DNA from: an uncultured Bacteroidales bacterium
Lineage (GTDB): Bacteria > Bacteroidota > Bacteroidia > Bacteroidales > Muribaculaceae
Assembly (NCBI GenBank): GCA_902792895.1
Contig: CADBBK010000012.1
Span: 1-64,000 of the forward strand
Length of the DNA stretch: 64,000 nucleotides
Direction of reading: 5' to 3'
The notes beneath the pieces are model-generated. The model was not told where the DNA came from, ran no database searches, and worked only from the letters and a program-made list of their open reading frames with translations. Below are positions 1 to 64,000 of the stretch, one piece after another (positions within the stretch are counted from its first letter, which is position 1; each line of letters starts with the position of its first letter). The translations under genes were made by a program, and so were the position numbers.

Positions 1-858
1 TGGATGCAGTTGTGATGAAGGCTTGTCGTTATAAATGACTCGGACACTGTTCTTCTTGCCGTCCCGTCTCATCTCGCTGAGTTCGTAGAAGAAATACAGT
101 TGTCCGCTCGTGGGCAATAAACCCTCGCGGTCGAGGAACGCGAGGTCAGCACAATCTATTTGCAGCAGCAACGACAGGGGGTAGCCGCTATTGTCAAGTG
201 GCCATTGGAAATCATCGGCAACATCAGGGCGCCCGCCTAATTTGGAGCAACCGGCAGTCAATGGGACGTTACCGTTTCCCACCAATGAGATCTGAATGGC
301 ATTGCGGCTGAAGGACTTGAGCAACTCCATGTAGTGACGCACCTTTTTTTTGTCTAATCTGAACTCATCGTCGGTATCCTTGGGCAAGGGTACGAGTTTC
401 TCGAATTCCTTGTCGATTTTGTCCATTGCGGAAGCCAGCACGAAGATCAAGACAAGTATTGCTATGAACTCTATCCATATCGTCAACGGCGCGTCCACCA
501 TCGGCGCGTCCGGGTCGCCTTGCTTATACCAGAAATGCAAGAGGACAATATCGCCGACAAACATGCAGGTGAGCAGTACTTTCACGGCTATCAGTTTTTT
601 GATTTTTCTGATGTCCAAATCCATGTGATGACCGTCAGATTCGACCTCATCGGCGGTTCCCTCAGCCACGATTCTGACGGCTTTGTAGAGCCCGTAAAAC
701 GACAGCAGCGCGATGACCGCGAACGTGCCCAGCAGCTCCATGTTCGCCCTATTCCACCCGAGGAGCAGAATGAGAAGGCTACAACCGGCTACAAACACGC
801 AGAAGGTCAGCAGTGCATACCCTGTCCCTAGTCTGCCAGTATCTCTTTTCGCGTCCAA
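1..858 (-). CDS. DUF1963 domain protein with N-terminal membrane segments (partial)
   Basis: The reading frame is open from 858 to the window edge, so the C-terminus is missing. The visible 286 codons show about four hydrophobic segments in the first 150 residues (for example around TGYALLTFCVFVAG and WIEFIAILVLIFVLAS). A soluble domain follows with the signature of the DUF1963/YwqG family: a GGRPD...WP stretch, then a QIDCADLAFLD-like strand and LLPTSGQLYFFYE. The function of DUF1963 proteins is unknown; they are often small stand-alone proteins, so the membrane-anchored form is less usual. There is no ATG before the first hydrophobic segment: a TTG at 858 (after a stop at 874-876) is the likely start, while the first ATG (741) would delete the first membrane segment. 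Family assignment is good, start choice tentative. Confidence 0.7.
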   Translation of the reverse strand, partial: MDAKRDTGRLGTGYALLTFCVFVAGCSLLILLLGWNRANMELLGTFAVIALLSFYGLYKAVRIVAEGTADEVESDGHHMDLDIRKIKKLIAVKVLLTCMFVGDIVLLHFWYKQGDPDAPMVDAPLTIWIEFIAILVLIFVLASAMDKIDKEFEKLVPLPKDTDDEFRLDKKKVRHYMELLKSFSRNAIQISLVGNGNVPLTAGCSKLGGRPDVADDFQWPLDNSGYPLSLLLQIDCADLAFLDREGLLPTSGQLYFFYELSEMRRDGKKNSVRVIYNDKPSSQLHP

Positions 859-934
859 ATCAGTTGATATGAGTTATAAAAAACATGAACTGGAAATATC
901 GCATGATTGAATCTCTCGGTCCACGATTAATGGG

Positions 935-1897
935 TTACTGCTCGAGGGAGGCGATGACGTTGAGCAGCGTCTGGCCGACCTCGGCGAGGGTGACGGGGCT
1001 GATGCCGTCCATGGTGTCGTGGATGGTGTGCCACTCGGGGCAAAAACCCGTGGGGCTGTCGCTGCGCATGTCGATGATGTCCACACAGGAGATGCCGGCG
1101 CGGTTGACGAAGATGTGGTCGTCGGTCACGGCACCGCCCGGGCTGTTGATGAAATGACTGCCGGCAGCGCAGTTCCATACCAGGTCAACAAAGCCGCTGG
1201 CGTACTGCGTCGAGTAGTACTCGCGGGTGAAAGTGGCCTCGGGGGAACCCACCATGTCAAGCAGGATGCCGAACAGCGGCTTGTAGTTGCTCACATGGGG
1301 ATGTGTGGCCCAGAACTGCGTGCCCAGGCCCCATGACTCCTCGTTGTCGTCCACACCCATGTCCTCGGCATCCACGAGCACGATGTCCACACCCAGGTCG
1401 GTCTTGTCGACCTTGAGTTGGCGTGCGAGTTGCAGCAGCACAGCCACTCCACTGGCGGCATCGTTGGCGCCCATGACGGGCTTGCGGTGGTTGGACTCGT
1501 CGGCGTCATTGTCGGCCCAGGGACGGCAGTCCCAATGGGCGAGCAGCAGCAGGCGCTGGCTGGCCTCGGGGTTGATGATGCCGATGACGTTCTTGATGCC
1601 CAGGCGGCCCTCGGTAGCCGTCTGGACGGTGCCTGTCTGCAGGATGACGGTGTCGCACGATTCCTGCAGGGTGGACATCAGCCACTCGGCACACTGGGCG
1701 TGGGCCGGTGTGCCCGGCACGCGCGGGCCGAAGTCACATTGCTGGCGCGTGAGTTCCAGTGCAGCGTTGCCGTCAAAGGACTGCCGCTGTACTGTGGCCG
1801 TATCCTGGGCCGTGCTGCCCGATGTCGCCCCGCTAGTCGAGTTGCCGCATGCAGTTACCAATGCCATGAGTGCTATATATAATAATGTCATCTTCAT
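935..1897 (-). CDS. M28-family zinc protein, glutaminyl-peptide cyclotransferase-like lipoprotein
   Basis: The protein has the M28 peptidase / bacterial type II glutaminyl cyclase fold signatures: LLLLAHWDCRPWAD, then MGANDAASGVAVLL, then IVLVDAEDMG, then a late DDHIFVNRAG. These provide the Asp, Glu and His positions that bind zinc in this superfamily. The HWDxRPWAD form is the one I associate with the Bacteroidetes glutaminyl cyclases (Porphyromonas, Tannerella), which cyclise N-terminal Gln of exported proteins to pyroglutamate. An ordinary aminopeptidase activity is the alternative. The start at 1897 gives MKMTLLYIALMALVTACG, a lipoprotein signal with lipobox Cys; a longer frame from 1960 only adds a polar leader. 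It is thus predicted to act in the periplasm. It lies upstream of secG on the same strand with 116 bp between. Confidence 0.8.
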   Translation of the reverse strand: MKMTLLYIALMALVTACGNSTSGATSGSTAQDTATVQRQSFDGNAALELTRQQCDFGPRVPGTPAHAQCAEWLMSTLQESCDTVILQTGTVQTATEGRLGIKNVIGIINPEASQRLLLLAHWDCRPWADNDADESNHRKPVMGANDAASGVAVLLQLARQLKVDKTDLGVDIVLVDAEDMGVDDNEESWGLGTQFWATHPHVSNYKPLFGILLDMVGSPEATFTREYYSTQYASGFVDLVWNCAAGSHFINSPGGAVTDDHIFVNRAGISCVDIIDMRSDSPTGFCPEWHTIHDTMDGISPVTLAEVGQTLLNVIASLEQ

Positions 1898-2013
1898 AGT
1901 GTGACAAACAGATAAAAAAGAGGCGGTATGTCTTGTCCCGCTGTGATGCGGACACGACATACCGCATCCAAAAGAAAAGTTAGTTTTAAAAAGATGCAGT
2001 GGTTGCAGTGAAG

Positions 2014-2406
2014 TTACTTGCCCTCGGGCTTGGCAGGAGCGGCAGCCTCCTTGGCAGGAGCAGCGGCTTCCTGAGCGGGAGCAGCCTGTGCGGCGGGAGC
2101 CTCTTCGGCGGGAGTGCCGAAGTTGGGCGCCTGAGTCTCGCTGGTGGGTAACTTCTTGATTTGGGGAGCGCCTTCAACGATTCGGGGAGCGCTGACGAAT
2201 GCCGACCAAATGCTCAACACGCAGATGAAGATGGCCAGACCCCAAGTTGCTTTCTCTACGAAATCGGTGGTTTTGCGCACACCCATGAACTGGTTATAGT
2301 TGTTCACGTTGGCAGCAAGGCCGCCACCTTTGGATTTTTGGATAAGGATTACACCGATAAGCAATAACGATGCAATCGTGATCAGAATTGCTAAAATAAT
2401 GTACAT
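2014..2406 (-). CDS. secG: Preprotein translocase subunit SecG
   Basis: SecG is the small accessory subunit of the SecYEG protein-conducting channel. The 130-aa product starts with a hydrophobic helix (MYIILAILITIASLLLIGV), then the conserved loop ILIQKSKGGGLAA, then a second membrane helix around residues 50-70. That is the two-helix SecG pattern. The last 45 residues are a low-complexity tail rich in Ala, Pro, Glu and Lys (PAKEAAAPAKPEGK), common in Bacteroidetes SecG and of unknown role. The gene starts 6 bp after the upstream unknown gene ends, so it is the last gene of the acyltransferase / sigma-54 activator / lptE / unknown / secG run. Confidence 0.93.
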   Translation of the reverse strand: MYIILAILITIASLLLIGVILIQKSKGGGLAANVNNYNQFMGVRKTTDFVEKATWGLAIFICVLSIWSAFVSAPRIVEGAPQIKKLPTSETQAPNFGTPAEEAPAAQAAPAQEAAAPAKEAAAPAKPEGK

Positions 2407-2412
2407 TTTTTC

Positions 2413-3222
2413 TTATTTTTTGATGTTTACTGTCTCATTTAGGACCAATTTCTTCAAAAATCGAATTTGGTCTGCAAAGTAAATACTTTTTTCTGGATAA
2501 TTCAAACTTAATTGCTCAATAATTTCAAGTGCCTTTAAATATTTGTGTCTTGCGATGTACATCTTGGCGAGACTTTCGCTCAACATGGAATCATCGTTTT
2601 GGGTAGGATTGTCGATGACGTCGTCGGCAATTTCGGCCTTCTCCTCCTCGCCGACGGGGGCGACGATGGGAGTGCGGGCTGCCTGTTCTCCCAGTTGCAT
2701 CTGCTCGGCGATGAACTTGTTGATGAGTTCATCCTGGGCATCGCTGTCGGCAGGAGCCTTGCCGCCCTCCTGCTGCTCCTGTGCTGCGAGCACGTCGGCA
2801 TAGTCGGGCTGCGGGTTGAAGATGGCGCGGCTCAGGGCCTCGACCTCGCCGGGAGCACTCTTGGCATAGGTGTCCAGGAAGCGATCGATAGCCGTGACGG
2901 TGTCGGGGGTGGCGGGCAGCGCCTCGGGCGGATAGAAGTCGTTGAGCAACGCCGTGTCTTCGCCGAGCACGCCAGCCAGCGCACGCCTGTCGGGGAAGGT
3001 GATGGCGAGTTTGGCCAGCACGTCCTCGTTGCCTTTGGCGCCGTTGCGCTCGAGAAACAACAGCATGGGCAGCACGCAGTAAGGTGCCGCCTGCTCGCAG
3101 TCGTCCAGCCATTGCCTGGTCACCTGACCGGTGCCGTCGCCAGAGGCCGCAATCTGCTTGAGTTCGTCAACCAGAGCCGTTGTTGTCATTGGATTCTCAC
3201 TCATCGGTGCTTGCACATTCAC
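2413..3222 (-). CDS. Unknown protein between lptE and secG (TPR-like position in Bacteroidales)
   Basis: This 269-aa protein has no signal peptide and no membrane segment. It is acidic in the middle (EEEKAEIADDVIDNPTQ) and ends in a helical stretch, LAKMYIARHKYLKALEIIEQ followed by LSLNYPEKSIYFADQIRFL, which looks like one or two tetratricopeptide-type helices. In other Bacteroidales the gene between lptE and secG is usually annotated as a tetratricopeptide repeat protein, which fits. The function is unknown. Start candidates are the ATGs at 3222, 3204 and 3189; the first leaves a 30-bp gap to lptE. Confidence 0.75.
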   Translation of the reverse strand: MNVQAPMSENPMTTTALVDELKQIAASGDGTGQVTRQWLDDCEQAAPYCVLPMLLFLERNGAKGNEDVLAKLAITFPDRRALAGVLGEDTALLNDFYPPEALPATPDTVTAIDRFLDTYAKSAPGEVEALSRAIFNPQPDYADVLAAQEQQEGGKAPADSDAQDELINKFIAEQMQLGEQAARTPIVAPVGEEEKAEIADDVIDNPTQNDDSMLSESLAKMYIARHKYLKALEIIEQLSLNYPEKSIYFADQIRFLKKLVLNETVNIKK

Positions 3223-3252
3223 AATTATCGTGCCATCGGGAAAAACTGTCAG

Positions 3253-3768
3253 TTACCAGTCGCCCAAGGTCGCGTTGAAAATCAGGTCGCTCAGGTCCTT
3301 GCAGATCTGGTTACACAACTCGTCCTGCACGTCCACCAGCAGTTCGCTGCTCGAGAAGTCGCGGTAGGCGCTGAAGGAGAGGTCCTTGGACAACGCCTGA
3401 TTCTTGTTGTTGACATACTTGACCTTGACCGTGATGGTGAGGCGCGTCTGACTAGCGTAGGCGTCCTCGCCCACGGCTTGGGGCGAAAGCTGGTAGTTGG
3501 TGATCTCACCCTCCATGTGCAGGTCGGCATTCCGGTTGTCGACGACGCGCAACCGTGTCTGCTGGGCAATCATGTCGGTCATGCGGTTCTCGAACATCGA
3601 TTGCAGCGGCGGATACACCAGCGCAGCGCGGATGGGGAATTCACCGAACGAGATGGTGTGGTAGACGCTGTAGTCGATGGACGCGCCGTTGAGCGTGTAG
3701 CGCGGGATACAGGCAGTCCATGCCAGCGATGCCACGACGAGGGTCAATATGATAGCCAGGCGTTTCAC
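3253..3768 (-). CDS. lptE: LptE-family outer-membrane LPS assembly lipoprotein
   Basis: A 171-aa lipoprotein: MKRLAIILTLVVASLAWTAC gives the signal and lipobox Cys. The body has the Bacteroidetes LptE pattern (YTLNGASIDY, TISFGEFPIRAALVYPPL, then ENRMTDMIAQQTRLRVV and EGEITNYQLSP). LptE plugs the LptD barrel that inserts lipopolysaccharide in the outer membrane. The start codon is GTG (the first codon reads as Met) and overlaps the stop of the upstream activator gene as TAGTG, so the two are probably translationally coupled. Confidence 0.87.
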   Translation of the reverse strand: MKRLAIILTLVVASLAWTACIPRYTLNGASIDYSVYHTISFGEFPIRAALVYPPLQSMFENRMTDMIAQQTRLRVVDNRNADLHMEGEITNYQLSPQAVGEDAYASQTRLTITVKVKYVNNKNQALSKDLSFSAYRDFSSSELLVDVQDELCNQICKDLSDLIFNATLGDW

Positions 3769-5030
3769 TACAGGTCCAGGTTGTATTGCTTGATCTTGCG
3801 GTACAGGGTGCGCTCCGAGATGTTCAGCTCCTGGGCCGATGCCTTGCGCTTGCCGTTGTTGCGGCGCAGTGCTTGCTCGATGGTCTCGCGCTCGGTCTCC
3901 TCGAGTGTCTTGACCGTCTCGCTGTCCACGTCCATGGCCGATACCTCATCGACATGTCCCAGTTCCTGGGCCGATGCCTGCATGTTGCGGTAGGGCGAGT
4001 TCATCTCCCCTGCGGGGGAATCGTTGCCCGAGATGCCCAACAGGGGGTTGGTTTCGCGACGCAGTTCGTGTACTGCCGAGCCGACGTGCGTGGACTCGTT
4101 CATGCCATCGAGCCGCTTCTTGAGCGCCTCGATCTCGGCCTTGGTCGAGAGCATGAACTTGAGCAGCATCTCGCGGTCCACGTTGTAGTCGTAGTTGGGC
4201 GAGGACTGCACGGTCAGTGCGGTCTCGCGGTTGCTGGGCATGTACTGCTTCAGGGTGATGGCATCGACGGTGTTGCCCGACTCAAACAGGGCGACTTGCT
4301 CGATGACGCTCTTGAGCTGGCGCACGTTGCCGGGCCAGTAGTAGGCCTTCAGCAGGCGTATGGCGTCCTCGGTCAGGGTGACATTCTCGGTGTGGTTCTT
4401 CTCCACGAAATTGGACAGGAAGAGCATGGCCAGCAGCTTGATGTCATCATCGCGCTCGCGCAGGGGGGGCACGTTGATGAGCACCGTCGAGAGACGGTAA
4501 TACAGGTCCTCGCGGAACTTGCCCTCCTTGACGGCCTGCAGCATGTCCTTGTTGGTGGCTGCCACGATGCGGATGTTGGTCTTGCGCACCGTGCTGTCGC
4601 CCACGCGCAGGTATTCGCCATTCTCGAGCACGCGCAGCAGTCGTGCCTGGGTGCTCAGGGGCATCTCGGCCACCTCGTCGAGGAAGATGACGCCGCCGTC
4701 GGCCTCCTCAAAGTAGCCCTTGTGGTCGGCAATGGCGCCGGTGAAGGAGCCCTTGACGTGACCGAACAGTTCGCTGTCGATGGTGCCCTCGGGTATGGCG
4801 CCGCAGTTGACGGCAATATATTTCTTGTGCTTGCGTGCGCTGCTCTCGTGGATGATTTTGGGGAAGTGCTCCTTACCCGAGCCGCTCTCGCCGATGATGA
4901 GCACGCTCAGGTCGATGGGTGCCACGAGCAGGGCACGACGGATGGCGGCAATCAGGGCAGGCGATTCGCCCACGATGCCAAAACGCAGCTTGATGTTGCG
5001 GATGTCGTTGTCGATTACTTTTTTTGCCAT
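3768..5030 (-). CDS. Sigma-54-dependent transcriptional activator without N-terminal sensor
   Basis: A 420-aa bacterial enhancer-binding protein. The AAA+ domain starts almost at the N-terminus, with Walker A GESGSGKE, the sigma-54 contact loop GSFTGA (instead of GAFTGA), Walker B GGVIFLDEVAEM, and sensor motifs ATNKDM and LYYRLS. The C-terminus is a Fis-type helix-turn-helix (SAQELNISERTLYRKIKQY). There is no receiver, PAS or GAF domain in front, so activity must be set by expression or by a partner. Between the AAA+ and HTH parts there is a polar linker of about 100 residues. The start is ATG at 5030, overlapping the acyltransferase stop by 16 bp; the 3' end overlaps lptE. A role in envelope stress or outer-membrane biogenesis is suggested by context only. 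Confidence 0.9.
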   Translation of the reverse strand: MAKKVIDNDIRNIKLRFGIVGESPALIAAIRRALLVAPIDLSVLIIGESGSGKEHFPKIIHESSARKHKKYIAVNCGAIPEGTIDSELFGHVKGSFTGAIADHKGYFEEADGGVIFLDEVAEMPLSTQARLLRVLENGEYLRVGDSTVRKTNIRIVAATNKDMLQAVKEGKFREDLYYRLSTVLINVPPLRERDDDIKLLAMLFLSNFVEKNHTENVTLTEDAIRLLKAYYWPGNVRQLKSVIEQVALFESGNTVDAITLKQYMPSNRETALTVQSSPNYDYNVDREMLLKFMLSTKAEIEALKKRLDGMNESTHVGSAVHELRRETNPLLGISGNDSPAGEMNSPYRNMQASAQELGHVDEVSAMDVDSETVKTLEETERETIEQALRRNNGKRKASAQELNISERTLYRKIKQYNLDL

Positions 5031-5905
5031 TTTTTCATTTTGTAAGTTTCAGTTTTCAAGAATTGGCCCAGTTCTTCGGGCGTAGTGTACTGTGCATACT
5101 GCTCGGGCATGATGGGGTCATGCACGCTGACGCGGAAGTTGTAGTCCTTGCGGCGGAAAATCTCGGCGGGCAGGCGCAGGGTGCGCAGTTTCCAGCTGAT
5201 GACGCCCAGTGCGAGCGACAGCCAGCTGTTGTGCCCGTGGATATAGATGGGGATGACGGGCACCTTGAGTTTCATGATCAGGCGCATGATGACGGGTTGC
5301 CATTCGCGGTCCTCGACGCGCAGGTGCCAGTTGAGCTTGCTCACGGCGCCGGCGGGGAAGAATCCCAGCGGATGGCCAGCCTTGACGTGCTTGAGCGACT
5401 CGCTGATGCCCTGCATCGACACGGCACGCTTGGCGGGGTCATCGCTGGCCAGGGCATCAACGGTGATGAAGTTGGGCTTCATGCCGCCGATTTTGCCCAG
5501 GATCATGTTGACCATGAACTTGTAGTCGGGCCTACGGGTGCCGATGATGTGGATCATCATCACACCGTCGATGGCGCCGAAGGGGTGGTTGGAAACAGTG
5601 ATGAACGGACCCTCGGGCAGGTTGTCGAGCACCTCGCCGTTGTCAAAGGTGATGGTGGAGTTCAGATCCTTCATGAAGCCGGTGCAGAAAGGCACACCCG
5701 GCGTGTGGCAGTTGTGGCCGTGGATCCAGTTGGCATCATCCATGTCGAGCAGGTGGAACAACCACTTGACCAGCTTGGGTTTGCCGTCAAAGAACGGCAC
5801 CATTTTGCGGATGTCGTCATAGTCCAGGATATCGGGCTTGACGGGTGGGGTCTGTTGTTGCTCTTGCTGTGGTTTGTCTTGCTTGTTGTAGTCTTCCATT
5901 AGCAT
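5015..5905 (-). CDS. Lysophospholipid acyltransferase (1-acyl-glycerol-3-phosphate acyltransferase-like)
   Basis: A 296-aa protein of the PlsC/hemolysin-like acyltransferase family. It shows the HxxxxD catalytic box in VSNHPFGAIDGVMM, the phosphate-binding part near MILGKIGGMKPNFI, and the FFPAGAVSKL block (the FPEG-type motif). The substrate is probably an acyl-ACP plus a lysophospholipid or ornithine-lipid precursor. An N-terminal Gln/Pro-rich leader (KQDKPQQEQQQ) precedes the domain. The first ATG (5905) is followed by a second at 5899, and the promoter -7 box lies just upstream. It is the first gene of the run that continues to secG. Confidence 0.83.
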   Translation of the reverse strand: MLMEDYNKQDKPQQEQQQTPPVKPDILDYDDIRKMVPFFDGKPKLVKWLFHLLDMDDANWIHGHNCHTPGVPFCTGFMKDLNSTITFDNGEVLDNLPEGPFITVSNHPFGAIDGVMMIHIIGTRRPDYKFMVNMILGKIGGMKPNFITVDALASDDPAKRAVSMQGISESLKHVKAGHPLGFFPAGAVSKLNWHLRVEDREWQPVIMRLIMKLKVPVIPIYIHGHNSWLSLALGVISWKLRTLRLPAEIFRRKDYNFRVSVHDPIMPEQYAQYTTPEELGQFLKTETYKMKKWQKK

Positions 5906-5922
5906 AATGTGAAAATCGGATG

Positions 5923-5930
5923 CAAAGATA
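5923..5930 (-). promoter_or_regulatory. Bacteroidetes -7 box for the acyltransferase operon
   Basis: The minus strand reads TATCTTTG, matching TAnnTTTG, about 18-25 bp before the acyltransferase start. A TTTG that could be the -33 box lies 23 bp upstream, slightly too far. Confidence 0.5.
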
Positions 5931-6095
5931 CAACTTTATTTCGGGAACTGACACAAAGAAATGTTAAAAAGTGACATTTTGGCAGAAAAATTTTCTACTG
6001 CGGGCGCCCGGTGGGGGTAATGCATTGTGCAGCAGGGGGTAGCGGCAAGGCTTGACGGCAAGGTGTAATAGCAAGGCATAATAGCAAGGCGGAGC

Positions 6096-6183
6096 CTTGC
6101 AATACCCTGACGGGAGGCTTGCAATACACTGACGGGAGGCTTGCAATGCCCCGACCTGGGGCTTGCATTGCTTGAATGGATGG
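6096..6183. repeat. 22-bp tandem repeat, 3 full units plus a partial
   Basis: Units start at 6096, 6118, 6140 and 6162, each beginning CTTGCAAT and ending in a GGGAGG/TGGGG run. Just before (6048-6095) the words GGCAAGG and AGCAAGG recur, so the whole segment can also pair with itself. It sits in the 3' flank of the minus-strand gene 6194-6766. No ORF fits it. Confidence 0.75.
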
Positions 6184-6193
6184 AAGGGTGGGG

Positions 6194-6766
6194 TTAGTCT
6201 TTCTTTTTGTTGTTTTCCTCTTTGGGTTGCTGGGCGTCCTTGTAGGGGTTGTCCTTGATGAGGTTGGTGTCGGGCTCGATGCTGACGACGACGTGCTTGG
6301 AGTTGCCGCGCCACAGGACGATGCCCTTGTACTCGTTGTAGGTGAGGACGATGCGCTTGCCGTCCTGGGACCATTGCATGGCCTGACGGGCAAGGGTGTC
6401 GTTGGGGATGGAGAACTTGAAGTCGCTGGTGATGGCGGGAATCGTGCCGTCGACGTAGCCCTCGCTGACCATCTCGCCCTCAAAGGTCTTGAACAGCGAG
6501 CCCTCATTGCTCACCTTCATGATCCAGCCCTTCTCCTGGCTCACGCGGTAGGGGTGGAAATAGTGCTGCCACATCCACCAGCCCAGGAACAATACCATGG
6601 CCGTGATGATGAGTATGAGCACCATCTTGACGGAGTTGCCGCGGCGCTCGATGGTAGCCTCCTTGATTTCGCGCTCCTCGCGCTCGAGTTCGGTTTCCTG
6701 ATGCTGTTGGGGTTGCTCTTCAGGGTCGTGAACGTCGGTGAAATGATCGTCAAAGTTGTCGTCCAT
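6194..6766 (-). CDS. Single-pass membrane protein of unknown function
   Basis: A 190-aa protein with an acidic, Gln-rich cytoplasmic N-terminus (about 45 residues), one membrane helix (VLILIITAMVLFLGWWMW, residues about 49-66), and a periplasmic C-terminal domain. That domain includes GWIMKVSNEGSLFKTFEGEM and ends in a Lys/Glu-rich tail. I recognise the extracellular part as like a Bacteroidales family that is often mislabelled 6-phosphogluconate dehydrogenase; no enzyme motif is visible, so I do not assign a function. It follows the flippase-like gene by 30 bp, so the two are likely cotranscribed. Confidence 0.75.
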   Translation of the reverse strand: MDDNFDDHFTDVHDPEEQPQQHQETELEREEREIKEATIERRGNSVKMVLILIITAMVLFLGWWMWQHYFHPYRVSQEKGWIMKVSNEGSLFKTFEGEMVSEGYVDGTIPAITSDFKFSIPNDTLARQAMQWSQDGKRIVLTYNEYKGIVLWRGNSKHVVVSIEPDTNLIKDNPYKDAQQPKEENNKKKD

Positions 6767-6796
6767 AGCTTTGTAGTTTCTGGTTATAAGAGATTG

Positions 6797-7849
6797 TTAA
6801 AGTTTGATTTCTTCGTTAGTGGTGTCGACCACGGTCTTACCGCTCTCGATGCGGCTGCGGTCTATCGCCATGCTGGCAAAAGCATAGATGCCCAGGACGA
6901 TGAGCAGCACCGTCTGGAATCCCCACACGAGCATGGCAAACGCCGAAGCGCGCGGGTCAAAGTTGGAGGGCGAGAACACGCCCACGCCATAGAGCGACAA
7001 GGCGAAGATGATGGCCACATGCCAGGAGCCGAGGCCGCCGTTGGTGGGCACACCCATGCCGATGCTGCTGAGCACAAACATCACCAGTACGGCGAGCACG
7101 CTCAGGCCGCTGGTAAACGAGAATGCCTGGCAGGCCAGGTAAAGCTGCAGGAAATAGCAGCCCCAGATGAGCACCGTCAGCAGCAGGAACCACCACTTGC
7201 CTTCCATGCGGGTGATGGAGGCGAAGCCTTCCCACAGGTTGCGGGCCATGAGTTGGATTTTCTTGATGATCTTGTTCTCGGTCTTCATCACCAGCAACCA
7301 GCCCAGCGCGATGATGGCCACGGCGCTGCCGAGCCAGATGCGCGCGTCGCTGGCGACGCTGAGGAAGTTCTCCTTCATCTGCGGGTAGGAGTCAAAGAAC
7401 TTGCCGAAGGCGCCCTGTGCCAGCATGAAGGTGACCAGAGTGAGCAGGAGCACGGTGACCGTGTCGGTGAGTCGGTCGGCGACCATCGAGCCCATGACCT
7501 GGGTGACCGAGGCCTTCTGCCGGTTGGCGATGTATCCGCAGCGCCACACCTCGCCCAATCGGGGGAACGCCAGGTTGACGGCATAGGTGCCGAAGATGCT
7601 GTTGAGCACGGCGCTGAACGACGGCTTGACGTCGATGGCGCGCAGCTGGAGCCGCCAGCGCAGGGCCCTGAAAACGTGGCTCAGGATGCTCACTACTGCT
7701 ACGGGCAGGAACCACCAGTAGTCCACGTCGGTCTTGAGGGTGTCCATCATCGAGTTGATGTCCACATTCTTGTAAAGGAAATACATCAGTCCCACGCCGA
7801 TGACGAGGGGGATGCCGTATTTGATCAGATAGGAAATGGTTTTTTTCAC
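6797..7849 (-). CDS. Flippase-like (AglD2/UPF0104, LPG synthase TM-region) membrane protein
   Basis: A polytopic protein of about 350 aa with around eight hydrophobic helices. Its motifs LRALRWRLQLRA, NSIFGTYAVNLAFPRLGEVWRCGYI, MVADRLTDTVTVLLL and GMGVPTNGGLGSWHV are the signature of the lysylphosphatidylglycerol synthetase transmembrane-region / flippase-like family. Such proteins move lipids or lipid-linked sugars across the inner membrane; the substrate here is unknown. I choose GTG at 7849 because KKTISYLIKYGIPLV follows directly and an A/G-rich GAAGAGAAA lies just upstream. The ATG at 7903 would add 18 polar residues lying within the rsmA promoter region. Confidence 0.83.
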   Translation of the reverse strand: MKKTISYLIKYGIPLVIGVGLMYFLYKNVDINSMMDTLKTDVDYWWFLPVAVVSILSHVFRALRWRLQLRAIDVKPSFSAVLNSIFGTYAVNLAFPRLGEVWRCGYIANRQKASVTQVMGSMVADRLTDTVTVLLLTLVTFMLAQGAFGKFFDSYPQMKENFLSVASDARIWLGSAVAIIALGWLLVMKTENKIIKKIQLMARNLWEGFASITRMEGKWWFLLLTVLIWGCYFLQLYLACQAFSFTSGLSVLAVLVMFVLSSIGMGVPTNGGLGSWHVAIIFALSLYGVGVFSPSNFDPRASAFAMLVWGFQTVLLIVLGIYAFASMAIDRSRIESGKTVVDTTNEEIKL

Positions 7850-7886
7850 GTTTTTCTCTTCTTGTTGCGTTAAAAACTCGTGCTCC

Positions 7887-7919
7887 TTGCAGCAAGTCGG
7901 CAAAAAATAGCTATCTTTG
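7887..7919 (+). promoter_or_regulatory. Promoter of rsmA
   Basis: TTG at 7887-7889 and TATCTTTG at 7912-7919 with a 22-bp spacer, 54 bp before the rsmA ATG. The position argues for the start at 7973 rather than the upstream ATG at 7880, which would lie before the transcription start. Confidence 0.65.
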
Positions 7920-7972
7920 CAGATTGCTGTAGTGCGCCTCGAGCGTGCAAAGTTAACAATAAAAGACCAAAC

Positions 7973-8764
7973 ATGCGGAAAGTTAGAGCAAAAAAGTCAC
8001 TGGGGCAGCATTTCCTGACCGATTTGTCGATTGCCGAGCGCATTGCCCACACGCTGGACGACTTCAAGCACCTGCCGGTGCTCGAGGTAGGCCCGGGCAT
8101 GGGTGTGCTCACCCAGTTCCTGCTCGATATGGGGCTGGACCTGACGGTGGTGGAACTTGACGGTGAGAGTGTGAACTACCTGGAGGCCTCCTATCCACAG
8201 CTGCACGGACGCATCATCGGCGAGGACTTCCTGAAGATGGACCTCAAGCGGCTGTATGGCGACTCCCCCTTCTGCGTGATTGGCAACTACCCTTACAACA
8301 TCTCGACGCAGATTTTCTTCAAGGTGCTGGACTACCGCGACCAGGTCGCTTGCTGCAGCGGCATGCTGCAGCGCGAGGTGGCGCAGCGCATCGCCGAGCC
8401 GCCGGGCAGCAAGGCCTACGGCATCCTGTCGGTGCTGCTGCAGGCGTGGTATGACATCGAGTATCTGTTCACCGTCGATGAGCATGTGTTCGACCCGCCC
8501 CCCAAGGTCAAGAGCGGTGTCATCCGCCTCACGCGCAACGATGTGACCGACCTGGGCGTTGACGAGCGCATGTTCAAGCGCATCGTGAAGGCCTCGTTCG
8601 GGCAGCGGCGCAAGATGCTGCGCAGCTCGTTGAAGCCGATTTTCTCGGCCGACCCGACGGTGATGGAGCGTGATGTGTTCCGACAACGTCCCGAACAGCT
8701 GGGCGTAGAAGATTTCATTGCCCTGACGCGGCTCGCGATGGAGCAGCCGCACTCGGTCCCCTGA
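7973..8764 (+). CDS. rsmA: 16S rRNA (A1518/A1519)-N6-dimethyltransferase RsmA (KsgA)
   Basis: RsmA dimethylates two adjacent adenines in the 3' terminal hairpin of 16S rRNA late in 30S assembly. The start MRKVRAKKSLGQHFL carries the family hallmark KxSLGQHFL. The SAM-binding motif is LEVGPGMGVLT (about residue 37), acidic motif VVELD follows, and catalytic motif IV is GNYPYNIS (NxPY). The C-terminal helical domain contains DPPPKVKSGV. The length of 263 aa is normal. It is divergent from the flippase-like gene and 80 bp ahead of mgtE. Confidence 0.95.
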   Translation: MRKVRAKKSLGQHFLTDLSIAERIAHTLDDFKHLPVLEVGPGMGVLTQFLLDMGLDLTVVELDGESVNYLEASYPQLHGRIIGEDFLKMDLKRLYGDSPFCVIGNYPYNISTQIFFKVLDYRDQVACCSGMLQREVAQRIAEPPGSKAYGILSVLLQAWYDIEYLFTVDEHVFDPPPKVKSGVIRLTRNDVTDLGVDERMFKRIVKASFGQRRKMLRSSLKPIFSADPTVMERDVFRQRPEQLGVEDFIALTRLAMEQPHSVP

Positions 8765-8771
8765 CGGATTC

Positions 8772-8787
8772 GCCCCGTCGACGGGGC
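8772..8787. other. 16-bp perfect palindrome after rsmA
   Basis: GCCCCGTCGACGGGGC lies 7 bp after the rsmA stop. It has no T-run, so it may only slow or process the transcript between rsmA and mgtE. Confidence 0.4.
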
Positions 8788-8844
8788 CTACCTCTCCACA
8801 ACCAAGCCACAGTTATCAACGACTACTAAGACTCCAGAAATGCT

Positions 8845-10239
8845 ATGAAGGAATTTACCGAGGAATATTTGTCGAACCTTAACGAACTCATCCACAATAA
8901 GAATGAGGAACTCGTGCGGGCCCAGATTCAGGACCTGCACCCTGCCGATGTCGCCGAGCTGGTAGGTGACCTGGACGACGAGGACGCACTGTTCATCATG
9001 CTGATGCTTGATGACGAGACGGCCGCCGACGTGCTGGTAGAACTCGACGAGGACCAGCGCCACGACCTGATGGAGCTGATGCCTAACGAGGAAATCGCCA
9101 AGCAGGTCGAGCAGATGGATGCCGATGACGCCGTCGACGTGATCCAGGAGCTGGACGAGGAGGACCGCGAGGACGTTATCAAGCACATCGACGACGTGGA
9201 GCAGGCAGGCGATATCGTGGACCTGCTGCAATATGACGAGGACACCGCCGGTGGTTACATGTCCACCGAGATGATTGTCGTCAACGAGAACATGTCGATG
9301 CCCGACTGCATCAAGGCGATGCGCCAGCAGGCCGAGGACATCGACGAAATCTATGTCATCTATGTCGTTGACGACGACAACCGCCTGAAGGGCATCTTCC
9401 CGTTGAAGACCACCATCACCAACCCCTCGGCCTCCAAAATCAAGCACGTCATGGAGCCTGACCCCCTGAGCGTGCGCACCGACACCCACATCGAGGACGT
9501 TGCCCTCGACTTCGAGAAATATGACTTGGTGGCCATGCCTGTCGTGGACAGCATCGGGCGCCTGGTGGGTCGCATCACGGTCGACGACATCATCGACCGC
9601 GTGCGAGAGCAGGGCGAGGACAATTACCAGATGGCATCAGGTATCTGGGGCGACATCGAGACCGACGACAACGTCTTCCGTCAGGTGCGCGCCCGATTGC
9701 CGTGGCTGCTCATCGGACTGGTGGGCGGTATCATCAACGCCCTGATTCTGGGTGGCGGTGAGGGCGATGCCGACCTGTTGCGCATCCTGCCCGGCCTGGC
9801 ATTGTTCATCCCGCTGATTGGCGGTACCGGCGGTAACGTGGGTACCCAGTCGAGCGCTATCGTTGTGCAAGGTCTTGCCAACGGCAGCCTGGACGTCAAG
9901 CACGTGGGCAAGCACTTGTTCAAGGAGTTCAGCACGGCGCTCATCAATGCACTGGTGATGGGACTGCTCATCTTCCTTTATGCCCATTTCTTCCCTGTGG
10001 ACAACGATCCCACCAAGTCCTACATCGCAGCATGGGCAGTGACCACTTCGCTGTTCCTCGTGGTGATGTTCGCCTCGCTGTTCGGCACGGTGGTGCCGCT
10101 GGTACTCGAGCGGCTGAAGATTGATCCCGCCATTGCGACTGGCCCGTTCGTTACAGTGACCAACGATATTGTGGGCATTACCATCTACATGGCCATCAGC
10201 GGCTGGCTCATCAACTTATTTACTTCTTTGATGGGCTAG
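8845..10239 (+). CDS. mgtE: Magnesium transporter MgtE
   Basis: A 464-aa MgtE channel. The N-terminal superhelical domain (residues about 1-125) is rich in Asp and Glu and contains LHPADVAELVGDL. Two CBS domains follow (residues about 130-255, with DEDTAGGYMSTEMI at their start and VGRITVDDIIDRV at the end). Five membrane helices form the pore, including GGTGGNVGTQSSAIVVQGLA, the conserved pore region. The acidic cytoplasmic part senses Mg2+ and closes the channel when it is abundant. No riboswitch-like leader is evident in the 80 bp upstream. Confidence 0.95.
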   Translation: MKEFTEEYLSNLNELIHNKNEELVRAQIQDLHPADVAELVGDLDDEDALFIMLMLDDETAADVLVELDEDQRHDLMELMPNEEIAKQVEQMDADDAVDVIQELDEEDREDVIKHIDDVEQAGDIVDLLQYDEDTAGGYMSTEMIVVNENMSMPDCIKAMRQQAEDIDEIYVIYVVDDDNRLKGIFPLKTTITNPSASKIKHVMEPDPLSVRTDTHIEDVALDFEKYDLVAMPVVDSIGRLVGRITVDDIIDRVREQGEDNYQMASGIWGDIETDDNVFRQVRARLPWLLIGLVGGIINALILGGGEGDADLLRILPGLALFIPLIGGTGGNVGTQSSAIVVQGLANGSLDVKHVGKHLFKEFSTALINALVMGLLIFLYAHFFPVDNDPTKSYIAAWAVTTSLFLVVMFASLFGTVVPLVLERLKIDPAIATGPFVTVTNDIVGITIYMAISGWLINLFTSLMG

Positions 10240-10261
10240 TGCCGACGAGAGTATAGTAAAA

Positions 10262-10311
10262 GGGGACGGTTCTGATTTGCAAAAGATGTAACGCAAATCG
10301 GAACCGTCCCC
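10262..10311. terminator. Bidirectional terminator between mgtE and the TrmH-family gene
   Basis: Arms 10262-10280 and 10293-10311 form a stem of about 19 bp with one wobble around a 12-nt loop. It lies between two convergent genes. Confidence 0.8.
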
Positions 10312-10333
10312 ATATAATGTCTATTTATAATGC

Positions 10334-11137
10334 TTATCGTTGTCGTAGTTCCCAGAAGGCAACTGCGGCGGCTGCGGCGACGTTGAGGGAGTCGACGTTG
10401 TGCTTCATGGGGATGCGCACGACGTGGTCGGCAGCGGTGATGGCCTCGTGCGAGAGGCCGTCGCCCTCGGTGCCCATAATCAGGGCCAGGCGGGGTATCT
10501 GCTTGAGAATCGCATCGTCGAGCGGGATGGAATCGTCGCTCAAGGCCATGGCTGCGGTTTGGAAGCCAAGCACATTCAGGCGCGGGGTGACCGGCTCGTC
10601 AATCCAGGTCCAGGGGACGAGGAATACCGAGCCCATCGACACGCGCACGGCACGGCGGTTCAACGGGTCACAGGCCGTGGGGGTGAGCAGCACGGCATCG
10701 ATGCCCAGCGCGGCAGCCGAGCGGAAGATGGCGCCGATGTTGGTCGTGTCGGTCACGGCATCGATGACCACCACGCGACGGGCGTCGCGGCACACCTGCT
10801 CGACGGGCAGCGGCAGCGGGCGCCGCATGGCACACAGCACGCCACGCGTCAGGGTGTAGCCCGTGAGGGCAGCCAGCAGATCGCGCTCGCCGGTATAGAC
10901 AGGAATGTCCCCGCAACGCTCGATGATGCTGGCGGCATCCCCCGTGATGTGACGCCGCTCGCACAGCAGCGACAGCGGTTCGTAGCCCGCGTTGAGGGCG
11001 ACATGGATGACCTTGGGGCTCTCGGCGATGAAGATGCCCTTGTCCGGCTCCAGGCGGTTGCGCAACTGCGCCTCGGTCAAGGTCCCATAGACTTCAACCC
11101 CAGGATGGTCCAGCGATGTAATCTCAATTATCGGCAT
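10334..11137 (-). CDS. TrmH/SpoU-family RNA 2'-O-methyltransferase
   Basis: A 267-aa SPOUT methyltransferase. The C-terminal knotted domain shows the three family motifs: DTTNIGAIFRSAAALGID (motif 1, Asn and Arg), LALIMGTEGDGLS (motif 2), and IPMKHNVDSLNVAAAAAV (motif 3). The N-terminal part (residues about 1-100) has the SpoU substrate-binding fold, with PDKGIFIAESPKVI. The RNA target (rRNA or tRNA) cannot be read from sequence. A promoter and an 82-bp tandem duplication lie just upstream. Confidence 0.88.
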   Translation of the reverse strand: MPIIEITSLDHPGVEVYGTLTEAQLRNRLEPDKGIFIAESPKVIHVALNAGYEPLSLLCERRHITGDAASIIERCGDIPVYTGERDLLAALTGYTLTRGVLCAMRRPLPLPVEQVCRDARRVVVIDAVTDTTNIGAIFRSAAALGIDAVLLTPTACDPLNRRAVRVSMGSVFLVPWTWIDEPVTPRLNVLGFQTAAMALSDDSIPLDDAILKQIPRLALIMGTEGDGLSHEAITAADHVVRIPMKHNVDSLNVAAAAAVAFWELRQR

Positions 11138-11144
11138 GATGATG

Positions 11145-11176
11145 CAAAGTTACTGAAAGTCGAGCGCAGAACAAAA
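11145..11176 (-). promoter_or_regulatory. Promoter of the TrmH-family gene
   Basis: The minus strand reads TTTTG, 19 bp, TAACTTTG, ending 8 bp before the ATG at 11137. The transcript would be nearly leaderless. Its -33 region is part of the 82-bp tandem repeat. Confidence 0.65.
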
Positions 11177-11312
11177 GAATTTATTCTTTTTTATGCCGAG
11201 ACGCAGTAACTTCGCCGATTTTTCGGCACCGTTACTGAAAGTCGAGCGCAGAACAAAAGAATTTATTCTTTTTTATGCCGAGACGCAGTAACTTCGCCGA
11301 TTTCTCGGCACC
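11149..11312. repeat. 82-bp tandem duplication (2 units plus start of a third)
   Basis: Unit 1 is 11149-11230 and unit 2 is 11231-11312, nearly identical, and the first 8 bases recur at 11313. Each unit has an AT-rich palindrome (AAAGAATTTATTCTTT) and a GCCGATTTTTCGGC-type hairpin. Unit 1 overlaps the promoter of the adjacent gene; unit 2 keeps the -33 and spacer but has lost the TTTG end of the -7 box. Confidence 0.9.
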
Positions 11313-11361
11313 GTTACTGAAAACCATTGATACTAACAATCCGCTCACTGCAATATTACAA

Positions 11362-11400
11362 ATCAAGGCAGCGATGCGGTGATTGCTTCGCTGCCTTGAT
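11362..11400 (-). terminator. Terminator of the T9SS-sorted protein gene
   Basis: A perfect 13-bp stem, 11362-11374 with 11388-11400, with a 13-nt loop, 27 bp after the stop of the minus-strand gene 11427-13631. Confidence 0.7.
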
Positions 11401-11426
11401 AACTTGAGCTACTGATGATGCTGAGG

Positions 11427-13631
11427 TTACTTCACCCAGACTTTCCTGGAGGTGCCGTCAGACATCCTGATGATGTTCAGGCCTGGTTGCGGTGCGCTCA
11501 ACTGGCGGCCATCCACGCTGTAGCGGGCCACCTCGCGGACATCGACTGCTGCTGCCACATCCTCGACTGCCGTGCTGATGAGATCATCGATGCGGAAGGC
11601 GGGGCTTACCACCTGCTCCTGCCAGTTGCCGACCTCATCCTGCAACTTGAAGCGCACGTCAAACCAGCCCTGGGTGGCCTTGCCCGTCACGTCGGCCAGC
11701 GAAGCGCGATAAAAGTAGCCCCAGCCCGGCATCTGGAACAGTTCGGGCACTTCCTCAACGGCCAACGCTCTCCAGTTCTCCTCACCATAGGGTGAATACT
11801 CTACCGTGACCTCCATCGGCTGACATTCATCATAGGCGCCATCCCAGAAGTCAGGATAGTAATTGAATTTGAAGGCGCCGCCCATAAACTCCATCGTGCC
11901 ATCGGCTGCGGTGGCAAAGCGGTCGGTGATGCCGGCCTCGCTGCGGAAGTGCAGCATCTCGATGCCAGGGCAGGTGCTCTCCTCGTTGGTTTGGTCAAAA
12001 TAGACCACCGTCTTGTTCTCGCCTTGCAGCCCGTCAACCACTATGTTGGTGTTGGTGACAGTAAATTCCCAGGTGCCCTTGCCGTTGGGTGACCAGTTGG
12101 CCGGGTCTTCGATTTCCTCGCCGTTGAACTTGAACGTCAAGGTTACCTCGGCATCATCGCACAGGCGCGACTCGCCATAGCGGCCCACATAATTGTTGCC
12201 AAAACTCATCACATCACCTTGATACTCATTATAGAAACTCAAGACATTCACGGCATTGATGGGGCAATTGTCGCCAAAGGTACCCAAACGTTCCTCGGCA
12301 GGATAGGTGAACGCCACTGGAGATGGCAATACTTGTTGCCTTATTCCATTTCCGGTGAGAGTACCTGTCTTGCCACTTGGGACACCATAACTATTAAAAT
12401 GGCCGATATTGTGGAATACCTGCTGACCGTTCTCAATGGCATAGGGCGCGGCTATTGTTTTGCCCGCAATATCATAGTATTCTTCTCCACTCCATTCATC
12501 ATAGACAAGGCCGTAATAGTCTGTAAACTGATTCCCTACCAAAAGATTCAGGCCCTCATCATTGGGGTTCTCAAACGGAATACTGTTATAGACATCAATT
12601 GAATAGGTATCACCCTGTTTTGGCGCTATCCCACCAAAAGACTGCGTTCCCCAGTTTGACAACTTCCCGTCAACCAAATTATAAACAGTGATAGCAGCAC
12701 CATAGCCTGGTTCTCCTTGGCCATGAGGCGAGAACTGGTAGTTCTCCTGGCACAAAACATAGTCCTCAGGATTGTTCTCAAGCACGCCGGCTTTCACATC
12801 GTCGGTCGAGAAATAACTCACGTACCACACTTCAGGGCCAGGAGAGCAAGTCCTAGACTGAGTGAAGAGATAACGGTCACTGACATCATTCACATAATAC
12901 TCGCTGAACGGTGCTGTACGCAACTCTTCGGGCCAAGCGCCGGTGACCATGTTACTGCCGGAGGCCAAACAGCCCACTCCTTTCAGGTAAACGGCATTGC
13001 AAATACTGGTGACCTCGACATCTCCTTCTTCGAGAATTATCGGTTCTCCCGTCTCTTCGTCAAACTCGCCTCCCCACAGGGCATGCTTGAGCACGTTTCC
13101 GTCAGGGCCGTAATTGACAAACGAGATGTGGTTGGTGGCTTCTTCGGCACTGAGAGTGAAGGTCGCATCCTCGGTCACCTCGACCTGCTCATGGATAACC
13201 CAATACTGGTCGCTCTTCTCCATGGACTCAAATTTCACTGCAAAATCGTAAGTTCCCGTGGGGACTGTCGCAGTGACGATATCCTCGCCCATCCACATTG
13301 CACTATTTTTATAATTCTCATTAATGATGGTTACTCCAGCAAATGGCGGCATAAACACTGCAGGGTCATAGACCAGGTTAAAAGTCAAGGTCACCTCGCC
13401 AGGCTCAGCCCTTTTGGGAGCCTTGAGTTCTTGCTTGGGCGTATAGACGGTCATGTAGCCGTATTGGTGCTTGTCCATCTTGTTCAAGTCCATACCCGAT
13501 TGGGTATATTGCACGCCTGCAGGCTTCTTGCCCGTCATGTTAAACTCGGTATAGACCTGTGCCTGAACAGCAAAGCCCACCATCAGCATCCATGCGCTGA
13601 TCAACAGTTTTGTCATGTGGATTTTTCTCAT
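11427..13631 (-). CDS. Secreted protein with T9SS-type C-terminal sorting domain, function unknown
   Basis: A 734-aa protein. A signal peptide (MTKLLISAWMLMVGFAVQAQ) begins at residue 6, so the ATG at 13616 is a possible start; 13631 is the first. The mature part is beta-rich with many Gly, Asn and aromatic residues and repeated VTLTF.. and ..DVEVTSICN-like strands. I recognise no catalytic motif. The last 45 residues (VARYSVDGRQLSAPQPGLNIIRM...KVWVK) match the form of the type A sorting signal of the type IX secretion system: xxYxxxGRxL, then G(I/L)xIxRxxDG, then KVxVK. It is therefore predicted to cross the outer membrane and be surface-anchored or released. A good promoter sits at 13677-13707 and a strong terminator follows. 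Confidence 0.8.
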   Translation of the reverse strand: MRKIHMTKLLISAWMLMVGFAVQAQVYTEFNMTGKKPAGVQYTQSGMDLNKMDKHQYGYMTVYTPKQELKAPKRAEPGEVTLTFNLVYDPAVFMPPFAGVTIINENYKNSAMWMGEDIVTATVPTGTYDFAVKFESMEKSDQYWVIHEQVEVTEDATFTLSAEEATNHISFVNYGPDGNVLKHALWGGEFDEETGEPIILEEGDVEVTSICNAVYLKGVGCLASGSNMVTGAWPEELRTAPFSEYYVNDVSDRYLFTQSRTCSPGPEVWYVSYFSTDDVKAGVLENNPEDYVLCQENYQFSPHGQGEPGYGAAITVYNLVDGKLSNWGTQSFGGIAPKQGDTYSIDVYNSIPFENPNDEGLNLLVGNQFTDYYGLVYDEWSGEEYYDIAGKTIAAPYAIENGQQVFHNIGHFNSYGVPSGKTGTLTGNGIRQQVLPSPVAFTYPAEERLGTFGDNCPINAVNVLSFYNEYQGDVMSFGNNYVGRYGESRLCDDAEVTLTFKFNGEEIEDPANWSPNGKGTWEFTVTNTNIVVDGLQGENKTVVYFDQTNEESTCPGIEMLHFRSEAGITDRFATAADGTMEFMGGAFKFNYYPDFWDGAYDECQPMEVTVEYSPYGEENWRALAVEEVPELFQMPGWGYFYRASLADVTGKATQGWFDVRFKLQDEVGNWQEQVVSPAFRIDDLISTAVEDVAAAVDVREVARYSVDGRQLSAPQPGLNIIRMSDGTSRKVWVK

Positions 13632-13676
13632 AATGATAGTTATTTAGAGGTTAGTAAAAAAGTGAATTGCTTGTCG

Positions 13677-13707
13677 CAAAGTTACCCCTATCAAAAATAA
13701 GCACCAA
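13677..13707 (-). promoter_or_regulatory. Promoter of the T9SS-sorted protein gene
   Basis: TTG, 20 bp, TAACTTTG on the minus strand, 46 bp before the first ATG. Confidence 0.65.
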
Positions 13708-13852
13708 AACTTTTTACCCCCAATCCTGACCATCTTACAAAACAGCACCTTTCCCAAGGTACTATCTTGCAAGATAGCACCCCGCCATCCCCCCAACTCA
13801 CTAAAAACCACCCAAATAACCCAAAATGCAGAAAACCACCCGAGACGACGTA

Positions 13853-13874
13853 GAGACGCAAAATTTTGCGTCTC
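13853..13874. repeat. 22-bp perfect palindrome (GAGACGCAAAA/TTTTGCGTCTC)
   Basis: A perfect inverted repeat without loop. Its half GAGACGCAAAA recurs at 13907-13917. I have the impression that this word is a dispersed repeat in Bacteroidales genomes; that part is recollection, not seen here. Confidence 0.65.
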
Positions 13875-13922
13875 CAACCATTTTACCTGTCCCAAATGCT
13901 ACCCTGGAGACGCAAAATATGT

Positions 13923-14277
13923 CATGAGTCACCCGGAGGGTGTCCTCTGAGTAACCGGCGGTAATGCTGGCAACCGAGCGGAGCGAGGGCGGCAGCATCA
14001 CCGCCGGTATGAACTGTCGTGGACCGTCGCTGAAGGCGACCCCATAGCAGCAGCCGTAATGGGGTCGCCCTGCAGGCGACGTAGAGGACAGTTATGCCAT
14101 CACCCCCAGTGAATCAGACTCCCGCGCTACGCTTGGTCGCCTGATTTACTGGGGGTTACTCAAAGAGCCGCCCTTCGGGCGTCTGCCACTCTACTAGACT
14201 GGCCTTACTCGTCATCTGCCATGAATCACCCGGAGGGTGTCTGCCACTTCGCTAGAGGCTGGCCTTACTCATCATTT
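13923..14277. repeat. Multi-hairpin intergenic repeat region
   Basis: Three long inverted repeats stand in a row. Arms 13954-13969 pair with 13993-14008. Arms 14012-14018 pair with 14087-14093, with inner arms 14035-14044 and 14060-14069. Arms 14102-14117 pair with 14141-14156. A small hairpin follows at 14169-14181. The whole is flanked by two copies of a CATGARTCACCCGGAGGGTGTC block (13923 and 14220), and the stretch around 14181-14218 is repeated with changes at 14239-14275. No convincing ORF is present. The 672-bp gap 13632-14303 otherwise holds only the promoter and palindrome listed. Confidence 0.8.
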
Positions 14278-14303
14278 GGGATGTTCCTCTCGTGTCAGCG
14301 GCG

Positions 14304-16031
14304 TTATTCGTCGGGGTGGGTGCGGGTGAGTTTTAGGTAGGCCGAGGGGGTGAGGCCGGTGAATTTTTTGAAGGTGTTGACAAAGTTGGAGTGTGAGTTG
14401 AAACCGACACTTTGGGCGATGGCTTTGATGGTCTGGTTGCCGTAGTGCTCGACATCACTCATGCGTCGGCAGGCTTCCTTGATGCGACGGTCGTTGACCA
14501 TTGCATTGAAGTTGCAGCCGAAGTGCTCATTGATGACCTGTGACACGTAGTTGCTGTGCTTGGCCTCTACCATTTCGCTCAGACGGTCCAGCGAGAATGT
14601 GTCGCTAAAGACCTCGGGCGATGACTCCATCACACTGCTGATGCGCTCAATGAGTGACGCACGGGTGTCCTCGTCAAGTGGGGTGTGCCGATACTTGGGT
14701 TTCTCGACGGCAGGCGCACTCTGGGCATGCAATTGCCGCATAGTATCCTCGGCAGCCAGCGATTCCTGTATCCTGTGATAGAGCACCTGGTTTTGCTCAT
14801 TCACCTGCTGGTACTTGCGATAGAGCATCCACAAGAGCCCCAACACGAGGAGCATCGTAGCCACTATCACCCACAGGATGCCCTGTTGCACCTTGCGCTT
14901 GTGCTCGATGTTCCGCATCTGCTCATCTTTCTTACCCATCTGCATCATGAAGTCGGCATCCCTCATGTCGTTGAAGTGGGTTTGCTGGATGACCTGGTCC
15001 CGCTGGCGATGCCACAGCAGTTCGTACTTGTCGGCAAGCGCCGGGTTGTTCTGACTGCGGTAGAATAGGTAATAGTAGCGGTAAACATCGGTCAGGCAAT
15101 CGGGCAAGTTCTCATGGACAACCAGGTTTTCCATCGCCTGGATTTCGGCCAGCGTGGCTGCAGGGTCTTTACGTTTCAAGAACGCATGATACAGGATTTC
15201 ATGCTTCAGATACTCAAACTCTATCTGGTTATACCAGGGAAGTTTGTGGGAAACGGGCAAGACTTTAAACGTCTCGATTGCCTGTTCCTGCTCGCCTTGT
15301 TGCCATAAAAGCATGCCATGACACAGTGCCTTGCAGTAATCATGACGAATTATCGTATCCGGCATTTCCAGTTGGCTGTAGGCTTCTATTTCCCCGGCGA
15401 TCAGGGGAAGCATGTCTTCACCAAAAGCCACATTCATGACATTAACGCAGATTGTCGGCAAGGCTCTCCAGTTCTCTGCTTTGACAGCATCATGAAACGC
15501 CCTCTTGTACTGTCCGACAATCGCTTTATAATCGGTACTCTCAGGGCTCAACACCGAGTTGGCCAGATATAGGTTGGCTAATGAATTAGAAAAAAGCGGG
15601 ATATCAATCGAATCGTTGCACTTCATGGCCAAGTCCTGCCCCATCAGCAGGTAGGTGTTGGCTTTTATAAAATCATAATAAACTCTCATGTGAAGAACCC
15701 CCATGTCGTGCATGGCTCGAGCAGCCAATTTCAATTCCTCCTTTTTCAGTTGGTTCTCATGGTAGCGGTCAATGACGATACTGAAGCACAGGTAAGCGCT
15801 GTCGGGGATATTACGCTTGTCCAAGTAATAGCCACCCAACTTCGAGAGTGAGTCGGTCGGCAACTGCAGCCACTGCGGATTGCTGAGTTGATGGGGAGAA
15901 TTCTCAACGGCGCTGCTTTGCACCACACTGCAGGACAGCAGCAGCATGACAAGCGCCAGCCGCCACCTCCAGCCATGAACCATGCCGAGACGCTTGCTCC
16001 TTTCTTCCAAATCAATGTCAATCAGTGCCAT
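14304..16031 (-). CDS. Membrane-bound AraC-type transcriptional regulator with TPR-like sensor
   Basis: A protein of about 575 aa from the ATG at 16031 (MALIDIDLEERSKRLG). The frame extends to 16193, but that part overlaps the upstream gene and encodes His/Arg-rich nonsense. A signal or membrane segment (LALVMLLLSCSVVQ) is followed by about 350 residues of helical repeats in the periplasm (tetratricopeptide-like, e.g. YHENQLKKEELKLAARAMHD). A membrane helix follows (ILWVIVATMLLVLGLLWMLY), then a coiled linker, then a C-terminal AraC HTH pair (IKAIAQSVGFNSHSNFVNTF, KKFTGLTPSAYLKLTR). Such one-piece sensors are common in Bacteroidales. The signal and target genes are unknown. It follows the PH-domain gene by 17 bp. 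Confidence 0.82.
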   Translation of the reverse strand: MALIDIDLEERSKRLGMVHGWRWRLALVMLLLSCSVVQSSAVENSPHQLSNPQWLQLPTDSLSKLGGYYLDKRNIPDSAYLCFSIVIDRYHENQLKKEELKLAARAMHDMGVLHMRVYYDFIKANTYLLMGQDLAMKCNDSIDIPLFSNSLANLYLANSVLSPESTDYKAIVGQYKRAFHDAVKAENWRALPTICVNVMNVAFGEDMLPLIAGEIEAYSQLEMPDTIIRHDYCKALCHGMLLWQQGEQEQAIETFKVLPVSHKLPWYNQIEFEYLKHEILYHAFLKRKDPAATLAEIQAMENLVVHENLPDCLTDVYRYYYLFYRSQNNPALADKYELLWHRQRDQVIQQTHFNDMRDADFMMQMGKKDEQMRNIEHKRKVQQGILWVIVATMLLVLGLLWMLYRKYQQVNEQNQVLYHRIQESLAAEDTMRQLHAQSAPAVEKPKYRHTPLDEDTRASLIERISSVMESSPEVFSDTFSLDRLSEMVEAKHSNYVSQVINEHFGCNFNAMVNDRRIKEACRRMSDVEHYGNQTIKAIAQSVGFNSHSNFVNTFKKFTGLTPSAYLKLTRTHPDE

Positions 16032-16048
16032 CCTAGGGGCTACAGTGG

Positions 16049-16411
16049 TTAGTTGGTAGTACTTGTTCCGGAGCCTTGGATGGCACGTACCTGGCGCTGG
16101 AATTCCAGCGGGCGCTTGATGTAGCGCAGCACGATGGTGCCGGCTCCGGTGCCTGAGACCTTGATGGTGCCGTAGTTGAAGATGCGTCCCCACAGGTTCT
16201 GCTCAACGAGGATGCTCTCTACCTTGCCGATGACAATCTCGTGTGCATGGCGGTGGATCCAGCCGTGGCTGTGGAAGAACCGCTTGTCGCTCACAAAGAT
16301 GGTCGTGGTCAGGTTGCGCACGAGGTGTCCCAGCTGCAGGTAGGCCCACTTGCTGAGTCGGGGCTGGTAGATGATGGTTTCGCCGGGGGCAATGATTCTG
16401 CTGATTTTCAT
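16049..16411 (-). CDS. Bacterial PH-domain (bPH2/DUF304) protein
   Basis: A 120-aa protein consisting of one bacterial pleckstrin-homology-like domain: FHSHGWIHRHAHEIVIGKVE, SILVEQNLWGRIFNYGTIKV, then SGTGAGTIVLRYIKRPLEF. This is the HEI...KIESI.VEQ..WGR...YGT pattern of PF03703. The membrane helices usually found before this domain are reduced to one weak segment near WAYLQLGHLV. The function of the family is unclear (membrane-associated). It is followed closely by the AraC-type regulator. Confidence 0.8.
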   Translation of the reverse strand: MKISRIIAPGETIIYQPRLSKWAYLQLGHLVRNLTTTIFVSDKRFFHSHGWIHRHAHEIVIGKVESILVEQNLWGRIFNYGTIKVSGTGAGTIVLRYIKRPLEFQRQVRAIQGSGTSTTN

Positions 16412-16449
16412 AACATATCCTTAAAATTGGTGCAAACCGAAAACAAATG

Positions 16450-16519
16450 CAAATATATTTGAATATTGTTGAGGTGCAGCCAAATTTATTTAAAAAACGT
16501 TTCTTATTGGGCAAAGTTA
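16450..16519 (-). promoter_or_regulatory. Two candidate -7 boxes for the PH-domain gene
   Basis: The minus strand has TATATTTG (16450-16457) and TAACTTTG (16512-16519). Neither has an ideal TTG at 19-20 bp, so which is used is open. Confidence 0.35.
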
Positions 16520-16578
16520 CTGCTTATTTCCGCATTATTTAGTAATTTCGCACCGATTTTTTTCAATACTAGAAGATT

Positions 16579-18006
16579 ATGGCAAACGAAAAGAACAAGA
16601 ATAAAGAGAAGGAAGAAGAGAAATATGTACGCCAGACTGGTTCGCTGCGCGAGCGCCTGGGGCGCGTGAAGAAGACGCGCTGGATGCGCTTTTGCGCTGT
16701 GGCACTGCTGTATGTGCTGTGGACCATCTGGATGGGCAATCCCTGGCTGCTGTTGGGCCTGTTGCTGCTGGGTGACATCTACCTGACGCAGTTCCTGCCC
16801 TGGGGCGCCTGGAAAGGCCTTGAGAACAAGACGCTGCGCACCATCATGAGCTGGGTGGACGCCATCGTCTATGCCCTGGTGCTGGTCTATTTCCTGTTCC
16901 TGTTCGTTGGGCAGAACTACCAGATTCCCTCGTCTTCGCTCGAGAAATCGCTGCTCACGGGTGACTTCCTGTGGGTAAACAAGGTGGTCTATGGCCCGCG
17001 CGTGCCGCAGACGCCGCTGCACTTCCCGCTGGCGCAGAACACGCTGCCCATCCTCAACTGCAAGTCCTATATCGAGAACCCGCAGCTCGAGTACCACCGC
17101 CTGAAGGGTCTGCGCAACGTGGAGCGCATGGACATCGTGGTGTTTAACTTCCCCGCTGGCGACACCGTGGCGCTGAAGGTCACCAATCCCGACTATTACA
17201 CCCTGTGTGCCGAGCGCGGCCGTGACGTTGTACGCAACAACAAGGACGTGTTCGGTGATATCGTGTACCGCCCCGTTGACCGCCGCGACAACTATGTGAA
17301 GCGCTGCCTGGGTCTGCCCGGTGAGACGCTGCAAATCAAGGACGGCATCGTCTATGTCGACGGCAAGGCAGTGCCTCAACCCAAGAAGGTGCAGTACTGC
17401 TACTATATCAGGACTGATGGCACGCCCATCGGCAACGAGCTGTTCGAGGAACTGGGCATCAGCAACGAGGACCAGATGCGAGGCTATATTGGCACCACCG
17501 AATATGTGCTGCCGCTCACTGCCGACATGAAGAAGACGCTGGAGGCCAAGCCCTGGGTGCAGATGGTCCAGCGCATCGAGCCTGCCGAGAGCGAGAGCAT
17601 CATCACCTATCCCGTGGGTACCGATTATGGTTGGACTCACGTCAACTACGGTCCCATCTGGATTCCCAAGAAGGGCGCCAAGGTGAACCTGACCTTGGAG
17701 AACCTGCCGCTGTATGAGCGCTGCATCCGCAACTACGAGGGCAACAAGCTCGAGGTGAAGAACGGACACATCTACATCAACGGCAAGGTGGAGACCAGTT
17801 ACACCTTCAAGATGGACTACTACTGGATGCAGGGCGACAACCGCGACAACTCGCTTGACTCGCGCTACTGGGGCTTTGTGCCCGAGGACCACATCGTGGG
17901 CACGCCTGCCATTATCCTCATCTCGTTTGACAAGGACCACTCGCTGTTCAACGGCGGCATACGCTGGAACCGCATCTTCAAGTTGCCCAATCAGGATAAG
18001 AAGTAG
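16579..18006 (+). CDS. lepB: Signal peptidase I
   Basis: A 475-aa type I signal peptidase, longer than the E. coli enzyme (324 aa) through inserts between the catalytic boxes. N-terminal membrane helices (LCAVALLYVLWTIWMGN and IVYALVLVYFLFLFVG) precede box B with the catalytic Ser (IPSSSLEKSLLTGDFLWVNK). Box D carries the Lys (NYVKRCLGLPGETLQIKDG) and box E is MQGDNRDNSLDSRYWGFVPE. It removes signal peptides of exported proteins at the outer face of the inner membrane. It ends 2 bp before a heptamer repeat array. Confidence 0.93.
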   Translation: MANEKNKNKEKEEEKYVRQTGSLRERLGRVKKTRWMRFCAVALLYVLWTIWMGNPWLLLGLLLLGDIYLTQFLPWGAWKGLENKTLRTIMSWVDAIVYALVLVYFLFLFVGQNYQIPSSSLEKSLLTGDFLWVNKVVYGPRVPQTPLHFPLAQNTLPILNCKSYIENPQLEYHRLKGLRNVERMDIVVFNFPAGDTVALKVTNPDYYTLCAERGRDVVRNNKDVFGDIVYRPVDRRDNYVKRCLGLPGETLQIKDGIVYVDGKAVPQPKKVQYCYYIRTDGTPIGNELFEELGISNEDQMRGYIGTTEYVLPLTADMKKTLEAKPWVQMVQRIEPAESESIITYPVGTDYGWTHVNYGPIWIPKKGAKVNLTLENLPLYERCIRNYEGNKLEVKNGHIYINGKVETSYTFKMDYYWMQGDNRDNSLDSRYWGFVPEDHIVGTPAIILISFDKDHSLFNGGIRWNRIFKLPNQDKK

Positions 18007-18008
18007 TA

Positions 18009-18120
18009 TTTAGGTGTTAGGTTTTAGGCTTTAGGTTTTAGGCTTTAGGTTTTAGGTTTTAGGCTTTAGGCTTTAGGTTTTAGGTTTTAGGTTTTAGGTA
18101 TTAGGTTTTAGGTGTTAGGG
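18009..18120. repeat. Heptamer tandem repeat (TTTAGGT/TTTAGGC), 16 units
   Basis: Sixteen 7-bp units run without interruption from 18009 to 18120, all of the form NTTAGGN, mostly TTTAGGT or TTTAGGC. The array starts 2 bp after the lepB stop and ends 9 bp before the likely wbqC start. Confidence 0.95.
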
Positions 18121-18129
18121 GTTGAGTCA

Positions 18130-18789
18130 TTGGCAACAACCGTTGTGATGGGCAGCATGTGTGCCGCCAGTGTGCGGTGCTATGCGGCAGCCCTCAAGGC
18201 TGGTGCGCTGCTGATTGACCTGGACGAGCGCCATCTGCCCCTGCGCCACAGCCACCACCGCTACCGCATCGACGGCCCCAACGGAGTGCAGACACTGACC
18301 GTCCCTCTGGTGGGCTCTACCAACAACATGATGACGCCCCTGCGCGACGTGCTCATCTCGGAGCATGGCGACTGGCGCCGCCTGCACTGGGGCGCGCTGT
18401 TCTCAGCCTACGGCCGCTCGCCCTACTTCGACTATGTCGCCGACGACCTGTCGCGCGTCATCCACGGCTCGCAACGCTATCTGCACGAGTTCAACCGGCA
18501 GTTGCATGAGGTCATCGTCGATTTCATGGACCTGCCTCTTGTGACCCGTTATCCAACGTCCACAGAGATAAAAACTGAAGGCGAAACGTTCGACCTGCGC
18601 GGGCGCATCGCCATGAAAAAGGCTGACACATTGTCGATTGGCAACGTGCCTTATTACCAGATGTGGACCACTAAAAGCGGATTTTGCCCGGACCTGAGTA
18701 TCCTCGACCTGATGATGAACATGGGCCGTGAAGGCATTTTCACCTTAATGGAGATGGCCGAGCGCTTCCTGACGCAAGATTCGGTCTAG
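18130..18789 (+). CDS. WbqC-like family protein
   Basis: A protein of about 219 aa of the WbqC family (PF08889). It shows LLIDLDERHLPLRHSHHRYR, GPNGVQTLTVPLVG, then ISEHGDWRRLHWGALFSAYG and SPYFDYVADDL. Family members are often near O-antigen or modification genes; their biochemical role is unknown. By comparison with family N-termini I favour TTG at 18130 (with AGGGG upstream). GTG at 18112 lies inside the heptamer array, and ATG at 18148 would remove the first conserved strand. The stop overlaps that of the convergent SH3 gene. Confidence 0.72.
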   Translation: MATTVVMGSMCAASVRCYAAALKAGALLIDLDERHLPLRHSHHRYRIDGPNGVQTLTVPLVGSTNNMMTPLRDVLISEHGDWRRLHWGALFSAYGRSPYFDYVADDLSRVIHGSQRYLHEFNRQLHEVIVDFMDLPLVTRYPTSTEIKTEGETFDLRGRIAMKKADTLSIGNVPYYQMWTTKSGFCPDLSILDLMMNMGREGIFTLMEMAERFLTQDSV

Positions 18790-19241
18790 AACGTATCCAT
18801 GCCGTCCCACACCACTAGGTCTTCCCTAACGTAGCCCACCTTGCCGTTAATGCGGATTTTGTACCATCCTTTCACTTTACCCAAGCAGGGATAGGTCTCG
18901 GGGACATAGCCCATCGCGCTGGTGTCGGCGATCTTGGCAATGACCCGTGATTTGATTGAGGGAGCCTTGCGCACATTGATGTTGCCCGTGCGTGTCTGAT
19001 TGCGGTACACCACACCCTGGCCGTTCTTGGCGCTGAAGGTGACTACCCGATGACCTTTCTTGTCGATATGGCAATTGTCCTGAATGCTCACTATGTAAGA
19101 CGTCTCATCGATCTCAACAAGGCGGCCAACGGGCCTGCCCTTGCTGTCAACAACCATCTTCATGCTTTGAGCGTTGGCTACGGCAACAGCCATGACAAAC
19201 AGCATGGTAAAAAGTATACGCGATTTTTGAATTGCTTTCAT
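18786..19241 (-). CDS. Secreted SH3-domain protein
   Basis: A 151-aa protein with signal peptide (ILFTMLFVMAVAVANAQ) and a C-terminal bacterial SH3 domain: TGNINVRKAPSIKSRVIAKI, then GWYKIRINGKVGYVREDL. SH3b domains usually bind cell-wall peptides. There is no catalytic domain, so it is either a binding or regulatory protein. Its stop overlaps the wbqC stop by 3-4 bp in convergent orientation. Confidence 0.8.
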   Translation of the reverse strand: MKAIQKSRILFTMLFVMAVAVANAQSMKMVVDSKGRPVGRLVEIDETSYIVSIQDNCHIDKKGHRVVTFSAKNGQGVVYRNQTRTGNINVRKAPSIKSRVIAKIADTSAMGYVPETYPCLGKVKGWYKIRINGKVGYVREDLVVWDGMDTF

Positions 19242-19361
19242 ATCGTTATAGATTGTATTGATGAAGTCATTTTCAGGAAAAATAAAGGCCCAAGCATCAC
19301 TGCTGAGACCCTCATAATAATTACTAATACTTGAAAACTATATTTACCCCATAAAAGCATT

Positions 19362-19369
19362 TATCTTTG
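19362..19369 (+). promoter_or_regulatory. Orphan -7 box (TATCTTTG) in the gap before the tRNA
   Basis: An exact TAnnTTTG on the plus strand with no annotated gene downstream before the tRNA. No clear -33 box is present. Confidence 0.4.
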
Positions 19370-19529
19370 CATTCAGTACCTTGTACTGATAAGCATTCTT
19401 TCTTTATTGGACAGCGCAAATTAACTATTTTTTTCTCTAATAATCCTAAATTCGCTTGTTAAAGAATGTGAAACCGCGGCTTTTTCCAGCTTTTTTCGCT
19501 ATAATTGTAAAAATTGAAAGAAATTTTCC

Positions 19530-19622
19530 ATGATGCTAAAGGAAAAAATGGCCATTATGGTAAAATTCACAAATTTAGGTCTCGAGTTGGATCCTAAGTT
19601 GATTAAAAGCTTGAAAAAGTAA
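19530..19622 (+). CDS. Possible 30-codon small ORF
   Basis: Open from ATG 19530 to TAA 19620-19622; in-frame ATGs also at 19533, 19548 and 19557. The peptide is basic, with a C-terminal half ending in LDPKLIKSLKK. An A-rich GAAAGAAATTTT lies upstream. An orphan promoter box is at 19362, and a rho-independent terminator overlaps the stop, so the unit promoter-ORF-terminator is complete. I do not recognise the peptide; an untranslated RNA is equally possible. The rest of the gap 19242-19769 shows nothing else apart from the tRNA promoter. Confidence 0.3.
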   Translation: MMLKEKMAIMVKFTNLGLELDPKLIKSLKK

Positions 19623-19634
19623 CAGGCTTTTTTA
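19605..19634 (+). terminator. Rho-independent terminator of the small unit
   Basis: Arms 19605-19613 and 19623-19631 (9 bp, one wobble) with a T-run at the 3' side. Confidence 0.6.
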
Positions 19635-19709
19635 TTCATTGCGGAGCAAGGAGAAACCGGCGGGGAAGCTTCAATGAGTACTCAAATGATAAAAAAGTAC
19701 GATAAGCAA

Positions 19710-19739
19710 TTGCCGTTTCATGAATTATTTGTATCTTTG
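19710..19739 (+). promoter_or_regulatory. tRNA promoter
   Basis: TTG at 19710-19712, 19-bp spacer, TATCTTTG at 19732-19739, about 30 bp before the mature tRNA. Confidence 0.75.
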
Positions 19740-19769
19740 CATCCGCTTTCGGCAACAAGTGGCCGAGCA

Positions 19770-19843
19770 GGTCCTATAGCTCAGTTGGTTAGAGCACCTG
19801 ACTCATAATCAGGGAGTCCTTGGTTCAAGCCCAAGTGGGACCA
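19770..19843 (+). tRNA. tRNA with CAU anticodon (Met elongator or Ile2)
   Basis: A 74-nt cloverleaf. The acceptor stem GGTCCTA pairs with TGGGACC (19836-19842, one wobble), the D-loop is AGCTCAGTTGGTTAGAGC, the anticodon loop is CTCATAA with anticodon CAT, and the T-arm is CTTGGTTCAAGCCCAAG. The discriminator is A at 19843 and CCA is not fully encoded. Whether the C34 is modified to lysidine (Ile2) cannot be told from sequence. The 3' 51 nt belong to a 54-bp direct repeat and mark the integration site of the island. Confidence 0.93.
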
Positions 19844-19846
19844 CAA
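19793..19846 (+). other. attL (left 54-bp direct repeat, in the tRNA 3' end)
   Basis: Identical to 32850-32903 over 54 bp, from AGCACCTG to GACCACAA. The island supplied this 3' end and restored the tRNA. Confidence 0.9.
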
Positions 19847-19856
19847 GGTTGAAAAT

Positions 19857-19888
19857 AAAGCACTTACGATTTATTTCGTAGGTGCTTT
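19857..19888 (+). terminator. Terminator after the tRNA, supplied by the island
   Basis: Arms 19857-19869 and 19876-19888 form a 13-bp stem with one wobble, followed by a T-rich stretch. It lies just inside the island end. Confidence 0.65.
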
Positions 19889-19908
19889 ATCTTGTGTTTT
19901 TAGTCCTC

Positions 19909-19934
19909 AGGAGAAACAAAAGGAGAAACATTTT
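19909..19934 (+). repeat. Left 26-bp end repeat, candidate integrase arm site
   Basis: It contains two AGGAGAAACA decamers separated by AA, then TTTT. It is identical and in the same orientation at 32731-32756. Confidence 0.75.
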
Positions 19935-19946
19935 ATGCTTGTTTTG

Positions 19947-20627
19947 CTATTTTTTATGGTTCCTAATCCAATCCTCAACGTCAGTGGACTTGAAGGTGAC
20001 ATGATTATGTGCTCCTTTAATCTCGTCATAACCCTTGTAAGGAAAATCATGTGCTATTCTCCATTTGCGGGCTTTGATGTTGTTTTTAGGTAGTTTGTAT
20101 TTGTTTACGACTTGAGGCGTCGTTAGCCATTCCGTATCTTCTGTTTCCTCAACCACTTTTGTAGTTTCGGGATTCTTGCCAATGTTAGTTTCAGGATTCG
20201 TGCTTGTATTAGTCTCTTGACGATTTTCTTCTGTGATAAGTGATGCGAATCTTTCAAGATACTCTTTTTGAATTGCTACGCACTCTAATACAAATTTGCA
20301 GTAATGGTAATCGTCAAGCAGGGATTTGGTACGCTTTCCATCAGGCTGAGCATTGTAGTCTCTAAGCGTAGCGTTTACGGTTTCTTTTGTTGGTACATCA
20401 AAATGCTTTTGACGCTCTCGCACTTCATCAATTCGTCTGATTGTGATGCTTCGTTGCGATTCGTCTAAGTAGTAAAGGTCTGAGACAGCCTTGCTGTAAA
20501 GATTATCAATCATCATTTGATATGAATTGGATGATTGCATTTCTGTGATGTCGTTATACGATGAATTCTCTTGACACATCGATACTCGACCCAATTCGTT
20601 GAGTAAAACTTCTATATTATTTATCAT
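19947..20627 (-). CDS. HTH/excisionase-like protein at the island's left end
   Basis: A protein of about 226 aa from the ATG at 20627 (MINNIEVLLNELGRV); the longer frame to 20750 contains the promoter and is rejected. The N-terminal two thirds are helical and polar, with a Thr/Asn-rich linker (TNTSTNPETNIGKNPETTK). The C-terminal 60 residues (WLTTPQVVNKYKLPKNNIKA ... VTFKSTDVEDWIRNHK) look like a winged-helix of the MerR/excisionase type: a helix, a turn, then the final F..DVE.WI. Its place next to the att site suggests a directionality factor or regulator; this is inference. Confidence 0.65.
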   Translation of the reverse strand: MINNIEVLLNELGRVSMCQENSSYNDITEMQSSNSYQMMIDNLYSKAVSDLYYLDESQRSITIRRIDEVRERQKHFDVPTKETVNATLRDYNAQPDGKRTKSLLDDYHYCKFVLECVAIQKEYLERFASLITEENRQETNTSTNPETNIGKNPETTKVVEETEDTEWLTTPQVVNKYKLPKNNIKARKWRIAHDFPYKGYDEIKGAHNHVTFKSTDVEDWIRNHKK

Positions 20628-20670
20628 ATTGTATTCTGTTTTTCTTATAAATAGGTTGGAACCTGAGTGG

Positions 20671-20678
20671 CAAAGATA
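20671..20678 (-). promoter_or_regulatory. -7 box for the HTH gene
   Basis: TATCTTTG on the minus strand, 43 bp before ATG 20627. It decides the start against the longer frame. No clear -33 box. Confidence 0.5.
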
Positions 20679-20907
20679 ATACATTAGGTTTATACTAATT
20701 TTTTTTCCGGAAAAAATTTTAGAGAAGTCGCATGAGAAACCGATGCCCACCCCATTGCTATATGTGGGCAGGACACCCTATAGCGGGTTACGCTGATAGG
20801 GGGTATGGGGGAAGGGGTATCAGGAGGGGTGAGATTGACCTTTCTTCAAATTGGGAATAGCCCCATATTTATAGAAGAACACGATTAAGTATCGTGCCAC
20901 TTTAGAT

Positions 20908-21339
20908 ATGGAGAATGGAAGATATAGAATAGTTTTTGACTCGACAGATATCGATACAGCTGACTCTTTAGAAGAAGTGATTTCGTCGATTACATCAGCA
21001 TTGAGAAAAGCCACACAGTCCGCTGATGAGCAGGGCTATCCACTACAGTCCAATAAGTTTTATGATACAATAACCAATAGGTTCATTATTATTGACAAGG
21101 AGACCAATGATGAGTTTGACGGTAGCGGTTATCCTATATATGGAAAATATGTTCTCACGAAAGGTGATATCACCAAGAAGTTGAACGCAAGAAACCTATC
21201 TGGGGCCATGCAATATCTCTATGAAGTTGTAGCAGAGGAGTGTGAGTGGCTTCGAATGATTAAGGATGATGTGAATCCATCAGATGTCAGAAATGAATAC
21301 TCAATCATCAACACCAAAACCGCTCTGGTGTACAACTGA
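20908..21339 (+). CDS. Unknown island protein, 143 aa
   Basis: An acidic soluble protein (MENGRYRIVFDSTDIDTADS at the start) with a helical segment LEEVISSITSALRKATQSAD and a strand pair FIIIDKETNDEFDGSGYPIY. I do not recognise it. Its last codons overlap by 56 bp with another frame that encodes a C-terminal membrane helix (21284-21496), so the true gene may be longer through a frameshift. It lies next to a zinc-ribbon membrane protein gene in convergent orientation. No strong promoter box was found in front. Confidence 0.6.
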   Translation: MENGRYRIVFDSTDIDTADSLEEVISSITSALRKATQSADEQGYPLQSNKFYDTITNRFIIIDKETNDEFDGSGYPIYGKYVLTKGDITKKLNARNLSGAMQYLYEVVAEECEWLRMIKDDVNPSDVRNEYSIINTKTALVYN

Positions 21340-21496
21340 TACGGTGAAGGTATCGTCTAACCTTGATTTAGACAAGCATTCTAAGATTAAACCAATTATA
21401 CCTCACATAATTCCAAGCCACGGAACCACCTTTCATAAGAAAATTTCGTGGTTTATTCTTGTTCTGTTGTTCTGTTATCTTTGGTTTTCATATTGA
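21284..21496 (+). CDS. Possible C-terminal membrane extension of the 143-aa ORF, or separate small ORF
   Basis: A 70-codon frame, +1 relative to the upstream gene. The first part reads in the overlap and has little meaning. The last 35 residues end in KKISWFILVLLFCYLWFSY, a membrane helix with a basic flank. Two explanations fit: a frameshift (natural, programmed or sequencing) that would make a tail-anchored protein of about 195 aa, or a chance ORF. Its 3' end also overlaps the convergent gene by 44 bp. Confidence 0.3.
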   Translation: MSEMNTQSSTPKPLWCTTDTVKVSSNLDLDKHSKIKPIIPHIIPSHGTTFHKKISWFILVLLFCYLWFSY

Positions 21497-21920
21497 TTTC
21501 GTGGAGATTGATTGAGATATTAGCAATAACATGACAGAATTCCTTGATTAAACGACCGACCCCAATCAAAATAACACTGATTACAAATAGATATGATAGG
21601 ATGGTTAAAATGCTACCTATAAACAGACCAAGTTCATGAGTAGATTCAGGGATATTGATATCACTATTCTCTGCAAAATATTTAATTACCATATTGACAG
21701 AAAATATAATTGCTAACGCCACACTGAGATACCAAATATAATCACCTATCGTTTTTATTGTAGACTCATTTTTAGTTCCTGTATCTGTTGTGGCAACAGA
21801 GATTTTTTCTCCCACCGTGACGTTTGGGGAAGACGTACTTTCAGACCAACCACAACTTGGACAGCTTACAAGATTCTCCTCGAAAAACTCACCACATTTT
21901 GGACATTTTATATACTTCAT
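21453..21920 (-). CDS. Zinc-ribbon membrane protein
   Basis: A 155-aa protein. The N-terminus has two Cys pairs, KCPKCGEFFEENLVSCPSCG, of the zinc-ribbon form. A polar linker and two membrane helices follow (IWYLSVALAIIFSVNMVIKY and LGLFIGSILTILSYLFVISV), then a polar tail with HEINMKTKDNR. No function can be given; zinc-ribbon membrane proteins are common in mobile elements. A good promoter lies at 22027-22057. Confidence 0.65.
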   Translation of the reverse strand: MKYIKCPKCGEFFEENLVSCPSCGWSESTSSPNVTVGEKISVATTDTGTKNESTIKTIGDYIWYLSVALAIIFSVNMVIKYFAENSDINIPESTHELGLFIGSILTILSYLFVISVILIGVGRLIKEFCHVIANISINLHEINMKTKDNRTTEQE

Positions 21921-22026
21921 CTTGAATTAGTTTATTGTGTTCAACTTGATTAATGACACATACAGATAAAAGAGGGTCTTCATCCTCATAACTGTATGTC
22001 TGCACATCTTTGTCAATATGCATCTG

Positions 22027-22057
22027 CAAAAATACGCAATTCACATAAATGACACAA
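22027..22057 (-). promoter_or_regulatory. Promoter of the zinc-ribbon gene
   Basis: TTG, 20 bp, TATTTTTG on the minus strand, 107 bp before the start. The rest of the gap 21921-22272 contains only this and the mod promoter. Confidence 0.55.
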
Positions 22058-22229
22058 CAAACCAATTGATTTTTACTAAATCAGAACAATGTTTAGACAC
22101 AAGCTTAACGCCAAACCACTGAATAGTCCATATAAGGGAAGGGCGATACTTGGTTTTCATATTATCAGATTTGGGCTTTTTTTTATATGTTTTTGGGTCA
22201 GGATCGGCCAAGCACTTTAAAAATAGATG

Positions 22230-22237
22230 TATATTTG
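22230..22237 (+). promoter_or_regulatory. -7 box for mod-res
   Basis: TATATTTG, 35 bp before the ATG at 22273. It argues against the longer frame starting at 22150. Confidence 0.5.
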
Positions 22238-22272
22238 CATTCCATAAGCAATTAGAAAAACCAAGCAAATAT

Positions 22273-24417
22273 ATGGCCAAGATAGATGACCTTATCAATA
22301 GGATTGACGATGAGGAACTTCAGAACCGAATCAGGGAAGAAGTTCGCAAACTCAAAAAGCAGAAGAAATTCGGTTTAGTGTATGAAGAACACTTACCCGA
22401 GGCTACTCCTCTGTACGATGTTCCAATCAAACAAGGTTCGACAGTTGTCAAGCGAGATGGCGACATCAATGAAGTCTATTATGTATCCAAAATTGAAGGT
22501 GATATACTGCGTTGTATCCGGATGGACAGGTCGAAAAAGGAAACAATCTTCGACATAGATGAGATGGTCACTGTGTCACAGTTTGGACAGCCGATATTCC
22601 CTTTTCTCAAACCGTTAGACCGTATCTGCAATGCACCTGATAGCGACTTGTGGCATATCCTTATTGAATCTGATAACTACCACGCACTTCAATTGCTTCT
22701 TTACCTCTATGAAGGTAAAGTTGACTGTATCTATATTGACCCGCCTTATAATACAGGGGCAAGAGATTGGAAATATAATAATGATTATGTCGCTAAAGAC
22801 GACAAGTATCGGCATAGTAAATGGCTTTCTTTTATGGAGCACCGATTGAAATTGGCACGTCGGTTGTTGAATCCAAAAGAGAGCGTTTTAATTGTGACAA
22901 TTGATGAAAAAGAACAGGCACGACTTGGCTTGCTTTTAGAACAACTGTTTCCTGATGCTCGTATTCAGATGGTTGATTCTATAATCAATCGAAAAGGAGT
23001 ATCAAGAAAAGGAATGCAAGATGGAAAGTCAGGCGAAGAGGTAACTCAGTTCTCAAGAGTATCTGAGTATATCTACTTTGTAATGTTCGGAAAGATGTCT
23101 GTTGTGAAGTCTTCTTGTAATATGCTTGACACCCAAACAACGGACAATGATGATGTCGTTGAAAATGACAAAGTTCAATGGCTGTCAATGTTGAGAAGAG
23201 GAGCTGCGTCTCATCGTCCTGATAAACCGAAGCATTTTTACCCGATTTTTGTTGAGCCCAAATCAGCAACGATTAAATCAGTTGGCGAGCCGATTCCAAT
23301 AGATATGCCAAAGGAAAATGTAACTGTCCCCGACGGTCTCGTGGCTGTTTGGCCAATGAGGACAGACGGAAGTGAGGGGCGATGGCAGTTAAAGAAAGAA
23401 ACATTTGAAAAAGCACTGTCCGATGGAACAGCTAAACTTGGCTCATATAATAAGAAAACTGATAGGTGGGCAATCAATTACTTGAATGAAGGAATTAAAG
23501 ATGAGATAAAACGAGGCGCAATAATTGTGGTTGGTAAAGATGATAAAGGTGCCTTAGTTTTGAAACGAGAAAACAAAAAGCTACTTGAGCCTAAATCAGT
23601 ATGGAATCAGGTATCGCATAATTCAAGTGAATATGGCACTACTCTTTTAAATAGCATTATTGGCAGTGAACGGTTTAGTTATCCTAAATCCCTGTACGCT
23701 GTACAAGATACGGTAGGATTGTTTGTGAAAGATAATCCTAATGCCCTCATCCTTGATTTTTTCGCAGGGTCAGGGACTACTCTCCATGCTGTTAATCTCC
23801 TAAATTCTGAAGACGGAGGAAAAAGAAAATGCATCTTGGTCACGAATAATGAAGTTTCAAATGCTGAAGCAAAGAATTTGAGAGAACAAGGATACCGACA
23901 AGGTGATGACGAATGGGAAAGATTAGGGATTGCCCATTATGTCACTTGGCCAAGAACTGTATGCAGCATCAAGGGACAAGATATTAATGGCGCCCCTCTT
24001 AACGGCACATATTTAAGCTCCGATAATCCTATGTCTGATGGTTTTAAATCCAATGCTATATTCTTCAAGTTGGGCTTCCTCGACAAAGATGAGGTCTCAT
24101 TAGGCCGAAATCTGAAAGAACTTCTTCCAATGCTATGGATGAAGGCTAATGCTATCGGAGATTGTCCGACTTTGAATAGTGACGCTGATATTCCCGAAAT
24201 GCTTATACTCCCGAAGAACAAAATGGCTGTCTTGATAGACGAGGACTCTTACCCTGAGTTCCGTGACAAAGTGAACTTGGACAAAGACATTGAGACGGTC
24301 TTCATTGCCACCGATTCAGAAGATGGCTACCGTGAAATGATATCACGGCTTGACGTTAAACAAACATATCAGTTGTTCCGAGACTACCTCGACAACTTCA
24401 CTCTAAATAAAAGGTAA
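22273..24417 (+). CDS. Type III restriction-modification system DNA methyltransferase (Mod)
   Basis: A protein of about 714 aa that should methylate adenine in a short asymmetric site (N6) and give specificity to the Res subunit. The start MAKIDDLINRIDDEELQNRI is a coiled N-terminal helix typical of this group. The beta-class motif order is seen: catalytic motif IV DCIYIDPPYNTG (about residue 150), then the target recognition region (about 240-480), then the SAM motif I LILDFFAGSGTTLHAV (about 490). It is followed after 2 bp by the restriction gene, as in type III operons. The 755-aa frame from 22150 would add a hydrophobic leader lying before the promoter box. Confidence 0.9.
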   Translation: MAKIDDLINRIDDEELQNRIREEVRKLKKQKKFGLVYEEHLPEATPLYDVPIKQGSTVVKRDGDINEVYYVSKIEGDILRCIRMDRSKKETIFDIDEMVTVSQFGQPIFPFLKPLDRICNAPDSDLWHILIESDNYHALQLLLYLYEGKVDCIYIDPPYNTGARDWKYNNDYVAKDDKYRHSKWLSFMEHRLKLARRLLNPKESVLIVTIDEKEQARLGLLLEQLFPDARIQMVDSIINRKGVSRKGMQDGKSGEEVTQFSRVSEYIYFVMFGKMSVVKSSCNMLDTQTTDNDDVVENDKVQWLSMLRRGAASHRPDKPKHFYPIFVEPKSATIKSVGEPIPIDMPKENVTVPDGLVAVWPMRTDGSEGRWQLKKETFEKALSDGTAKLGSYNKKTDRWAINYLNEGIKDEIKRGAIIVVGKDDKGALVLKRENKKLLEPKSVWNQVSHNSSEYGTTLLNSIIGSERFSYPKSLYAVQDTVGLFVKDNPNALILDFFAGSGTTLHAVNLLNSEDGGKRKCILVTNNEVSNAEAKNLREQGYRQGDDEWERLGIAHYVTWPRTVCSIKGQDINGAPLNGTYLSSDNPMSDGFKSNAIFFKLGFLDKDEVSLGRNLKELLPMLWMKANAIGDCPTLNSDADIPEMLILPKNKMAVLIDEDSYPEFRDKVNLDKDIETVFIATDSEDGYREMISRLDVKQTYQLFRDYLDNFTLNKR

Positions 24418-24419
24418 TT

Positions 24420-27311
24420 ATGAAAGTCGAACTGTTTCCTTTCCAAAAGACAGCTGTGACCCTTTTGAGACAAAACTGCGAAATGGCGAAATCCAACTAT
24501 CGCACAATGGCCAAGCCGCAGATTATCTCGTTGACTGCTCCCACTGGTGCGGGCAAGACGATTATCGCCTCGGCATTGATAGAAAATATCTACTGTGGAG
24601 ACCATAAATATGAGGCTCAATCGGACACAATAATTGTGTGGTTGTCGGATTCTCCACAACTAAACGAGCAGTCGAAAGAGAAGATAGAGCGAACCTGTGA
24701 CAAGTTGCACACTCAACTCATCACCATATCAGAGGATAGTTTTGACCAAGAGATTCTGACTAATGGCAATATCTATTTCCTTAACACACAAAAATTGGGT
24801 AAGAACAGCAACCTCGTCAAGCACTCAGATAATCGTCAATTCACGATTTGGGAGACCTTACAAAATACGATTACTGAAAAGTCAGAGCAACTTTATTTTA
24901 TTATTGACGAGGCTCATCGTGGCGCAAAAGGCAGTGAAGCCGGAAGAGCTACGACCATTATGCAGAAGTTTATCCTCGGCAGTAAAGAAGATGGACTCAG
25001 CCCAATGCCGTTGGTTATAGGCATGAGTGCCACCTCTGAAAGGTTCCACGCTCTGATAGTAAATGCTTTAAACTCTACAACTAATTTGGTGGTTGTGTCG
25101 CCTGATGATGTGCGTAAATCAGGCTTGCTTAAAGACATCATTAAAATTGACTATCCTGAAGACCAACTGCTGAATAAAGATATGGCAGTTCTTCAAGCTG
25201 CATCTGACGAATGGATGGACAAGTGCAAACATTGGCATCTCTATTGCCAAGAGCAGCATTACAGTTTTGTGAATCCTATCTTCCTTGTGCAGGTTGCAAA
25301 TGCTACTAAGGGTAACATCACCGCAACAGATTTGGATGATTGTCTTAGCAAGATTGAAGAGCGATTGGGCATAAAGTTCAAGGCAGGAGAAGTCGTTCAC
25401 GCATTTGGTTCACCCCAATCCACTATCACGATTAACAACTTGGATGTACCCCACGTTGAGCCATCACAGATTGAGAGCAATAGGGACATCAAGGTGGTTT
25501 TCTTCAAGGATACACTCTCAACTGGTTGGGATTGTCCGCGAGCCGAGACGATGATGTCGTTCCGTACCGCCAATGATGCCACCTATATTGCTCAGTTGCT
25601 CGGTCGAATGATACGCACACCCAAGGGAATGCGTATTCTGGTAGATGAATCTCTCAACGAGGTGCATCTCTTCTTGCCGAACTTCAACCGTGACAATGTT
25701 GAGAAAGTAGTCAAGGCTCTTCAAGATGCCGAGGGTGCAAATATTCCTACAGAGATATCAAGTGAGACCATTGGAGAGCATAAAACCGAGGTTTTAACGG
25801 TAGTTCCTAAGCAGAAAACAAACAAGCCTACACTTGAACCACCAACTGGTAAATCGCCTACACCGAACGAAGGTGGTGCGGCTGTTGATACGGTCAAGCC
25901 TACACTTGAACCGCCAACTGATGAATCGCCTACACCGAATGATGGAAATGCAACTGTTGATACGGTCAAGCCTACATCAGAATCACCAACAGATAAATCG
26001 CCTACACCGAATGAAGGTGGTTCAACTGTTGATACGGTCAAGCCTACATCAGAATCACCAACAGATGACAATTGGCAATTTGATGGGAATAACGCAGGTG
26101 ATATTCCTTACGACCCTATTGAGCCATCGAAGCCAAAAGATGTAGTTGTGCCCGAAGAACAAGAGCCACAGTTGGATAGACTTGAGATACTGAATGCCAT
26201 CAACAGCAAGGCTCTGTTGACCTACAATGTAAGGACATTAAAGATTAACAATTATTTCACCTCATTGTTCAAGATGGCCCGATTGTTGAGTCAATCAGGC
26301 TTGAACAGTAAGGTAAGAAAAGATATTATCGATGAGATTGTTGAGAAAGTGCACGACCAGATCGTTGGCCTTAAAGCCAACAATCAGTTCGATGCACTTG
26401 TGCAGAAAATAAAGGAGTTCAAGTTGCACACTCAGACATTCGATGTGTTTGGTAAATCGGTGGATGACCACATTGAGCAAGACTTGTTCTCTACAACCAA
26501 TACCGATATCGACAGACAATATAACCATGCTGAGGCTATATTGGGCAATGAGGGCATAGGTAAAGCCTATGGCAAAAAGTACTTTGATGTTGATGATGTC
26601 TATGCCTACAAGTTGGATGTGATTATCTTTGCTAACGATGCCAAATGCATTGACGATTTGCAGGATTATGCAAAGGTCAAATATCACGAACTGATGGATA
26701 AGTATCGTGTGCAGATTGCTAACTTGGACGCCTCATTCAAGAACCAATTTGATAAGATTTCCTCTGATGCTGACGAGATAAGCAAGCACAACTTTACGCT
26801 GCCACAGAGCATCGTTGAAATCAAGGATGCTGATGGCGAAGAGTATAGAAACCACCTCTACGTCAACGCGGATGGTTTCGCCACAATAAAACTGAATGGA
26901 TGGGAGGATAAACTCATAGCCGAAGAATCGAAGCGTCCTGATTTCGTGTGTTGGCTGCGTAATCGCCCTCGCAAGCCTTGGGCACTGTGTATTCCCTATT
27001 CATTTGATAACGAGAATCGCAAGCTTTATCCTGATTTCATCATCATCCGTAAAGATGCAGTCAACGGCTATATGGTCGACATCCTTGAGCCTCATGGTTC
27101 GACATTTAATGATAACCTTGCCAAGGCGAAAGGATTGGCCAATTACGCAAAGGAGAATGTCAATGCTGCAAGGATTCAATTGATTAGGTTAGTTGGAGAT
27201 AAATTAATCAGGCTGAATCTCACAAGTTCTCTCACCCGAGAAAAGGTGCTAAAAGCCATCAGCAACGAAGAACTTGACCATATCTTCGATACTGATGGCA
27301 TAACTGAATAA
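24420..27311 (+). CDS. Type III restriction-like DEAD/DEAH helicase-endonuclease subunit (Res)
   Basis: A 963-aa SF2 helicase. The N-terminus MKVELFPFQKTAVTLLRQN holds the Q-like motif. Walker A is LTAPTGAGKTIIAS (about residue 40), the DEAH box is LYFIIDEAHRGAKG (about 165), motif III is VIGMSATS, and motif VI is IAQLLGRMIRTPKG (about 400). Residues 469 to about 551 are a repeat linker. The C-terminal region contains KLYPDFIII and MVDILEPHG, which correspond in place to the PD-(D/E)xK nuclease but with E-P-H where E-x-K is usual. The ATG is 2 bp after the mod stop, so the two are coupled. It should cut unmodified foreign DNA after ATP-driven movement; nuclease activity is inferred. Confidence 0.87.
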   Translation: MKVELFPFQKTAVTLLRQNCEMAKSNYRTMAKPQIISLTAPTGAGKTIIASALIENIYCGDHKYEAQSDTIIVWLSDSPQLNEQSKEKIERTCDKLHTQLITISEDSFDQEILTNGNIYFLNTQKLGKNSNLVKHSDNRQFTIWETLQNTITEKSEQLYFIIDEAHRGAKGSEAGRATTIMQKFILGSKEDGLSPMPLVIGMSATSERFHALIVNALNSTTNLVVVSPDDVRKSGLLKDIIKIDYPEDQLLNKDMAVLQAASDEWMDKCKHWHLYCQEQHYSFVNPIFLVQVANATKGNITATDLDDCLSKIEERLGIKFKAGEVVHAFGSPQSTITINNLDVPHVEPSQIESNRDIKVVFFKDTLSTGWDCPRAETMMSFRTANDATYIAQLLGRMIRTPKGMRILVDESLNEVHLFLPNFNRDNVEKVVKALQDAEGANIPTEISSETIGEHKTEVLTVVPKQKTNKPTLEPPTGKSPTPNEGGAAVDTVKPTLEPPTDESPTPNDGNATVDTVKPTSESPTDKSPTPNEGGSTVDTVKPTSESPTDDNWQFDGNNAGDIPYDPIEPSKPKDVVVPEEQEPQLDRLEILNAINSKALLTYNVRTLKINNYFTSLFKMARLLSQSGLNSKVRKDIIDEIVEKVHDQIVGLKANNQFDALVQKIKEFKLHTQTFDVFGKSVDDHIEQDLFSTTNTDIDRQYNHAEAILGNEGIGKAYGKKYFDVDDVYAYKLDVIIFANDAKCIDDLQDYAKVKYHELMDKYRVQIANLDASFKNQFDKISSDADEISKHNFTLPQSIVEIKDADGEEYRNHLYVNADGFATIKLNGWEDKLIAEESKRPDFVCWLRNRPRKPWALCIPYSFDNENRKLYPDFIIIRKDAVNGYMVDILEPHGSTFNDNLAKAKGLANYAKENVNAARIQLIRLVGDKLIRLNLTSSLTREKVLKAISNEELDHIFDTDGITE
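25824..26070 (+). repeat. 72-bp minisatellite inside res (3 units plus partial)
   Basis: Units start at 25824, 25896, 25968 and 26040. Each encodes 24 residues of the form KPT(L/S)E(P/S)PT..SPTPN.G...VDTV. Units 3 and 4 are closer to each other than to unit 1. The unit is a multiple of 3, so copy changes keep the frame and only change linker length. Confidence 0.95.
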
Positions 27312-27365
27312 AGCATTTTCAATTGAAGAGAATTAGTTCCTTATAACAAATTAAAAATATAAATT

Positions 27366-27569
27366 ATGACAAAGACTACAATTAAATTTTTCGTAGGCTC
27401 ACCGGATACTGTCAAGAAAGACTATGACCTGTTCGTTATGCGGGAAGGAAACCTAATATGCATCTACGATTGGTTATTGAGCGGCACCGCAGAAAAAGTT
27501 GTTTTAGGTGTCGTATATAGAAATGAGTATAGTGACGCACATGTTTCTTTTGACAAAATCATAAAATAG
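27366..27569 (+). CDS. Small unknown protein downstream of res
   Basis: A 67-aa protein with several strands (TIKFFVGSPDTVKKDYDLFV, NLICIYDWL, VVLGVVYR). It starts 54 bp after res on the same strand with AT-rich spacing and is probably cotranscribed. There is no known motif. A role as accessory or inhibitor of the restriction system is possible but only by position. Confidence 0.55.
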   Translation: MTKTTIKFFVGSPDTVKKDYDLFVMREGNLICIYDWLLSGTAEKVVLGVVYRNEYSDAHVSFDKIIK

Positions 27570-27611
27570 GAGGTTTATATCACATAAGACAAGAAAAATC
27601 ACTAAAAGAGT

Positions 27612-27632
27612 AAAAAGGTTTTTAATCCTTTT
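27612..27632. terminator. Short hairpin between the 67-aa gene and the serine recombinase
   Basis: AAAAGG and CCTTTT arms around TTTTTAAT, between convergent genes. Confidence 0.45.
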
Positions 27633-27638
27633 GCCCCT

Positions 27639-28271
27639 TTACAACTGAAAGTCCTTCTTCACTCGTTGGACTGTACTGATGCTTTTCTCGCACAGTTTAG
27701 CAGTGACTCGGATAGAGTAGCCCTTTTTCAGGTATGCGATGATATCACGGTATTCCTCTGCTCTCTGTTCCAACGTCTTGACAGAACCCTTCATCCTGCC
27801 GACCCTGCCACCTTTGGCAACATAAGCCTTCAAACCGCTATTTAGCCTGAACTTGATATTCTCTCGTTCTAATTGGGCACAGGTACTGAGGGTGGCAATC
27901 ATTATCGGTGCAAACATAGTGGGTTTGCCATCTGCATCCAACAGATTGAGTTGTTCTTTTTGCATATAAAGGTTGATGCCGTTGTCAACCAAATCCTTGA
28001 CTGTGGCAAGCACCTCGAAAGCATTCCTGCCAACCCTGCTGAGTTCAGAGACAAGCAGCGTATGGATTTTGTTCGCCTTGCAGTAAGCGATAGCATTAGT
28101 CAAGCCTTCACGCTCATCATTCTTCTTGGCTCCTGAGATATGTTCCTCGAACACCTCTTTTACTTCCAACTTGGCATAGTCGGCATACTCTCTCAGGTCG
28201 ATGACCTGCCTTTCGGTACTCTGTCGGTCACCCACACTTGAAACTCTCGCATAAATTACTGAAGTCTGCAT
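27639..28271 (-). CDS. Serine recombinase (resolvase/invertase family)
   Basis: A 210-aa protein with the N-terminal catalytic domain (IYARVSSVGDRQSTERQ, Ser in RVSS; HISGAKKNDEREGL; LLVSELSRVGRNAFEVL) and the long dimer helix with a C-terminal HTH (GYSIRVTAKLCEKSISTVQR). Size and order match small resolvases and invertases rather than large serine integrases. In the island it could resolve multimers or invert a segment; no clear pair of inverted sites was found by eye. A promoter lies 177-207 bp upstream. Confidence 0.87.
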   Translation of the reverse strand: MQTSVIYARVSSVGDRQSTERQVIDLREYADYAKLEVKEVFEEHISGAKKNDEREGLTNAIAYCKANKIHTLLVSELSRVGRNAFEVLATVKDLVDNGINLYMQKEQLNLLDADGKPTMFAPIMIATLSTCAQLERENIKFRLNSGLKAYVAKGGRVGRMKGSVKTLEQRAEEYRDIIAYLKKGYSIRVTAKLCEKSISTVQRVKKDFQL

Positions 28272-28447
28272 ACTCTATCTTATTTGAAATTAATGTTCAA
28301 AAAACTCAAAGCGTTTTCGTAATACACCAATTGACGGGTTTGACGTGAAACACTCAACATTATCAGAATATTTTGAATACACCTCATTATTTGAATACGG
28401 AACACGCATCTCTCACCCGCTTATTAATGCCTGATTTTGAGGCTAAA

Positions 28448-28478
28448 CAAAGTTAGGCATATCATTCGAGCGGGCCAA
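28448..28478 (-). promoter_or_regulatory. Promoter of the serine recombinase gene
   Basis: TTG, 20 bp, TAACTTTG on the minus strand. The leader of about 170 nt contains two TTTGAATAC words 18-20 bp apart (near 28371-28400), a possible binding site. Confidence 0.6.
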
Positions 28479-28788
28479 AAAAATGTAGCTAAAGAAAGCT
28501 AATAACAAGTTTTTCGCAATACACTTGATATCGCAATAGATGTGCTCGCTCCATAAATGAATATAATAGTAGTAAGTTGCACAGCACACGGTCTCCTTTT
28601 GAATTAATTGGGGTTTGACTATGGCGCATATTGATAGATTAAGGTGTTGAGAATGAGACAAAAGATGTGCTGTAGAGCGATAAAGATGCTACTGAAAGGA
28701 CTCTCGGTAATAAAAAGGGGTATATAACCAATGCTCAAACTCTGAGGAAAAACTTGAAAAATATTCAGTTATTTATTTATTGAATTAC

Positions 28789-28857
28789 AAAGGGGCAGTG
28801 CACCGTGGCCAAGGGTGCAAAACGGTTTTTTACTGCTTACGTTTTTACTGCCCCTTT
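28789..28857 (+). other. Large hairpin before the primase-like gene
   Basis: Arms 28789-28799 and 28847-28857 form an 11-bp perfect stem. Between them a smaller GCACC/GGGTGC hairpin and a T-run occur. It ends 43 bp before the ATG of the primase-like gene, so it can be an attenuator, a replication-related structure, or a terminator. The remainder of the gap 28272-28899 (628 bp) is AT-rich and shows only the recombinase promoter. Confidence 0.6.
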
Positions 28858-28899
28858 TTATATAAGCAGTATGAAATAAAAGAATAAATACAAGCAGTA

Positions 28900-30603
28900 A
28901 TGAACAACTCAGATTTCACATTCGGTTATTCAACAAGTACATGTCCATATGACCGAAATAAGGACTCAAAGAACACGAGCAAATTAACATGGGAAGAAAA
29001 GCGGGGCACAGTTAGAGACCTTGCCAATGATATTAAAAACGGCTATGCCTTTTGCCCAACATTCTACCACGATGGCAGCGCATTTGGAATGTCTGCAAAA
29101 AACCAAGTTAATCTAAAATCCTCCAACTTTATTGTATTTGATTTTGATGCGGTGAAACTTCCGGCAGGTGAGTTTTATGGGAAAACCATTGCTACCGACT
29201 TAACACCATCCATCATATACACAACGGCAAATGACGGAGTATTCAAAGATGGCAAGAATGAAACCTTTTGTAACCGTTATAGGGTTATATATGTGGTGGA
29301 TGACCCAATAACAATGGCCGAGACTTATACGGAGATACACCAAGCACTAAAGGCTGATATTGCTACCTATGTCGGTGACAATAACATCTACAATGATAAC
29401 ACTGATAAAGACGTGGCACACTTCTTTGCAGGGTGCAAGAATACTGAGCTGTACTGCAATAATACGGTTATTTCATTGGTGGGTCTTTGCAATAGATATA
29501 ATGTTGTGGTCAGTGATACGGCATCCGCATACAGTGCTAAGACTAATAACTTAATAGAAGATAAAAGTGCAAAACCATTCCCTTGTGTTGACATAAAAGA
29601 AGAAGAGAAGTATTATACAACACGAGGGAACATAATTGCACTTTTTAAAGACTTTTACAATGACTTTCTATCAAGGCAAAAAAGTATCTATGACCTCGTA
29701 CGGGAGTATAGCGGTATATTGCCATTATTACCTGAAGAGACCCCCGTAGAATATGACCCCGACAAACTATATAAAGTAGTGGAAGAAAACCACATTAGGA
29801 TAGTACGCAGGCGGCACAAGGTCACAAAGCGAGATGCAAGGGGCAATGAGTATGAGGCATGGGAAACTGTCAAGTTCAAGGATGGGCAACGCAGGCACGA
29901 AATACTGTACAAAAACCTGCAAATGGTGAAAGCCATTACCCCCACCGCAACACGAGAACAGCTGTTATGGCAGGGTTTGAATTTCGTTTGTCGTGACTTA
30001 GACAATACCAAACAACCAATCACCAAGAGCCAAGTAAGCAATACCGTTGAGCAGGTCATGAGTCGTGAATGGAAACCATCTGAGATAAGCAAACAGAAGT
30101 ATAAAGTGACAATTGCAGTAGATAAGGAACTTGCAGCGCAAAAAGGCATTAAGAGAAGATATTCAGGGCTTGCAGCAGCTCATGAGTGGAAGACGGATGA
30201 GAAGATGAAGAAATGGGAAAAGATTGCCACCTATTATGACCCCACAAAGACGGACAAAGACAATGTAAAAATAATGAATGATGCAGGCATTTCGGTAACT
30301 GTGCAGTACCTAAGAAAATGGAAATGCAAAAATGGCTATAGCGGTAAGGGCAAACAGTCAAAGAGTGAACAAATCGCACTCTATTATGACCCATCACTGA
30401 CGGATGGGCAGAACCTTGAACAGTTGGCTGCAAATGGGGTTGGTATCTCATTGCGTACCCTACAGACATGGAAGGCTGCGAATGGCTACACCAAGTCAAA
30501 GAAAAAGACAGATAATGAGTTTATTGTTTCAGCGGCTTTTGAAACACAAAAAAGTAACTGTGAAATTTCCTCGCATGATGCTGCACTAAACCCTGATTTG
30601 TGA
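28900..30603 (+). CDS. Primase-polymerase-like (AEP) replication protein with duplicated C-terminal module
   Basis: A 567-aa protein. The N-terminal 200 residues follow the pattern of plasmid and phage primases of the archaeo-eukaryotic type: IKNGYAFCPTFYHDG, then SSNFIVFDFDAVKLP (the hhhDhD metal motif), then SIIYTTAND, then CNRYRVIYVVDDPI, then DVAHFFAGCKN. The middle (250-430) is not recognised. The C-terminus holds two similar segments of about 50 residues, YYDPTKTDKDNVKIMNDAGI and YYDPSLTDGQNLEQLAANGV, each ending in a helix with LRKWKCKNGY or LQTWKAANGY, which look like HTH units. It would let the island start its own replication. The 3' end overlaps the convergent gene by 83 bp. Confidence 0.6.
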   Translation: MNNSDFTFGYSTSTCPYDRNKDSKNTSKLTWEEKRGTVRDLANDIKNGYAFCPTFYHDGSAFGMSAKNQVNLKSSNFIVFDFDAVKLPAGEFYGKTIATDLTPSIIYTTANDGVFKDGKNETFCNRYRVIYVVDDPITMAETYTEIHQALKADIATYVGDNNIYNDNTDKDVAHFFAGCKNTELYCNNTVISLVGLCNRYNVVVSDTASAYSAKTNNLIEDKSAKPFPCVDIKEEEKYYTTRGNIIALFKDFYNDFLSRQKSIYDLVREYSGILPLLPEETPVEYDPDKLYKVVEENHIRIVRRRHKVTKRDARGNEYEAWETVKFKDGQRRHEILYKNLQMVKAITPTATREQLLWQGLNFVCRDLDNTKQPITKSQVSNTVEQVMSREWKPSEISKQKYKVTIAVDKELAAQKGIKRRYSGLAAAHEWKTDEKMKKWEKIATYYDPTKTDKDNVKIMNDAGISVTVQYLRKWKCKNGYSGKGKQSKSEQIALYYDPSLTDGQNLEQLAANGVGISLRTLQTWKAANGYTKSKKKTDNEFIVSAAFETQKSNCEISSHDAALNPDL

Positions 30604-31417
30604 ACAGTTTAGTTGATGAAATAAGAATGAACGTATCGACAAGGTTGAAACCAATTTCAGCCGCTTTCTTCTGCACATAGAAGCTTATCCATTGCTGTTT
30701 TCCTGCGTTGAAACAGTCCATAGTTTTCATTATGAGAAACCCTTTGGGTCCAAGTATTCTGAAAGAAAGAGAAAGCATATTATCATTGGCGCCGTACAAC
30801 TCATCAATGGTATCAAACGCAGAAAATCGTTGGCCAATCATACTACTCTCTTTTTTCCCTTTTCCAACGATGAACGGCAAATCCACAACGACGGACTTGA
30901 AGCAGCCATCGGTCAGTGTTGATGTTTGCTCAAGAGGAAGGACATCATCAGATTCAGGATATTTGTCAAAACGATTCTGAGGCAATGGTATCTGTTTGTA
31001 GAAGTATCCTTTTGAAAAGGTCAAATCACAATCGAATGTTGATGAGTGAACATAAAGCCTCAAAATGTTAGAGAGGATTTCAGTTTGGTTATTGCTGACG
31101 GAATTTATATTTCCCGTCCGTGTGTTCGTGTCAATTTTTGATACTTTTAAAGTATTACTTTTTGACGGTTTTTGGGCGGGGTCAAGATACTTTTTTACTG
31201 TGTTGATAGACAGATTCAGTGTTCTTGCCATTTCCGACAAGCTAATACTTGGCTTTTCCTTACTTAGTTTTTGAACGGCAATATACTTTTGCAGTTGAGC
31301 ATCATATCTTCTGTCGATGCCCTGCCTTTGAATGAATTTTCTGACGGCATAAACCGTCACACCGCATCGAGCGGCATTCTCTTTAATAGATTCCTGCGGG
31401 TTGTATAAGATTTTCAT
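30521..31417 (-). CDS. HTH protein fused to a methyltransferase-like domain
   Basis: A 298-aa protein. Residues 1-80 contain two helix-turn-helix units (ENAARCGVTVYAVRKFIQRQ and LSEMARTLNLSINTVKKYLD). Residues about 115-298 have the shape of a DNA amino-methyltransferase of the beta class. DCDLTFSKGYFYKQ opens it; VVVDLPFIV stands where DPPY is expected; DELYGANDNMLSLSFRILGPKGFLIMKT is the helix-strand region; KFHSYFFVFQK closes the fold. The motif IV change (DLPF) leaves activity open. It may protect island or host DNA, or act as a regulator. It lies 35 bp after the integrase gene on the same strand. Confidence 0.6.
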   Translation of the reverse strand: MKILYNPQESIKENAARCGVTVYAVRKFIQRQGIDRRYDAQLQKYIAVQKLSKEKPSISLSEMARTLNLSINTVKKYLDPAQKPSKSNTLKVSKIDTNTRTGNINSVSNNQTEILSNILRLYVHSSTFDCDLTFSKGYFYKQIPLPQNRFDKYPESDDVLPLEQTSTLTDGCFKSVVVDLPFIVGKGKKESSMIGQRFSAFDTIDELYGANDNMLSLSFRILGPKGFLIMKTMDCFNAGKQQWISFYVQKKAAEIGFNLVDTFILISSTKLFTNQGLVQHHARKFHSYFFVFQKPLKQ

Positions 31418-31452
31418 TCCGAAAAGATACTAAGTAAATTTTGAAAGATGCG

Positions 31453-32694
31453 TTAATCATTCTTCTTCCCAAAGTTCTCAAGAATATTTTTGCTCGCTTC
31501 AAGGATGTTTGTTGAAAGGGAACCAAGATAGGTCTGCGTTGTGGCGCTACTGCTATGTCCAAGAAATTTTTGAATTTGCTCTGCTGTCATACCATCAAGC
31601 ATCATAAGAGTCGCATATGTATGACGAGCATTATATGTTGTGATTTTTCTTAGCCCAAGAACATCAGAGATGCTCTTTAATCCTGCGTTTACTTTTCTAT
31701 TAAGTCTTCTAATTCGGTTTTCGAGATTTGATTCTGACGTTGAATTTGCAAGGTATGGCAAAATAAGTGAATTGGGTTCGGCTTCATTAATAAGACCATA
31801 TTTATTGAACAGAGTCTTTGCTACATCAGTAAGTTTGAACTGAATCTCAATATTGGTTTTTTGAGTTTTTCTTCTGATGAAAGTTACAGTATCATTCTCA
31901 ATATTAGAGTTCTTAAGCAGTAAGATGTCTCCAAGGTTGGCTCCGGAACAATGTAGTGAAAGTATGAAGAAATCCTTGCCAATTTCTTCTTTTTTGTCTT
32001 TCGGTGTGTATTCTATGAACCTTTTCAATTCCTCTGTAGATAATGCTGCTTTTTGTCTTTTAATGCTTCCAAGATTCTTTATGGCAAATGGATTCTGCTT
32101 GTTAGTATATCCTTTGTTAATAGCGAAATTATAGATTGCTCGCAGTTGACGAAGATATATATTGAGAGTGTTTTGGGAGATAGCAGTTCCATGCTCCTTT
32201 AGATGCGTTTGCTCAATGAACGAAATGAGATTGTCAACAAAGTCCGGAGTTATTGACGAGAGCGTGACATTCCTTCTGTACCTTTTGACCCAATTTACAG
32301 AAGTCTCGTATGATTTTATCGTTTTGTATTTACTCTTGTGTTTGGGGTCGTTGAAATACTCTGAGAGCAACGAATCAAGAGAACTCGTTATTGCCATTCT
32401 TCCTGTTAGTCTCCTATTGTACCTTTCCCTGAACGAAGCAAAAGTGAAATCTGAGCCTAACTCATCTATCACTTCTTTTGCTATTTTAAGTGCCTTTTCT
32501 GCGACATCATACGCTTCTATTGTCCTCTTCAGCCTTCTATTGTTGAACTCTTTTTGGGTAAGGCGAATGGAATCGTCTCCTATGCTATATTGACGATTTC
32601 GTCTCTGATATGTTACACGAAGAACTAAGAGTTTGTTCTCAACCTCTTTATGTTTAGCATCTAAGGCTATTACTACAGTCGGTCTACTTTTCAT
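31453..32694 (-). CDS. Tyrosine site-specific integrase of the island
   Basis: A 413-aa tyrosine recombinase. The N-terminal arm-binding part has the Bacteroidetes form (VTYQRRNRQYSIGDDSIRLT). A SAM-like core-binding domain follows (residues about 100-200). The catalytic domain contains LSLHCSGANLGDILLL, KTQKTNIEIQF, then TTYNARHTYATLMMLDGMT, FLGHSSSATTQTYLG with the Arg-His and final Tyr. It should insert and excise the element at the tRNA 3' end. The gene starts 156 bp from the right att repeat, with the right arm repeat in between, and reads into the island. Confidence 0.92.
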   Translation of the reverse strand: MKSRPTVVIALDAKHKEVENKLLVLRVTYQRRNRQYSIGDDSIRLTQKEFNNRRLKRTIEAYDVAEKALKIAKEVIDELGSDFTFASFRERYNRRLTGRMAITSSLDSLLSEYFNDPKHKSKYKTIKSYETSVNWVKRYRRNVTLSSITPDFVDNLISFIEQTHLKEHGTAISQNTLNIYLRQLRAIYNFAINKGYTNKQNPFAIKNLGSIKRQKAALSTEELKRFIEYTPKDKKEEIGKDFFILSLHCSGANLGDILLLKNSNIENDTVTFIRRKTQKTNIEIQFKLTDVAKTLFNKYGLINEAEPNSLILPYLANSTSESNLENRIRRLNRKVNAGLKSISDVLGLRKITTYNARHTYATLMMLDGMTAEQIQKFLGHSSSATTQTYLGSLSTNILEASKNILENFGKKND

Positions 32695-32730
32695 TTCTTT
32701 TTTTCTGCAAAGATAAAAAAAAACTCTTAA

Positions 32731-32756
32731 AGGAGAAACAAAAGGAGAAACATTTT
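32731..32756 (+). repeat. Right 26-bp end repeat, candidate integrase arm site
   Basis: Identical to 19909-19934, same orientation; two AGGAGAAACA decamers. Confidence 0.75.
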
Positions 32757-32849
32757 CAAGAAAATATAAGAAATGACAAGAAATTAACTTTTCTAATAGA
32801 TGCTTAATCAGTTGATTATAAGAATAAATAAGAAAGGATAAGAATTATA

Positions 32850-32903
32850 AGCACCTGACTCATAATCAGGGAGTCCTTGGTTCAAGCCCAAGTGGGACCA
32901 CAA
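32850..32903 (+). other. attR (right 54-bp direct repeat, displaced tRNA 3' end)
   Basis: A copy of the anticodon-to-3' end part of the tRNA without its 5' half. It represents the original chromosomal 3' end. Confidence 0.9.
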
Positions 32904-32913
32904 TAGGGAAGAC

Positions 32914-32945
32914 AAAACCGCCGACATTCATGTGCCGGCGGTTTT
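32914..32945 (+). terminator. Terminator after attR, probably the original tRNA terminator
   Basis: Arms AAAACCGCCG (32914-32923) and CGGCGGTTTT with a T-rich tail. It lies 11 bp after the displaced tRNA end. Confidence 0.7.
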
Positions 32946-32974
32946 GTTTTAGTTTCTGCTTTGAAATGCTGCAC

Positions 32975-33643
32975 TCAACGTCGTGGAATATCGGGCAGAT
33001 AGATGTCGGCATCCACAGCGGGCATATTATGGAAGCTTTGAATCCCGCCAACAATGACTACTTCGCCCATACAGCTTTCTTGCGGTTTGAGGGCGATGAC
33101 GACACCTTCATCGTCCGTTGTCGCTTTTACCTTGTATTCTTGGCTTTCATATCCCACATAGGAAATCTTCAGTTTGCTGCCGCGGGGCACACGAATGGCA
33201 AAATTGCCATCAATGTCGGTGGCTGTGCCGCGGTTGGTCCCCTCAAGGATAACACTCGCACCGATGCACTCAGATTGGTCATCCTTGTCGATGACCTTGC
33301 CTCTTACCACCACGGCGGTGGTGTCGCCCGGGGCGGCATCGACCAGCCGCGGGGTGGGCCGCTGGGTGGTGGCTTGGGGTGTTGCGGTTGCCACCTGCTG
33401 TGCATGCATGGGCATCAACGAGGCTGCTCCCAGGGCCAGCCCGGCTAGAGCCACTTTCTTGCCCGTTGCGGTGCGCCGGAGCAACTGTCGCTCGATGTAT
33501 CGCAACTCGCTCTCGCAAGCCGGACAGGTGCCGGCACAGTCACCCTCATGGGTGCAGACATGGGGCGTGAAGTCAATGTCGTTGGCCTGAGCGATGCGGC
33601 AACGGATTTCACGCAAGGATTTGCATATCTTTTTCCCGTTCAT
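32975..33643 (-). CDS. Membrane protein with Cys-rich N-terminus and carboxypeptidase-D-like domain
   Basis: A 222-aa protein. The N-terminus MNGKKICKSLREIRCRIAQA followed by CTHEGDCAGTCPACESEL is a cytoplasmic Cys-rich module seen in many Bacteroidales proteins. One membrane helix follows (VALAGLALGAASLMPMHAQ), then a Pro/Thr linker, then a carboxypeptidase-regulatory-like fold (VRGKVIDKDDQSECIGASVI, GTATDIDGNFAIRVP, KISYVGYESQEYKV). The latter is also the N-terminal plug extension of TonB-dependent receptors. The function is not known. A good promoter lies at 33715-33745. Confidence 0.78.
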   Translation of the reverse strand: MNGKKICKSLREIRCRIAQANDIDFTPHVCTHEGDCAGTCPACESELRYIERQLLRRTATGKKVALAGLALGAASLMPMHAQQVATATPQATTQRPTPRLVDAAPGDTTAVVVRGKVIDKDDQSECIGASVILEGTNRGTATDIDGNFAIRVPRGSKLKISYVGYESQEYKVKATTDDEGVVIALKPQESCMGEVVIVGGIQSFHNMPAVDADIYLPDIPRR

Positions 33644-33714
33644 AGTGATGTGATGATTAGATTAAACAATAATTAGTCAAATAATAGTCGTGCAATTGTC
33701 GGATTGCACGCCCA

Positions 33715-33745
33715 CAAAGTTAATACATACTTGTGAAGAGTTCAA
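33715..33745 (-). promoter_or_regulatory. Promoter of gene 32975-33643
   Basis: TTG, 20 bp, TAACTTTG on the minus strand, about 70 bp before the start. Confidence 0.65.
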
Positions 33746-33799
33746 ATGATTGAGTGCTTTTTTGGGAATTGCCTCGTTGATTCTATGTGATTCAATAGC

Positions 33800-33841
33800 A
33801 AGGGACGCCGTTTCATCAGCAAAGTGATGAGGCGGCATCCC
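33800..33841 (-). terminator. Terminator of the coiled-coil protein gene
   Basis: AGGGACGCCGTTTCATCA pairs with TGATGAGGCGGCATCCCT, a long stem 26 bp after the stop. Confidence 0.65.
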
Positions 33842-33866
33842 TGTTATGGTGTGCTGTTCAGCGACG

Positions 33867-34559
33867 TCAGTTGGCGTAGAGCATGTTCAGCGCGTCGTTG
33901 AACTGCACCTCGTTCTTGAGGCCGTCGTTCTTGAAGAGCATGATCTTGTCCATGACGCGGTCCAGGTAGTCGATGCTTTCGCTTTTCTCCTTCTTGTTGT
34001 AGATTTTCCAGTACTTGGTGCCCTTGAGTCCCTTCTCAAACTTCTTGTAGAGTTCAGAGGTCGATGAGAGGTACTTCCAGTGGTTGGCACTCAACTGTGA
34101 CTTGAACTTCTCGAGGAATTCCTTGAGGTCCTTGGTGTACTCGCCGTATTTCTCGATGAGTTCCTTCTTCTTGATGACATCCTTGGTCTCCATGCCCTGG
34201 AAACTGTCGAGTGCATCCTCGACGTCGCTCTTGTTGTAGGGGCTGTAGAGTACATCGACGATTTCCTGGTCATAGACGAGCCCGTCGCGTGTGGTGAACT
34301 TGTCCTTGCGCATCTTGACCTCGTTCTTGAGTTCCTTCTCGAGGGCCTTCTTCTGGTTCTCGAGTTCCTTGAGTTGTGACTTCATGTCATCGATTTTCTC
34401 TTCCAGATCCTTGATGGCAGCTTCCTTCTCCTTGATGTTTTTCTCGTGCTGCTCGATGTCGCGCTCAAGTTGCTGGACGTCCTGTGCCATGACTGAGGGC
34501 GTCATGGCTGCAATCATCATAACGGTCATCGACATGACCAAGAGTTTGATTTTCTTCAT
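33867..34559 (-). CDS. Periplasmic coiled-coil protein
   Basis: A 230-aa protein with a signal peptide (LLVMSMTVMMIAAMTPSVMAQ), then a long heptad region of about 55 residues (RDIEQHEKNIKEKEAAIKDL and LKELENQKKALEKELKN). A helical C-terminal domain follows, rich in Lys, Tyr and Asp (KKKELIEKYGEYTKDLKEFL). No enzyme motif. It resembles secreted coiled-coil proteins of Bacteroidales of unknown function. Confidence 0.78.
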   Translation of the reverse strand: MKKIKLLVMSMTVMMIAAMTPSVMAQDVQQLERDIEQHEKNIKEKEAAIKDLEEKIDDMKSQLKELENQKKALEKELKNEVKMRKDKFTTRDGLVYDQEIVDVLYSPYNKSDVEDALDSFQGMETKDVIKKKELIEKYGEYTKDLKEFLEKFKSQLSANHWKYLSSTSELYKKFEKGLKGTKYWKIYNKKEKSESIDYLDRVMDKIMLFKNDGLKNEVQFNDALNMLYAN

Positions 34560-34593
34560 AGTGGTGGAAATTTGTTATAGTTAATTCTGATGG

Positions 34594-34601
34594 CAAAGAT
34601 A
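34594..34601 (-). promoter_or_regulatory. -7 box for the coiled-coil gene
   Basis: TATCTTTG on the minus strand, 34 bp before the ATG. Confidence 0.5.
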
Positions 34602-34795
34602 ATAAATAGTTTTAAATCATTTGGGCCCACGTCTGTGATATTAAATAAAATTATAGTTTTTGTTACAGTGGGCGCAATGATGGGGTATATAGAAAGCGAA
34701 AGTGCGCTTTTTCACAAAAGCACACCATCTTCATAACCAAAATTCAAGTATATATGTTCTTGTTGTTTGTTTGTTGTCTTATCCTTATCTGCATG

Positions 34796-34826
34796 CAAAG
34801 ATAGGTGATTTTTTGGAACTGGCCAA
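34796..34826 (-). promoter_or_regulatory. Orphan promoter in the gap 34560-34946
   Basis: TTG, 20 bp, TATCTTTG on the minus strand, 236 bp before the next gene. A small hairpin (GAAAGCG...CGCTTT) lies about 90-100 nt downstream, around 34697-34720, so a short RNA is conceivable. The rest of this 387-bp gap holds the der terminator and the coiled-coil promoter. Confidence 0.5.
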
Positions 34827-34896
34827 ATGTTTTTGAATAAAAATTCTTGATTATTGACTTGCTGAAATCGATATATCGTTGTAGAACAATAAATTA

Positions 34897-34924
34897 GGTG
34901 GCAAAAATATTTTTTGCCACCTAT
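34897..34924 (-). terminator. Terminator of the yceD-rpmF-fabH-era-der operon
   Basis: AGGTGGCAAAAA pairs with TTTTTGCCACCT, a 12-bp perfect stem, 23 bp after the der stop. Confidence 0.75.
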
Positions 34925-34946
34925 TAACTTTACATATTGCCCCGCT

Positions 34947-36260
34947 TTATTTCTCGCGGAAGAACAGGTTGATGACCGTTCCGTGCAGGTTCCAGTGCTC
35001 GCGTATCTTGTTCTCGAGATAACGCTTGTAGGGGTCCTTGATCCACTGCGGCAGGTTGCAGAAGAAGATGAACGTGGGCACATTGGCACCCTTGAGCATA
35101 GTGATGTACTTGATCTTGACATACTTGCCCTTGACAGCGGGAGGCGGGAATGCCTGGATGTCGGCCTGCAGGGTGTTGTTGAGCTGCGAGGTGGGGATGG
35201 TGATGTGGCGGTTGTTGTAGACTTCGATAGCGGTCTGCAGCACCTTGTGGATGCGCTGCTTGGTGATGGCCGAGCCGAAGATGATGGGGAAGTCGGTGAA
35301 CGGGGCGAAGCGCTCGCGGATGGTGGCCTCGAAGTGGTCAAAGGCCCGCTGCGACTTGTCCTGTGCGACGTCCCACTTGTTGACGAGGACGACGAGACCC
35401 TTGCGGTTCTTCTGGATAATGGAGAAGATGTTGACGTCCTGTGACTCGATGCCGCGGGTGGCGTCGATGAGCAGGATGCACACGTCGCTGTTCTCGATGG
35501 CGCGGATGGAGCGCAGCACCGAGTAGTACTCGATGTCCTCGTTGACCTTGTTCTTCTTGCGGATGCCGGCGGTGTCGACAAGGTAGAAGTCAAAGCCGAA
35601 CTTGTTGTAGCGGGAGTAGATGCTGTCGCGGGTGGTGCCGGCGATGTCGGTGACGATGTTGCGCTCCTCGTCCATCAGGGAGTTGACGAGCGACGACTTG
35701 CCGGCGTTGGGCCTGCCGACGATGGCAAATCGGGGCAGCTCCTCCTCGAGCGTCTCCTCGGACTTGGCGGGCATCTTCTTGACGACCTCGTCGAGCAGGT
35801 CACCGGTGCCGTTGCCGTTGGCCGCCGAGATGGAGAAGGGCTTTCCGAGTCCAAGAGCGTAGAACTCGGCCTCGGCATACATGCTCTGGTTGTTGTCGTC
35901 CTTGTTGGCGACGACGATGACGGGCTTGGAGGTGCGGCGCAGGATGTCGGCGACGTGGTCGTCAAGGTCGGTGATGCCGTTCTTGATGTCCACGACAAAG
36001 AGGATGACATCGGCCTCCTCGATGGCCAGATGCACCTGCTTGTTGATTTCCTCCTCAAAGATGTCCTCGCTGTTGACCACCCAGCCGCCGGTATCGACCA
36101 CTGACATCTCCATGCCGTTCCACTCCATCTTGCCGTACTGGCGGTCGCGGGTGGTGCCGCTGGTGTCGTTGACGATGGCTGCACGCGTCTGCGTCAGTCG
36201 GTTAAACAGTGTTGACTTGCCCACGTTGGGCCTTCCCACGATTGCTACTAGTCGTCCCAT
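34947..36260 (-). CDS. der: Ribosome biogenesis GTPase Der
   Basis: A 437-aa tandem GTPase needed for 50S assembly. The first G domain shows [20 protein letters not shown] and NKDD; the second shows [20 protein letters not shown] and NKWD. The C-terminal KH-like domain includes [20 protein letters not shown]. The length is normal. It is the last gene of the operon, 67 bp after era. Confidence 0.96.
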
Positions 36261-36327
36261 GTTGTTTGTTTTTGGCTTTGTGCTAGTGGCCTGCGGCTGC
36301 TAGCTGTGTTATCTGTCTTGTTGTTGA

Positions 36328-37209
36328 TTACTCGATGTAGCCGAATGCGCGCAACTTGTTCTCCTGGTTGCGCCAGTCCTTCTCGACCTTGACATACAGT
36401 TCGAGGAACACCCTCTTCTCAAAGAATTTCTCGATGTCCTTGCGAGCCTCGGTGCCCACGCGCTTGAGCATCTTGCCCTGGTGGCCGATGATGATGCCTT
36501 TCTGGCTATCGCGCTCGACGTAGATGACCGCCATGATGTGGATGGCCGTGTCGCTCTCGTCAAACTTCTCGACGATGACCTGAGTGGCATAGGGGACCTC
36601 CTTGTCATAGGTGAGCAGGATCTTCTCCCTGACGATCTCGGTGACAAAGAAGCGGCTGCTGCGGTCGGTGAGGGCATCCTTGCCGAAGTAAGGGGGGCTC
36701 TCGGGCAGGAGCTCGACGATGCGCTTCATGATGTTGTCCACATTGAAGTTCTCGAGGGCGCTGGTGGGGTAAATCTCGGCCGTGGGCAGCAACTGCTTCC
36801 ACTGCTCGATGATGCGCACGAGGTCGTCGTTGCCCTGCAGCAGGTCAATCTTGTTGATGATGAGCAGGATGGGGATTTTCTCCTTGGCGACGCGGTCGAG
36901 GAAGTCCTGGTTCTTGGTGGGCGTCTCGATGACGTCGGTGACATAAAGCAGCACGTCGGCATCGACGAGGGCGCCGGTGGAGTATTCCAGCATGCTCTGC
37001 TGGAGGCGGAACTTGGGCTTGAGCACACCGGGGGTGTCGCTGAACACGATCTGGTAGTCCTCGCCGTTGACGATGCCCATGATGCGGTGGCGCGTGGTCT
37101 GAGCCTTGCTGGTGATGATGGACAGGCGCTCGCCCACCAAGCGGTTGCTCAGTGTCGATTTCCCCACGTTGGGGTTTCCCACGATGTTGACAAATCCTGC
37201 TCGATGCAT
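36328..37209 (-). CDS. era: GTPase Era
   Basis: A 293-aa GTPase that binds the 3' end of 16S rRNA during 30S maturation. G1 is [17 protein letters not shown]3 is DTPGV, G4 is NKID. The C-terminal KH domain contains GIIIGHQGKMLKRVGTEARKD. The second era/der-type GTPase in this operon. Confidence 0.96.
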   Translation of the reverse strand: MHRAGFVNIVGNPNVGKSTLSNRLVGERLSIITSKAQTTRHRIMGIVNGEDYQIVFSDTPGVLKPKFRLQQSMLEYSTGALVDADVLLYVTDVIETPTKNQDFLDRVAKEKIPILLIINKIDLLQGNDDLVRIIEQWKQLLPTAEIYPTSALENFNVDNIMKRIVELLPESPPYFGKDALTDRSSRFFVTEIVREKILLTYDKEVPYATQVIVEKFDESDTAIHIMAVIYVERDSQKGIIIGHQGKMLKRVGTEARKDIEKFFEKRVFLELYVKVEKDWRNQENKLRAFGYIE

Positions 37210-37322
37210 TTCTTGTTGGTGTTAGGTCGTTATGATTGGTTATTTTATTCAAGAAGCATCGCTACCCTTTTATGTTGTTACACTTGTGAGTAGTGATGCT
37301 TCAGGTGATGTGTCCGGACGCC

Positions 37323-38306
37323 TTACAGCGACCAGATGAGGTAGACGGCACCCCAGGTGAATCCCGCACCGAAGGCGGTGAGAACCAGCTTGTCGCCCTT
37401 GTGCAAGCGGTGCTTGTTCTCGTCGAGGCACAGGGGGATGCTGGCGGCACTGGTGTTGCCGCGATGCTGGATGTTGACCAGCACCTTGGACTCGTCGATG
37501 CCCAGTCGCTCGCCGACGGCCTCGATGATGCGCAGGTTGGCCTGGTGGGGCACAAACCACTGGATGTTCTCGTTGGTGAGATTGTTGCGCTTCATCACGT
37601 CCCTGCTCGAGGTGAGCATGTCGATGACGGCATGGCGGTAAACGGCGCGACCTTCCTGATAGACGCAGTGGTAGTTGGCGTCGACCGTCTCGTGGCTGGT
37701 GCGCAGAGCCGAACCACCGGCCTTGTAGACCAGGTGCTCGAGTCCCGAGCCATCAACGTGGAAGATGCCGTCCATGATGCCGACGGGCTCCTCGGTGGGC
37801 TCAATCAGGACTGCCGCTGCAGCGTCGCCGAACAGGGGGCATGTCGCACGGTCGTTGTAGTCGACCATGCTGGACATCTTCTCGGCCGAAACGACGATGA
37901 CCTTCTTGTAGATACCTGCGCGCACATAGGCCGTGGCCTCGTACATGCCCACGAGGAATCCGGCGCAAGCGGCCTGGATGTCATAGGCATAGCACTTCTT
38001 CTCGATACCCACGTTGTGGGCGATGACCGATGCTGTGGATGGGAATCGGTAATCGGGGTTGGATGTCGGGCAGATGAGCAGGTCGATGTCGTTGCGGTCC
38101 ACTCCGGTCTCCTCGAGCAGCTTGTTGACGGCCTGGATGCCCATATAGGACGAGCCGACGGGCTTGTTGAGGATGCGGCGTTCCTTCACACCGACTCGGG
38201 TGGTAATCCACTCGTCGTTGGTGTCTACCATCTTGGATAGCATCTCGTTGTCGAGCACGTCATCGGGCAGGTACGACGCGATGCCTGAAATCTTAGCGTT
38301 CAGCAT
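37323..38306 (-). CDS. fabH: 3-oxoacyl-ACP synthase III (FabH)
   Basis: A 327-aa condensing enzyme that starts fatty acid synthesis from acyl-CoA and malonyl-ACP. The catalytic Cys is in QAACAGF (about residue 115), the His in FVPHQANLRI and the Asn in GNTSAASIP. N-terminal TRVGVKERRI is typical. The gene lies between rpmF and era in the lipid/ribosome operon; plsX, often present here, is missing. Confidence 0.94.
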   Translation of the reverse strand: MLNAKISGIASYLPDDVLDNEMLSKMVDTNDEWITTRVGVKERRILNKPVGSSYMGIQAVNKLLEETGVDRNDIDLLICPTSNPDYRFPSTASVIAHNVGIEKKCYAYDIQAACAGFLVGMYEATAYVRAGIYKKVIVVSAEKMSSMVDYNDRATCPLFGDAAAAVLIEPTEEPVGIMDGIFHVDGSGLEHLVYKAGGSALRTSHETVDANYHCVYQEGRAVYRHAVIDMLTSSRDVMKRNNLTNENIQWFVPHQANLRIIEAVGERLGIDESKVLVNIQHRGNTSAASIPLCLDENKHRLHKGDKLVLTAFGAGFTWGAVYLIWSL

Positions 38307-38472
38307 AAGCTTGAAAGCGTTCAGTATATTGTGTATGCGTTGTGTTTAAATTCAATATCCCAAATGAGGTTGAACGATGTTAAAGATTCAGCCCATTCAG
38401 GATATATTCTTGGTAGTGCTTAGATCGCTGTTGCCGTGTCGCGGCGGTGCCGTGTCACGGTCTCGGTGCGAT

Positions 38473-38655
38473 TTAGGCTTCCTCCTTGCCCATCACGTTC
38501 TTGCCACGGTAGTAACCGCACTCGGGGCAAACGGTGTGATAAACATGCCATGCTCCACAGTTGGTGCACTGAGCGATGGTCGGGGCCACAGCCACGTCGT
38601 GGGTGCGGCGCTTAGCGGTACGAGTCTTGGACTGTCTTCTTTTAGGATGTGCCAT
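38473..38655 (-). CDS. rpmF: 50S ribosomal protein L32
   Basis: A 60-aa protein, MAHPKRRQSKTRTAKRRTHD at the start, followed by the zinc-binding pairs CTNC and CPEC. It follows yceD by 21 bp, the classical yceD-rpmF pair. Confidence 0.97.
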   Translation of the reverse strand: MAHPKRRQSKTRTAKRRTHDVAVAPTIAQCTNCGAWHVYHTVCPECGYYRGKNVMGKEEA

Positions 38656-38676
38656 TTTCTTGTTGTTATTTAAAAA

Positions 38677-39219
38677 TTATTGTTCTTTCAGTTTTTTAAG
38701 CGCCTCCCATCTGGGGTCGGTGCCGGTTGTTTCACTCTGGTTGTCCTCGTCGTCGGGGACGGCCTCGACGAGATGGCTGTCGAGCACTTCGAGCATATCG
38801 GGGTTGCAATCTTCCTCGTTGTCGTGACAGTGCATCATCGGCAGCGCGAGCAGGACCGTGTCGCGCACGAGTGGTGCGACATCCAGCTCTCGCCATTCCG
38901 ACGGCACAATCAGCAACTCGTCATTGCTATCGTCAAGCTCGTTGCCCATCTGCTCCACGTTCAGGCTATAGTCCACGTCCACCGGCAAATCCAGATTGTC
39001 CAGACAGCGGTCACAGGGAACAGTCACTGTGCCGTGGCAGGCAATCTCCAGGCGGTAGGTGTTCTCGCTCTTGCGTGTCACCTGCATGGCGACATCCACA
39101 TCGGCAAGACGCACCTCGGTCTGCTCTGCGGTGTTGAAAAACGACTCATCGAGATGACACTCAACCGCATGAATGCCAAATGGTAACGTCTTGATTTTCA
39201 ACTTCAAAGCATCTACCAT
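38677..39219 (-). CDS. yceD: DUF177 / YceD-family protein
   Basis: A 180-aa acidic protein with the YceD signature CHGTVTVPCDRCLDNLDLPV (Cys pair) and a C-terminal NPDMLEVLDSHL. The family is conserved with rpmF and thought to act in 23S rRNA or 50S maturation. It is the first gene of the operon, with a clear promoter. Confidence 0.88.
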   Translation of the reverse strand: MVDALKLKIKTLPFGIHAVECHLDESFFNTAEQTEVRLADVDVAMQVTRKSENTYRLEIACHGTVTVPCDRCLDNLDLPVDVDYSLNVEQMGNELDDSNDELLIVPSEWRELDVAPLVRDTVLLALPMMHCHDNEEDCNPDMLEVLDSHLVEAVPDDEDNQSETTGTDPRWEALKKLKEQ

Positions 39220-39245
39220 CTCCTGAAATTTTCGTTAAAGCGCCA

Positions 39246-39276
39246 CAAAGGTATAACATTTCCCGCTAATAATCAA
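39246..39276 (-). promoter_or_regulatory. Promoter of the yceD-rpmF-fabH-era-der operon
   Basis: TTG, 20 bp, TACCTTTG on the minus strand, 27 bp before yceD. Confidence 0.7.
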
Positions 39277-39359
39277 CCATTTTCACAATTTTTTTCCTTT
39301 TTCGTCGTTGAGGAAATGTTCAAGGAAACGTTCGCCTTTCAGGCCTGCTGACTTCTGTG

Positions 39360-41201
39360 TTATTGGGTAAGCAGTATGTCGATGAGCCGGGACACGTCGC
39401 TGATATCCACACTGCCGTCTTTGTCGGCATCGGCATTGTAGAGGTTGAGCCCGTATCTGTTGCCCGTGAGCAGGAAGTCGATAAGCATGGCCACGTCGTT
39501 GATGGAGAGTTCTCCGTCATCGTCAATATCTCCGGTTACCAGGTCCTCGATGGCGCGGATGTCAACGAAGCGTGACCACCAGTCAGCATTGCTGTAAGCA
39601 TTGATCGACGCTCTGGGCACATAGAGTTTTCCTTCTTCCCAAGCAATATGGAAGAATGATGAAGAAGTGATAGGAATGGGCGTTGTGGCCTCACAGATGA
39701 CGGTTTTCAAATCGTCAATATACTGGAATGAGCCCACTCCGATACGGGTGACCGATGCGGGAATTGTGACATGAGTCAGATGGTAGTGCATATAGAAAGC
39801 ATTATCATCGATTTCGGTGATACCATTGGGTATAAAGGAGTTCTGGCATCCTGAAATAAGCTTATTGCTTGCGGTCTCGATAATGGCATTGCAGTTGTCG
39901 CGTGAATCATACACGGGGTTCCTGCTGGCCACGGTAATCTTGGAGAGGTTCTCGCATCCAGCAAAGGCCGCAACACCGATTTCAGTGACACTGGCGGGAA
40001 TGTTCAGGCTGGTCAGGTCGCAGCCCAGAAATGCCTGTTCACCAATTGACGTAATTTGATCATGCAAATTGATGTTTTCCAGATAAACGCAGTCATAGAA
40101 GGCGTACATTTCGATTGCGGTTACTGACGTGGGAATCGTAGAGGTGACACATCCGGCAATGAGTGTGTTGGTTGCCGTTTCGACAATAGCGTTGCAGTTA
40201 TCGCGGGAATCAAAAACGGAGTTGCCGCTTGCCACCTTGATGGACGTTAGATTATTGCAACCGGCGACGCAGATCCTGCCGATGTAAACGACCGATGCGG
40301 GAATGGTAATGCCGACAAGTCCACTCTGATATCTTAAAGCCCCATCTCCGATAGAACGGGTATCGCTCCTGAGCGTTAAGTTGGTGCCCTGGGGAATGAG
40401 ACCTTTATAGGTTAAGGCCACTTTACCGGCATAGATGACGCCGTTAGGCTGGTTGTCCATCCAGGCGGTATTGGTGAAGGCGTCACTGTCGATACGGAGT
40501 GTTGAACTGGGGATAGTGATATCCGCCAGACTGGTGCAGTCGTAGAAGGCATAGATGTTAATGTCGGTAACACCTTCGGGAATGACAATGCTCTCAAGTG
40601 CTGAGCACTGATAAAACAGTCCTGCACCGATGGCGGTTATGCCTTGGGGCAGGGTGGCATGCTTGAGTGTTGTGCATCCCTGGAAGACCTGTGCTCCCAA
40701 ATCGGAAACCGAGTTGGGCAGGTTGATTTCGTTTAAACTGGAACAGCTGCGGAAGGCAAAACTGCCGATGGTAGTGACTGAATTGGGGATAGTGACATCG
40801 GTTAAGCCATAACAATTGCTGAAACCGTATTCTTCGATAGTGGTCACCGAGTTGGGGATGTTGACGGTTGTAAATCCCGTGGAATTGTAGAATGCTGCGT
40901 AGCCAATCGTCGTGACGGTATTGGGAATGTTGACGCTCGTGAGGTTGGGACAGGCTCTGAATGACGAGCGACCGATCTCCGTTACGGTGTATTGCACTCC
41001 CCCGTAGCTGACGGTCGAGGGGATGTTGACCGACCCGCTGTAGCTGTTGTATCCGGTGTCTTTGTAAGTCACGCTCACAGTGTTGCCGCTCGTGATGTTG
41101 TAATAAATGCCATTGGCCAGAAAGTCGTAAGCCGAAGCGCTTAATGGCATCATCATCGACAGAATCGACAAGAGGGCTGGGATAATGATATTCTTTTTCA
41201 T
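39360..41201 (-). CDS. BspA-type leucine-rich repeat protein with C-terminal dockerin module
   Basis: A protein of about 613 aa from ATG 41201 (MKKNIIIPALLSILSMMMPL, signal peptide). The frame to 41276 adds nothing meaningful. The body has some 15 repeats of the BspA (LRR_5) kind, such as VTEIGRSSFRACPNLTSVNI and VTTIGYAAFYNSTGFTTVNI. The C-terminus has two dockerin-like Ca-binding loops: DIDDDGELSINDVAMLIDFL and DADKDGSVDISDVSRLIDIL. BspA proteins bind host matrix or other bacteria. No T9SS tail is present. A promoter at 41355-41385 gives a leader of about 150 nt. Confidence 0.88.
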   Translation of the reverse strand: MKKNIIIPALLSILSMMMPLSASAYDFLANGIYYNITSGNTVSVTYKDTGYNSYSGSVNIPSTVSYGGVQYTVTEIGRSSFRACPNLTSVNIPNTVTTIGYAAFYNSTGFTTVNIPNSVTTIEEYGFSNCYGLTDVTIPNSVTTIGSFAFRSCSSLNEINLPNSVSDLGAQVFQGCTTLKHATLPQGITAIGAGLFYQCSALESIVIPEGVTDINIYAFYDCTSLADITIPSSTLRIDSDAFTNTAWMDNQPNGVIYAGKVALTYKGLIPQGTNLTLRSDTRSIGDGALRYQSGLVGITIPASVVYIGRICVAGCNNLTSIKVASGNSVFDSRDNCNAIVETATNTLIAGCVTSTIPTSVTAIEMYAFYDCVYLENINLHDQITSIGEQAFLGCDLTSLNIPASVTEIGVAAFAGCENLSKITVASRNPVYDSRDNCNAIIETASNKLISGCQNSFIPNGITEIDDNAFYMHYHLTHVTIPASVTRIGVGSFQYIDDLKTVICEATTPIPITSSSFFHIAWEEGKLYVPRASINAYSNADWWSRFVDIRAIEDLVTGDIDDDGELSINDVAMLIDFLLTGNRYGLNLYNADADKDGSVDISDVSRLIDILLTQ

Positions 41202-41354
41202 AATGGTGTAGATATTTATAGTTAGTATATTCTTATCGAGGCTTGGGACACCTGCAAAACGGCGGTTGGCGGCCATGTCACAATTCGCTTCTAGGTCCTT
41301 AGTCGGCCTAACGCGGATTCCATTGTTGGAATTGCAATAGTGACACTTCCGCTA

Positions 41355-41385
41355 CAAAGGTAGGGAAATTCCCGTTATTATTCAA
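41355..41385 (-). promoter_or_regulatory. Promoter of the LRR protein gene
   Basis: TTG, 20 bp, TACCTTTG on the minus strand, after the waaA stop. Confidence 0.65.
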
Positions 41386-41429
41386 GAAAGCAAGACGCTT
41401 TTTTCGGGGTGGCCCAGTTGATGCGCGAG

Positions 41430-42659
41430 TCAGAAAATCGTATCGTAGATGAGTTGGGTGCCACCCAGGTGGGACTGGATGTAGTCGCCGGCAGACTTGC
41501 CGCACTTGAGGCGCAGGGGCTCGTTCTCGAGCAGGGGGTCCATCGCGGCCGAGAAACTGTCGGCATCGTGGATGCTCATCGCGCCGTCCATAGCGATGAG
41601 GTCGGTGGCCTCCTGGAACTTGTGGTACTTGGGCCCGAAGATGACGGGGATGCCATAGACCGCAGCCTCGTTGATGTTGTGGATGCCGGCACCGAAGCCG
41701 CCTCCCACATAGGCTGCCTGCCCGTAGCGGTAGAGCGATGACAGGAGGCCGAAACTGTCGATAATCAGGCAGTCGGCACTCTCGATGTTTTGAGGCGTGG
41801 CTTCGCTGTAGAAGCGTGCTGGACGCGACAGTTTGGACATGAGGGTGTGCAGGCGGTGACGGTCGAACTCGTGCGGAGCGATGATGAGTTTCATCTCGCG
41901 GTGGGCATTGAAGTAGGGGATGACGATGTCTTCGTCGGGAGGCCACGAACTGCCCATGACCAGCGTGAACGGCGAGTTGCCGACAAACTTCTGGACCAGG
42001 GGGAACTCGCGCGCCGCGGCACGTACGTCGGCCACACGGTCAAAGCGGGTGTCGCCGGCCACGATGACGTTGTCCTTGAAGCCGATGCCAGCCAGTAGTT
42101 CGCGGGACTGCTCGTTCTGGACAAAGATGGTGTCAAAGCACTTGAGCATCTTGCGGAACATGCCGCCCCACGGACGGAAGAATATCTGCTTGGGACGGAA
42201 GATAGCCGAGATGATATAGGTGGGGATGCCGCGCCGCTTGAGGCTCTGCAGATAGTTGCCCCAGAACTCATACTTGACAAAGATGGCCATTGTGGGCTTG
42301 ACCAGGTCCAGGAACTGCTTCACGTTGCTGGGCAGGTCAAAGGGCAGGTACACCACCGTGTCCACCTTGCTGAAGTTCTTGCGCACCTCGTAACCCGAGG
42401 GGGAGAAGAATGTCAACAGGATGCGGCTGTCAGGCTGTTCCCGCTTGATCATCTCGATGAGCGGCCGTCCCTGTTCAAACTCGCCCAGCGACGAGGCGTG
42501 AATCCAGATATAACCACCTGCAGGATCAAGTTTGCGCTGCAGGGTGCGGAAACAGCGCCGCTGTCCGCGAATCATCAGTTTGGCCTTGCGCTTGCGCACA
42601 GCAGCCAGGCGAACAGCATTACGATAGGTAGCGACACCGAAGTTATATAGTGGATCCAT
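41430..42659 (-). CDS. waaA: 3-deoxy-D-manno-octulosonic acid transferase (Kdo transferase)
   Basis: A 409-aa GT30 enzyme that puts Kdo on lipid A. It shows IWIHASSLGEFEQGRPLIE, LLTFFSPSGYEV, VYLPFDLPSNVKQFLD, FVKYEFWGNYL, and the C-terminal YVGGGFGAGIHNINEAAVYG. The length is normal. It acts at the inner face of the inner membrane; the hydrophobic anchor at the N-terminus is weak here. It is the last gene of the surE-gltX-(42697)-waaA run. Confidence 0.93.
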   Translation of the reverse strand: MDPLYNFGVATYRNAVRLAAVRKRKAKLMIRGQRRCFRTLQRKLDPAGGYIWIHASSLGEFEQGRPLIEMIKREQPDSRILLTFFSPSGYEVRKNFSKVDTVVYLPFDLPSNVKQFLDLVKPTMAIFVKYEFWGNYLQSLKRRGIPTYIISAIFRPKQIFFRPWGGMFRKMLKCFDTIFVQNEQSRELLAGIGFKDNVIVAGDTRFDRVADVRAAAREFPLVQKFVGNSPFTLVMGSSWPPDEDIVIPYFNAHREMKLIIAPHEFDRHRLHTLMSKLSRPARFYSEATPQNIESADCLIIDSFGLLSSLYRYGQAAYVGGGFGAGIHNINEAAVYGIPVIFGPKYHKFQEATDLIAMDGAMSIHDADSFSAAMDPLLENEPLRLKCGKSAGDYIQSHLGGTQLIYDTIF

Positions 42660-42696
42660 GATAAGGTTGACAGTTTAAGTTGATTGACGTTAGAGG

Positions 42697-43782
42697 TTAA
42701 TAGAGAGGGGAGAGGTGGCCGCTCTTGAGCCAGGCGTTGTCATGACGGCGTTTCCACAGGTTGTTGTCGATGTAGAAACGGCAGGACACCTGCTGCCAGA
42801 ATCCCGTGAAGTGGTCGGTGGCATGAAACATCAGCGATGCCGACAGGTCCACAAAACGGTTGCTCACCACGTGGGCCGTGAGGTCGGTGCGGCTGTATAG
42901 TTTGTTGTCGTAGTAGGGATCGCCCAGGTTCAGCTGGCTGCCGTGCAGGGAGTAGAGCGGGTAAAGTGGCTTGCCGGCATAGAAGGTCTCGTCGAACTGC
43001 AGCCACCGCCAACGTGCCGTTGCCGTGGCGATGAATCCGGCCTGGTTGAGCCAGCGGTTGTCCTCACGGTTGCGTTGCATCGTGATGATGGCTCCCGCGT
43101 TGATGCGCAGGGAGTCCAGCAGCGTGCGGTGTGAGAAGTCGAGCCCCAGCATGGGGTTGATGAGCAAGTCGTCGTTGACAAACTCGCCCTGGGCATGGCT
43201 GGCCGACTTGGCCAGATGGCTGTACTGCAGATGGCCACCCAGGCGCAGCGGCCCGGTGATGCGCCAGTCGGTGTTGAGCATGGCGCTGAAAGCCTCGCGC
43301 CGTTTCTCGGTCTGCATCTGGCGCCAGTCGACAGCGACCTCGGCATATCCGGCGGGCTTGATGAGCTGCGCCATGATGCCGCGCACGTTGGGCTGGCAGT
43401 AGTTGAGCGAGTCGCTCCACAGGTAGCGCGGCATGCGCTCCACCATGAGCGAGCGCGGCATGAGTCCTGCCGTGACGTGCCAGCCGGTGGGGCTGTTGTA
43501 GCGGTAGTAGAGTGTGGGCAGCACCTTGTAGCCGCTCAGGTTGTCGACCATGGGCTGGTACCACACGACGCCCCCCTTGAGCACATGCTGGCCATCCATC
43601 ATCGAGATGCCCAGCTCGGGAGCCAGGCGTGTGAAGAAGAAGGTCTGGTCGGGTGTGCGGAGATCACCGCCCTCGCGGTTGTTGAGCAGCACGCTCGCAT
43701 CAACGCTCCATTCCACCTCCTGGGCTGCAAGAGGGGGAATGGAGAGCAATAGGGCGAATATGGCTATGAGCCAATTACGCAT
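42697..43782 (-). CDS. Putative outer-membrane beta-barrel protein
   Basis: A protein of about 361 aa from ATG 43782 ([20 protein letters not shown], signal peptide), overlapping the gltX end by 8 bp. The frame to 43863 reads in the gltX shadow. The mature part is made of alternating strands with many Tyr, Trp and Arg ([40 protein letters not shown]) and ends in an aromatic residue, suggesting an outer-membrane barrel. No family recognised. It lies between gltX and waaA, so a role in envelope assembly is plausible but unproven. Confidence 0.68.
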
Positions 43783-45313
43783 CAGCGGGCAGGTGGATGT
43801 TCTCGATGCCGGCGTTGAGGCGGTCCAGCGTCTCGTCGCGTCCCAGCAGACGGGTGATTTCAAACATGTGCGGTCCGCGGCACTCGCCGACGACGGTCAG
43901 GCGGAAAGCATTCATCACGTTGCCCTTGTGGTAACCGTTCTTGTCAATCCAGTCCATGACCAATTTCTCGGTGTCCTCCATGTCGTCCATGTCGGCATTG
44001 TCGAGCAGGCCGGCCAGCTGGCGCATCAGTTCGGGCGTTTCGGGTTTCCAGCGCTTGCGGATGTCCTTCTCGCTGTAGGTGGTGGGGCGTACGAAGAAGA
44101 AGTTGGCCTGGTCCCACAAGTCGGTCACAAAGGTGGCACGGCTCTTGACCAGCGCCACGACCTCGGTGATGAACTCGTCGCTGAAGTCGGCCACGTTGAC
44201 GCCATGCTGCTCGAGTTCGGGCTTGAACAGCTGTGCCAGCTCGTGGTCGTCCATCCTCATCAGGTACTCGTGGTTGAACCACTTGCCCTTCTCAAAGTCA
44301 AACTTGGCACCCTTGCGGGAGCAGTGGTCGATGGAGAATTCCTTGATGAGCTCGTCCATCGAGAAAATCTCGCGGTCGTCACCGGGGTTCCAGCCCAGCA
44401 GGGCGAGGAAGTTGATGACAGCCTGGGGCAGATAGCCTTTCTCGCGGTAGCCGCTGGAGCGCTCGCCACTCTTGGGGTCGTCCCAGTCGAGGGGGAAGAC
44501 AGGGAATCCCAGACGGTCGCCGTCACGCTTGCTCAGCTTGCCCTTGCCGTCGGGCTTGAGCAACAGGGGCAGGTGCACAAATGCGGGCATGGTGTCCTCC
44601 CAAGCGAAGGCCTGGTAGAGCAGCACATGCAGCGGAGCACTGGGCAGCCACTCCTCGCCGCGGATGACGTGGGACACCTCCATCAGGTGGTCATCGACGA
44701 TGTTGGCAAGGTGGTAGGTGGGCAGATCATCGGCGCTCTTGTAGAGCACCTTGTCGTCGAGAATCGACGAGTTGATGGTCACATCACCGCGCAGCAGGTC
44801 GTGAACCACGACGTCCTGGTCGGGGTCGATGCGGAAACGCACCACCCATTTCTCGCCCTTGTCCATCAGGGCCTTGACCTCGTCGGCGGGCAATGACAGT
44901 GAGTTGCGCATCATGCCGCGCGTGCGTGCGTCGTACTGGAAGTTCTTGATTTCCTGGCGCTTGGCTTCAAGCTCCTCGGGGGTATCAAAGGCATAGTAAG
45001 CCTTGCCGGCGTCCACGAGTTGCTGCATGTACTTGCGGTACAGGTCGCGGCGCTCACTCTGCTTGTAGGGGCCGTAGTTGCCGCCCTCGCGCACGCCCTC
45101 GTCGATGCCGATGCCCAGCCACTGCAGAGCCTCGTTGATGTAGGCTTCGGCTCCGGGGACAAGGCGGGCGCTGTCGGTGTCCTCGATGCGCAGAATCATG
45201 TCACCGCCATGCTGGCGGGCAAACAGGTAGTTAAACAATGCCGTGCGCACGCCGCCAATGTGCAGCGGGCCAGTGGGTGAAGGCGCAAAGCGCACTCTTA
45301 CTCGTCGTTCCAT
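43775..45313 (-). CDS. gltX: Glutamyl-tRNA synthetase
   Basis: A 512-aa class I synthetase. The HIGH motif is in [20 protein letters not shown] and KMSKS is represented by [25 protein letters not shown] is the typical second block. It charges tRNA-Glu. It starts 51 bp after surE and overlaps the next gene by 8 bp. Confidence 0.96.
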
Positions 45314-45364
45314 ATCTGTGATGTGTTTGTGTTGTCTTTATATTATATATAATGTGAAAATCGG

Positions 45365-46141
45365 TTACAGCAACAAGTCGCTCACTGCTTTCAGCGACTG
45401 GTAGTCGGTCTGGTCGATGTGGCACGGTGTCACCGTGGCATAGTGGCGGCGCAGCCAGTACATGTCGGTGCGGTCGTCATTGTCATCGAGCATCTCGTAG
45501 TCACCTGTCATCCAGTAGTAGTTGCCGCCCATGGGATGGTCGCGCTTCTCCCACTCGTTGACCCATCGGCCCAAGTCGCTGATGGTGACCTTCAGTCCCT
45601 TGACAGGATGTTCGGTCATGGGCGGGATGTTCACGTTCAGGCAGACGTCCTTAGGCAGCCCGCCCTTGAGGACACGCTGCAGCACCTGGTCGACCAGCGG
45701 CTCGCATCCCGTGGTGACGGTCTCTCGCCCGTGCAGGCCATAGGAGAAGGCTACCGACGGCACGCCGTGCATGATACCCTCATAGACACAGGCCATCGTG
45801 CCGCTGTAGAGCGTGCTGATGCCCATGTTGAAGCCGTGGTTGATACCGGCGAGCACCAGGTCGGGCTTGCGGTCGGTCATCAGTTGACTGATGGCGAGCT
45901 TGACGCAGTCGGCCGGTGTCCCCGAGATTTCATAGGCCGTGAAGCCCTCGCGCTGCTCAACGAGTTGGGCGCGCACGGGACGGTCGAGCGAGATGGCGCT
46001 GGACTTGCCGCTCTGGTGCTCGACGGGCGCAGCGACAAACAAGTCGCCGTAGCGCTGTGCCACCTTGATGAGCGAGTGGATGCCGTTGAAGTGATAACCG
46101 TCATCATTGCTGATGAGGATGAGAGGTCTCTTGTTGTCCAT
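45365..46141 (-). CDS. surE: 5'/3'-nucleotidase SurE
   Basis: A 258-aa phosphatase. The metal-binding ILISNDDGYHFNGI is at the N-terminus, with APVEHQSGKSSAISLDRPV and ISGTPADCVKLAI, and LAGINHGFNMGISTLYSGTM. It acts on nucleoside monophosphates. It is the first gene of the surE-gltX-waaA run and is divergent from nagB. Confidence 0.95.
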   Translation of the reverse strand: MDNKRPLILISNDDGYHFNGIHSLIKVAQRYGDLFVAAPVEHQSGKSSAISLDRPVRAQLVEQREGFTAYEISGTPADCVKLAISQLMTDRKPDLVLAGINHGFNMGISTLYSGTMACVYEGIMHGVPSVAFSYGLHGRETVTTGCEPLVDQVLQRVLKGGLPKDVCLNVNIPPMTEHPVKGLKVTISDLGRWVNEWEKRDHPMGGNYYWMTGDYEMLDDNDDRTDMYWLRRHYATVTPCHIDQTDYQSLKAVSDLLL

Positions 46142-46167
46142 TCGGTTCGTTTTGATGAATTTGAGTG

Positions 46168-46175
46168 CAAAGTTA
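46168..46175 (-). promoter_or_regulatory. -7 box for surE
   Basis: TAACTTTG on the minus strand, 26 bp before ATG 46141; the -33 box is not clear. Confidence 0.5.
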
Positions 46176-46208
46176 CAACTTTTTTATGGAGTTTTGGCAG
46201 AAATGGTG

Positions 46209-46216
46209 TAACTTTG
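46209..46216 (+). promoter_or_regulatory. -7 box for nagB
   Basis: TAACTTTG on the plus strand, 36 bp before ATG 46253; divergent from the surE box. Confidence 0.5.
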
Positions 46217-46252
46217 CCTTGCTAAAAACAAATCTAATCAGAATCAAGAATT

Positions 46253-47062
46253 ATGAGATTGATTATCCAACCAGATTACGAGAATGTATCTAAATGGGCT
46301 GCCCGTTTTGTCGCCAAGCGCATCAACGATGCCAAGCCCACAGCCGAGAAACCTTTTAAGTTGGGTTGTCCCACGGGAAGTTCGCCCCTGGGCATGTACC
46401 GCGAGCTCATCGCCATGAACAAGGCCGGTAAGGTGTCGTTTGAGCATGTCATCTCCTTTAACATGGACGAATACTGTAACCTGCCCGAGTCGCATCCCGA
46501 GAGTTATCACTCATTCATGTGGAACAACTTCTTCTCCCACATCGATATCAAGCCCGAAAACGTCAACATCCTCAACGGCAATGCCCCTGACCTGCTGAAG
46601 GAGTGTGCCGACTATGAGGCACGCATCCAGGCTGCTGGCGGCATCGACCTGTTTATGGGCGGCGTGGGCCCCGACGGGCACATCGCCTTCAACGAGCCCG
46701 GCTCGTCGTTGACGTCGCGCACGCGCCAGAAGACGCTCACCCAGGATACCATCATTGCCAACAGCCGCTTCTTTGACGGCGACCTGAACAAGGTGCCCAA
46801 GACGGCGCTGACCGTGGGCGTGGGCACCGTGATGGATGCCCGCGAGGTGATGATCATCGTCAACGGCCATGGCAAGGCCCGCGCCCTGCAGCAGGCCATC
46901 GAGGGCGGTGTGTCGCACATGTGCACCCTGAGCGCCCTGCAGATGCATCCCCATGCCGTCATCATCGCCGATGAGATGGCTGTCGATGAACTCAAGGTGA
47001 GCACCTACCGCTACTTCAAGGATATCGAGCACGACAACCTCGACCCCGATACCTTGCTGTAA
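46253..47062 (+). CDS. nagB: Glucosamine-6-phosphate deaminase
   Basis: A 269-aa enzyme that converts glucosamine 6-phosphate to fructose 6-phosphate and ammonia. It contains [16 protein letters not shown] (phosphate loop), [20 protein letters not shown], then [20 protein letters not shown], the family hallmarks. It allows use of amino sugars, for instance from mucin or peptidoglycan. The monocistronic transcript is followed by a 9-bp repeat array and a terminator. Confidence 0.96.
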
Positions 47063-47071
47063 AGAACAGAC

Positions 47072-47134
47072 CTCCGAGTTCTCCGAGCTCTCCGAGTTCT
47101 CCGAGACCTCCGAGTTCTCTGTGTTCTCCGAGAG
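47072..47134. repeat. 9-bp tandem repeat (CTCCGAGTT), 7 units
   Basis: Seven 9-bp units from 47072 to 47134, consensus CTCCGAGNN, between the nagB stop and its terminator. Confidence 0.9.
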
Positions 47135-47140
47135 GAAAAT

Positions 47141-47170
47141 TAAAAGAGCCTGGGAAACCAGGCTCTTTTA
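47141..47170 (+). terminator. nagB terminator
   Basis: TAAAAGAGCCTGG and CCAGGCTCTTTTA form a 13-bp perfect stem with a 4-nt loop. Confidence 0.85.
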
Positions 47171-47245
47171 ATTATTAGCATAAAAAAAGCTGCTCGGGCC
47201 TAACGGCGGGAACAGCTTCAAACTTTCTCTGTCGTAAACTCTTGC

Positions 47246-47470
47246 TTACTCGGCGGGAGTCTCGGCGGGAGCAGCCTCCTCAGCGGGAGCGGCAGCCTCA
47301 GCGGGAGCAGCAGCAGCGCTGTCAGCAACAACGGCGGTGTCAACGGGAGCCTCTTCTACAACCATGGTGGTGTCCTCGGCGGGAGCCTCGGTGGTCTCGG
47401 TGGTGTTGTTGGTGCAGGAAATCATGCTAACGCTAGCGATAACGGCAAGAGCCAAAACTAACTTCTTCAT
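47246..47470 (-). CDS. Small Ala/Glu-rich lipoprotein
   Basis: A 74-aa protein from ATG 47470 (MKKLVLALAVIASVSMISC, lipobox). The mature part is low-complexity: TTETTEAPAEDTT and runs of AAPAEEAAPAE. Abundant small lipoproteins of this kind are known in Bacteroidetes; the function is not. A promoter box is at 47527-47534. Confidence 0.75.
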   Translation of the reverse strand: MKKLVLALAVIASVSMISCTNNTTETTEAPAEDTTMVVEEAPVDTAVVADSAAAAPAEAAAPAEEAAPAETPAE

Positions 47471-47526
47471 TTTCTTAAGTACTTTTAAATAATAAAACAA
47501 TTAATATTCGGTTGTTAAAATCGGTG

Positions 47527-47556
47527 CAAAGGTATAACAAATATTTCACCTGCAAA
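47527..47556 (-). promoter_or_regulatory. Promoter of the small lipoprotein gene
   Basis: TTTG, 18 bp, TACCTTTG on the minus strand, 57 bp before the ATG. Confidence 0.5.
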
Positions 47557-47650
47557 CTTTTTTTGAGTTTTTTTTATCGTCATTTTTAAATCGGTCAAAT
47601 ATTTTTACCCAAAATTCAATCGTTAACGTCTGATAATCAATCGGATAATT

Positions 47651-47680
47651 TAACGGATGCCAACAATTCGGCATCCGTTA
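47651..47680 (-). terminator. Terminator of the acyl-CoA synthetase gene
   Basis: TAACGGATGCC and GGCATCCGTTA, 11-bp perfect stem, 57 bp after the stop. Confidence 0.8.
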
Positions 47681-47736
47681 AATTTTGTTAACCCTAGGTA
47701 AGGCGGCTCCATAAGCCACCATTTTTGGCTCCGAAA

Positions 47737-49398
47737 TCAGTTGCTGTAGAGGTAGCGCTTGATGCTGCGTTTAGGCGTTTTGTCAAACTCGGTGGCCATC
47801 AACTGGATCTTGGCAATCCTTTCATAGGGAGCCACCAGCTTGTTCAACTCGGTGCGTATTTCCTCCATCAGTGCGGGCAGCTTGTCGCGAGTGACGCCCA
47901 GCTGGTCCATCGCGTCATAGTCGGGATAGACTAGCGCCACGAGTTTGCCCTCGCGCATCACGACAAGGCTCTCGCTCACGTAGAGCATGTTGTTGAGTTT
48001 TGCCTCGATTTCCTCGGGGTAGATGTTCTGGCCGCTGGAGCTGAGCAGCATGGTCTTCAGGCGTCCCCTTATAAATAATGTGCCATCGGCATTCAGGGTA
48101 CCCATATCGCCGGTGTGGAGCCATCCGTCCTCATGCAGTACCTTGTCGGTAGCCTCGCTGTTGTGGAAATAGCCCTGCATGACGTTCTCGCCGCGCACAC
48201 AGATTTCGCCGGGGATGTTCTCGGGGTCCTCGCTCAGGATCTTGCACTCCATGATGCCCGGCAGGATGCGTCCTGCGCTGTGGGGCACAAACTCGCGCCA
48301 GGGGGTGTGGCTCACCAGCGGGCCGCACTCGGTCATGCCGTAGCCCACGGTGAATGGGAACTTGATCTTGTAGAGGAAATCCTCGACCTCGGCATTGAAG
48401 GGGGCGCCACCGACGATGACCTCCTCAAACTCGCCGCCGAAGGCCTCGATGAGTTTGTTGCGGATCTGGCCATAGATGCGCCTGTCCAGATAGGGAACGG
48501 CCAATGCCCATCGCAAGGCGCCCCTGCTGATCATGGGCACAATCATCTTGCTGTAGATTTTTTCCAGTACCAGGGGTACGGTGAACACTACGTTGGGTTT
48601 GACCTCGGACATCGCTTTGACCAGAATCTTGGGGGACGGGATGCGTCCCAGCAGCGTGATGTGGGCACCAACGGCAAGTGCGGTGAGCATATCGAAGGCG
48701 CACCCGAAGGCGTGTGCCAGCGGCAGGAAAGCCAGGTCTCGGGACCCCTTGAAGTGCAGTCCTGAGTTAATGCCATAGACGACGTTGCCAGCCAGATTGT
48801 TGGCCGTGAGCATCACACCCTTGCTGAAGCCCGTCGTTCCCGACGTGTAGTTGATCTCGACCAGGGCATCGTTGGGGACCTCGGCAAAGTGGATGTCGTT
48901 GCGGTAGAACCCCTCGCCGTATTGCTCGTTGAAGGCATCCTCGATGCCCTCCATGGCCTTGCTGACGCACTCGCCCTCTTTCTCAGCCAGGAGTTTCTTG
49001 TCCTCGAGCTGGATGACGGCACGCACGCGCGGCATCTTGTCAAACTCGAGGTTCTCCCAGATGCTCTTGCTGATGAACAGCATCGTTGCCTCGCTGTGGT
49101 TGATGATGTGCTGGGCATCGGCGGGGTTGAACTCTTGCAGGATGGGCACGATGACAGCACCATAGGTGATGGTGCCCATGAAGGTGATGACCCAGTTGGG
49201 GATGTTCTTGCCGATGAGGGCGATGCGGTCACCGGGCTTGACATTGCAGTTCTGGAACAGCAGGTGCAGCTTGGCGATATTGCGTGCAAAATCGCCATAG
49301 GTCAACTTTTCGCCAGTATTGTAGTCGGTTAATGCGGGCAGTTCCCAGTTATCGATGAAACTGCGCTCATAAATTTTGATCAGGTTCTCCTTCATCAT
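47737..49398 (-). CDS. AMP-binding long-chain acyl-CoA synthetase
   Basis: A 553-aa ANL-family enzyme. The P-loop is INYTSGTTGFSKGVM, followed by LPLAHAFGCAFDML, VGYGMTECGPLVS and WLHTGDMGTLNADG, and ends with the catalytic Lys region DKTPKRSIKRYLY. It activates a fatty acid with ATP and CoA; chain length is not known. A promoter box is at 49422-49429. Confidence 0.9.
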   Translation of the reverse strand: MMKENLIKIYERSFIDNWELPALTDYNTGEKLTYGDFARNIAKLHLLFQNCNVKPGDRIALIGKNIPNWVITFMGTITYGAVIVPILQEFNPADAQHIINHSEATMLFISKSIWENLEFDKMPRVRAVIQLEDKKLLAEKEGECVSKAMEGIEDAFNEQYGEGFYRNDIHFAEVPNDALVEINYTSGTTGFSKGVMLTANNLAGNVVYGINSGLHFKGSRDLAFLPLAHAFGCAFDMLTALAVGAHITLLGRIPSPKILVKAMSEVKPNVVFTVPLVLEKIYSKMIVPMISRGALRWALAVPYLDRRIYGQIRNKLIEAFGGEFEEVIVGGAPFNAEVEDFLYKIKFPFTVGYGMTECGPLVSHTPWREFVPHSAGRILPGIMECKILSEDPENIPGEICVRGENVMQGYFHNSEATDKVLHEDGWLHTGDMGTLNADGTLFIRGRLKTMLLSSSGQNIYPEEIEAKLNNMLYVSESLVVMREGKLVALVYPDYDAMDQLGVTRDKLPALMEEIRTELNKLVAPYERIAKIQLMATEFDKTPKRSIKRYLYSN

Positions 49399-49421
49399 AG
49401 CGGTTACACGGATTTTGTTTG

Positions 49422-49429
49422 CAAAGATA
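49422..49429 (-). promoter_or_regulatory. -7 box for the acyl-CoA synthetase gene
   Basis: TATCTTTG on the minus strand, 23 bp before the ATG. Confidence 0.5.
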
Positions 49430-49506
49430 ACACAAACTTTTCAGTTATCCGTTTTCAGCCTCAGTTTTTTGAAGGGGAACATGATTTGGCCAGTGAGAGC
49501 ATGCGT

Positions 49507-50967
49507 CTAGTCGGCCTGTTGCGGCTCATCCCACTGCTGGTGCAGAAAGTCGATTTTCCCCCGCATCATGGGTTTATAATATAATGTACTGTGCTGCTTG
49601 ACGTCTTTGAACCACTTATATAACTGTGGCCAGCGGGCTTTATCGGTGTGGGATGCCGGGTTGATTTTGTCCACCACCGAGTCCATGTATTCTTCCATCG
49701 TTTCCAGGGCACCGGCATCATTCAGCCTGTCCCAGTGCTGCTTGACCGCATGCTGGAACTCGGGGAAGGTGGCCAGCGTTCTCAGCCAATGGATGACGTA
49801 ACTGTTGTTCTCATAGATGAAGCATGGCCCCTCAGGCAACTGCCGGTTATACGCGGCCCCGAAATCCCATACGGGCCCGAACAGCAGCTTGGTGCTGTCG
49901 CCCCGCTGCTTGTGGACGAACAGGCTGTTGCTGAACGACTCGATGTTGTCGGCTATCTCGTTGACGATATAAAAGCATGCGAGCGTGTCGATGTCGATGT
50001 ATTGTTGCCAGTTACTAGCGATGCTGTCGATGCTGTCGGTGGCATGGATGGCGCTGTTAGTGTCGGTGAAGAACTGATAGATATAGTCATACTGCGCCTG
50101 TGACAGGCTGTCGGGACTCTGGTACTCCACACCTATCCAAGTATCGTGGTCCTCATAGACGATGAACTGGTTCTCCACGATGCGGTTGCCCAGTTCAAGC
50201 AACCATCCGCCGGTAATCAGTTCTGGGTCCTCGCCGCCGTTGTCCTGCTCGATGACGTTGACACGATTCTTGCCGACGCGTATTTTCTCGGTGAGAAAGT
50301 ATAGCCCGATGTATTGCCCGTTGAGGACCACTTCGACAGGCTCCTGTGCGGGAGTATAGGCCAGCCCGATGCGACGGCTCAGTTCAAAACCCAGCGGGTT
50401 GGACCAGTAGTCGGTTGCCAGCAGGCAGAAGTGCTTGTTGCTGTTCATGCCCAGCGGTTTCTGCTTGTTGTCAAACTTCAGGCGGAACGGCTTCTTGTCC
50501 ATGTTGTTCCAGGTGTAGTTGCCTCGCCCCTTGATCTGCATGCCCAGCGGGTGGGCACTGCTGCCCAGCGACTCGTATCCCTCGATGCCCATCGCGTCAA
50601 TCCACCAGTCGGCGTGTAGGTAGTAGTCCTTGCTGGTGATGTCGCGGTACCCCTCGGTGTTGATGTACATCACCGGCAATGTGCCTGAGAACGAGGGCAT
50701 GGGCGGCAGGGTGCCGCCGAGCAGTTTGCCAATGACGGCATTGACATCGGCGATGGTGATTTCGCGGTCCCCGTTCACGTCGTAGGCATAACGGTAGAGC
50801 GAGTGATACTTCTCGTCGTTCAGAATCGAGTTGATGAGGACGTTCACGTCGGCGATGGTCACCTCCCAGTCGCAGTTTACGTCGCCGCGCGGACGCAGCA
50901 AGTCCTGGCCATGCAGGGTTAGCATCGACCAGGCAGCGATGAGTGTGATGAGTGTGAATCGTTTCAT
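49507..50967 (-). CDS. CotH-kinase-family secreted protein with N-terminal dockerin module
   Basis: A 486-aa protein with a signal peptide (FTLITLIAAWSMLTLHGQD). A dockerin-like pair follows at residues about 28-85 (DVNCDWEVTIADVNVLINSI and DVNGDREITIADVNAVIGKL). The CotH domain (residues about 100-470) shows MQIKGRGNYTWNNMDKKPFR, LATDYWSNPL, EVVLNGQYIGLYFLTEKIRV, and LLFGPVWDFGAAYNRQ. CotH proteins are atypical kinases or cell-surface proteins. The DWDFxxA-like part is intact. It is followed by the DUF4919 gene upstream on the same strand. Confidence 0.85.
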   Translation of the reverse strand: MKRFTLITLIAAWSMLTLHGQDLLRPRGDVNCDWEVTIADVNVLINSILNDEKYHSLYRYAYDVNGDREITIADVNAVIGKLLGGTLPPMPSFSGTLPVMYINTEGYRDITSKDYYLHADWWIDAMGIEGYESLGSSAHPLGMQIKGRGNYTWNNMDKKPFRLKFDNKQKPLGMNSNKHFCLLATDYWSNPLGFELSRRIGLAYTPAQEPVEVVLNGQYIGLYFLTEKIRVGKNRVNVIEQDNGGEDPELITGGWLLELGNRIVENQFIVYEDHDTWIGVEYQSPDSLSQAQYDYIYQFFTDTNSAIHATDSIDSIASNWQQYIDIDTLACFYIVNEIADNIESFSNSLFVHKQRGDSTKLLFGPVWDFGAAYNRQLPEGPCFIYENNSYVIHWLRTLATFPEFQHAVKQHWDRLNDAGALETMEEYMDSVVDKINPASHTDKARWPQLYKWFKDVKQHSTLYYKPMMRGKIDFLHQQWDEPQQAD

Positions 50968-51016
50968 AAAAAGGCTTGAAGGTTATTGGAGTAGGGTTTA
51001 GTTTGGGCTCACACCG

Positions 51017-51757
51017 CTAGATGTCTGGGAACTTGAGTTCGGCTATCTGCATCATGCGGGAGATGTCAAAGTAGAATCCTGTGGCCGACTTGCCCGCGAC
51101 GGGCTGCACCTTGATGTAGTCGATGCCGCCCTCGAGTGTCTCGTGGTCGGTGGCGACGAAGCCCAGGAAGTTGATGATGTTGTACTCATGCTCGGGAGCG
51201 ATGACCACCCAAGGCTCCTCCTTGGTGCCCTTGCCGCTGGACATGATGGCTGCGATGAGTCGGTCCAGGCGGTACTGGCAGACGGCAGCACGGGCATGTT
51301 TCTTCTTCTCCTTGAGGACGTAGATGTAGAAGTTCATCTGGTTTAGGTCGAACATGTTGTCGTTGAGCGACAACTCGGCATACTTCTCGATGCTGTCACA
51401 CTCGGCGCGCGAGTGGGGCTGCTTGTAGTAGAGTTGCTCCACGACGTTGCTATAGACGCTCTCGCGGAAGGGGTTGTAGTCCTCCTGGAAGGTGTAGCCA
51501 TAGTAGAAGTTCCTCCAAGCCTCGATGCTCAACGTGGTGTCGTTGCTGTTGTAGGCCTTCATGAGCTTGGGGTAGTAGTAGGCGTTCTTGGGGTTGGAGA
51601 TGACGTCACGGACGTGGTCAAAGTCCACCTTCTTGATGGCGAACTTGCTGGGCTGGTTGCGCTCGGGCACTTCACGGTTGGCCTGTGCCCAGCCGATGCT
51701 GGCCACGGTGACGGCGATGAGCAGTGTGATGATGTATCTTTTCATTCTTGTCTTCAT
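51017..51757 (-). CDS. DUF4919 domain protein
   Basis: A 246-aa protein with signal peptide (MKRYIITLLIAVTVASIGWA, possible start at 51745). The body carries the DUF4919 features: DFDHVRDVISNPKNAYYYPK, FYYGYTFQEDYNPF, and EEPWVVIAPEHEYNIINFLG. The function is not known. It lies 12 bp after the membrane-protein gene, likely in one transcript. Confidence 0.8.
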   Translation of the reverse strand: MKTRMKRYIITLLIAVTVASIGWAQANREVPERNQPSKFAIKKVDFDHVRDVISNPKNAYYYPKLMKAYNSNDTTLSIEAWRNFYYGYTFQEDYNPFRESVYSNVVEQLYYKQPHSRAECDSIEKYAELSLNDNMFDLNQMNFYIYVLKEKKKHARAAVCQYRLDRLIAAIMSSGKGTKEEPWVVIAPEHEYNIINFLGFVATDHETLEGGIDYIKVQPVAGKSATGFYFDISRMMQIAELKFPDI

Positions 51758-51769
51758 TAGTCGGTATGT

Positions 51770-52261
51770 TTAATCGATAACGATTCCCATGACAGCGATG
51801 CACACGATGGAAACGGCGACGATGATGGGCAGGCACTTGATGGGCAGGTAGCGCCAGAAGAGGCTCGACGGCGCCAACAGCCACTTGCCCGCCGGCGTGC
51901 GGCTATAGGCCAGCTGGCCCATGATTGACCCCAGGATGACGCCGAGCACCATCAGCCGCGGCGCGAGCATGATGCCCAGCATGCCGCCGGCCATGGCCGT
52001 GAATCCCACATACAGGTTGCTGGAACTGTGCCCGTCGGGCTCACCGCTGGGCAAGAGGTAGAACAGGCCGGTGACGATGAGCGTGGCGATGCCCCAGAAG
52101 ATGAACGTGCCCATGGGGACAGCGATGTAATAACTCAGGTGGAGCAGCAGCAAGCCGGCAAAGGCCGGTACTGCGGCGACCCATCGAGGCCACAGCACGA
52201 GCACCAACGCCATAGCGAGGCAGATGATGCCTGCAACGAGTAATATGGTCTGCACTATCAT
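51770..52261 (-). CDS. Unknown polytopic membrane protein
   Basis: A 163-aa protein with about five hydrophobic segments (ILLVAGIICLAMALVLVLW, WVAAVPAFAGLLLLHLSYYI, FIFWGIATLIVTGLFYLL, LMVLGVILGSIMGQLAY, and CLPIIVAVSIVCIAVMGIV). It has a Gly-rich central loop (VGFTAMAGGMLGIML) similar to DUF456-type proteins; I do not assign it. Confidence 0.65.
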   Translation of the reverse strand: MIVQTILLVAGIICLAMALVLVLWPRWVAAVPAFAGLLLLHLSYYIAVPMGTFIFWGIATLIVTGLFYLLPSGEPDGHSSSNLYVGFTAMAGGMLGIMLAPRLMVLGVILGSIMGQLAYSRTPAGKWLLAPSSLFWRYLPIKCLPIIVAVSIVCIAVMGIVID

Positions 52262-52347
52262 GGAATGGCTTGTTATATATATTATATAACACCGATTGCC
52301 GCCGGTTATTGCCTTCGACGGCCCATTAAATTTGACTGCGTGTCATT

Positions 52348-54405
52348 TTATTCGGCGGGCGTGTCGTTGGCGGGCTTGATGTGGTCCGGATAGGAAACGC
52401 GTATGTGGTAGGACGTGCGCAGCCGCTCAACAAACAGTTTTTTTACCGTCTCAACGTCGCGGAAGCTGATGGGCGTCTCACGCAGCAGGCCATCGGCCAC
52501 CTGTCCGTCGATAATCTTGTTGACCATGGCACTGATGGCTTCCTCACTGTGGTCGCTCATGCTCTTGGTCGCCGCTTCGCAGGCGTCGGCCATCATCAGG
52601 ATGGCGGCCTCCTTGGTCTGCGGGTTGGGGCCGGGATAGGTGAACGGAGCGGGGTCAACCTCCCCGTCGGGGTGGGCCTCACGGGCCTTGTAGTAGAAGT
52701 AGCGGGTAACGCCCTTGCCGTGGTGCTGCGCAATCAGGTCCTTGATGACCTTGGGCAGGCCGGCGTCCTCGGCAAGCTTGAGGCCGTTGGCGACATGCTC
52801 GATGACGATTTTGGCGCTGTCCTCGGGGCGCATGAGGTGGTCGTGGGGATTCTCCCCGATCTGGTTCTCGGTGAAAAATGCGGGATTCTTGGTCTTGCCC
52901 ACGTCGTGGTAGAGCGCGCCGGCACGCACGAGCTGCATGTTGGCACCAATCTTGAGCGCCGCCTCACCGGCCAGGTTGGCCACCTGCAACGAGTGCTGGA
53001 AGGTGCCGGGGCAGTTGGTGGACAACTGGCGCAGCAACGGATTGTTGATGTCGGCCAGCTCGAGCAGCGTCATCGACGAGGTGAAGCCGAAGATTCTCTC
53101 CACGATGGGGATGACCAGGAAGGCAAACGACAGGATGACGCAGTTGATGAGGAAGTAGGCAAAGTAGAACTTGTCGATGTTGTCAAAGTCACCCTCGCCA
53201 ATGAGCGTCATCGCCACATAGGTGATGCAGTAGGCCAGGAAGATGAATGCGGCACATTGCACGAGCTGGGTGCGCTTGGTGAGTTCCTTGACCGACACGA
53301 TGGCGATGATGCCAGCCAGGAACTGCATGATGATGAACTCGGCCTGGTGGCTGCTGGCAATGAGTGAGCAGATGAGCACGGTGACGATGTGGACAAAGAA
53401 CGACGTGTGGTCGTCAAAGAACGATGACACGATGATGGGCACCAGCCCGAAGGGGATGACATACAGCAGCGTGTACTTGAACTTGATGCACAGGAACACC
53501 GCGATGACAAACACGGTGATGAACGAGATGAGGAACATCATGCGCCGCGGGCTGTCAAACACCTGTCGCCGCAGCAGCTTCATGAAGTAGTAGAAGGCCA
53601 GCATCAGGGTGGCCACAATCATGATTTGGCCCAACAGGTTGACGGTCTCATCGACGTTGCGCTGCTTGTTGCGGCGGTTAAGCTCGTTCTGATAGCTCTG
53701 GATGGCGGCGGCCTTCTTGGGGGTGACAATCTCGCCGCGGGTGATGATGGCCTCGTTGGCCTGGATGGTGCCGGGGGAGCGCAGCGCGTTGCGCAGGTCC
53801 TCGCCCAGCCATTTCTCGTTCTCCTCGGTATCGACCATCAGGTTGGGGGTGAGATACTGGTCGATGTTGATCGCCCTCAGGGCCTCCTGGATGGCGGCAT
53901 TGCCCTTCATGCTATCGGTGAGCCAGGTGTAGGCTTGGCGCACGGTCTTCATGTCGGTAGCATCGACCACCTGCAGCTGGTTGTTGCCCACCATGAAGCG
54001 CAACTGCTTGCCCGAACGGATGTCGTCGGCTGCCTCGTTGTCCACAATGCCGTCGTTGTAAAGGCGTGCGACGGCCTGCAGCAGAGCCTGGCTGCCGGGA
54101 CGCCCTCCGAGGTCGTGCGTGAGCAGGGCAAGTTGCTGTTCGCCCTTCTTGCTGTCCATCTTGTAGATTTTGGCAAAGTTCTGGTTGACACTGTCGGTGA
54201 TGTGTTTGCGGGTGGCCTCGTCGAGTTCGATGTCGAACTGGAAATTGGCCTCCAGACGCGAGTGCAACCAGGGCTTGCCCACCTCAAAACTGTGGATGTG
54301 GCTCTCCTCACGGCTGTAGAACAGTGCGGCCGAAATCAGTACGACCGAAAGCACCAGCAGCGCGATGACGAGGATGTTATTTTTCTTTTTCTTGTCGGTG
54401 TTCAT
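52348..54405 (-). CDS. 7TM HD-domain phosphohydrolase (PgpH-like, cyclic di-AMP type)
   Basis: A protein of about 685 aa from ATG 54405 (MNTDKKKKNNILVIALLVLS). The frame to 54510 would overlap the rsh gene. It has an N-terminal helix, an extracellular 7TMR-HDED domain (residues about 45-270), seven membrane helices (about 275-460), and a cytoplasmic HD domain with GALYHDVGKTKNPAFFTENQ, then IAQHHGKGVTRYFYYKA. It resembles PgpH, which breaks down cyclic di-AMP. It follows rsh by 50 bp. Confidence 0.9.
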   Translation of the reverse strand: MNTDKKKKNNILVIALLVLSVVLISAALFYSREESHIHSFEVGKPWLHSRLEANFQFDIELDEATRKHITDSVNQNFAKIYKMDSKKGEQQLALLTHDLGGRPGSQALLQAVARLYNDGIVDNEAADDIRSGKQLRFMVGNNQLQVVDATDMKTVRQAYTWLTDSMKGNAAIQEALRAINIDQYLTPNLMVDTEENEKWLGEDLRNALRSPGTIQANEAIITRGEIVTPKKAAAIQSYQNELNRRNKQRNVDETVNLLGQIMIVATLMLAFYYFMKLLRRQVFDSPRRMMFLISFITVFVIAVFLCIKFKYTLLYVIPFGLVPIIVSSFFDDHTSFFVHIVTVLICSLIASSHQAEFIIMQFLAGIIAIVSVKELTKRTQLVQCAAFIFLAYCITYVAMTLIGEGDFDNIDKFYFAYFLINCVILSFAFLVIPIVERIFGFTSSMTLLELADINNPLLRQLSTNCPGTFQHSLQVANLAGEAALKIGANMQLVRAGALYHDVGKTKNPAFFTENQIGENPHDHLMRPEDSAKIVIEHVANGLKLAEDAGLPKVIKDLIAQHHGKGVTRYFYYKAREAHPDGEVDPAPFTYPGPNPQTKEAAILMMADACEAATKSMSDHSEEAISAMVNKIIDGQVADGLLRETPISFRDVETVKKLFVERLRTSYHIRVSYPDHIKPANDTPAE

Positions 54406-54455
54406 TATCTCAAGATTGATGATGGTTTTCAGTGTTCGGGTGGCAAGATGCAGGG

Positions 54456-56681
54456 TTAACTCATGCGGATGGCCAAGTTGACGCCCTTCACCTTCTTGAT
54501 TTCGCGGCACAGGCTGGTCACGCCCGAGGCATCGGCGATGAGCACGTCGAGGTCGCAGTTGAACACGCCGCTGTCCGAGGTGACGTTCATCCGCTTCATG
54601 TTGATGGACATGTTGGTCGAGATGATGTTCACGATGGACTGGAGGATGCCTTTCTGATCAATGCCCTCGATGTGGATGGTGGCCAGGAACTGGTCGCCGT
54701 GGTCCTCCCACTGCGTTTGCAGCAGGCGTGAGCCGTAACTGGCTTTGAGGCGTGCCAGGGTGGGGCAGTCCATCTTGTGGACGATGACCTCGCCGTTGTC
54801 GTTGAGGAAACCCACCGCGTCGTCGCCGGGAATGGGATGGCAGCAGTCGGCAATCTGGTAATTGCTCTTGCCGCTGTGGGTGACGAGGCGGTAGATGGCC
54901 TTGGTGTCGATGGCCTTATTGGGGTCATCGGTGGTCTCGTGGGGCTGTTCCTTGCCCTTGAAGGGGTTGCGGCGCAGCCAGTTGAACCGTCCGCCGGTCT
55001 CCTTCTTGTTGAGCATGCCCTCATTGAGCTTGATCTCGTCGTTGCCGATCATGAAGAAGAGTTCCTCCTTGTTGGCGACGCCCTGACGGGTGATGGCATG
55101 GGAGAGCACCTCGTTGGTCAGCGTGATGTTGTTCTCGGCCAGGAAGTCCATGAAACGTTTTTCGCCCCGCTCGATGATGAGGCGGCGCTTGTGCTTCAGG
55201 GCGGCGCGCAGGCGCGTCTTTCCCTTGGCAGTGATGAGGTATTTCTCGTATTCACGCTTGGGCTCGCCGGTGTTGCTGGTGAGGATTTCCACCTGGTCAC
55301 CGCTGGAGAGACGGTAGGACAGGGGCACGAGTTTGTGGTTCACCTTGCCGGCGATGCAGTGGGTGCCCAGGTCGGTGTGCAGCATGAACGCCAGGTCGAG
55401 CACCGTGGCGCCCTTGGGGAGCGTCATGGCCTCGCCCTTGGGCGTGAACACGACGATTTCACTGGCAAACAGGTTGAGCTTAATGGTGTCCAGGAAGTCA
55501 ATGGCGTTGGGCTCCGGGTCCTTGAGGATGTCCACGATGGTACTGAGCCATGCCGAGAGTTCGGATTCCTCCTCTCCCTCGCCGATCTTGTACTTCCAGT
55601 GTGCGGCAAATCCGCGTTCGGCGATGTCGTCCATCTTGCGGCTGCGTATTTGTACTTCCACCCAGTTGCCGTCGGGACCCATCACGGTGACGTGCAGGGC
55701 GCGATACTTGTTCACCTTGGGGGTGGTCAACCAGTCGCGCACGCGGTCGGGGTGCTTGGTGTAGACCTCGGTGACCTCGTTGTAGATTCTCCAGCAGATG
55801 TTTTTCTCGATGCTCTCGTCGTCGCATTCAAACACGATGCGCGCGGCGTACAGGTCATACACTTCCTCGAAGGGGATGCGCTTGTTCTGCATCTTTTTCC
55901 AGATGGAGAAGCATGACTTGATGCGCGCGTTGAACTCGTACTTGAGGCCCATGTTGTCCAATCGCTCGCGGATGGGGGCTGAGAAGCGTGCAAACAACTC
56001 GTTGCGGCTCTCCTCGCTGGCGGCAACCAGGTTCTTGATGCGCTGGTACTCGTTGGGATGGTTGTACTTGAAACTCAGGTCCTCGAGTTCGGTCTTGATG
56101 GCATACAGGCCCAGTCGGTGAGCCAGCGGGGCATAGATGTAGAGGGTTTCGCCGGCAATCTTGTACTGCTTGTTGGCGGGCATCGACGAGAGGGTGCGCA
56201 TGTTGTGCAGACGGTCGGCCATCTTGATGAGCACCACGCGGATGTCCTCGTTCATGGTGAGCAGCAGTTTGCGGAAGTTCTCGGCTTGCAGCGACGCTTT
56301 CTCGCCGAAGATGCCGCCCGAGATTTTCGTCAGTCCGCTGACAATGCGTGCAATCTTCTCGCCGAACTGCGCCTCGATGTCCTCGACGGTGTAGTCGGTA
56401 TCCTCGACCACATCGTGCAGCAGGGCCGCACTGATGCTCGTCGAGCCCAGGCCGATTTCCTGGCTCACGATGGTCGCGACGGCCAGGGGATGCATGATAT
56501 AGGGCTCGCCGGAGCGCCGGCGGATTCCCTTGTGGGCATCACGCGCAAACTTGAAGGCCTTGTCAATCACCTCCACCTTCTTGCGGTGATTGCTAGCTAG
56601 ATAGCCGTTTAACAGGTTCTGATAGGCCACTTGAATCATCTGGTCCTCGTCCTGGGGGGATATGTTGTTGTTCTGCATCAT
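54456..56681 (-). CDS. RelA/SpoT-homologue (p)ppGpp synthetase/hydrolase
   Basis: A 741-aa Rsh protein. The HD hydrolase domain (residues about 25-190) has GEPYIMHPLAVA and LLHDVVEDTDYT. The synthetase domain has RVRDWLTTPKVNKYRALHVT. The TGS domain has VFTPKGEAMTLPKGATVLDL; the C-terminal ACT domain begins near FLATIHIEGIDQKGILQ. Both catalytic centres look intact, so it should be bifunctional, controlling the stringent response. Promoter at 56708-56715. Confidence 0.93.
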   Translation of the reverse strand: MMQNNNISPQDEDQMIQVAYQNLLNGYLASNHRKKVEVIDKAFKFARDAHKGIRRRSGEPYIMHPLAVATIVSQEIGLGSTSISAALLHDVVEDTDYTVEDIEAQFGEKIARIVSGLTKISGGIFGEKASLQAENFRKLLLTMNEDIRVVLIKMADRLHNMRTLSSMPANKQYKIAGETLYIYAPLAHRLGLYAIKTELEDLSFKYNHPNEYQRIKNLVAASEESRNELFARFSAPIRERLDNMGLKYEFNARIKSCFSIWKKMQNKRIPFEEVYDLYAARIVFECDDESIEKNICWRIYNEVTEVYTKHPDRVRDWLTTPKVNKYRALHVTVMGPDGNWVEVQIRSRKMDDIAERGFAAHWKYKIGEGEEESELSAWLSTIVDILKDPEPNAIDFLDTIKLNLFASEIVVFTPKGEAMTLPKGATVLDLAFMLHTDLGTHCIAGKVNHKLVPLSYRLSSGDQVEILTSNTGEPKREYEKYLITAKGKTRLRAALKHKRRLIIERGEKRFMDFLAENNITLTNEVLSHAITRQGVANKEELFFMIGNDEIKLNEGMLNKKETGGRFNWLRRNPFKGKEQPHETTDDPNKAIDTKAIYRLVTHSGKSNYQIADCCHPIPGDDAVGFLNDNGEVIVHKMDCPTLARLKASYGSRLLQTQWEDHGDQFLATIHIEGIDQKGILQSIVNIISTNMSINMKRMNVTSDSGVFNCDLDVLIADASGVTSLCREIKKVKGVNLAIRMS

Positions 56682-56707
56682 GGGTCTCGAGCGTTTAGTT
56701 TAAACTA

Positions 56708-56715
56708 CAAAGGTA
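56708..56715 (-). promoter_or_regulatory. -7 box for rsh
   Basis: TACCTTTG on the minus strand, 26 bp before the ATG. Confidence 0.5.
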
Positions 56716-56763
56716 ATAAAAAAAGTTGAAAGTGCCGGCTGGGGGGTGGATTTTTTATAGAGT

Positions 56764-56844
56764 GGCTGGAGAGGCTGGACGGGCTGGATTAACTGGACAT
56801 ACTTGACATACTGGACGGACTGGATTAACTGGATGGGGTGGAGG
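56764..56844. repeat. 9-bp tandem repeat (nnCTGGAnn), 9 units
   Basis: Nine 9-bp units from 56764 to 56844 with the constant core CTGGA (one CTTGA, one GTGGA). They lie between the stop of 56859-58190 (minus) and the rsh promoter. Confidence 0.88.
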
Positions 56845-56858
56845 GAGGAACTGGGCTG

Positions 56859-58190
56859 CTAGCCTTGGCCCTGGCTGTCGGGGCGGGTGCCCAGGGTGGG
56901 GGCGGTGACGTTGAAGTAGCGTTTCCAGTTGCCGGTGGCGGTGTGGAGCCAGACGCAGCCCTCGGTGATGTCAATTTCGTTGATGCGGTCGATGCCGCGC
57001 GGCAGGCGTAGGATGGCGCGCACGCGCCCGTTCTGGTCACAGATCTGGATGCCCATGCTGGTGGCAGCCCACAGGTTGCCCTTGCCGTCAAAGGTGATGG
57101 TCTGGATGTCGAGCGGGCGGCTGTTGTCGTCGTTGTGGAGCCAGTAGAAGGGTTCACCGTGGGCGGGCTGCCCACCTTGCAGGATGTACTGCCACACGGC
57201 ATTGCCCGGCTCGTCGGGGATGATGGCGATGTTGGTCAGGTCGGGGTAGATAATGCGCTTCACGGGATTGCCGGGCACGCCGTTGCCCACTTTTTCCCAG
57301 CCCTTGTCCGCGTCGCTGAGCAGGTCGCGCAGGAAATCGTTGCCAGTGGCGCCCACTGCGGGGGCGGCAGGCCAGTCGCGCCACATCCACTGCATCACTC
57401 GGGAGAAGATTTCGGTCGAGCGCTTCACGTTGTGGCCGCCGTCGCTCCAGTCACAGTCCACGTCATAGCCCGCAAACTTCAGGGCACTTGCCATCAGCTG
57501 GTTGCCCTCGTACCAATGACCAAACAACGGATTCCACACGTCGTTGCTGCCGTCCTGGATGAACACGCGCAGGGGCAGCGGCTCGGTCTTGCGCACCAGG
57601 GCCTGCAGGTCGTTGCCGCCGCGCATGGCCACAAACGTGCCCACGCCGGTGAACACTTTGCCGAACAGGTCGGGACGGTGCCATGCCGCGTTGAAGGCTG
57701 CAATGCCGCCACTGCTCAGACCGAAGATCATGCGGTCCCATGGCCTGCGCGACAGGCGGATGGGTTTGCCGTTGGACGTCGTCATCTGCTCGACAGCGGG
57801 CAGGACCTCGGTCTCGAGAAACAGGGCAAAGTCGCCCGTTGTGCTGTCGAACTCGTAGCAGCGGTTGTAGCGCAGCACCGTGCCGTCGTCCCCCTTAATG
57901 ACGCCCGGCTGCAGAAACACGCCGATGGTGCACGGCATCTGCCGTGCCGCGATGAGCGAGTCCATGACCTGGGGCGCGTTGCACAGCACGCCGTCCAGTC
58001 CGACATACAGCGCTGCGGGCCGCTTGCCGTCGTACTGCTCGGGCACATAGACCTGAAAGGTGTGGACCGTGCCGGGATAGATGGTGGACTGCTCGAGCAC
58101 GCCGTCGATGAGCGTGTGGCTTGCTGCCATGCCCAGTGCGGTGGCAGCCAGTATCATCAGTAGAGATAAACGTCTTGAAATCATAGTCAT
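56859..58190 (-). CDS. Esterase-like (alpha/beta hydrolase) secreted protein with propeller remnant
   Basis: A protein of about 443 aa from ATG 58190 (the second ATG 58184 is also possible), with signal peptide RLSLLMILAATALGMAAS. The first 290 residues are of the esterase-D/Fes type: VYVPEQYDGKRPAALYVGLDG, the nucleophile elbow IFGLSSGGIAAFNAAW (GxSxG), and a late WSDGGHNV that provides the His. The last 130 residues (RIIYPDLTNIAIIPDEPGNA, ITFDGKGNLWAATSMGIQI) look like two or three blades of an SMP-30/gluconolactonase propeller, incomplete. Substrate not known, perhaps carbohydrate esters. Confidence 0.78.
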   Translation of the reverse strand: MTMISRRLSLLMILAATALGMAASHTLIDGVLEQSTIYPGTVHTFQVYVPEQYDGKRPAALYVGLDGVLCNAPQVMDSLIAARQMPCTIGVFLQPGVIKGDDGTVLRYNRCYEFDSTTGDFALFLETEVLPAVEQMTTSNGKPIRLSRRPWDRMIFGLSSGGIAAFNAAWHRPDLFGKVFTGVGTFVAMRGGNDLQALVRKTEPLPLRVFIQDGSNDVWNPLFGHWYEGNQLMASALKFAGYDVDCDWSDGGHNVKRSTEIFSRVMQWMWRDWPAAPAVGATGNDFLRDLLSDADKGWEKVGNGVPGNPVKRIIYPDLTNIAIIPDEPGNAVWQYILQGGQPAHGEPFYWLHNDDNSRPLDIQTITFDGKGNLWAATSMGIQICDQNGRVRAILRLPRGIDRINEIDITEGCVWLHTATGNWKRYFNVTAPTLGTRPDSQGQG

Positions 58191-58211
58191 CAGGTTTTGT
58201 CTTTTCAACGG

Positions 58212-58219
58212 CAAAGGTA
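58212..58219 (-). promoter_or_regulatory. -7 box for the esterase-like gene
   Basis: TACCTTTG on the minus strand, 21 bp before ATG 58190. It argues against the frame start at 58271. Confidence 0.5.
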
Positions 58220-58318
58220 GATAATAGTTTTCATTTCTGTGGGTTCGGGAGGCCTGTTTTTTGCCCTGCACGGGATGGGACTGTGTGCGGCCGATGTGGC
58301 TGTGCCGAAATAACGAAA

Positions 58319-58349
58319 CGTGCGCTCCCGTTATTGGTGGGAACGCACG
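58319..58349 (-). terminator. Terminator of the NlpC/P60 gene
   Basis: CGTGCGCTCCC pairs with GGGAACGCACG, 11-bp stem with one mismatch, 31 bp after the stop. Confidence 0.7.
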
Positions 58350-58380
58350 CTGTGTGGGGTGTACTTGAGTATGGTTTGTT

Positions 58381-58917
58381 TTACAGAACCCGGCAGGCGC
58401 CGACGTAGCGGCGGCTGTAGTAGGACTCAGTGTTCTTGCTCTCGGTCACACCGGTGCTGCAGGCCGAGTGGATGAAGTGGAACGTGTTGTCGTCGTTCAC
58501 CTTAGTGACGATGCCCACGTGGCCCACACCACCACGGCCCGAACGGCCCTGGAAGAATACCAGGTCACCGGGCTGCAGGTCTTTCTGCTTCACGCGCACG
58601 CCGTCAAAAATCTGGCCGCGCGACGAGCGGTCGAGCTCGATGCCGAAGCGCTTGAAAACATAACTCGTGAAGCCCGAGCAGTCAAAACCGCGGGGCGACA
58701 TGGCTCCGTAGCGATAAGGCGTGCCACGGAAACGATATGCGTAATTGATAACTTGGTCGATGAGATTGTTGCGGCTGTTCTGCTCTAACTGTTCCAGAAC
58801 GGTGCCTTGTCTGCGGTTACTCAGCTGCTGAGCCTGTGCAGTGAAGCATGAAAGGGAAATTGCAAAGATTACAAATAATGCCGATAAACTACTTATTTTA
58901 TTATTGATAAAACTCAT
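58381..58917 (-). CDS. NlpC/P60-family (C40) peptidoglycan endopeptidase
   Basis: A 178-aa protein with signal peptide (LFVIFAISLSCFTAQAQ). The catalytic Cys is in SPRGFDCSGFTSYVFKRFG (about residue 80), followed by LQPGDLVFFQGRSGRGGVGH with the His. The residues and length are typical of the small secreted Spr-like enzymes that cut peptide bonds of the wall. Strong promoter 100-130 bp upstream. Confidence 0.9.
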   Translation of the reverse strand: MSFINNKISSLSALFVIFAISLSCFTAQAQQLSNRRQGTVLEQLEQNSRNNLIDQVINYAYRFRGTPYRYGAMSPRGFDCSGFTSYVFKRFGIELDRSSRGQIFDGVRVKQKDLQPGDLVFFQGRSGRGGVGHVGIVTKVNDDNTFHFIHSACSTGVTESKNTESYYSRRYVGACRVL

Positions 58918-59017
58918 AAATTATATTTTTAGGGGGCTGGAAGATAGGCATGCTGCCATCGCTTCGTTAGGGGCTGTCGAGAACGATTTCGACGCCGTGC
59001 GCCCTGGTTTGCGATGG

Positions 59018-59048
59018 CAAAGGTAGCCCAAAACGATAACCCGACCAA
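59018..59048 (-). promoter_or_regulatory. Promoter of the NlpC/P60 gene
   Basis: TTG (in TTTG), 20 bp, TACCTTTG on the minus strand; the leader is about 95 nt. Confidence 0.7.
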
Positions 59049-59255
59049 ACTATGTAAACACTTGTAAACATTTGGCGTAATTGAGGATTTTGGAAGATTG
59101 TTCCACGCAAATTCCCTTATAATAGGGGCTCACGGCGACTCGGAATGTTTAAATTTTGGAAATTAAAAATGAAAAAATTTACACATTTTAACAATAAATG
59201 GCATCCTATAAGATTTGTTTTTTGATTTTTTGCTACCAAAACCTAGCTCGAGAAT

Positions 59256-59432
59256 ATGAAAATCGCCCAATCGTCTTGCAAAATGAAAGCAATTTGGGCG
59301 ATTTTGGTGATTCTGGTGATTGTGGCTTTCGTGACCTGCCTGTCAACCCCCTTGCCGCTCGTGGAACAATGGCGTTATAGCGCTATCCCGGGGAAGGCCT
59401 TTCAGCGGCTCGTTGACTTATCCATGTCTTGA
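59256..59432 (+). CDS. Possible 58-codon small ORF with hydrophobic helix
   Basis: Open from ATG 59256 to TGA 59430-59432. The peptide has a basic start, one hydrophobic segment (AIWAILVILVIVAFVTCLS, like a lipoprotein or membrane signal with a Cys), and a polar tail ending in QRLVDLSMS. No clear promoter is seen before it. A strong hairpin (59258-59304) covers its first codons, so the alternative is that the region is only a terminator. The remainder of the 632-bp gap 58918-59549 contains the NlpC promoter and the terminator at 59452. Confidence 0.25.
   Translation: MKIAQSSCKMKAIWAILVILVIVAFVTCLSTPLPLVEQWRYSAIPGKAFQRLVDLSMS
59258..59304. other. 12-bp stem hairpin
   Basis: AAAATCGCCCAA and TTGGGCGATTTT enclose about 23 nt; A-rich and T-rich sides make it terminator-like in both directions. 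Confidence 0.55.
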
Positions 59433-59451
59433 ACCGAATCGCTGCAGAAAC

Positions 59452-59494
59452 AAGACAAAACGGGCGACCCGCATGGGGCCGCCCGCCTTGTCTC
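59452..59494 (-). terminator. Terminator of the FN3/T9SS gene
   Basis: AAGACAA and TTGTCTC outside, CGGGCG and CGCCCG inside; 56 bp after the stop. Confidence 0.7.
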
Positions 59495-59549
59495 AAATCT
59501 TGCTAATAGCCAAAGCCTAAAACAGCTAATAGCTAGAAGCTAAGCCTAA

Positions 59550-62500
59550 TTACTTCATCACCTTGGCAGCGTTGGTGGTGCCGTCGGTGTAGGTAGTAAC
59601 GACGATGGTCAGACCATTGGGCTGGCTCATCTCCTGACCTGCAGCGTTGAAGTAGCGAACATTAGCAACGGTCTTGCCAGTGGTCATCTCTTCGATGCCG
59701 GTCATCGGGCTAACGGTGAACTCTACAGCACCGGGATCGCTCGGCAGCTTGCCATCGGCAACAGCGTAGAACTCGATGCGATAGCGACCATCCTCGTATA
59801 CCGAGAATGCATCAACATACTCCATCCAATCACTCTCGGTAACGTTACCGTCGGGATCGGTGAAGATGATGCGATAGTAAACGACGCCCTCATACGGGGT
59901 GATGGTTACAACAACCTCGTGCTGACCAGAAACTACCTGATAGCTGCCATCGGGAGTCTGAGTCTTCTCGGTGGGCTGCTCACCAGCCTTAGGAGTTACG
60001 AAGAGAACAGGAGCGGTCCATGCGGTTGTAGCGCGATCATAGATACCCTGTACCTCAACCTCATAAGCGGTTTCGGGCTCAAGACCCTGGATGGTGTAAG
60101 GCGGATTCACGTTCTCAATAACGATCCATTCACCAGCGGGCACGTCAGCCTCTTCACCAGCCATGTAGAAGTTGCTGACATTCAAGATGTACTGGTCGGT
60201 CACATTGAAGTGACGAATTGCGATGTAACCCATCTGACCAGCGAATTCGCCAATTTCGAAGTTGTAATTGGTCTTAGTGCCAGTGGCAACGATTTCGTCG
60301 CTGACAGGAATGAAGTCACCAATTTCGGTACCGGTTACGCTTACATATACCTGGAAGTGCTCAGCAGCATAGCTGGGATCCTGTCCCCAAGCATCGAAGT
60401 TCACGTTGGCACCAAGCTTAATGTTGGGAGTGATTACCCAGTTGTCAGGAGTGACGGGACCATAGTTGTTGATGTAGCTGTTCGACGACAGGGTGGTCTG
60501 TACAGTACCATCATCAAGAGTCAAGTTCCAGATATACCAGTTCTGACCGTCACCGTCAGCGTCAATTACAGTCCAGCCATCGGGCAGGTCACCAGTCTGA
60601 TAACCGGTGAAGTCTTCAACGATACCATTCATAACGGCAGCCTTGCGGTAGCGCAGGTTGTAAGCATCCTGGCTGCCAGCCCAGGTTACTTGAGCAGTCG
60701 TGGGAGTAACGTCGACAACCTCCAGATCGCTGGGTATAGCGTCGGCGGGCAGGGTGATGAAGTTGACAGCTGCGGTCCAAGCCGAAACATCCTCACCATA
60801 TACACTCTGTACCTGAACCTCATAGGTGGTGCCAGGAGCGAGCGGCTCCATGGTAACGGGGCTATTTACATTCTCAAGAACGATCCAATCGGCCTCGTTA
60901 ACACCCTCACCAGCGATAGATACAGCATCAATCAAGAGAATGTAACCTGTAGTGCCATTGGGCTGATGACGGATGGCGATGTAGCCCTGCTGTCCAGCGT
61001 ATGCGCTCAGGTCAAACTCATAAGTGCCCCATTGGTTGAGAACACCAGCAGTCGTTCCAGTGAAAAGTTCGGTGAAACTCTCGGGGTTGGCGTCGGTGGT
61101 CGAAACAAGCACGCTGAAGTTCTCGACATAATTAGCGCCGAGGTCAGCAGCCGAAACTGAAAGTAAGCCACCGAGGTTAGACTTCGGGCTGATCAACCAG
61201 TTATCACCAACTACGCTTGAGGCACCACTGATAGTGACAGACTCAGAAACGATGCAGTAGTCGCCATCGGCAGCTACGAGAGGAGTGCCACTCATGTTCC
61301 AATCGGTGATTTTCAGTATCTTCCAGTTGTTGCCGTCGCCATCGTTGTCAACCATTTGCATTGTGGTAACTTCATCCTCGAAGCTCTCACTCAGGTTGGT
61401 TTTCTCGCGGTAGCGCAGGTTGTAGGCCTCGGCATCACCGTTCCAGGTAGCCTCGGCACTCTTAGCGGTAATCTTGCCAACTGCGAGGTCGGTGGGGATG
61501 GGGAAGCGCAACGGAGTGGTGAATGTGCAAGGCTTGCTCCAGATGCTCATGTCCTCGGGAGTGCAAGCCGAGCGAACGTAAGCCGTGTAGGTCGTGTTCT
61601 CCTCGAGTCCGTTGAGCTGCACAGTGGGATCGCCGTTAACGATAACCGGCTCAAGGTCGCTGGGGTTGAACTCACCAACGCCGTAAACGACATGCCAGAG
61701 GTCTTGGTCCTCAGCGCCGGGCGTCCAGCTCAGGGTAGCACCGTTATAAACAATGTCACTGGCAACAAGGTCGGTGGGACGCGGGCAAGTAACTCGAGAA
61801 ATCGTGAAGGTGGTGAGAACGCCAGCACTGGGTGCATTGTTGGCCACGTGCTCATAGATGATATCGCCATCGGGGGCAATCAACTGAGCGCCGGTCTCGC
61901 CAGGATAGCTACCAAGTACCCAAACGACATCATACTCCTCGCCGTAGCACAAGCTGATTTTGCCTTCTTGATAATTTTCACCTGCGGGGATGGTAACTTC
62001 GGCAACCACGATGCCAGTCGGATGATAAACGATTTGGAGTTTGTTGCCGTTCCAGCCGTCGCCATAGGAGTCGGTAAGGATGTAGGTGACTTCACCCATG
62101 TCCTCGGCCTCGCAAACCTGCGTGTTAAACGTTGCGCTTGTCCAACCACTCAGGTTGCCATCGCCATAGTCGGCCTGCACGCGCACGTTATAGGGCGTGC
62201 CATTCTGGAGAACATCGAGCGTGATAGTGGGAACCGATACTGAACCGGCATCGGTCCAAGCCTCCTCGCTTTGCTTCTTGTACTCTACATTCCATGAGGT
62301 CTCGTCATTACCAGGAGTCCAGGTAATGTCGGCGCTGGTCGACGTGATGTTGCTGGCCTGCACGTTGGTGGGCCTGAAGTAAACCACACCGCTGCTGGGA
62401 AGGAAGGTAAAGGTGGTCTTGGGAACGAAGTTGCGCTGAGTGGGGGTAACAGCCTCCAGGTCGGAATAGCTGTAACCCTGCAGTGAGGCGCCCATAACTT

Positions 62501-62975
62501 CAGCTCCGCTGAATGTAGCGCTCTTGTAAGTTCCCTTCTCAACGCCATAGACACCAACCAGCAGATTGCCGCCATTATACTCAAAAGGAGTATCGAACTG
62601 AATTTCCAGCTCCTCTTGGGTGCCATCTAGCGGACCATCATACACGATTGTTGCATTGCCCATGCCCACGTAGGCTTCAAGGGCGTTGAAATCTACTTCC
62701 TGGACGAAGATCTGGAAGCGTCCGCCCCAAACATCAGCGGCAGGACTGCTCAGATACCATTTCATGCTGGTGATTTGGCCTCCTGTCATCGGGGACAATT
62801 CATCAGAGTTCATGATGAACTCAACCTTTGTAAATGCATCGGCATAGAAGCCGTAGACTGGTACGTAGGCGTTAGTGGCACCGCCGTCATACACCGTCAG
62901 GTTATTCTGAGCGTAGGATGACGTGGTAAACCCTATGGCCATCAATACCAGGCTTAACAGTAATTTCTTGTACAT
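59550..62975 (-). CDS. Large secreted adhesin with fibronectin III domains and T9SS sorting tail
   Basis: A 1141-aa protein with signal peptide (LLLSLVLMAIGFTTSSYAQ). At least five fibronectin-III-like domains can be seen from repeated starts such as RPTNVQASNITSTSADITWT, RPTDLVASDIVYNGATLSWT and PTDLAVGKITAKSAEATW. Between them lie two cleaved-adhesin-type (jelly-roll) domains with DNDGDGNNWKIL or DADGDGQNWYIW, then NWLISPK/NWVITPN and GYIAIRH. The C-terminal VRYFNAAGQEMSQPNGLTIV...KVMK is a T9SS type A tail. It is probably a surface adhesin. Codon choice is less GC-rich than in neighbours, perhaps because of high expression. Confidence 0.88.
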   Translation of the reverse strand: MYKKLLLSLVLMAIGFTTSSYAQNNLTVYDGGATNAYVPVYGFYADAFTKVEFIMNSDELSPMTGGQITSMKWYLSSPAADVWGGRFQIFVQEVDFNALEAYVGMGNATIVYDGPLDGTQEELEIQFDTPFEYNGGNLLVGVYGVEKGTYKSATFSGAEVMGASLQGYSYSDLEAVTPTQRNFVPKTTFTFLPSSGVVYFRPTNVQASNITSTSADITWTPGNDETSWNVEYKKQSEEAWTDAGSVSVPTITLDVLQNGTPYNVRVQADYGDGNLSGWTSATFNTQVCEAEDMGEVTYILTDSYGDGWNGNKLQIVYHPTGIVVAEVTIPAGENYQEGKISLCYGEEYDVVWVLGSYPGETGAQLIAPDGDIIYEHVANNAPSAGVLTTFTISRVTCPRPTDLVASDIVYNGATLSWTPGAEDQDLWHVVYGVGEFNPSDLEPVIVNGDPTVQLNGLEENTTYTAYVRSACTPEDMSIWSKPCTFTTPLRFPIPTDLAVGKITAKSAEATWNGDAEAYNLRYREKTNLSESFEDEVTTMQMVDNDGDGNNWKILKITDWNMSGTPLVAADGDYCIVSESVTISGASSVVGDNWLISPKSNLGGLLSVSAADLGANYVENFSVLVSTTDANPESFTELFTGTTAGVLNQWGTYEFDLSAYAGQQGYIAIRHQPNGTTGYILLIDAVSIAGEGVNEADWIVLENVNSPVTMEPLAPGTTYEVQVQSVYGEDVSAWTAAVNFITLPADAIPSDLEVVDVTPTTAQVTWAGSQDAYNLRYRKAAVMNGIVEDFTGYQTGDLPDGWTVIDADGDGQNWYIWNLTLDDGTVQTTLSSNSYINNYGPVTPDNWVITPNIKLGANVNFDAWGQDPSYAAEHFQVYVSVTGTEIGDFIPVSDEIVATGTKTNYNFEIGEFAGQMGYIAIRHFNVTDQYILNVSNFYMAGEEADVPAGEWIVIENVNPPYTIQGLEPETAYEVEVQGIYDRATTAWTAPVLFVTPKAGEQPTEKTQTPDGSYQVVSGQHEVVVTITPYEGVVYYRIIFTDPDGNVTESDWMEYVDAFSVYEDGRYRIEFYAVADGKLPSDPGAVEFTVSPMTGIEEMTTGKTVANVRYFNAAGQEMSQPNGLTIVVTTYTDGTTNAAKVMK

Positions 62976-63080
62976 AGGATAAAGAATTTAGTTAAACATA
63001 AAGCGAAATACACAAAAAAATATTTTAGTCTCTTTTTGGCTTGTTTTTGGAAAAACGGCATTAAAAGCAATAATTCCCTG

Positions 63081-63111
63081 CAAAGGTAGGGTGTTTTCTT
63101 AAAAAAAGCAA
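63081..63111 (-). promoter_or_regulatory. Promoter of the FN3/T9SS gene
   Basis: TTG, 20 bp, TACCTTTG on the minus strand, 105 bp before the ATG. The gap 62976-63298 shows nothing else clear. Confidence 0.7.
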
Positions 63112-63298
63112 GTATTTCTCATGTATTTTTTTAGTAGTGGTTTTTTATGGGGCCTGCTGGCCTGTGGCTCCTGTCGCTGTTGACGATACCGCGGCAGATG
63201 CACAAAAAGCCTCCAGCCACAGCCCCAAGGGCCGTGACAGGATATTCCAATGGATAAAAACACGGGCTACGGGATGATGGCCATGGGGATGAGCCCAA

Positions 63299-63790
63299 TC
63301 AATTGGTAATCATATAACCTCCCATCGATGGCGTGACGCGGTACTTGCGCATGCCCAGCTTGCTGTTGATGGCGACGCCCCTGGTGGGGCCGCCGTCGCC
63401 GGTGAGGGGATTGAAGTGTGAGCCGCAACGTGGGCAGAAGGCTTCAAAGTTGCTGTCGTCGATGGAAAGGGTGATTTCCGGACTGATCTCGACGGGGCAC
63501 GCCAGGTCATAGGCCATGGGACCGTCGATGCCCATCATGAGCAACACGCCGCCGTATCCGGTGTAGGTGTTCACATCGTAGGGGAACTGGCTGGGCAGGT
63601 TCTTGTTGCGGTTGAAGATGCGGTAGTCGCCCACGCCCGCCACGCCGTAGGTGTTCCAGCGGCCGAAGTCGGCCAGGTTGATGCGCACGATAAACGCCGG
63701 TACAGCCTTGTTGTCGATGTGGTCACAGCCAGCGAGTGCGAGCATGGCTGCTAGAGCCACTATGGTCAGGAAAAATTTGTGAAATTTCAT
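63299..63790 (-). CDS. Rieske-fold-like lipoprotein
   Basis: A 163-aa lipoprotein (FFLTIVALAAMLALAGC). The C-terminal half looks like a Rieske domain (DLACPVEISPEI and FCPRCGSHFNPLTGDGGPTR), but the iron-binding pattern CxH...CxxH is changed to C-P-V and C-P-R-C-G-S-H. The usual His of the first pair is thus missing. It may hold a different metal or none. Families like this are common in Bacteroidales without a known role. Confidence 0.7.
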   Translation of the reverse strand: MKFHKFFLTIVALAAMLALAGCDHIDNKAVPAFIVRINLADFGRWNTYGVAGVGDYRIFNRNKNLPSQFPYDVNTYTGYGGVLLMMGIDGPMAYDLACPVEISPEITLSIDDSNFEAFCPRCGSHFNPLTGDGGPTRGVAINSKLGMRKYRVTPSMGGYMITN

Positions 63791-63839
63791 GCCGTCGTCA
63801 TTTAATTATGTCTAATTAACGTAAAAAATGGGCTTTTGA

Positions 63840-63870
63840 TTGTAAAGTTCACCAAAAAACTATAATTTTG
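63840..63870 (+). promoter_or_regulatory. Promoter of the glycosyltransferase gene
   Basis: TTG, 20 bp, TAATTTTG, 28 bp before the ATG at 63898. Confidence 0.6.
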
Positions 63871-63897
63871 CGTGCTACAAAACCGTTATTGCTAGGC

Positions 63898-64000
63898 ATG
63901 GAACCGTTATTTTCCATTATCACCGTCACGTGGAATGCTGCCGACGTCATCGCTCCCACCTTGCAGAGCGTGCGGCAGCAGACGAGCCGTGACTATGAGA
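63898..64000 (+). CDS. Family-2 glycosyltransferase (partial, N-terminus only)
   Basis: Only 34 codons are inside the window. MEPLFSIITVTWNAADVIAP followed by TLQSVRQQT is the typical GT2 start with the first nucleotide-sugar-binding strand. The product would add a sugar to a surface polysaccharide; the rest lies beyond the window. Confidence 0.8.
   Translation, partial: MEPLFSIITVTWNAADVIAPTLQSVRQQTSRDYE

Follow-up and report, generated by a model that had tools for sequence, protein, structure and literature searches.

The stretch of DNA analysed here (64,000 nucleotides, the window) carries an island of approximately 13 kb at positions 19793-32903, which, judged by comparison with relatives, almost certainly inserted site-specifically into a tRNA-Met(CAU) gene. 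On balance, we slightly favor the overall reading that it represents a site-specific integrative element which excises, replicates, carries a restriction-modification (RM) system and is moved in a satellite-like manner by a helper phage.

The island and its insertion site

Both edges of the island consist of a perfect 54-bp repeat of the tRNA-Met(CAU) 3' part, the gene at 19770-19844 being the single tRNA that ARAGORN found in the 64-kb window. The repeat finder paired position 19793 with 32850, and the 54-bp core is identical in 19793-19846 and 32850-32903. The following features were assigned:

19770..19844, plus strand: tRNA-Met(CAU), 3' part now from the island's left end (ARAGORN, empty sites)
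19793..19846, plus strand: attL, left 54-bp tRNA 3' copy (repeat finder, relatives' empty sites)
19855..19890, plus strand: hairpin from the island, directly 3' of the tRNA (folding energy -21.0 kcal/mol)
19909..19934, plus strand: 26-bp direct repeat, left copy, two 10-mers AGGAGAAACA with 12-bp period (repeat finder; counterparts in G340 and G268)
19947..20750, minus strand: gene A, C-terminal helix-turn-helix (HTH_17 E 0.017, under the cut-off)
20908..21339, plus strand: ORF of 143 aa, no convincing family match
21453..21920, minus strand: small protein of 155 aa, weak zinc-ribbon matches (Zn_ribbon_3 E 0.0016, under the cut-off; phrog_6586 E 1.4e-7)
22273..24417, plus strand: type III Mod methyltransferase (PADLOC MTase_III E 1.4e-154)
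24420..27311, plus strand: type III Res subunit (ResIII E 2e-16; PADLOC REase_III E 2.3e-9, distant)
27366..27569, plus strand: small ORF of 67 aa, no convincing family match
27639..28271, minus strand: small serine recombinase of resolvase/invertase type, 210 aa (Resolvase E 2.5e-31)
28448..28502, no strand: non-coding stretch with a counterpart in the G340 island (80% identity, 55 bp)
28900..30603, plus strand: replication-type protein with invariant DxD motif, D81/D83, and a C-terminal pair of helix-turn-helix repeats
30521..31417, minus strand: fusion of a helix-turn-helix with a DNA methyltransferase domain of phage type, motif IV DLPF
31453..32694, minus strand: tyrosine integrase, member of a clade associated with tRNA-Met(CAU) (PF00589 E 1.4e-13)
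32731..32756, plus strand: 26-bp repeat, right copy, 36 bp upstream of the integrase ORF
32850..32903, plus strand: attR, displaced 54-bp tRNA 3' copy (repeat finder)

The GC content is 0.36-0.45 in 1-kb segments wholly inside the island, whereas the 17 segments wholly outside show 0.43-0.59, with at least 0.50 in 13 of them. A 45-base piece of the core was present in 84 of the 101 genus genomes, in single copy in 79 and in two copies in 5, and its reversed control pattern gave no match in the same set; hence, chance would not be expected to yield a second copy. Furthermore, five genomes of the same genus (G164, G305, G272, G301 and G347) carry the same flanking sequences around one tRNA, without the island. 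The core survey together with these empty sites rules out a chance or relic repeat, and the matching sites without island rule out a shared ancestral block. The preliminary description, which had proposed a complete, AT-rich integrative island in a tRNA(CAU) gene and suggested to look for the empty site in relatives, is therefore borne out: the block is not present in all relatives, and the copy at 32850 is no unrelated relic.

Two core copies also occur in G060 and G095, where the approximately 2 kb between them contain a Sel1-type repeat gene (read by eye) and lack an integrase; both genomes were left out of the family members. On the left side, the island hairpin occupies the place of the host's own hairpin, now found at about 32909-32950, and possibly acts as a replacement terminator.

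The integrase and related islands

The tyrosine integrase lies at the right end, as had been described. Its closest relative in the genomes searched (about 61-62% identity) belongs to a tRNA-Met island of 7.6 kb in G340, and a 38% identical one to a tRNA-Met island on two contigs in G268. In the more distant genomes G637 and G500 (33%), a displaced tRNA-Met 3' copy is situated beside the integrase; in G588, the vicinity of a further relative (31%) showed no core copy. The clade is rare in our sample, since matches were obtained, own genome always included, in only 2 of 297 genomes of the family (E up to 1e-60), 3 of 101 of the genus (E up to 1e-50) and 4 of 295 of the order (E up to 1e-40). 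The integrase scan of the genome contigs gave no relative. Relatives with 26-36% identity occur in 5 plasmid records and in 8 fecal phage records lacking annotation; three of the latter were examined and contained no relatives of the other core genes.

Between the window and G340, the integrase differs at codon positions 1/2/3 by 0.29/0.21/0.61 and a flanking host gene by 0.10/0.07/0.27. This suggests purifying selection on the integrase, and its divergence relative to the host gene suggests that the two islands were acquired separately rather than in one shared insertion.

The islands of the window, G340 and G268 possess tandem repeats with 12-bp period inside both ends, alike in layout and different in sequence, and the repeat sequence varies along with the integrase. 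These repeats are putative, and probable, arm sites of the integrase. Gene A is likely an excisionase or directionality factor. Counterparts are found near the island end in G340 and G268, as in the window. It is about 60% identical in G340, and in G268 the similarity comprises only the C-terminal 44 residues; against PF12728, gene A reached E 0.017 and its G340 homologue 8e-5, both under the cut-off.

Cargo and other genes

It is very likely that a type III RM system forms the island's cargo, in agreement with the earlier annotation. The Mod ORF opens at 22150, with the profile match from the ATG at 22273. Res adjoins Mod and contains a 72-nt tandem repeat (25823-26068); compared with PDB sequences, it gave no match at 0.001. 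The cargo of related islands differs: G268 carries HsdM/HsdS with GmrSD (type I RM) and an HsdR-like piece, G637 a TIR gene and type I RM genes read by eye, and in G340 no defence gene was recognised, PADLOC having covered the window and 10 proteins of elements other than G340 and G637. Hence, from the proposed family of defence-carrying elements, the recurrence of the integrase clade at tRNA-Met with differing RM cargo can be retained, but the clade is rare and G340 lacks a recognised defence gene. At other tRNA(CAU) 3' ends, related integrases were found in G340, G268, G637 and G500, and G268 has the integrase, replication gene and serine recombinase in the same order and on the same strands.

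The serine recombinase named before is confirmed, and the HTH-methyltransferase is supported by a PHROG match (E 4.6e-37) and a structure model with fold search. Relatives of the methyltransferase domain were found in 75 viral-contig loci, and its helix-turn-helix gave two weak small-terminase matches (E 0.015 and 0.025); the profile returned nothing relevant against PDB sequences.

The term primase-like, in contrast, was not confirmed for the replication-type protein, for which the DxD motif is the only basis: the 12 Pfam families listed for 10 members of its alignment include no primase. A one-sequence AlphaFold2 model gave no proof of a primase fold either, with a mean pLDDT of 33.4 and with 73-81 only in blocks of the C-terminal HTH repeats. 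The sequence profile matched nothing relevant in PDB. The nearest relative (44%) is located in G203 near a lone major head gene. In G198, a single small ORF lies between another relative (about 25%) and the terminase small and large subunits, which are followed by portal, protease and major head genes in this same-genus prophage-like region; phage and plasmid records and pattern-limited scans of viral contigs contained no relative. The replication gene of G340 differs, showing family-A-polymerase-like motifs (read by eye), whereas the window and G268 have the DxD-type protein.

Mode of transfer

As stated in the preliminary description, conjugation and virion genes are lacking among those recognised in the ten main ORFs, which gave no match to capsid, portal, tail, large-terminase or relaxase families. 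A complete prophage or ICE was rejected on this ground. According to the mechanism that we propose, recombination by the tyrosine integrase would take place between an attP core of 54 bp and the 3' part of tRNA-Met(CAU), whereby the element's own copy restores the tRNA. The paired repeats inside both ends probably serve the integrase as binding sites, and control of excision is a probable role of gene A. Replication of the excised circle by the replication-type protein is rather probable, and multimers of the circle would be resolved by the serine recombinase. For the type III RM system, defence of the carrier against phages is a probable role and stabilisation of the element a possible one. 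Given the phage-related core genes and no recognised gene for a relaxase, conjugation or a capsid, satellite-like hitchhiking in helper phage particles appears as the most likely route of transfer, although we give phage-borne transfer as such slightly less than even weight. The helper is more likely a phage than a conjugative element. No resident helper phage was identified, since PF05065, one phage capsid family, had no match in the host genome; the exact attP junction of an excised circle was absent from the viral contigs searched.

Other readings need to be weighed against transfer by a helper phage. The island could be mobilizable by an oriT only (iOriT), such that its own integrase excises it and the relaxase and machine of a co-resident conjugative element move it. 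Elements of this type have been described (PMC11389934), and one distant integrase relative (27%) belongs to a circle from Bacteroides that is annotated with a relaxase and typed as non-mobilizable in PLSDB. However, no relaxase was recognised in the ten main ORFs, and the phage ties of the replication gene and the methyltransferase domain also point away from this reading, which we regard as rather unlikely. The same phage ties would suit a decaying prophage that lost its virion genes and kept its integration and replication ends and the RM genes. Nevertheless, the main genes are open, a comparison of separately acquired islands indicates constraint on the integrase and gene A, and same-clade islands in G268, G340 and G637 (the last read by eye) recur without recognised virion genes, so that such a remnant is improbable.

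Finally, the island might be static, having entered once at the tRNA and lost its mobility. There is no direct evidence of excision, and no other integrase in the genomes searched exceeds 62% identity, which would be consistent with such a history. Yet, the 54-bp repeats are perfect and the 26-bp repeats identical between the two ends, which suggests that the island entered recently or has been maintained, and we consider a static defence island as improbable as a prophage remnant.

Going beyond satellite-like transfer of this one island, it may tentatively be proposed that it is one of a family of phage satellites in Bacteroidales, with the tRNA-Met(CAU)-specific integrase clade and covarying tandem arm sites as defining features. 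In this family, the replication gene would be swapped (DxD-type in the window and G268, family-A-polymerase-like in G340) and the cargo would be mostly changing RM or other defence. The HTH-fused methyltransferase with its altered motif IV (DLPF for DPPF) would be an element-specific DNA marker or regulator, sharing a DNA-reading module with the replication protein. As a joint proposal this is doubtful.

Comparison with known elements

Mobilizable elements of Bacteroides (Tn4555/NBU type) resemble the island in a distantly related tyrosine integrase and an excisionase-like HTH. The Bacteroides circle mentioned above, a cfxA-bearing record that is presumably Tn4555, has an annotated toprim gene of replication type, comparable to the island's replication-type gene, but also a relaxase and MobC, whereas no match to either was seen in the main ORFs here. 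A relaxase, typical for IMEs, was not recognised in the ten main ORFs, and neither were virion structural genes, whose absence is general for phage satellites. P4-like satellites share an integrase and a replication gene with the island; their gene list includes capsid-sizing, psu and alpha primase-helicase genes, and these families had no match among the ten main ORFs. A defence hotspot has also been reported for P4-like satellites (PMC9122126), a further resemblance to the island.

The phage-inducible chromosomal minimalist islands (PICMIs) of Vibrionaceae are, according to PMC10803314, small and site-specific, with an integrase, an HTH-type regulator and a replication gene, without capsid-remodelling genes, and they carry RM at fixed sites, with types I and II among their accessory genes, which makes them similar to the island. 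The integrase family used to define them (PF00589) is found in the island, and for the AlpA-type regulator (PF05930 or PF12728) gene A stays under the cut-off with PF12728. In contrast, their primase families PF13148/PF19263 match neither the island protein nor the families listed for the 10 alignment members, and their site is fis instead of tRNA-Met. Moreover, the island has an additional serine recombinase and HTH-methyltransferase, occurs in another host phylum and is known from sequence alone. Unclassified genomic islands of the gut are a recognised category, which in PMC6907783 comprises islands over 10 kb with an integrase that are neither ICE/IME nor prophage, as in our case; unlike the named classes, it is a leftover category without a defined family.

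Hence, the suggested new element family is better understood as a new lineage or variant than as a new kind, because PICMIs (PMC10803314) and unclassified genomic islands (PMC6907783) are already known. Related integrases at the same tRNA gene with other cargo point to an apparently undescribed branch of helper-dependent elements; among the papers listed by the literature searches, which covered few subscription papers and in part the top results only, titles and abstract openings revealed no such family in Bacteroidales. In better studied bacteria, mobile anti-phage defence resides on satellites and on other elements that depend on a helper. With an integrase clade, a fixed site, empty sites and changing RM cargo, the travel of RM systems between gut Bacteroidales becomes directly testable.

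A possible control region

The non-coding stretch 28448..28502 may represent a control region, given its conservation in G340, where a 17-base part, TAGCTAAAGAAAGCTAA, is exactly retained. A consensus derived from other elements, which does not match the window, had no match in viral contigs and in 247 family genomes, a set outside which G340, bearing the consensus, falls. Among 26 sequences, a 32-base part with up to 8 substitutions was detected in L082, L083, L086 and L088 and not in the window, while the 17-base part occurs without mismatch in the window and L082 and with a single mismatch only in L088.

The island, its ends and the empty site

The tRNA-Met(CAU) gene at 19770-19844 is the sole tRNA within the window, and its 3' part recurs as a perfect 54-bp copy at 32850-32903. 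The preliminary description of an AT-rich island between these copies was confirmed, with GC contents of 0.36-0.45 in 1-kb windows wholly inside and 0.43-0.59 in the 17 windows wholly outside (at least 0.50 in 13 of them). Integration into tRNA-Met is demonstrated by sequence comparison. The following genes are discussed below.

19947-20750, minus strand: gene A, C-terminal HTH, likely excisionase or directionality factor
28900-30603, plus strand: replication-type protein with DxD motif
30521-31417: HTH-methyltransferase
31453-32694, minus strand: tyrosine integrase

Just within each island end lies an identical 26-bp repeat (19909-19934 and 32731-32756). Tandem pairs with a 12-bp period, of different sequence in each case, are present inside the ends of the window island and of the islands in the genus genomes G340 and G268; another is found near the integrase end in G500, a genome outside the family, and none in the region inspected near the integrase of G637, likewise outside the family. 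Such pairs are what would be expected of arm-type sites that vary along with their integrase, and are putative sites of this type. The window tRNA-Met is directly followed by a hairpin of the island's own (folding energy -21.0 kcal/mol). In the four empty sites inspected in detail, a GC-rich hairpin sequence follows the tRNA, and its window counterpart is located after the displaced tRNA copy.

The site survey was anchored on the right-hand flank gene (32975-33643); 15 of 101 genus genomes, the own genome included, contain a counterpart (E up to 1e-70). An empty tRNA site in island-free relatives, which the preliminary description proposed to look for, exists in five of these (G164, G305, G272, G301 and G347), where a single intact tRNA-Met is directly followed by the right flank. 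Two of the 15 sites, those of the window and G340, have a displaced copy of the tRNA 3' part. In G360 and G187 the tRNA is separated from the flank gene by approximately 1.2 and 3 kb, respectively. Uninformative were G348 (18 kb inspected) and G122, G337, G307 and G351 (approximately 1.5 kb inspected on each side), as the inspected stretches contain no tRNA-Met. In G338 (locus L172, 2532-8853), approximately 6.5 kb lie between tRNA-Met and flank gene, in which a second core copy was not found; given the different, unrelated-looking integrase in this stretch, the tRNA-Met site may be a hotspot.

The integrase clade

A 45-base core segment is matched exactly in 84 of the 101 genus genomes, once in 79 and twice in five (control pattern, 0 matches), the latter being the window genome (G000), G340, G268, G060 and G095. 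The G340 island measures 7.6 kb, its integrase being 61% and its gene A approximately 60% identical to those of the window. The G268 copies are on separate contigs: one contig carries a displaced core copy beside an integrase of 38% identity, the other the tRNA and an island end, with 12.3 kb and 8.3 kb to the respective contig ends; if both parts are one island, it comprises at least approximately 20 kb. No integrase was found between the two core copies of G060 and G095. These copies (loci L208 and L209, respectively) lie approximately 2 kb apart and enclose, as judged by eye, a Sel1-type repeat gene; ARAGORN calls both copies tRNA in L209 and one only in L208.

Integrases of 31-33% identity were detected in three genomes outside the family. 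In G637 and G500 a tRNA-Met 3' copy is situated immediately upstream of the integrase, in G637 approximately 25.5 kb away from the intact tRNA-Met, and near the integrase of G588 no such copy was found. As to the proposed search of other Bacteroidales tRNA(CAU) 3' ends, related integrases adjoin a displaced tRNA-Met 3' copy in G340, G268, G637 and G500.

Codon differences between window and G340 at positions 1/2/3 amount to 0.29/0.21/0.61 for the integrase and 0.23/0.24/0.52 for gene A, compared to 0.10/0.07/0.27 for the host flank gene. Judged by these patterns, integrase and gene A look constrained. Since the island genes appear constrained and are more diverged than the host gene, the comparison points to separate acquisition of the two islands.

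Cargo

The window island carries type III Mod and Res genes and a small serine recombinase. The Res gene contains an in-frame 72-nt tandem repeat in three copies (25823-26068), so that length variation is possible. The order and orientation of integrase, replication gene and serine recombinase in G268 match those in the window; the G268 cargo is HsdM, HsdS and GmrSD, together with a split HsdR-like gene, one of whose two pieces matched HsdR. In G637, inspection by eye suggested HsdM/HsdS/HsdR-like genes; a TIR protein encoded there has a PDB match at E 6.3e-43, and a serine recombinase is of 38% identity. G340 encodes a WYL_2 protein and another in which motifs resembling family A polymerases were read by eye, and no defence gene was recognised among its Pfam families. 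Four clade interiors were read (window, G268, G637 and G340; G500, which runs to the contig end, was excluded), and three of them contain restriction-modification cargo, recognised by model or by eye. The idea of a family of defence-carrying elements is supported in part, G340 showing no defence gene as judged by Pfam.

Replication-type protein and HTH-methyltransferase

The label primase-like was not confirmed: the Pfam families listed for ten alignment members, among them the 14% identical and probably not truly related L077, include no primase. The motif residues D81 and D83 are invariant in a seven-row alignment. Outside two C-terminal HTH repeats, the one-sequence structure model is of low quality. 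Relatives (E up to 0.001) occur in 17 of 297 family genomes, the own included. In G198, a single 141-aa ORF separates the gene from terminase small and large subunits, after which portal, protease and major head genes come; a large serine recombinase is encoded approximately 11 kb off in the same stretch. Approximately 0.9 kb separate the nearest relative (G203, 44% identical) from an isolated gene for a major head protein. Integrase, this relative and the head gene adjoin in locus L055 of G203 (10115-16835), which may belong to a capsid-bearing satellite.

The HTH-methyltransferase gave a good structure model (mean pLDDT 87.3), with DNA N4/N6 methyltransferases among the best fold matches (lowest E 2.7e-6); with a TM-score of 0.35 to the query, the predicted likeness is at domain level. 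Relatives of the catalytic domain were found in 75 viral-contig loci, the majority of which match only from about residue 76-104 onward, so that the HTH is not covered. In a 43-row alignment (36 of the 75 viral loci, the window and six of seven genome-contig loci, the split L088 being omitted), motif IV reads DPPF in 36/36 viral rows and DLPF in 7/7 chromosomal HTH-fused rows. The HTHs of the methyltransferase and the replication-type protein are alike in a comparison with one profile (probability 79.8, E 1.5e-5; control domain, 0.3).

Transfer and relation to known elements

From the anatomy, we assume that excision would be aided by gene A, whose HTH_17 match is weak (E 0.017 in the window, 8e-5 in the G340 homologue, both below the curated cut-off), that the DxD protein would replicate the element and that the serine recombinase would resolve multimers; the type III system would, in the simplest reading, be anti-phage cargo. 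Phage-borne, satellite-like transfer is favoured, because the core genes have phage ties and neither relaxase nor virion genes were recognised in the ten main ORFs. Integrase relatives of 26-36% identity were found in eight unannotated fecal phage records, of which three were examined and lack relatives of the other core genes, and also in five plasmid records, one with an annotated relaxase. Conjugal transfer by means of an oriT only is a less likely alternative. For the favoured phage-borne route, a search with one capsid family found no resident helper in the host genome.

Helper-dependent or genomic-island elements of this kind have already been described, for example the PICMIs (PMC10803314) and the reviewed hitcher elements (PMC11389934). 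Unlike PICMIs, the island matches none of the PICMI primase families and uses another integration site. Among the papers listed in the literature searches, neither titles nor abstract openings mention a family like this from Bacteroidales.

Elements with other integrases

HTH-methyltransferase, serine recombinase or replication gene are also common to elements with other integrases. One (L077/L087, 295-10697), within 161-bp direct repeats that are 79% alike, combines a DpnII restriction system with an HTH-methyltransferase, an integrase, a serine recombinase and an excisionase-like protein. Another, adjoining tRNA-Leu (L078 of G154, 7400-17285), encodes two serine recombinases, a distant replication-type relative and a fusion of an HTH with another type of methyltransferase.

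The non-coding stretch 28448-28502 is 80% identical to G340 across 55 bp. The operator-like part adjoining it in G340 was absent from the window at up to 8 substitutions, the window carrying only the adjoining 17-base part (28486-28502). This operator-like part recurs in L083, L086 and L088.

Operator-like stretches in elements with different integrases
L082: 5813-5897
L083: 671-702 and 1176-1207
L086: 9132-9163 and 9637-9668
L088: 9627-9710
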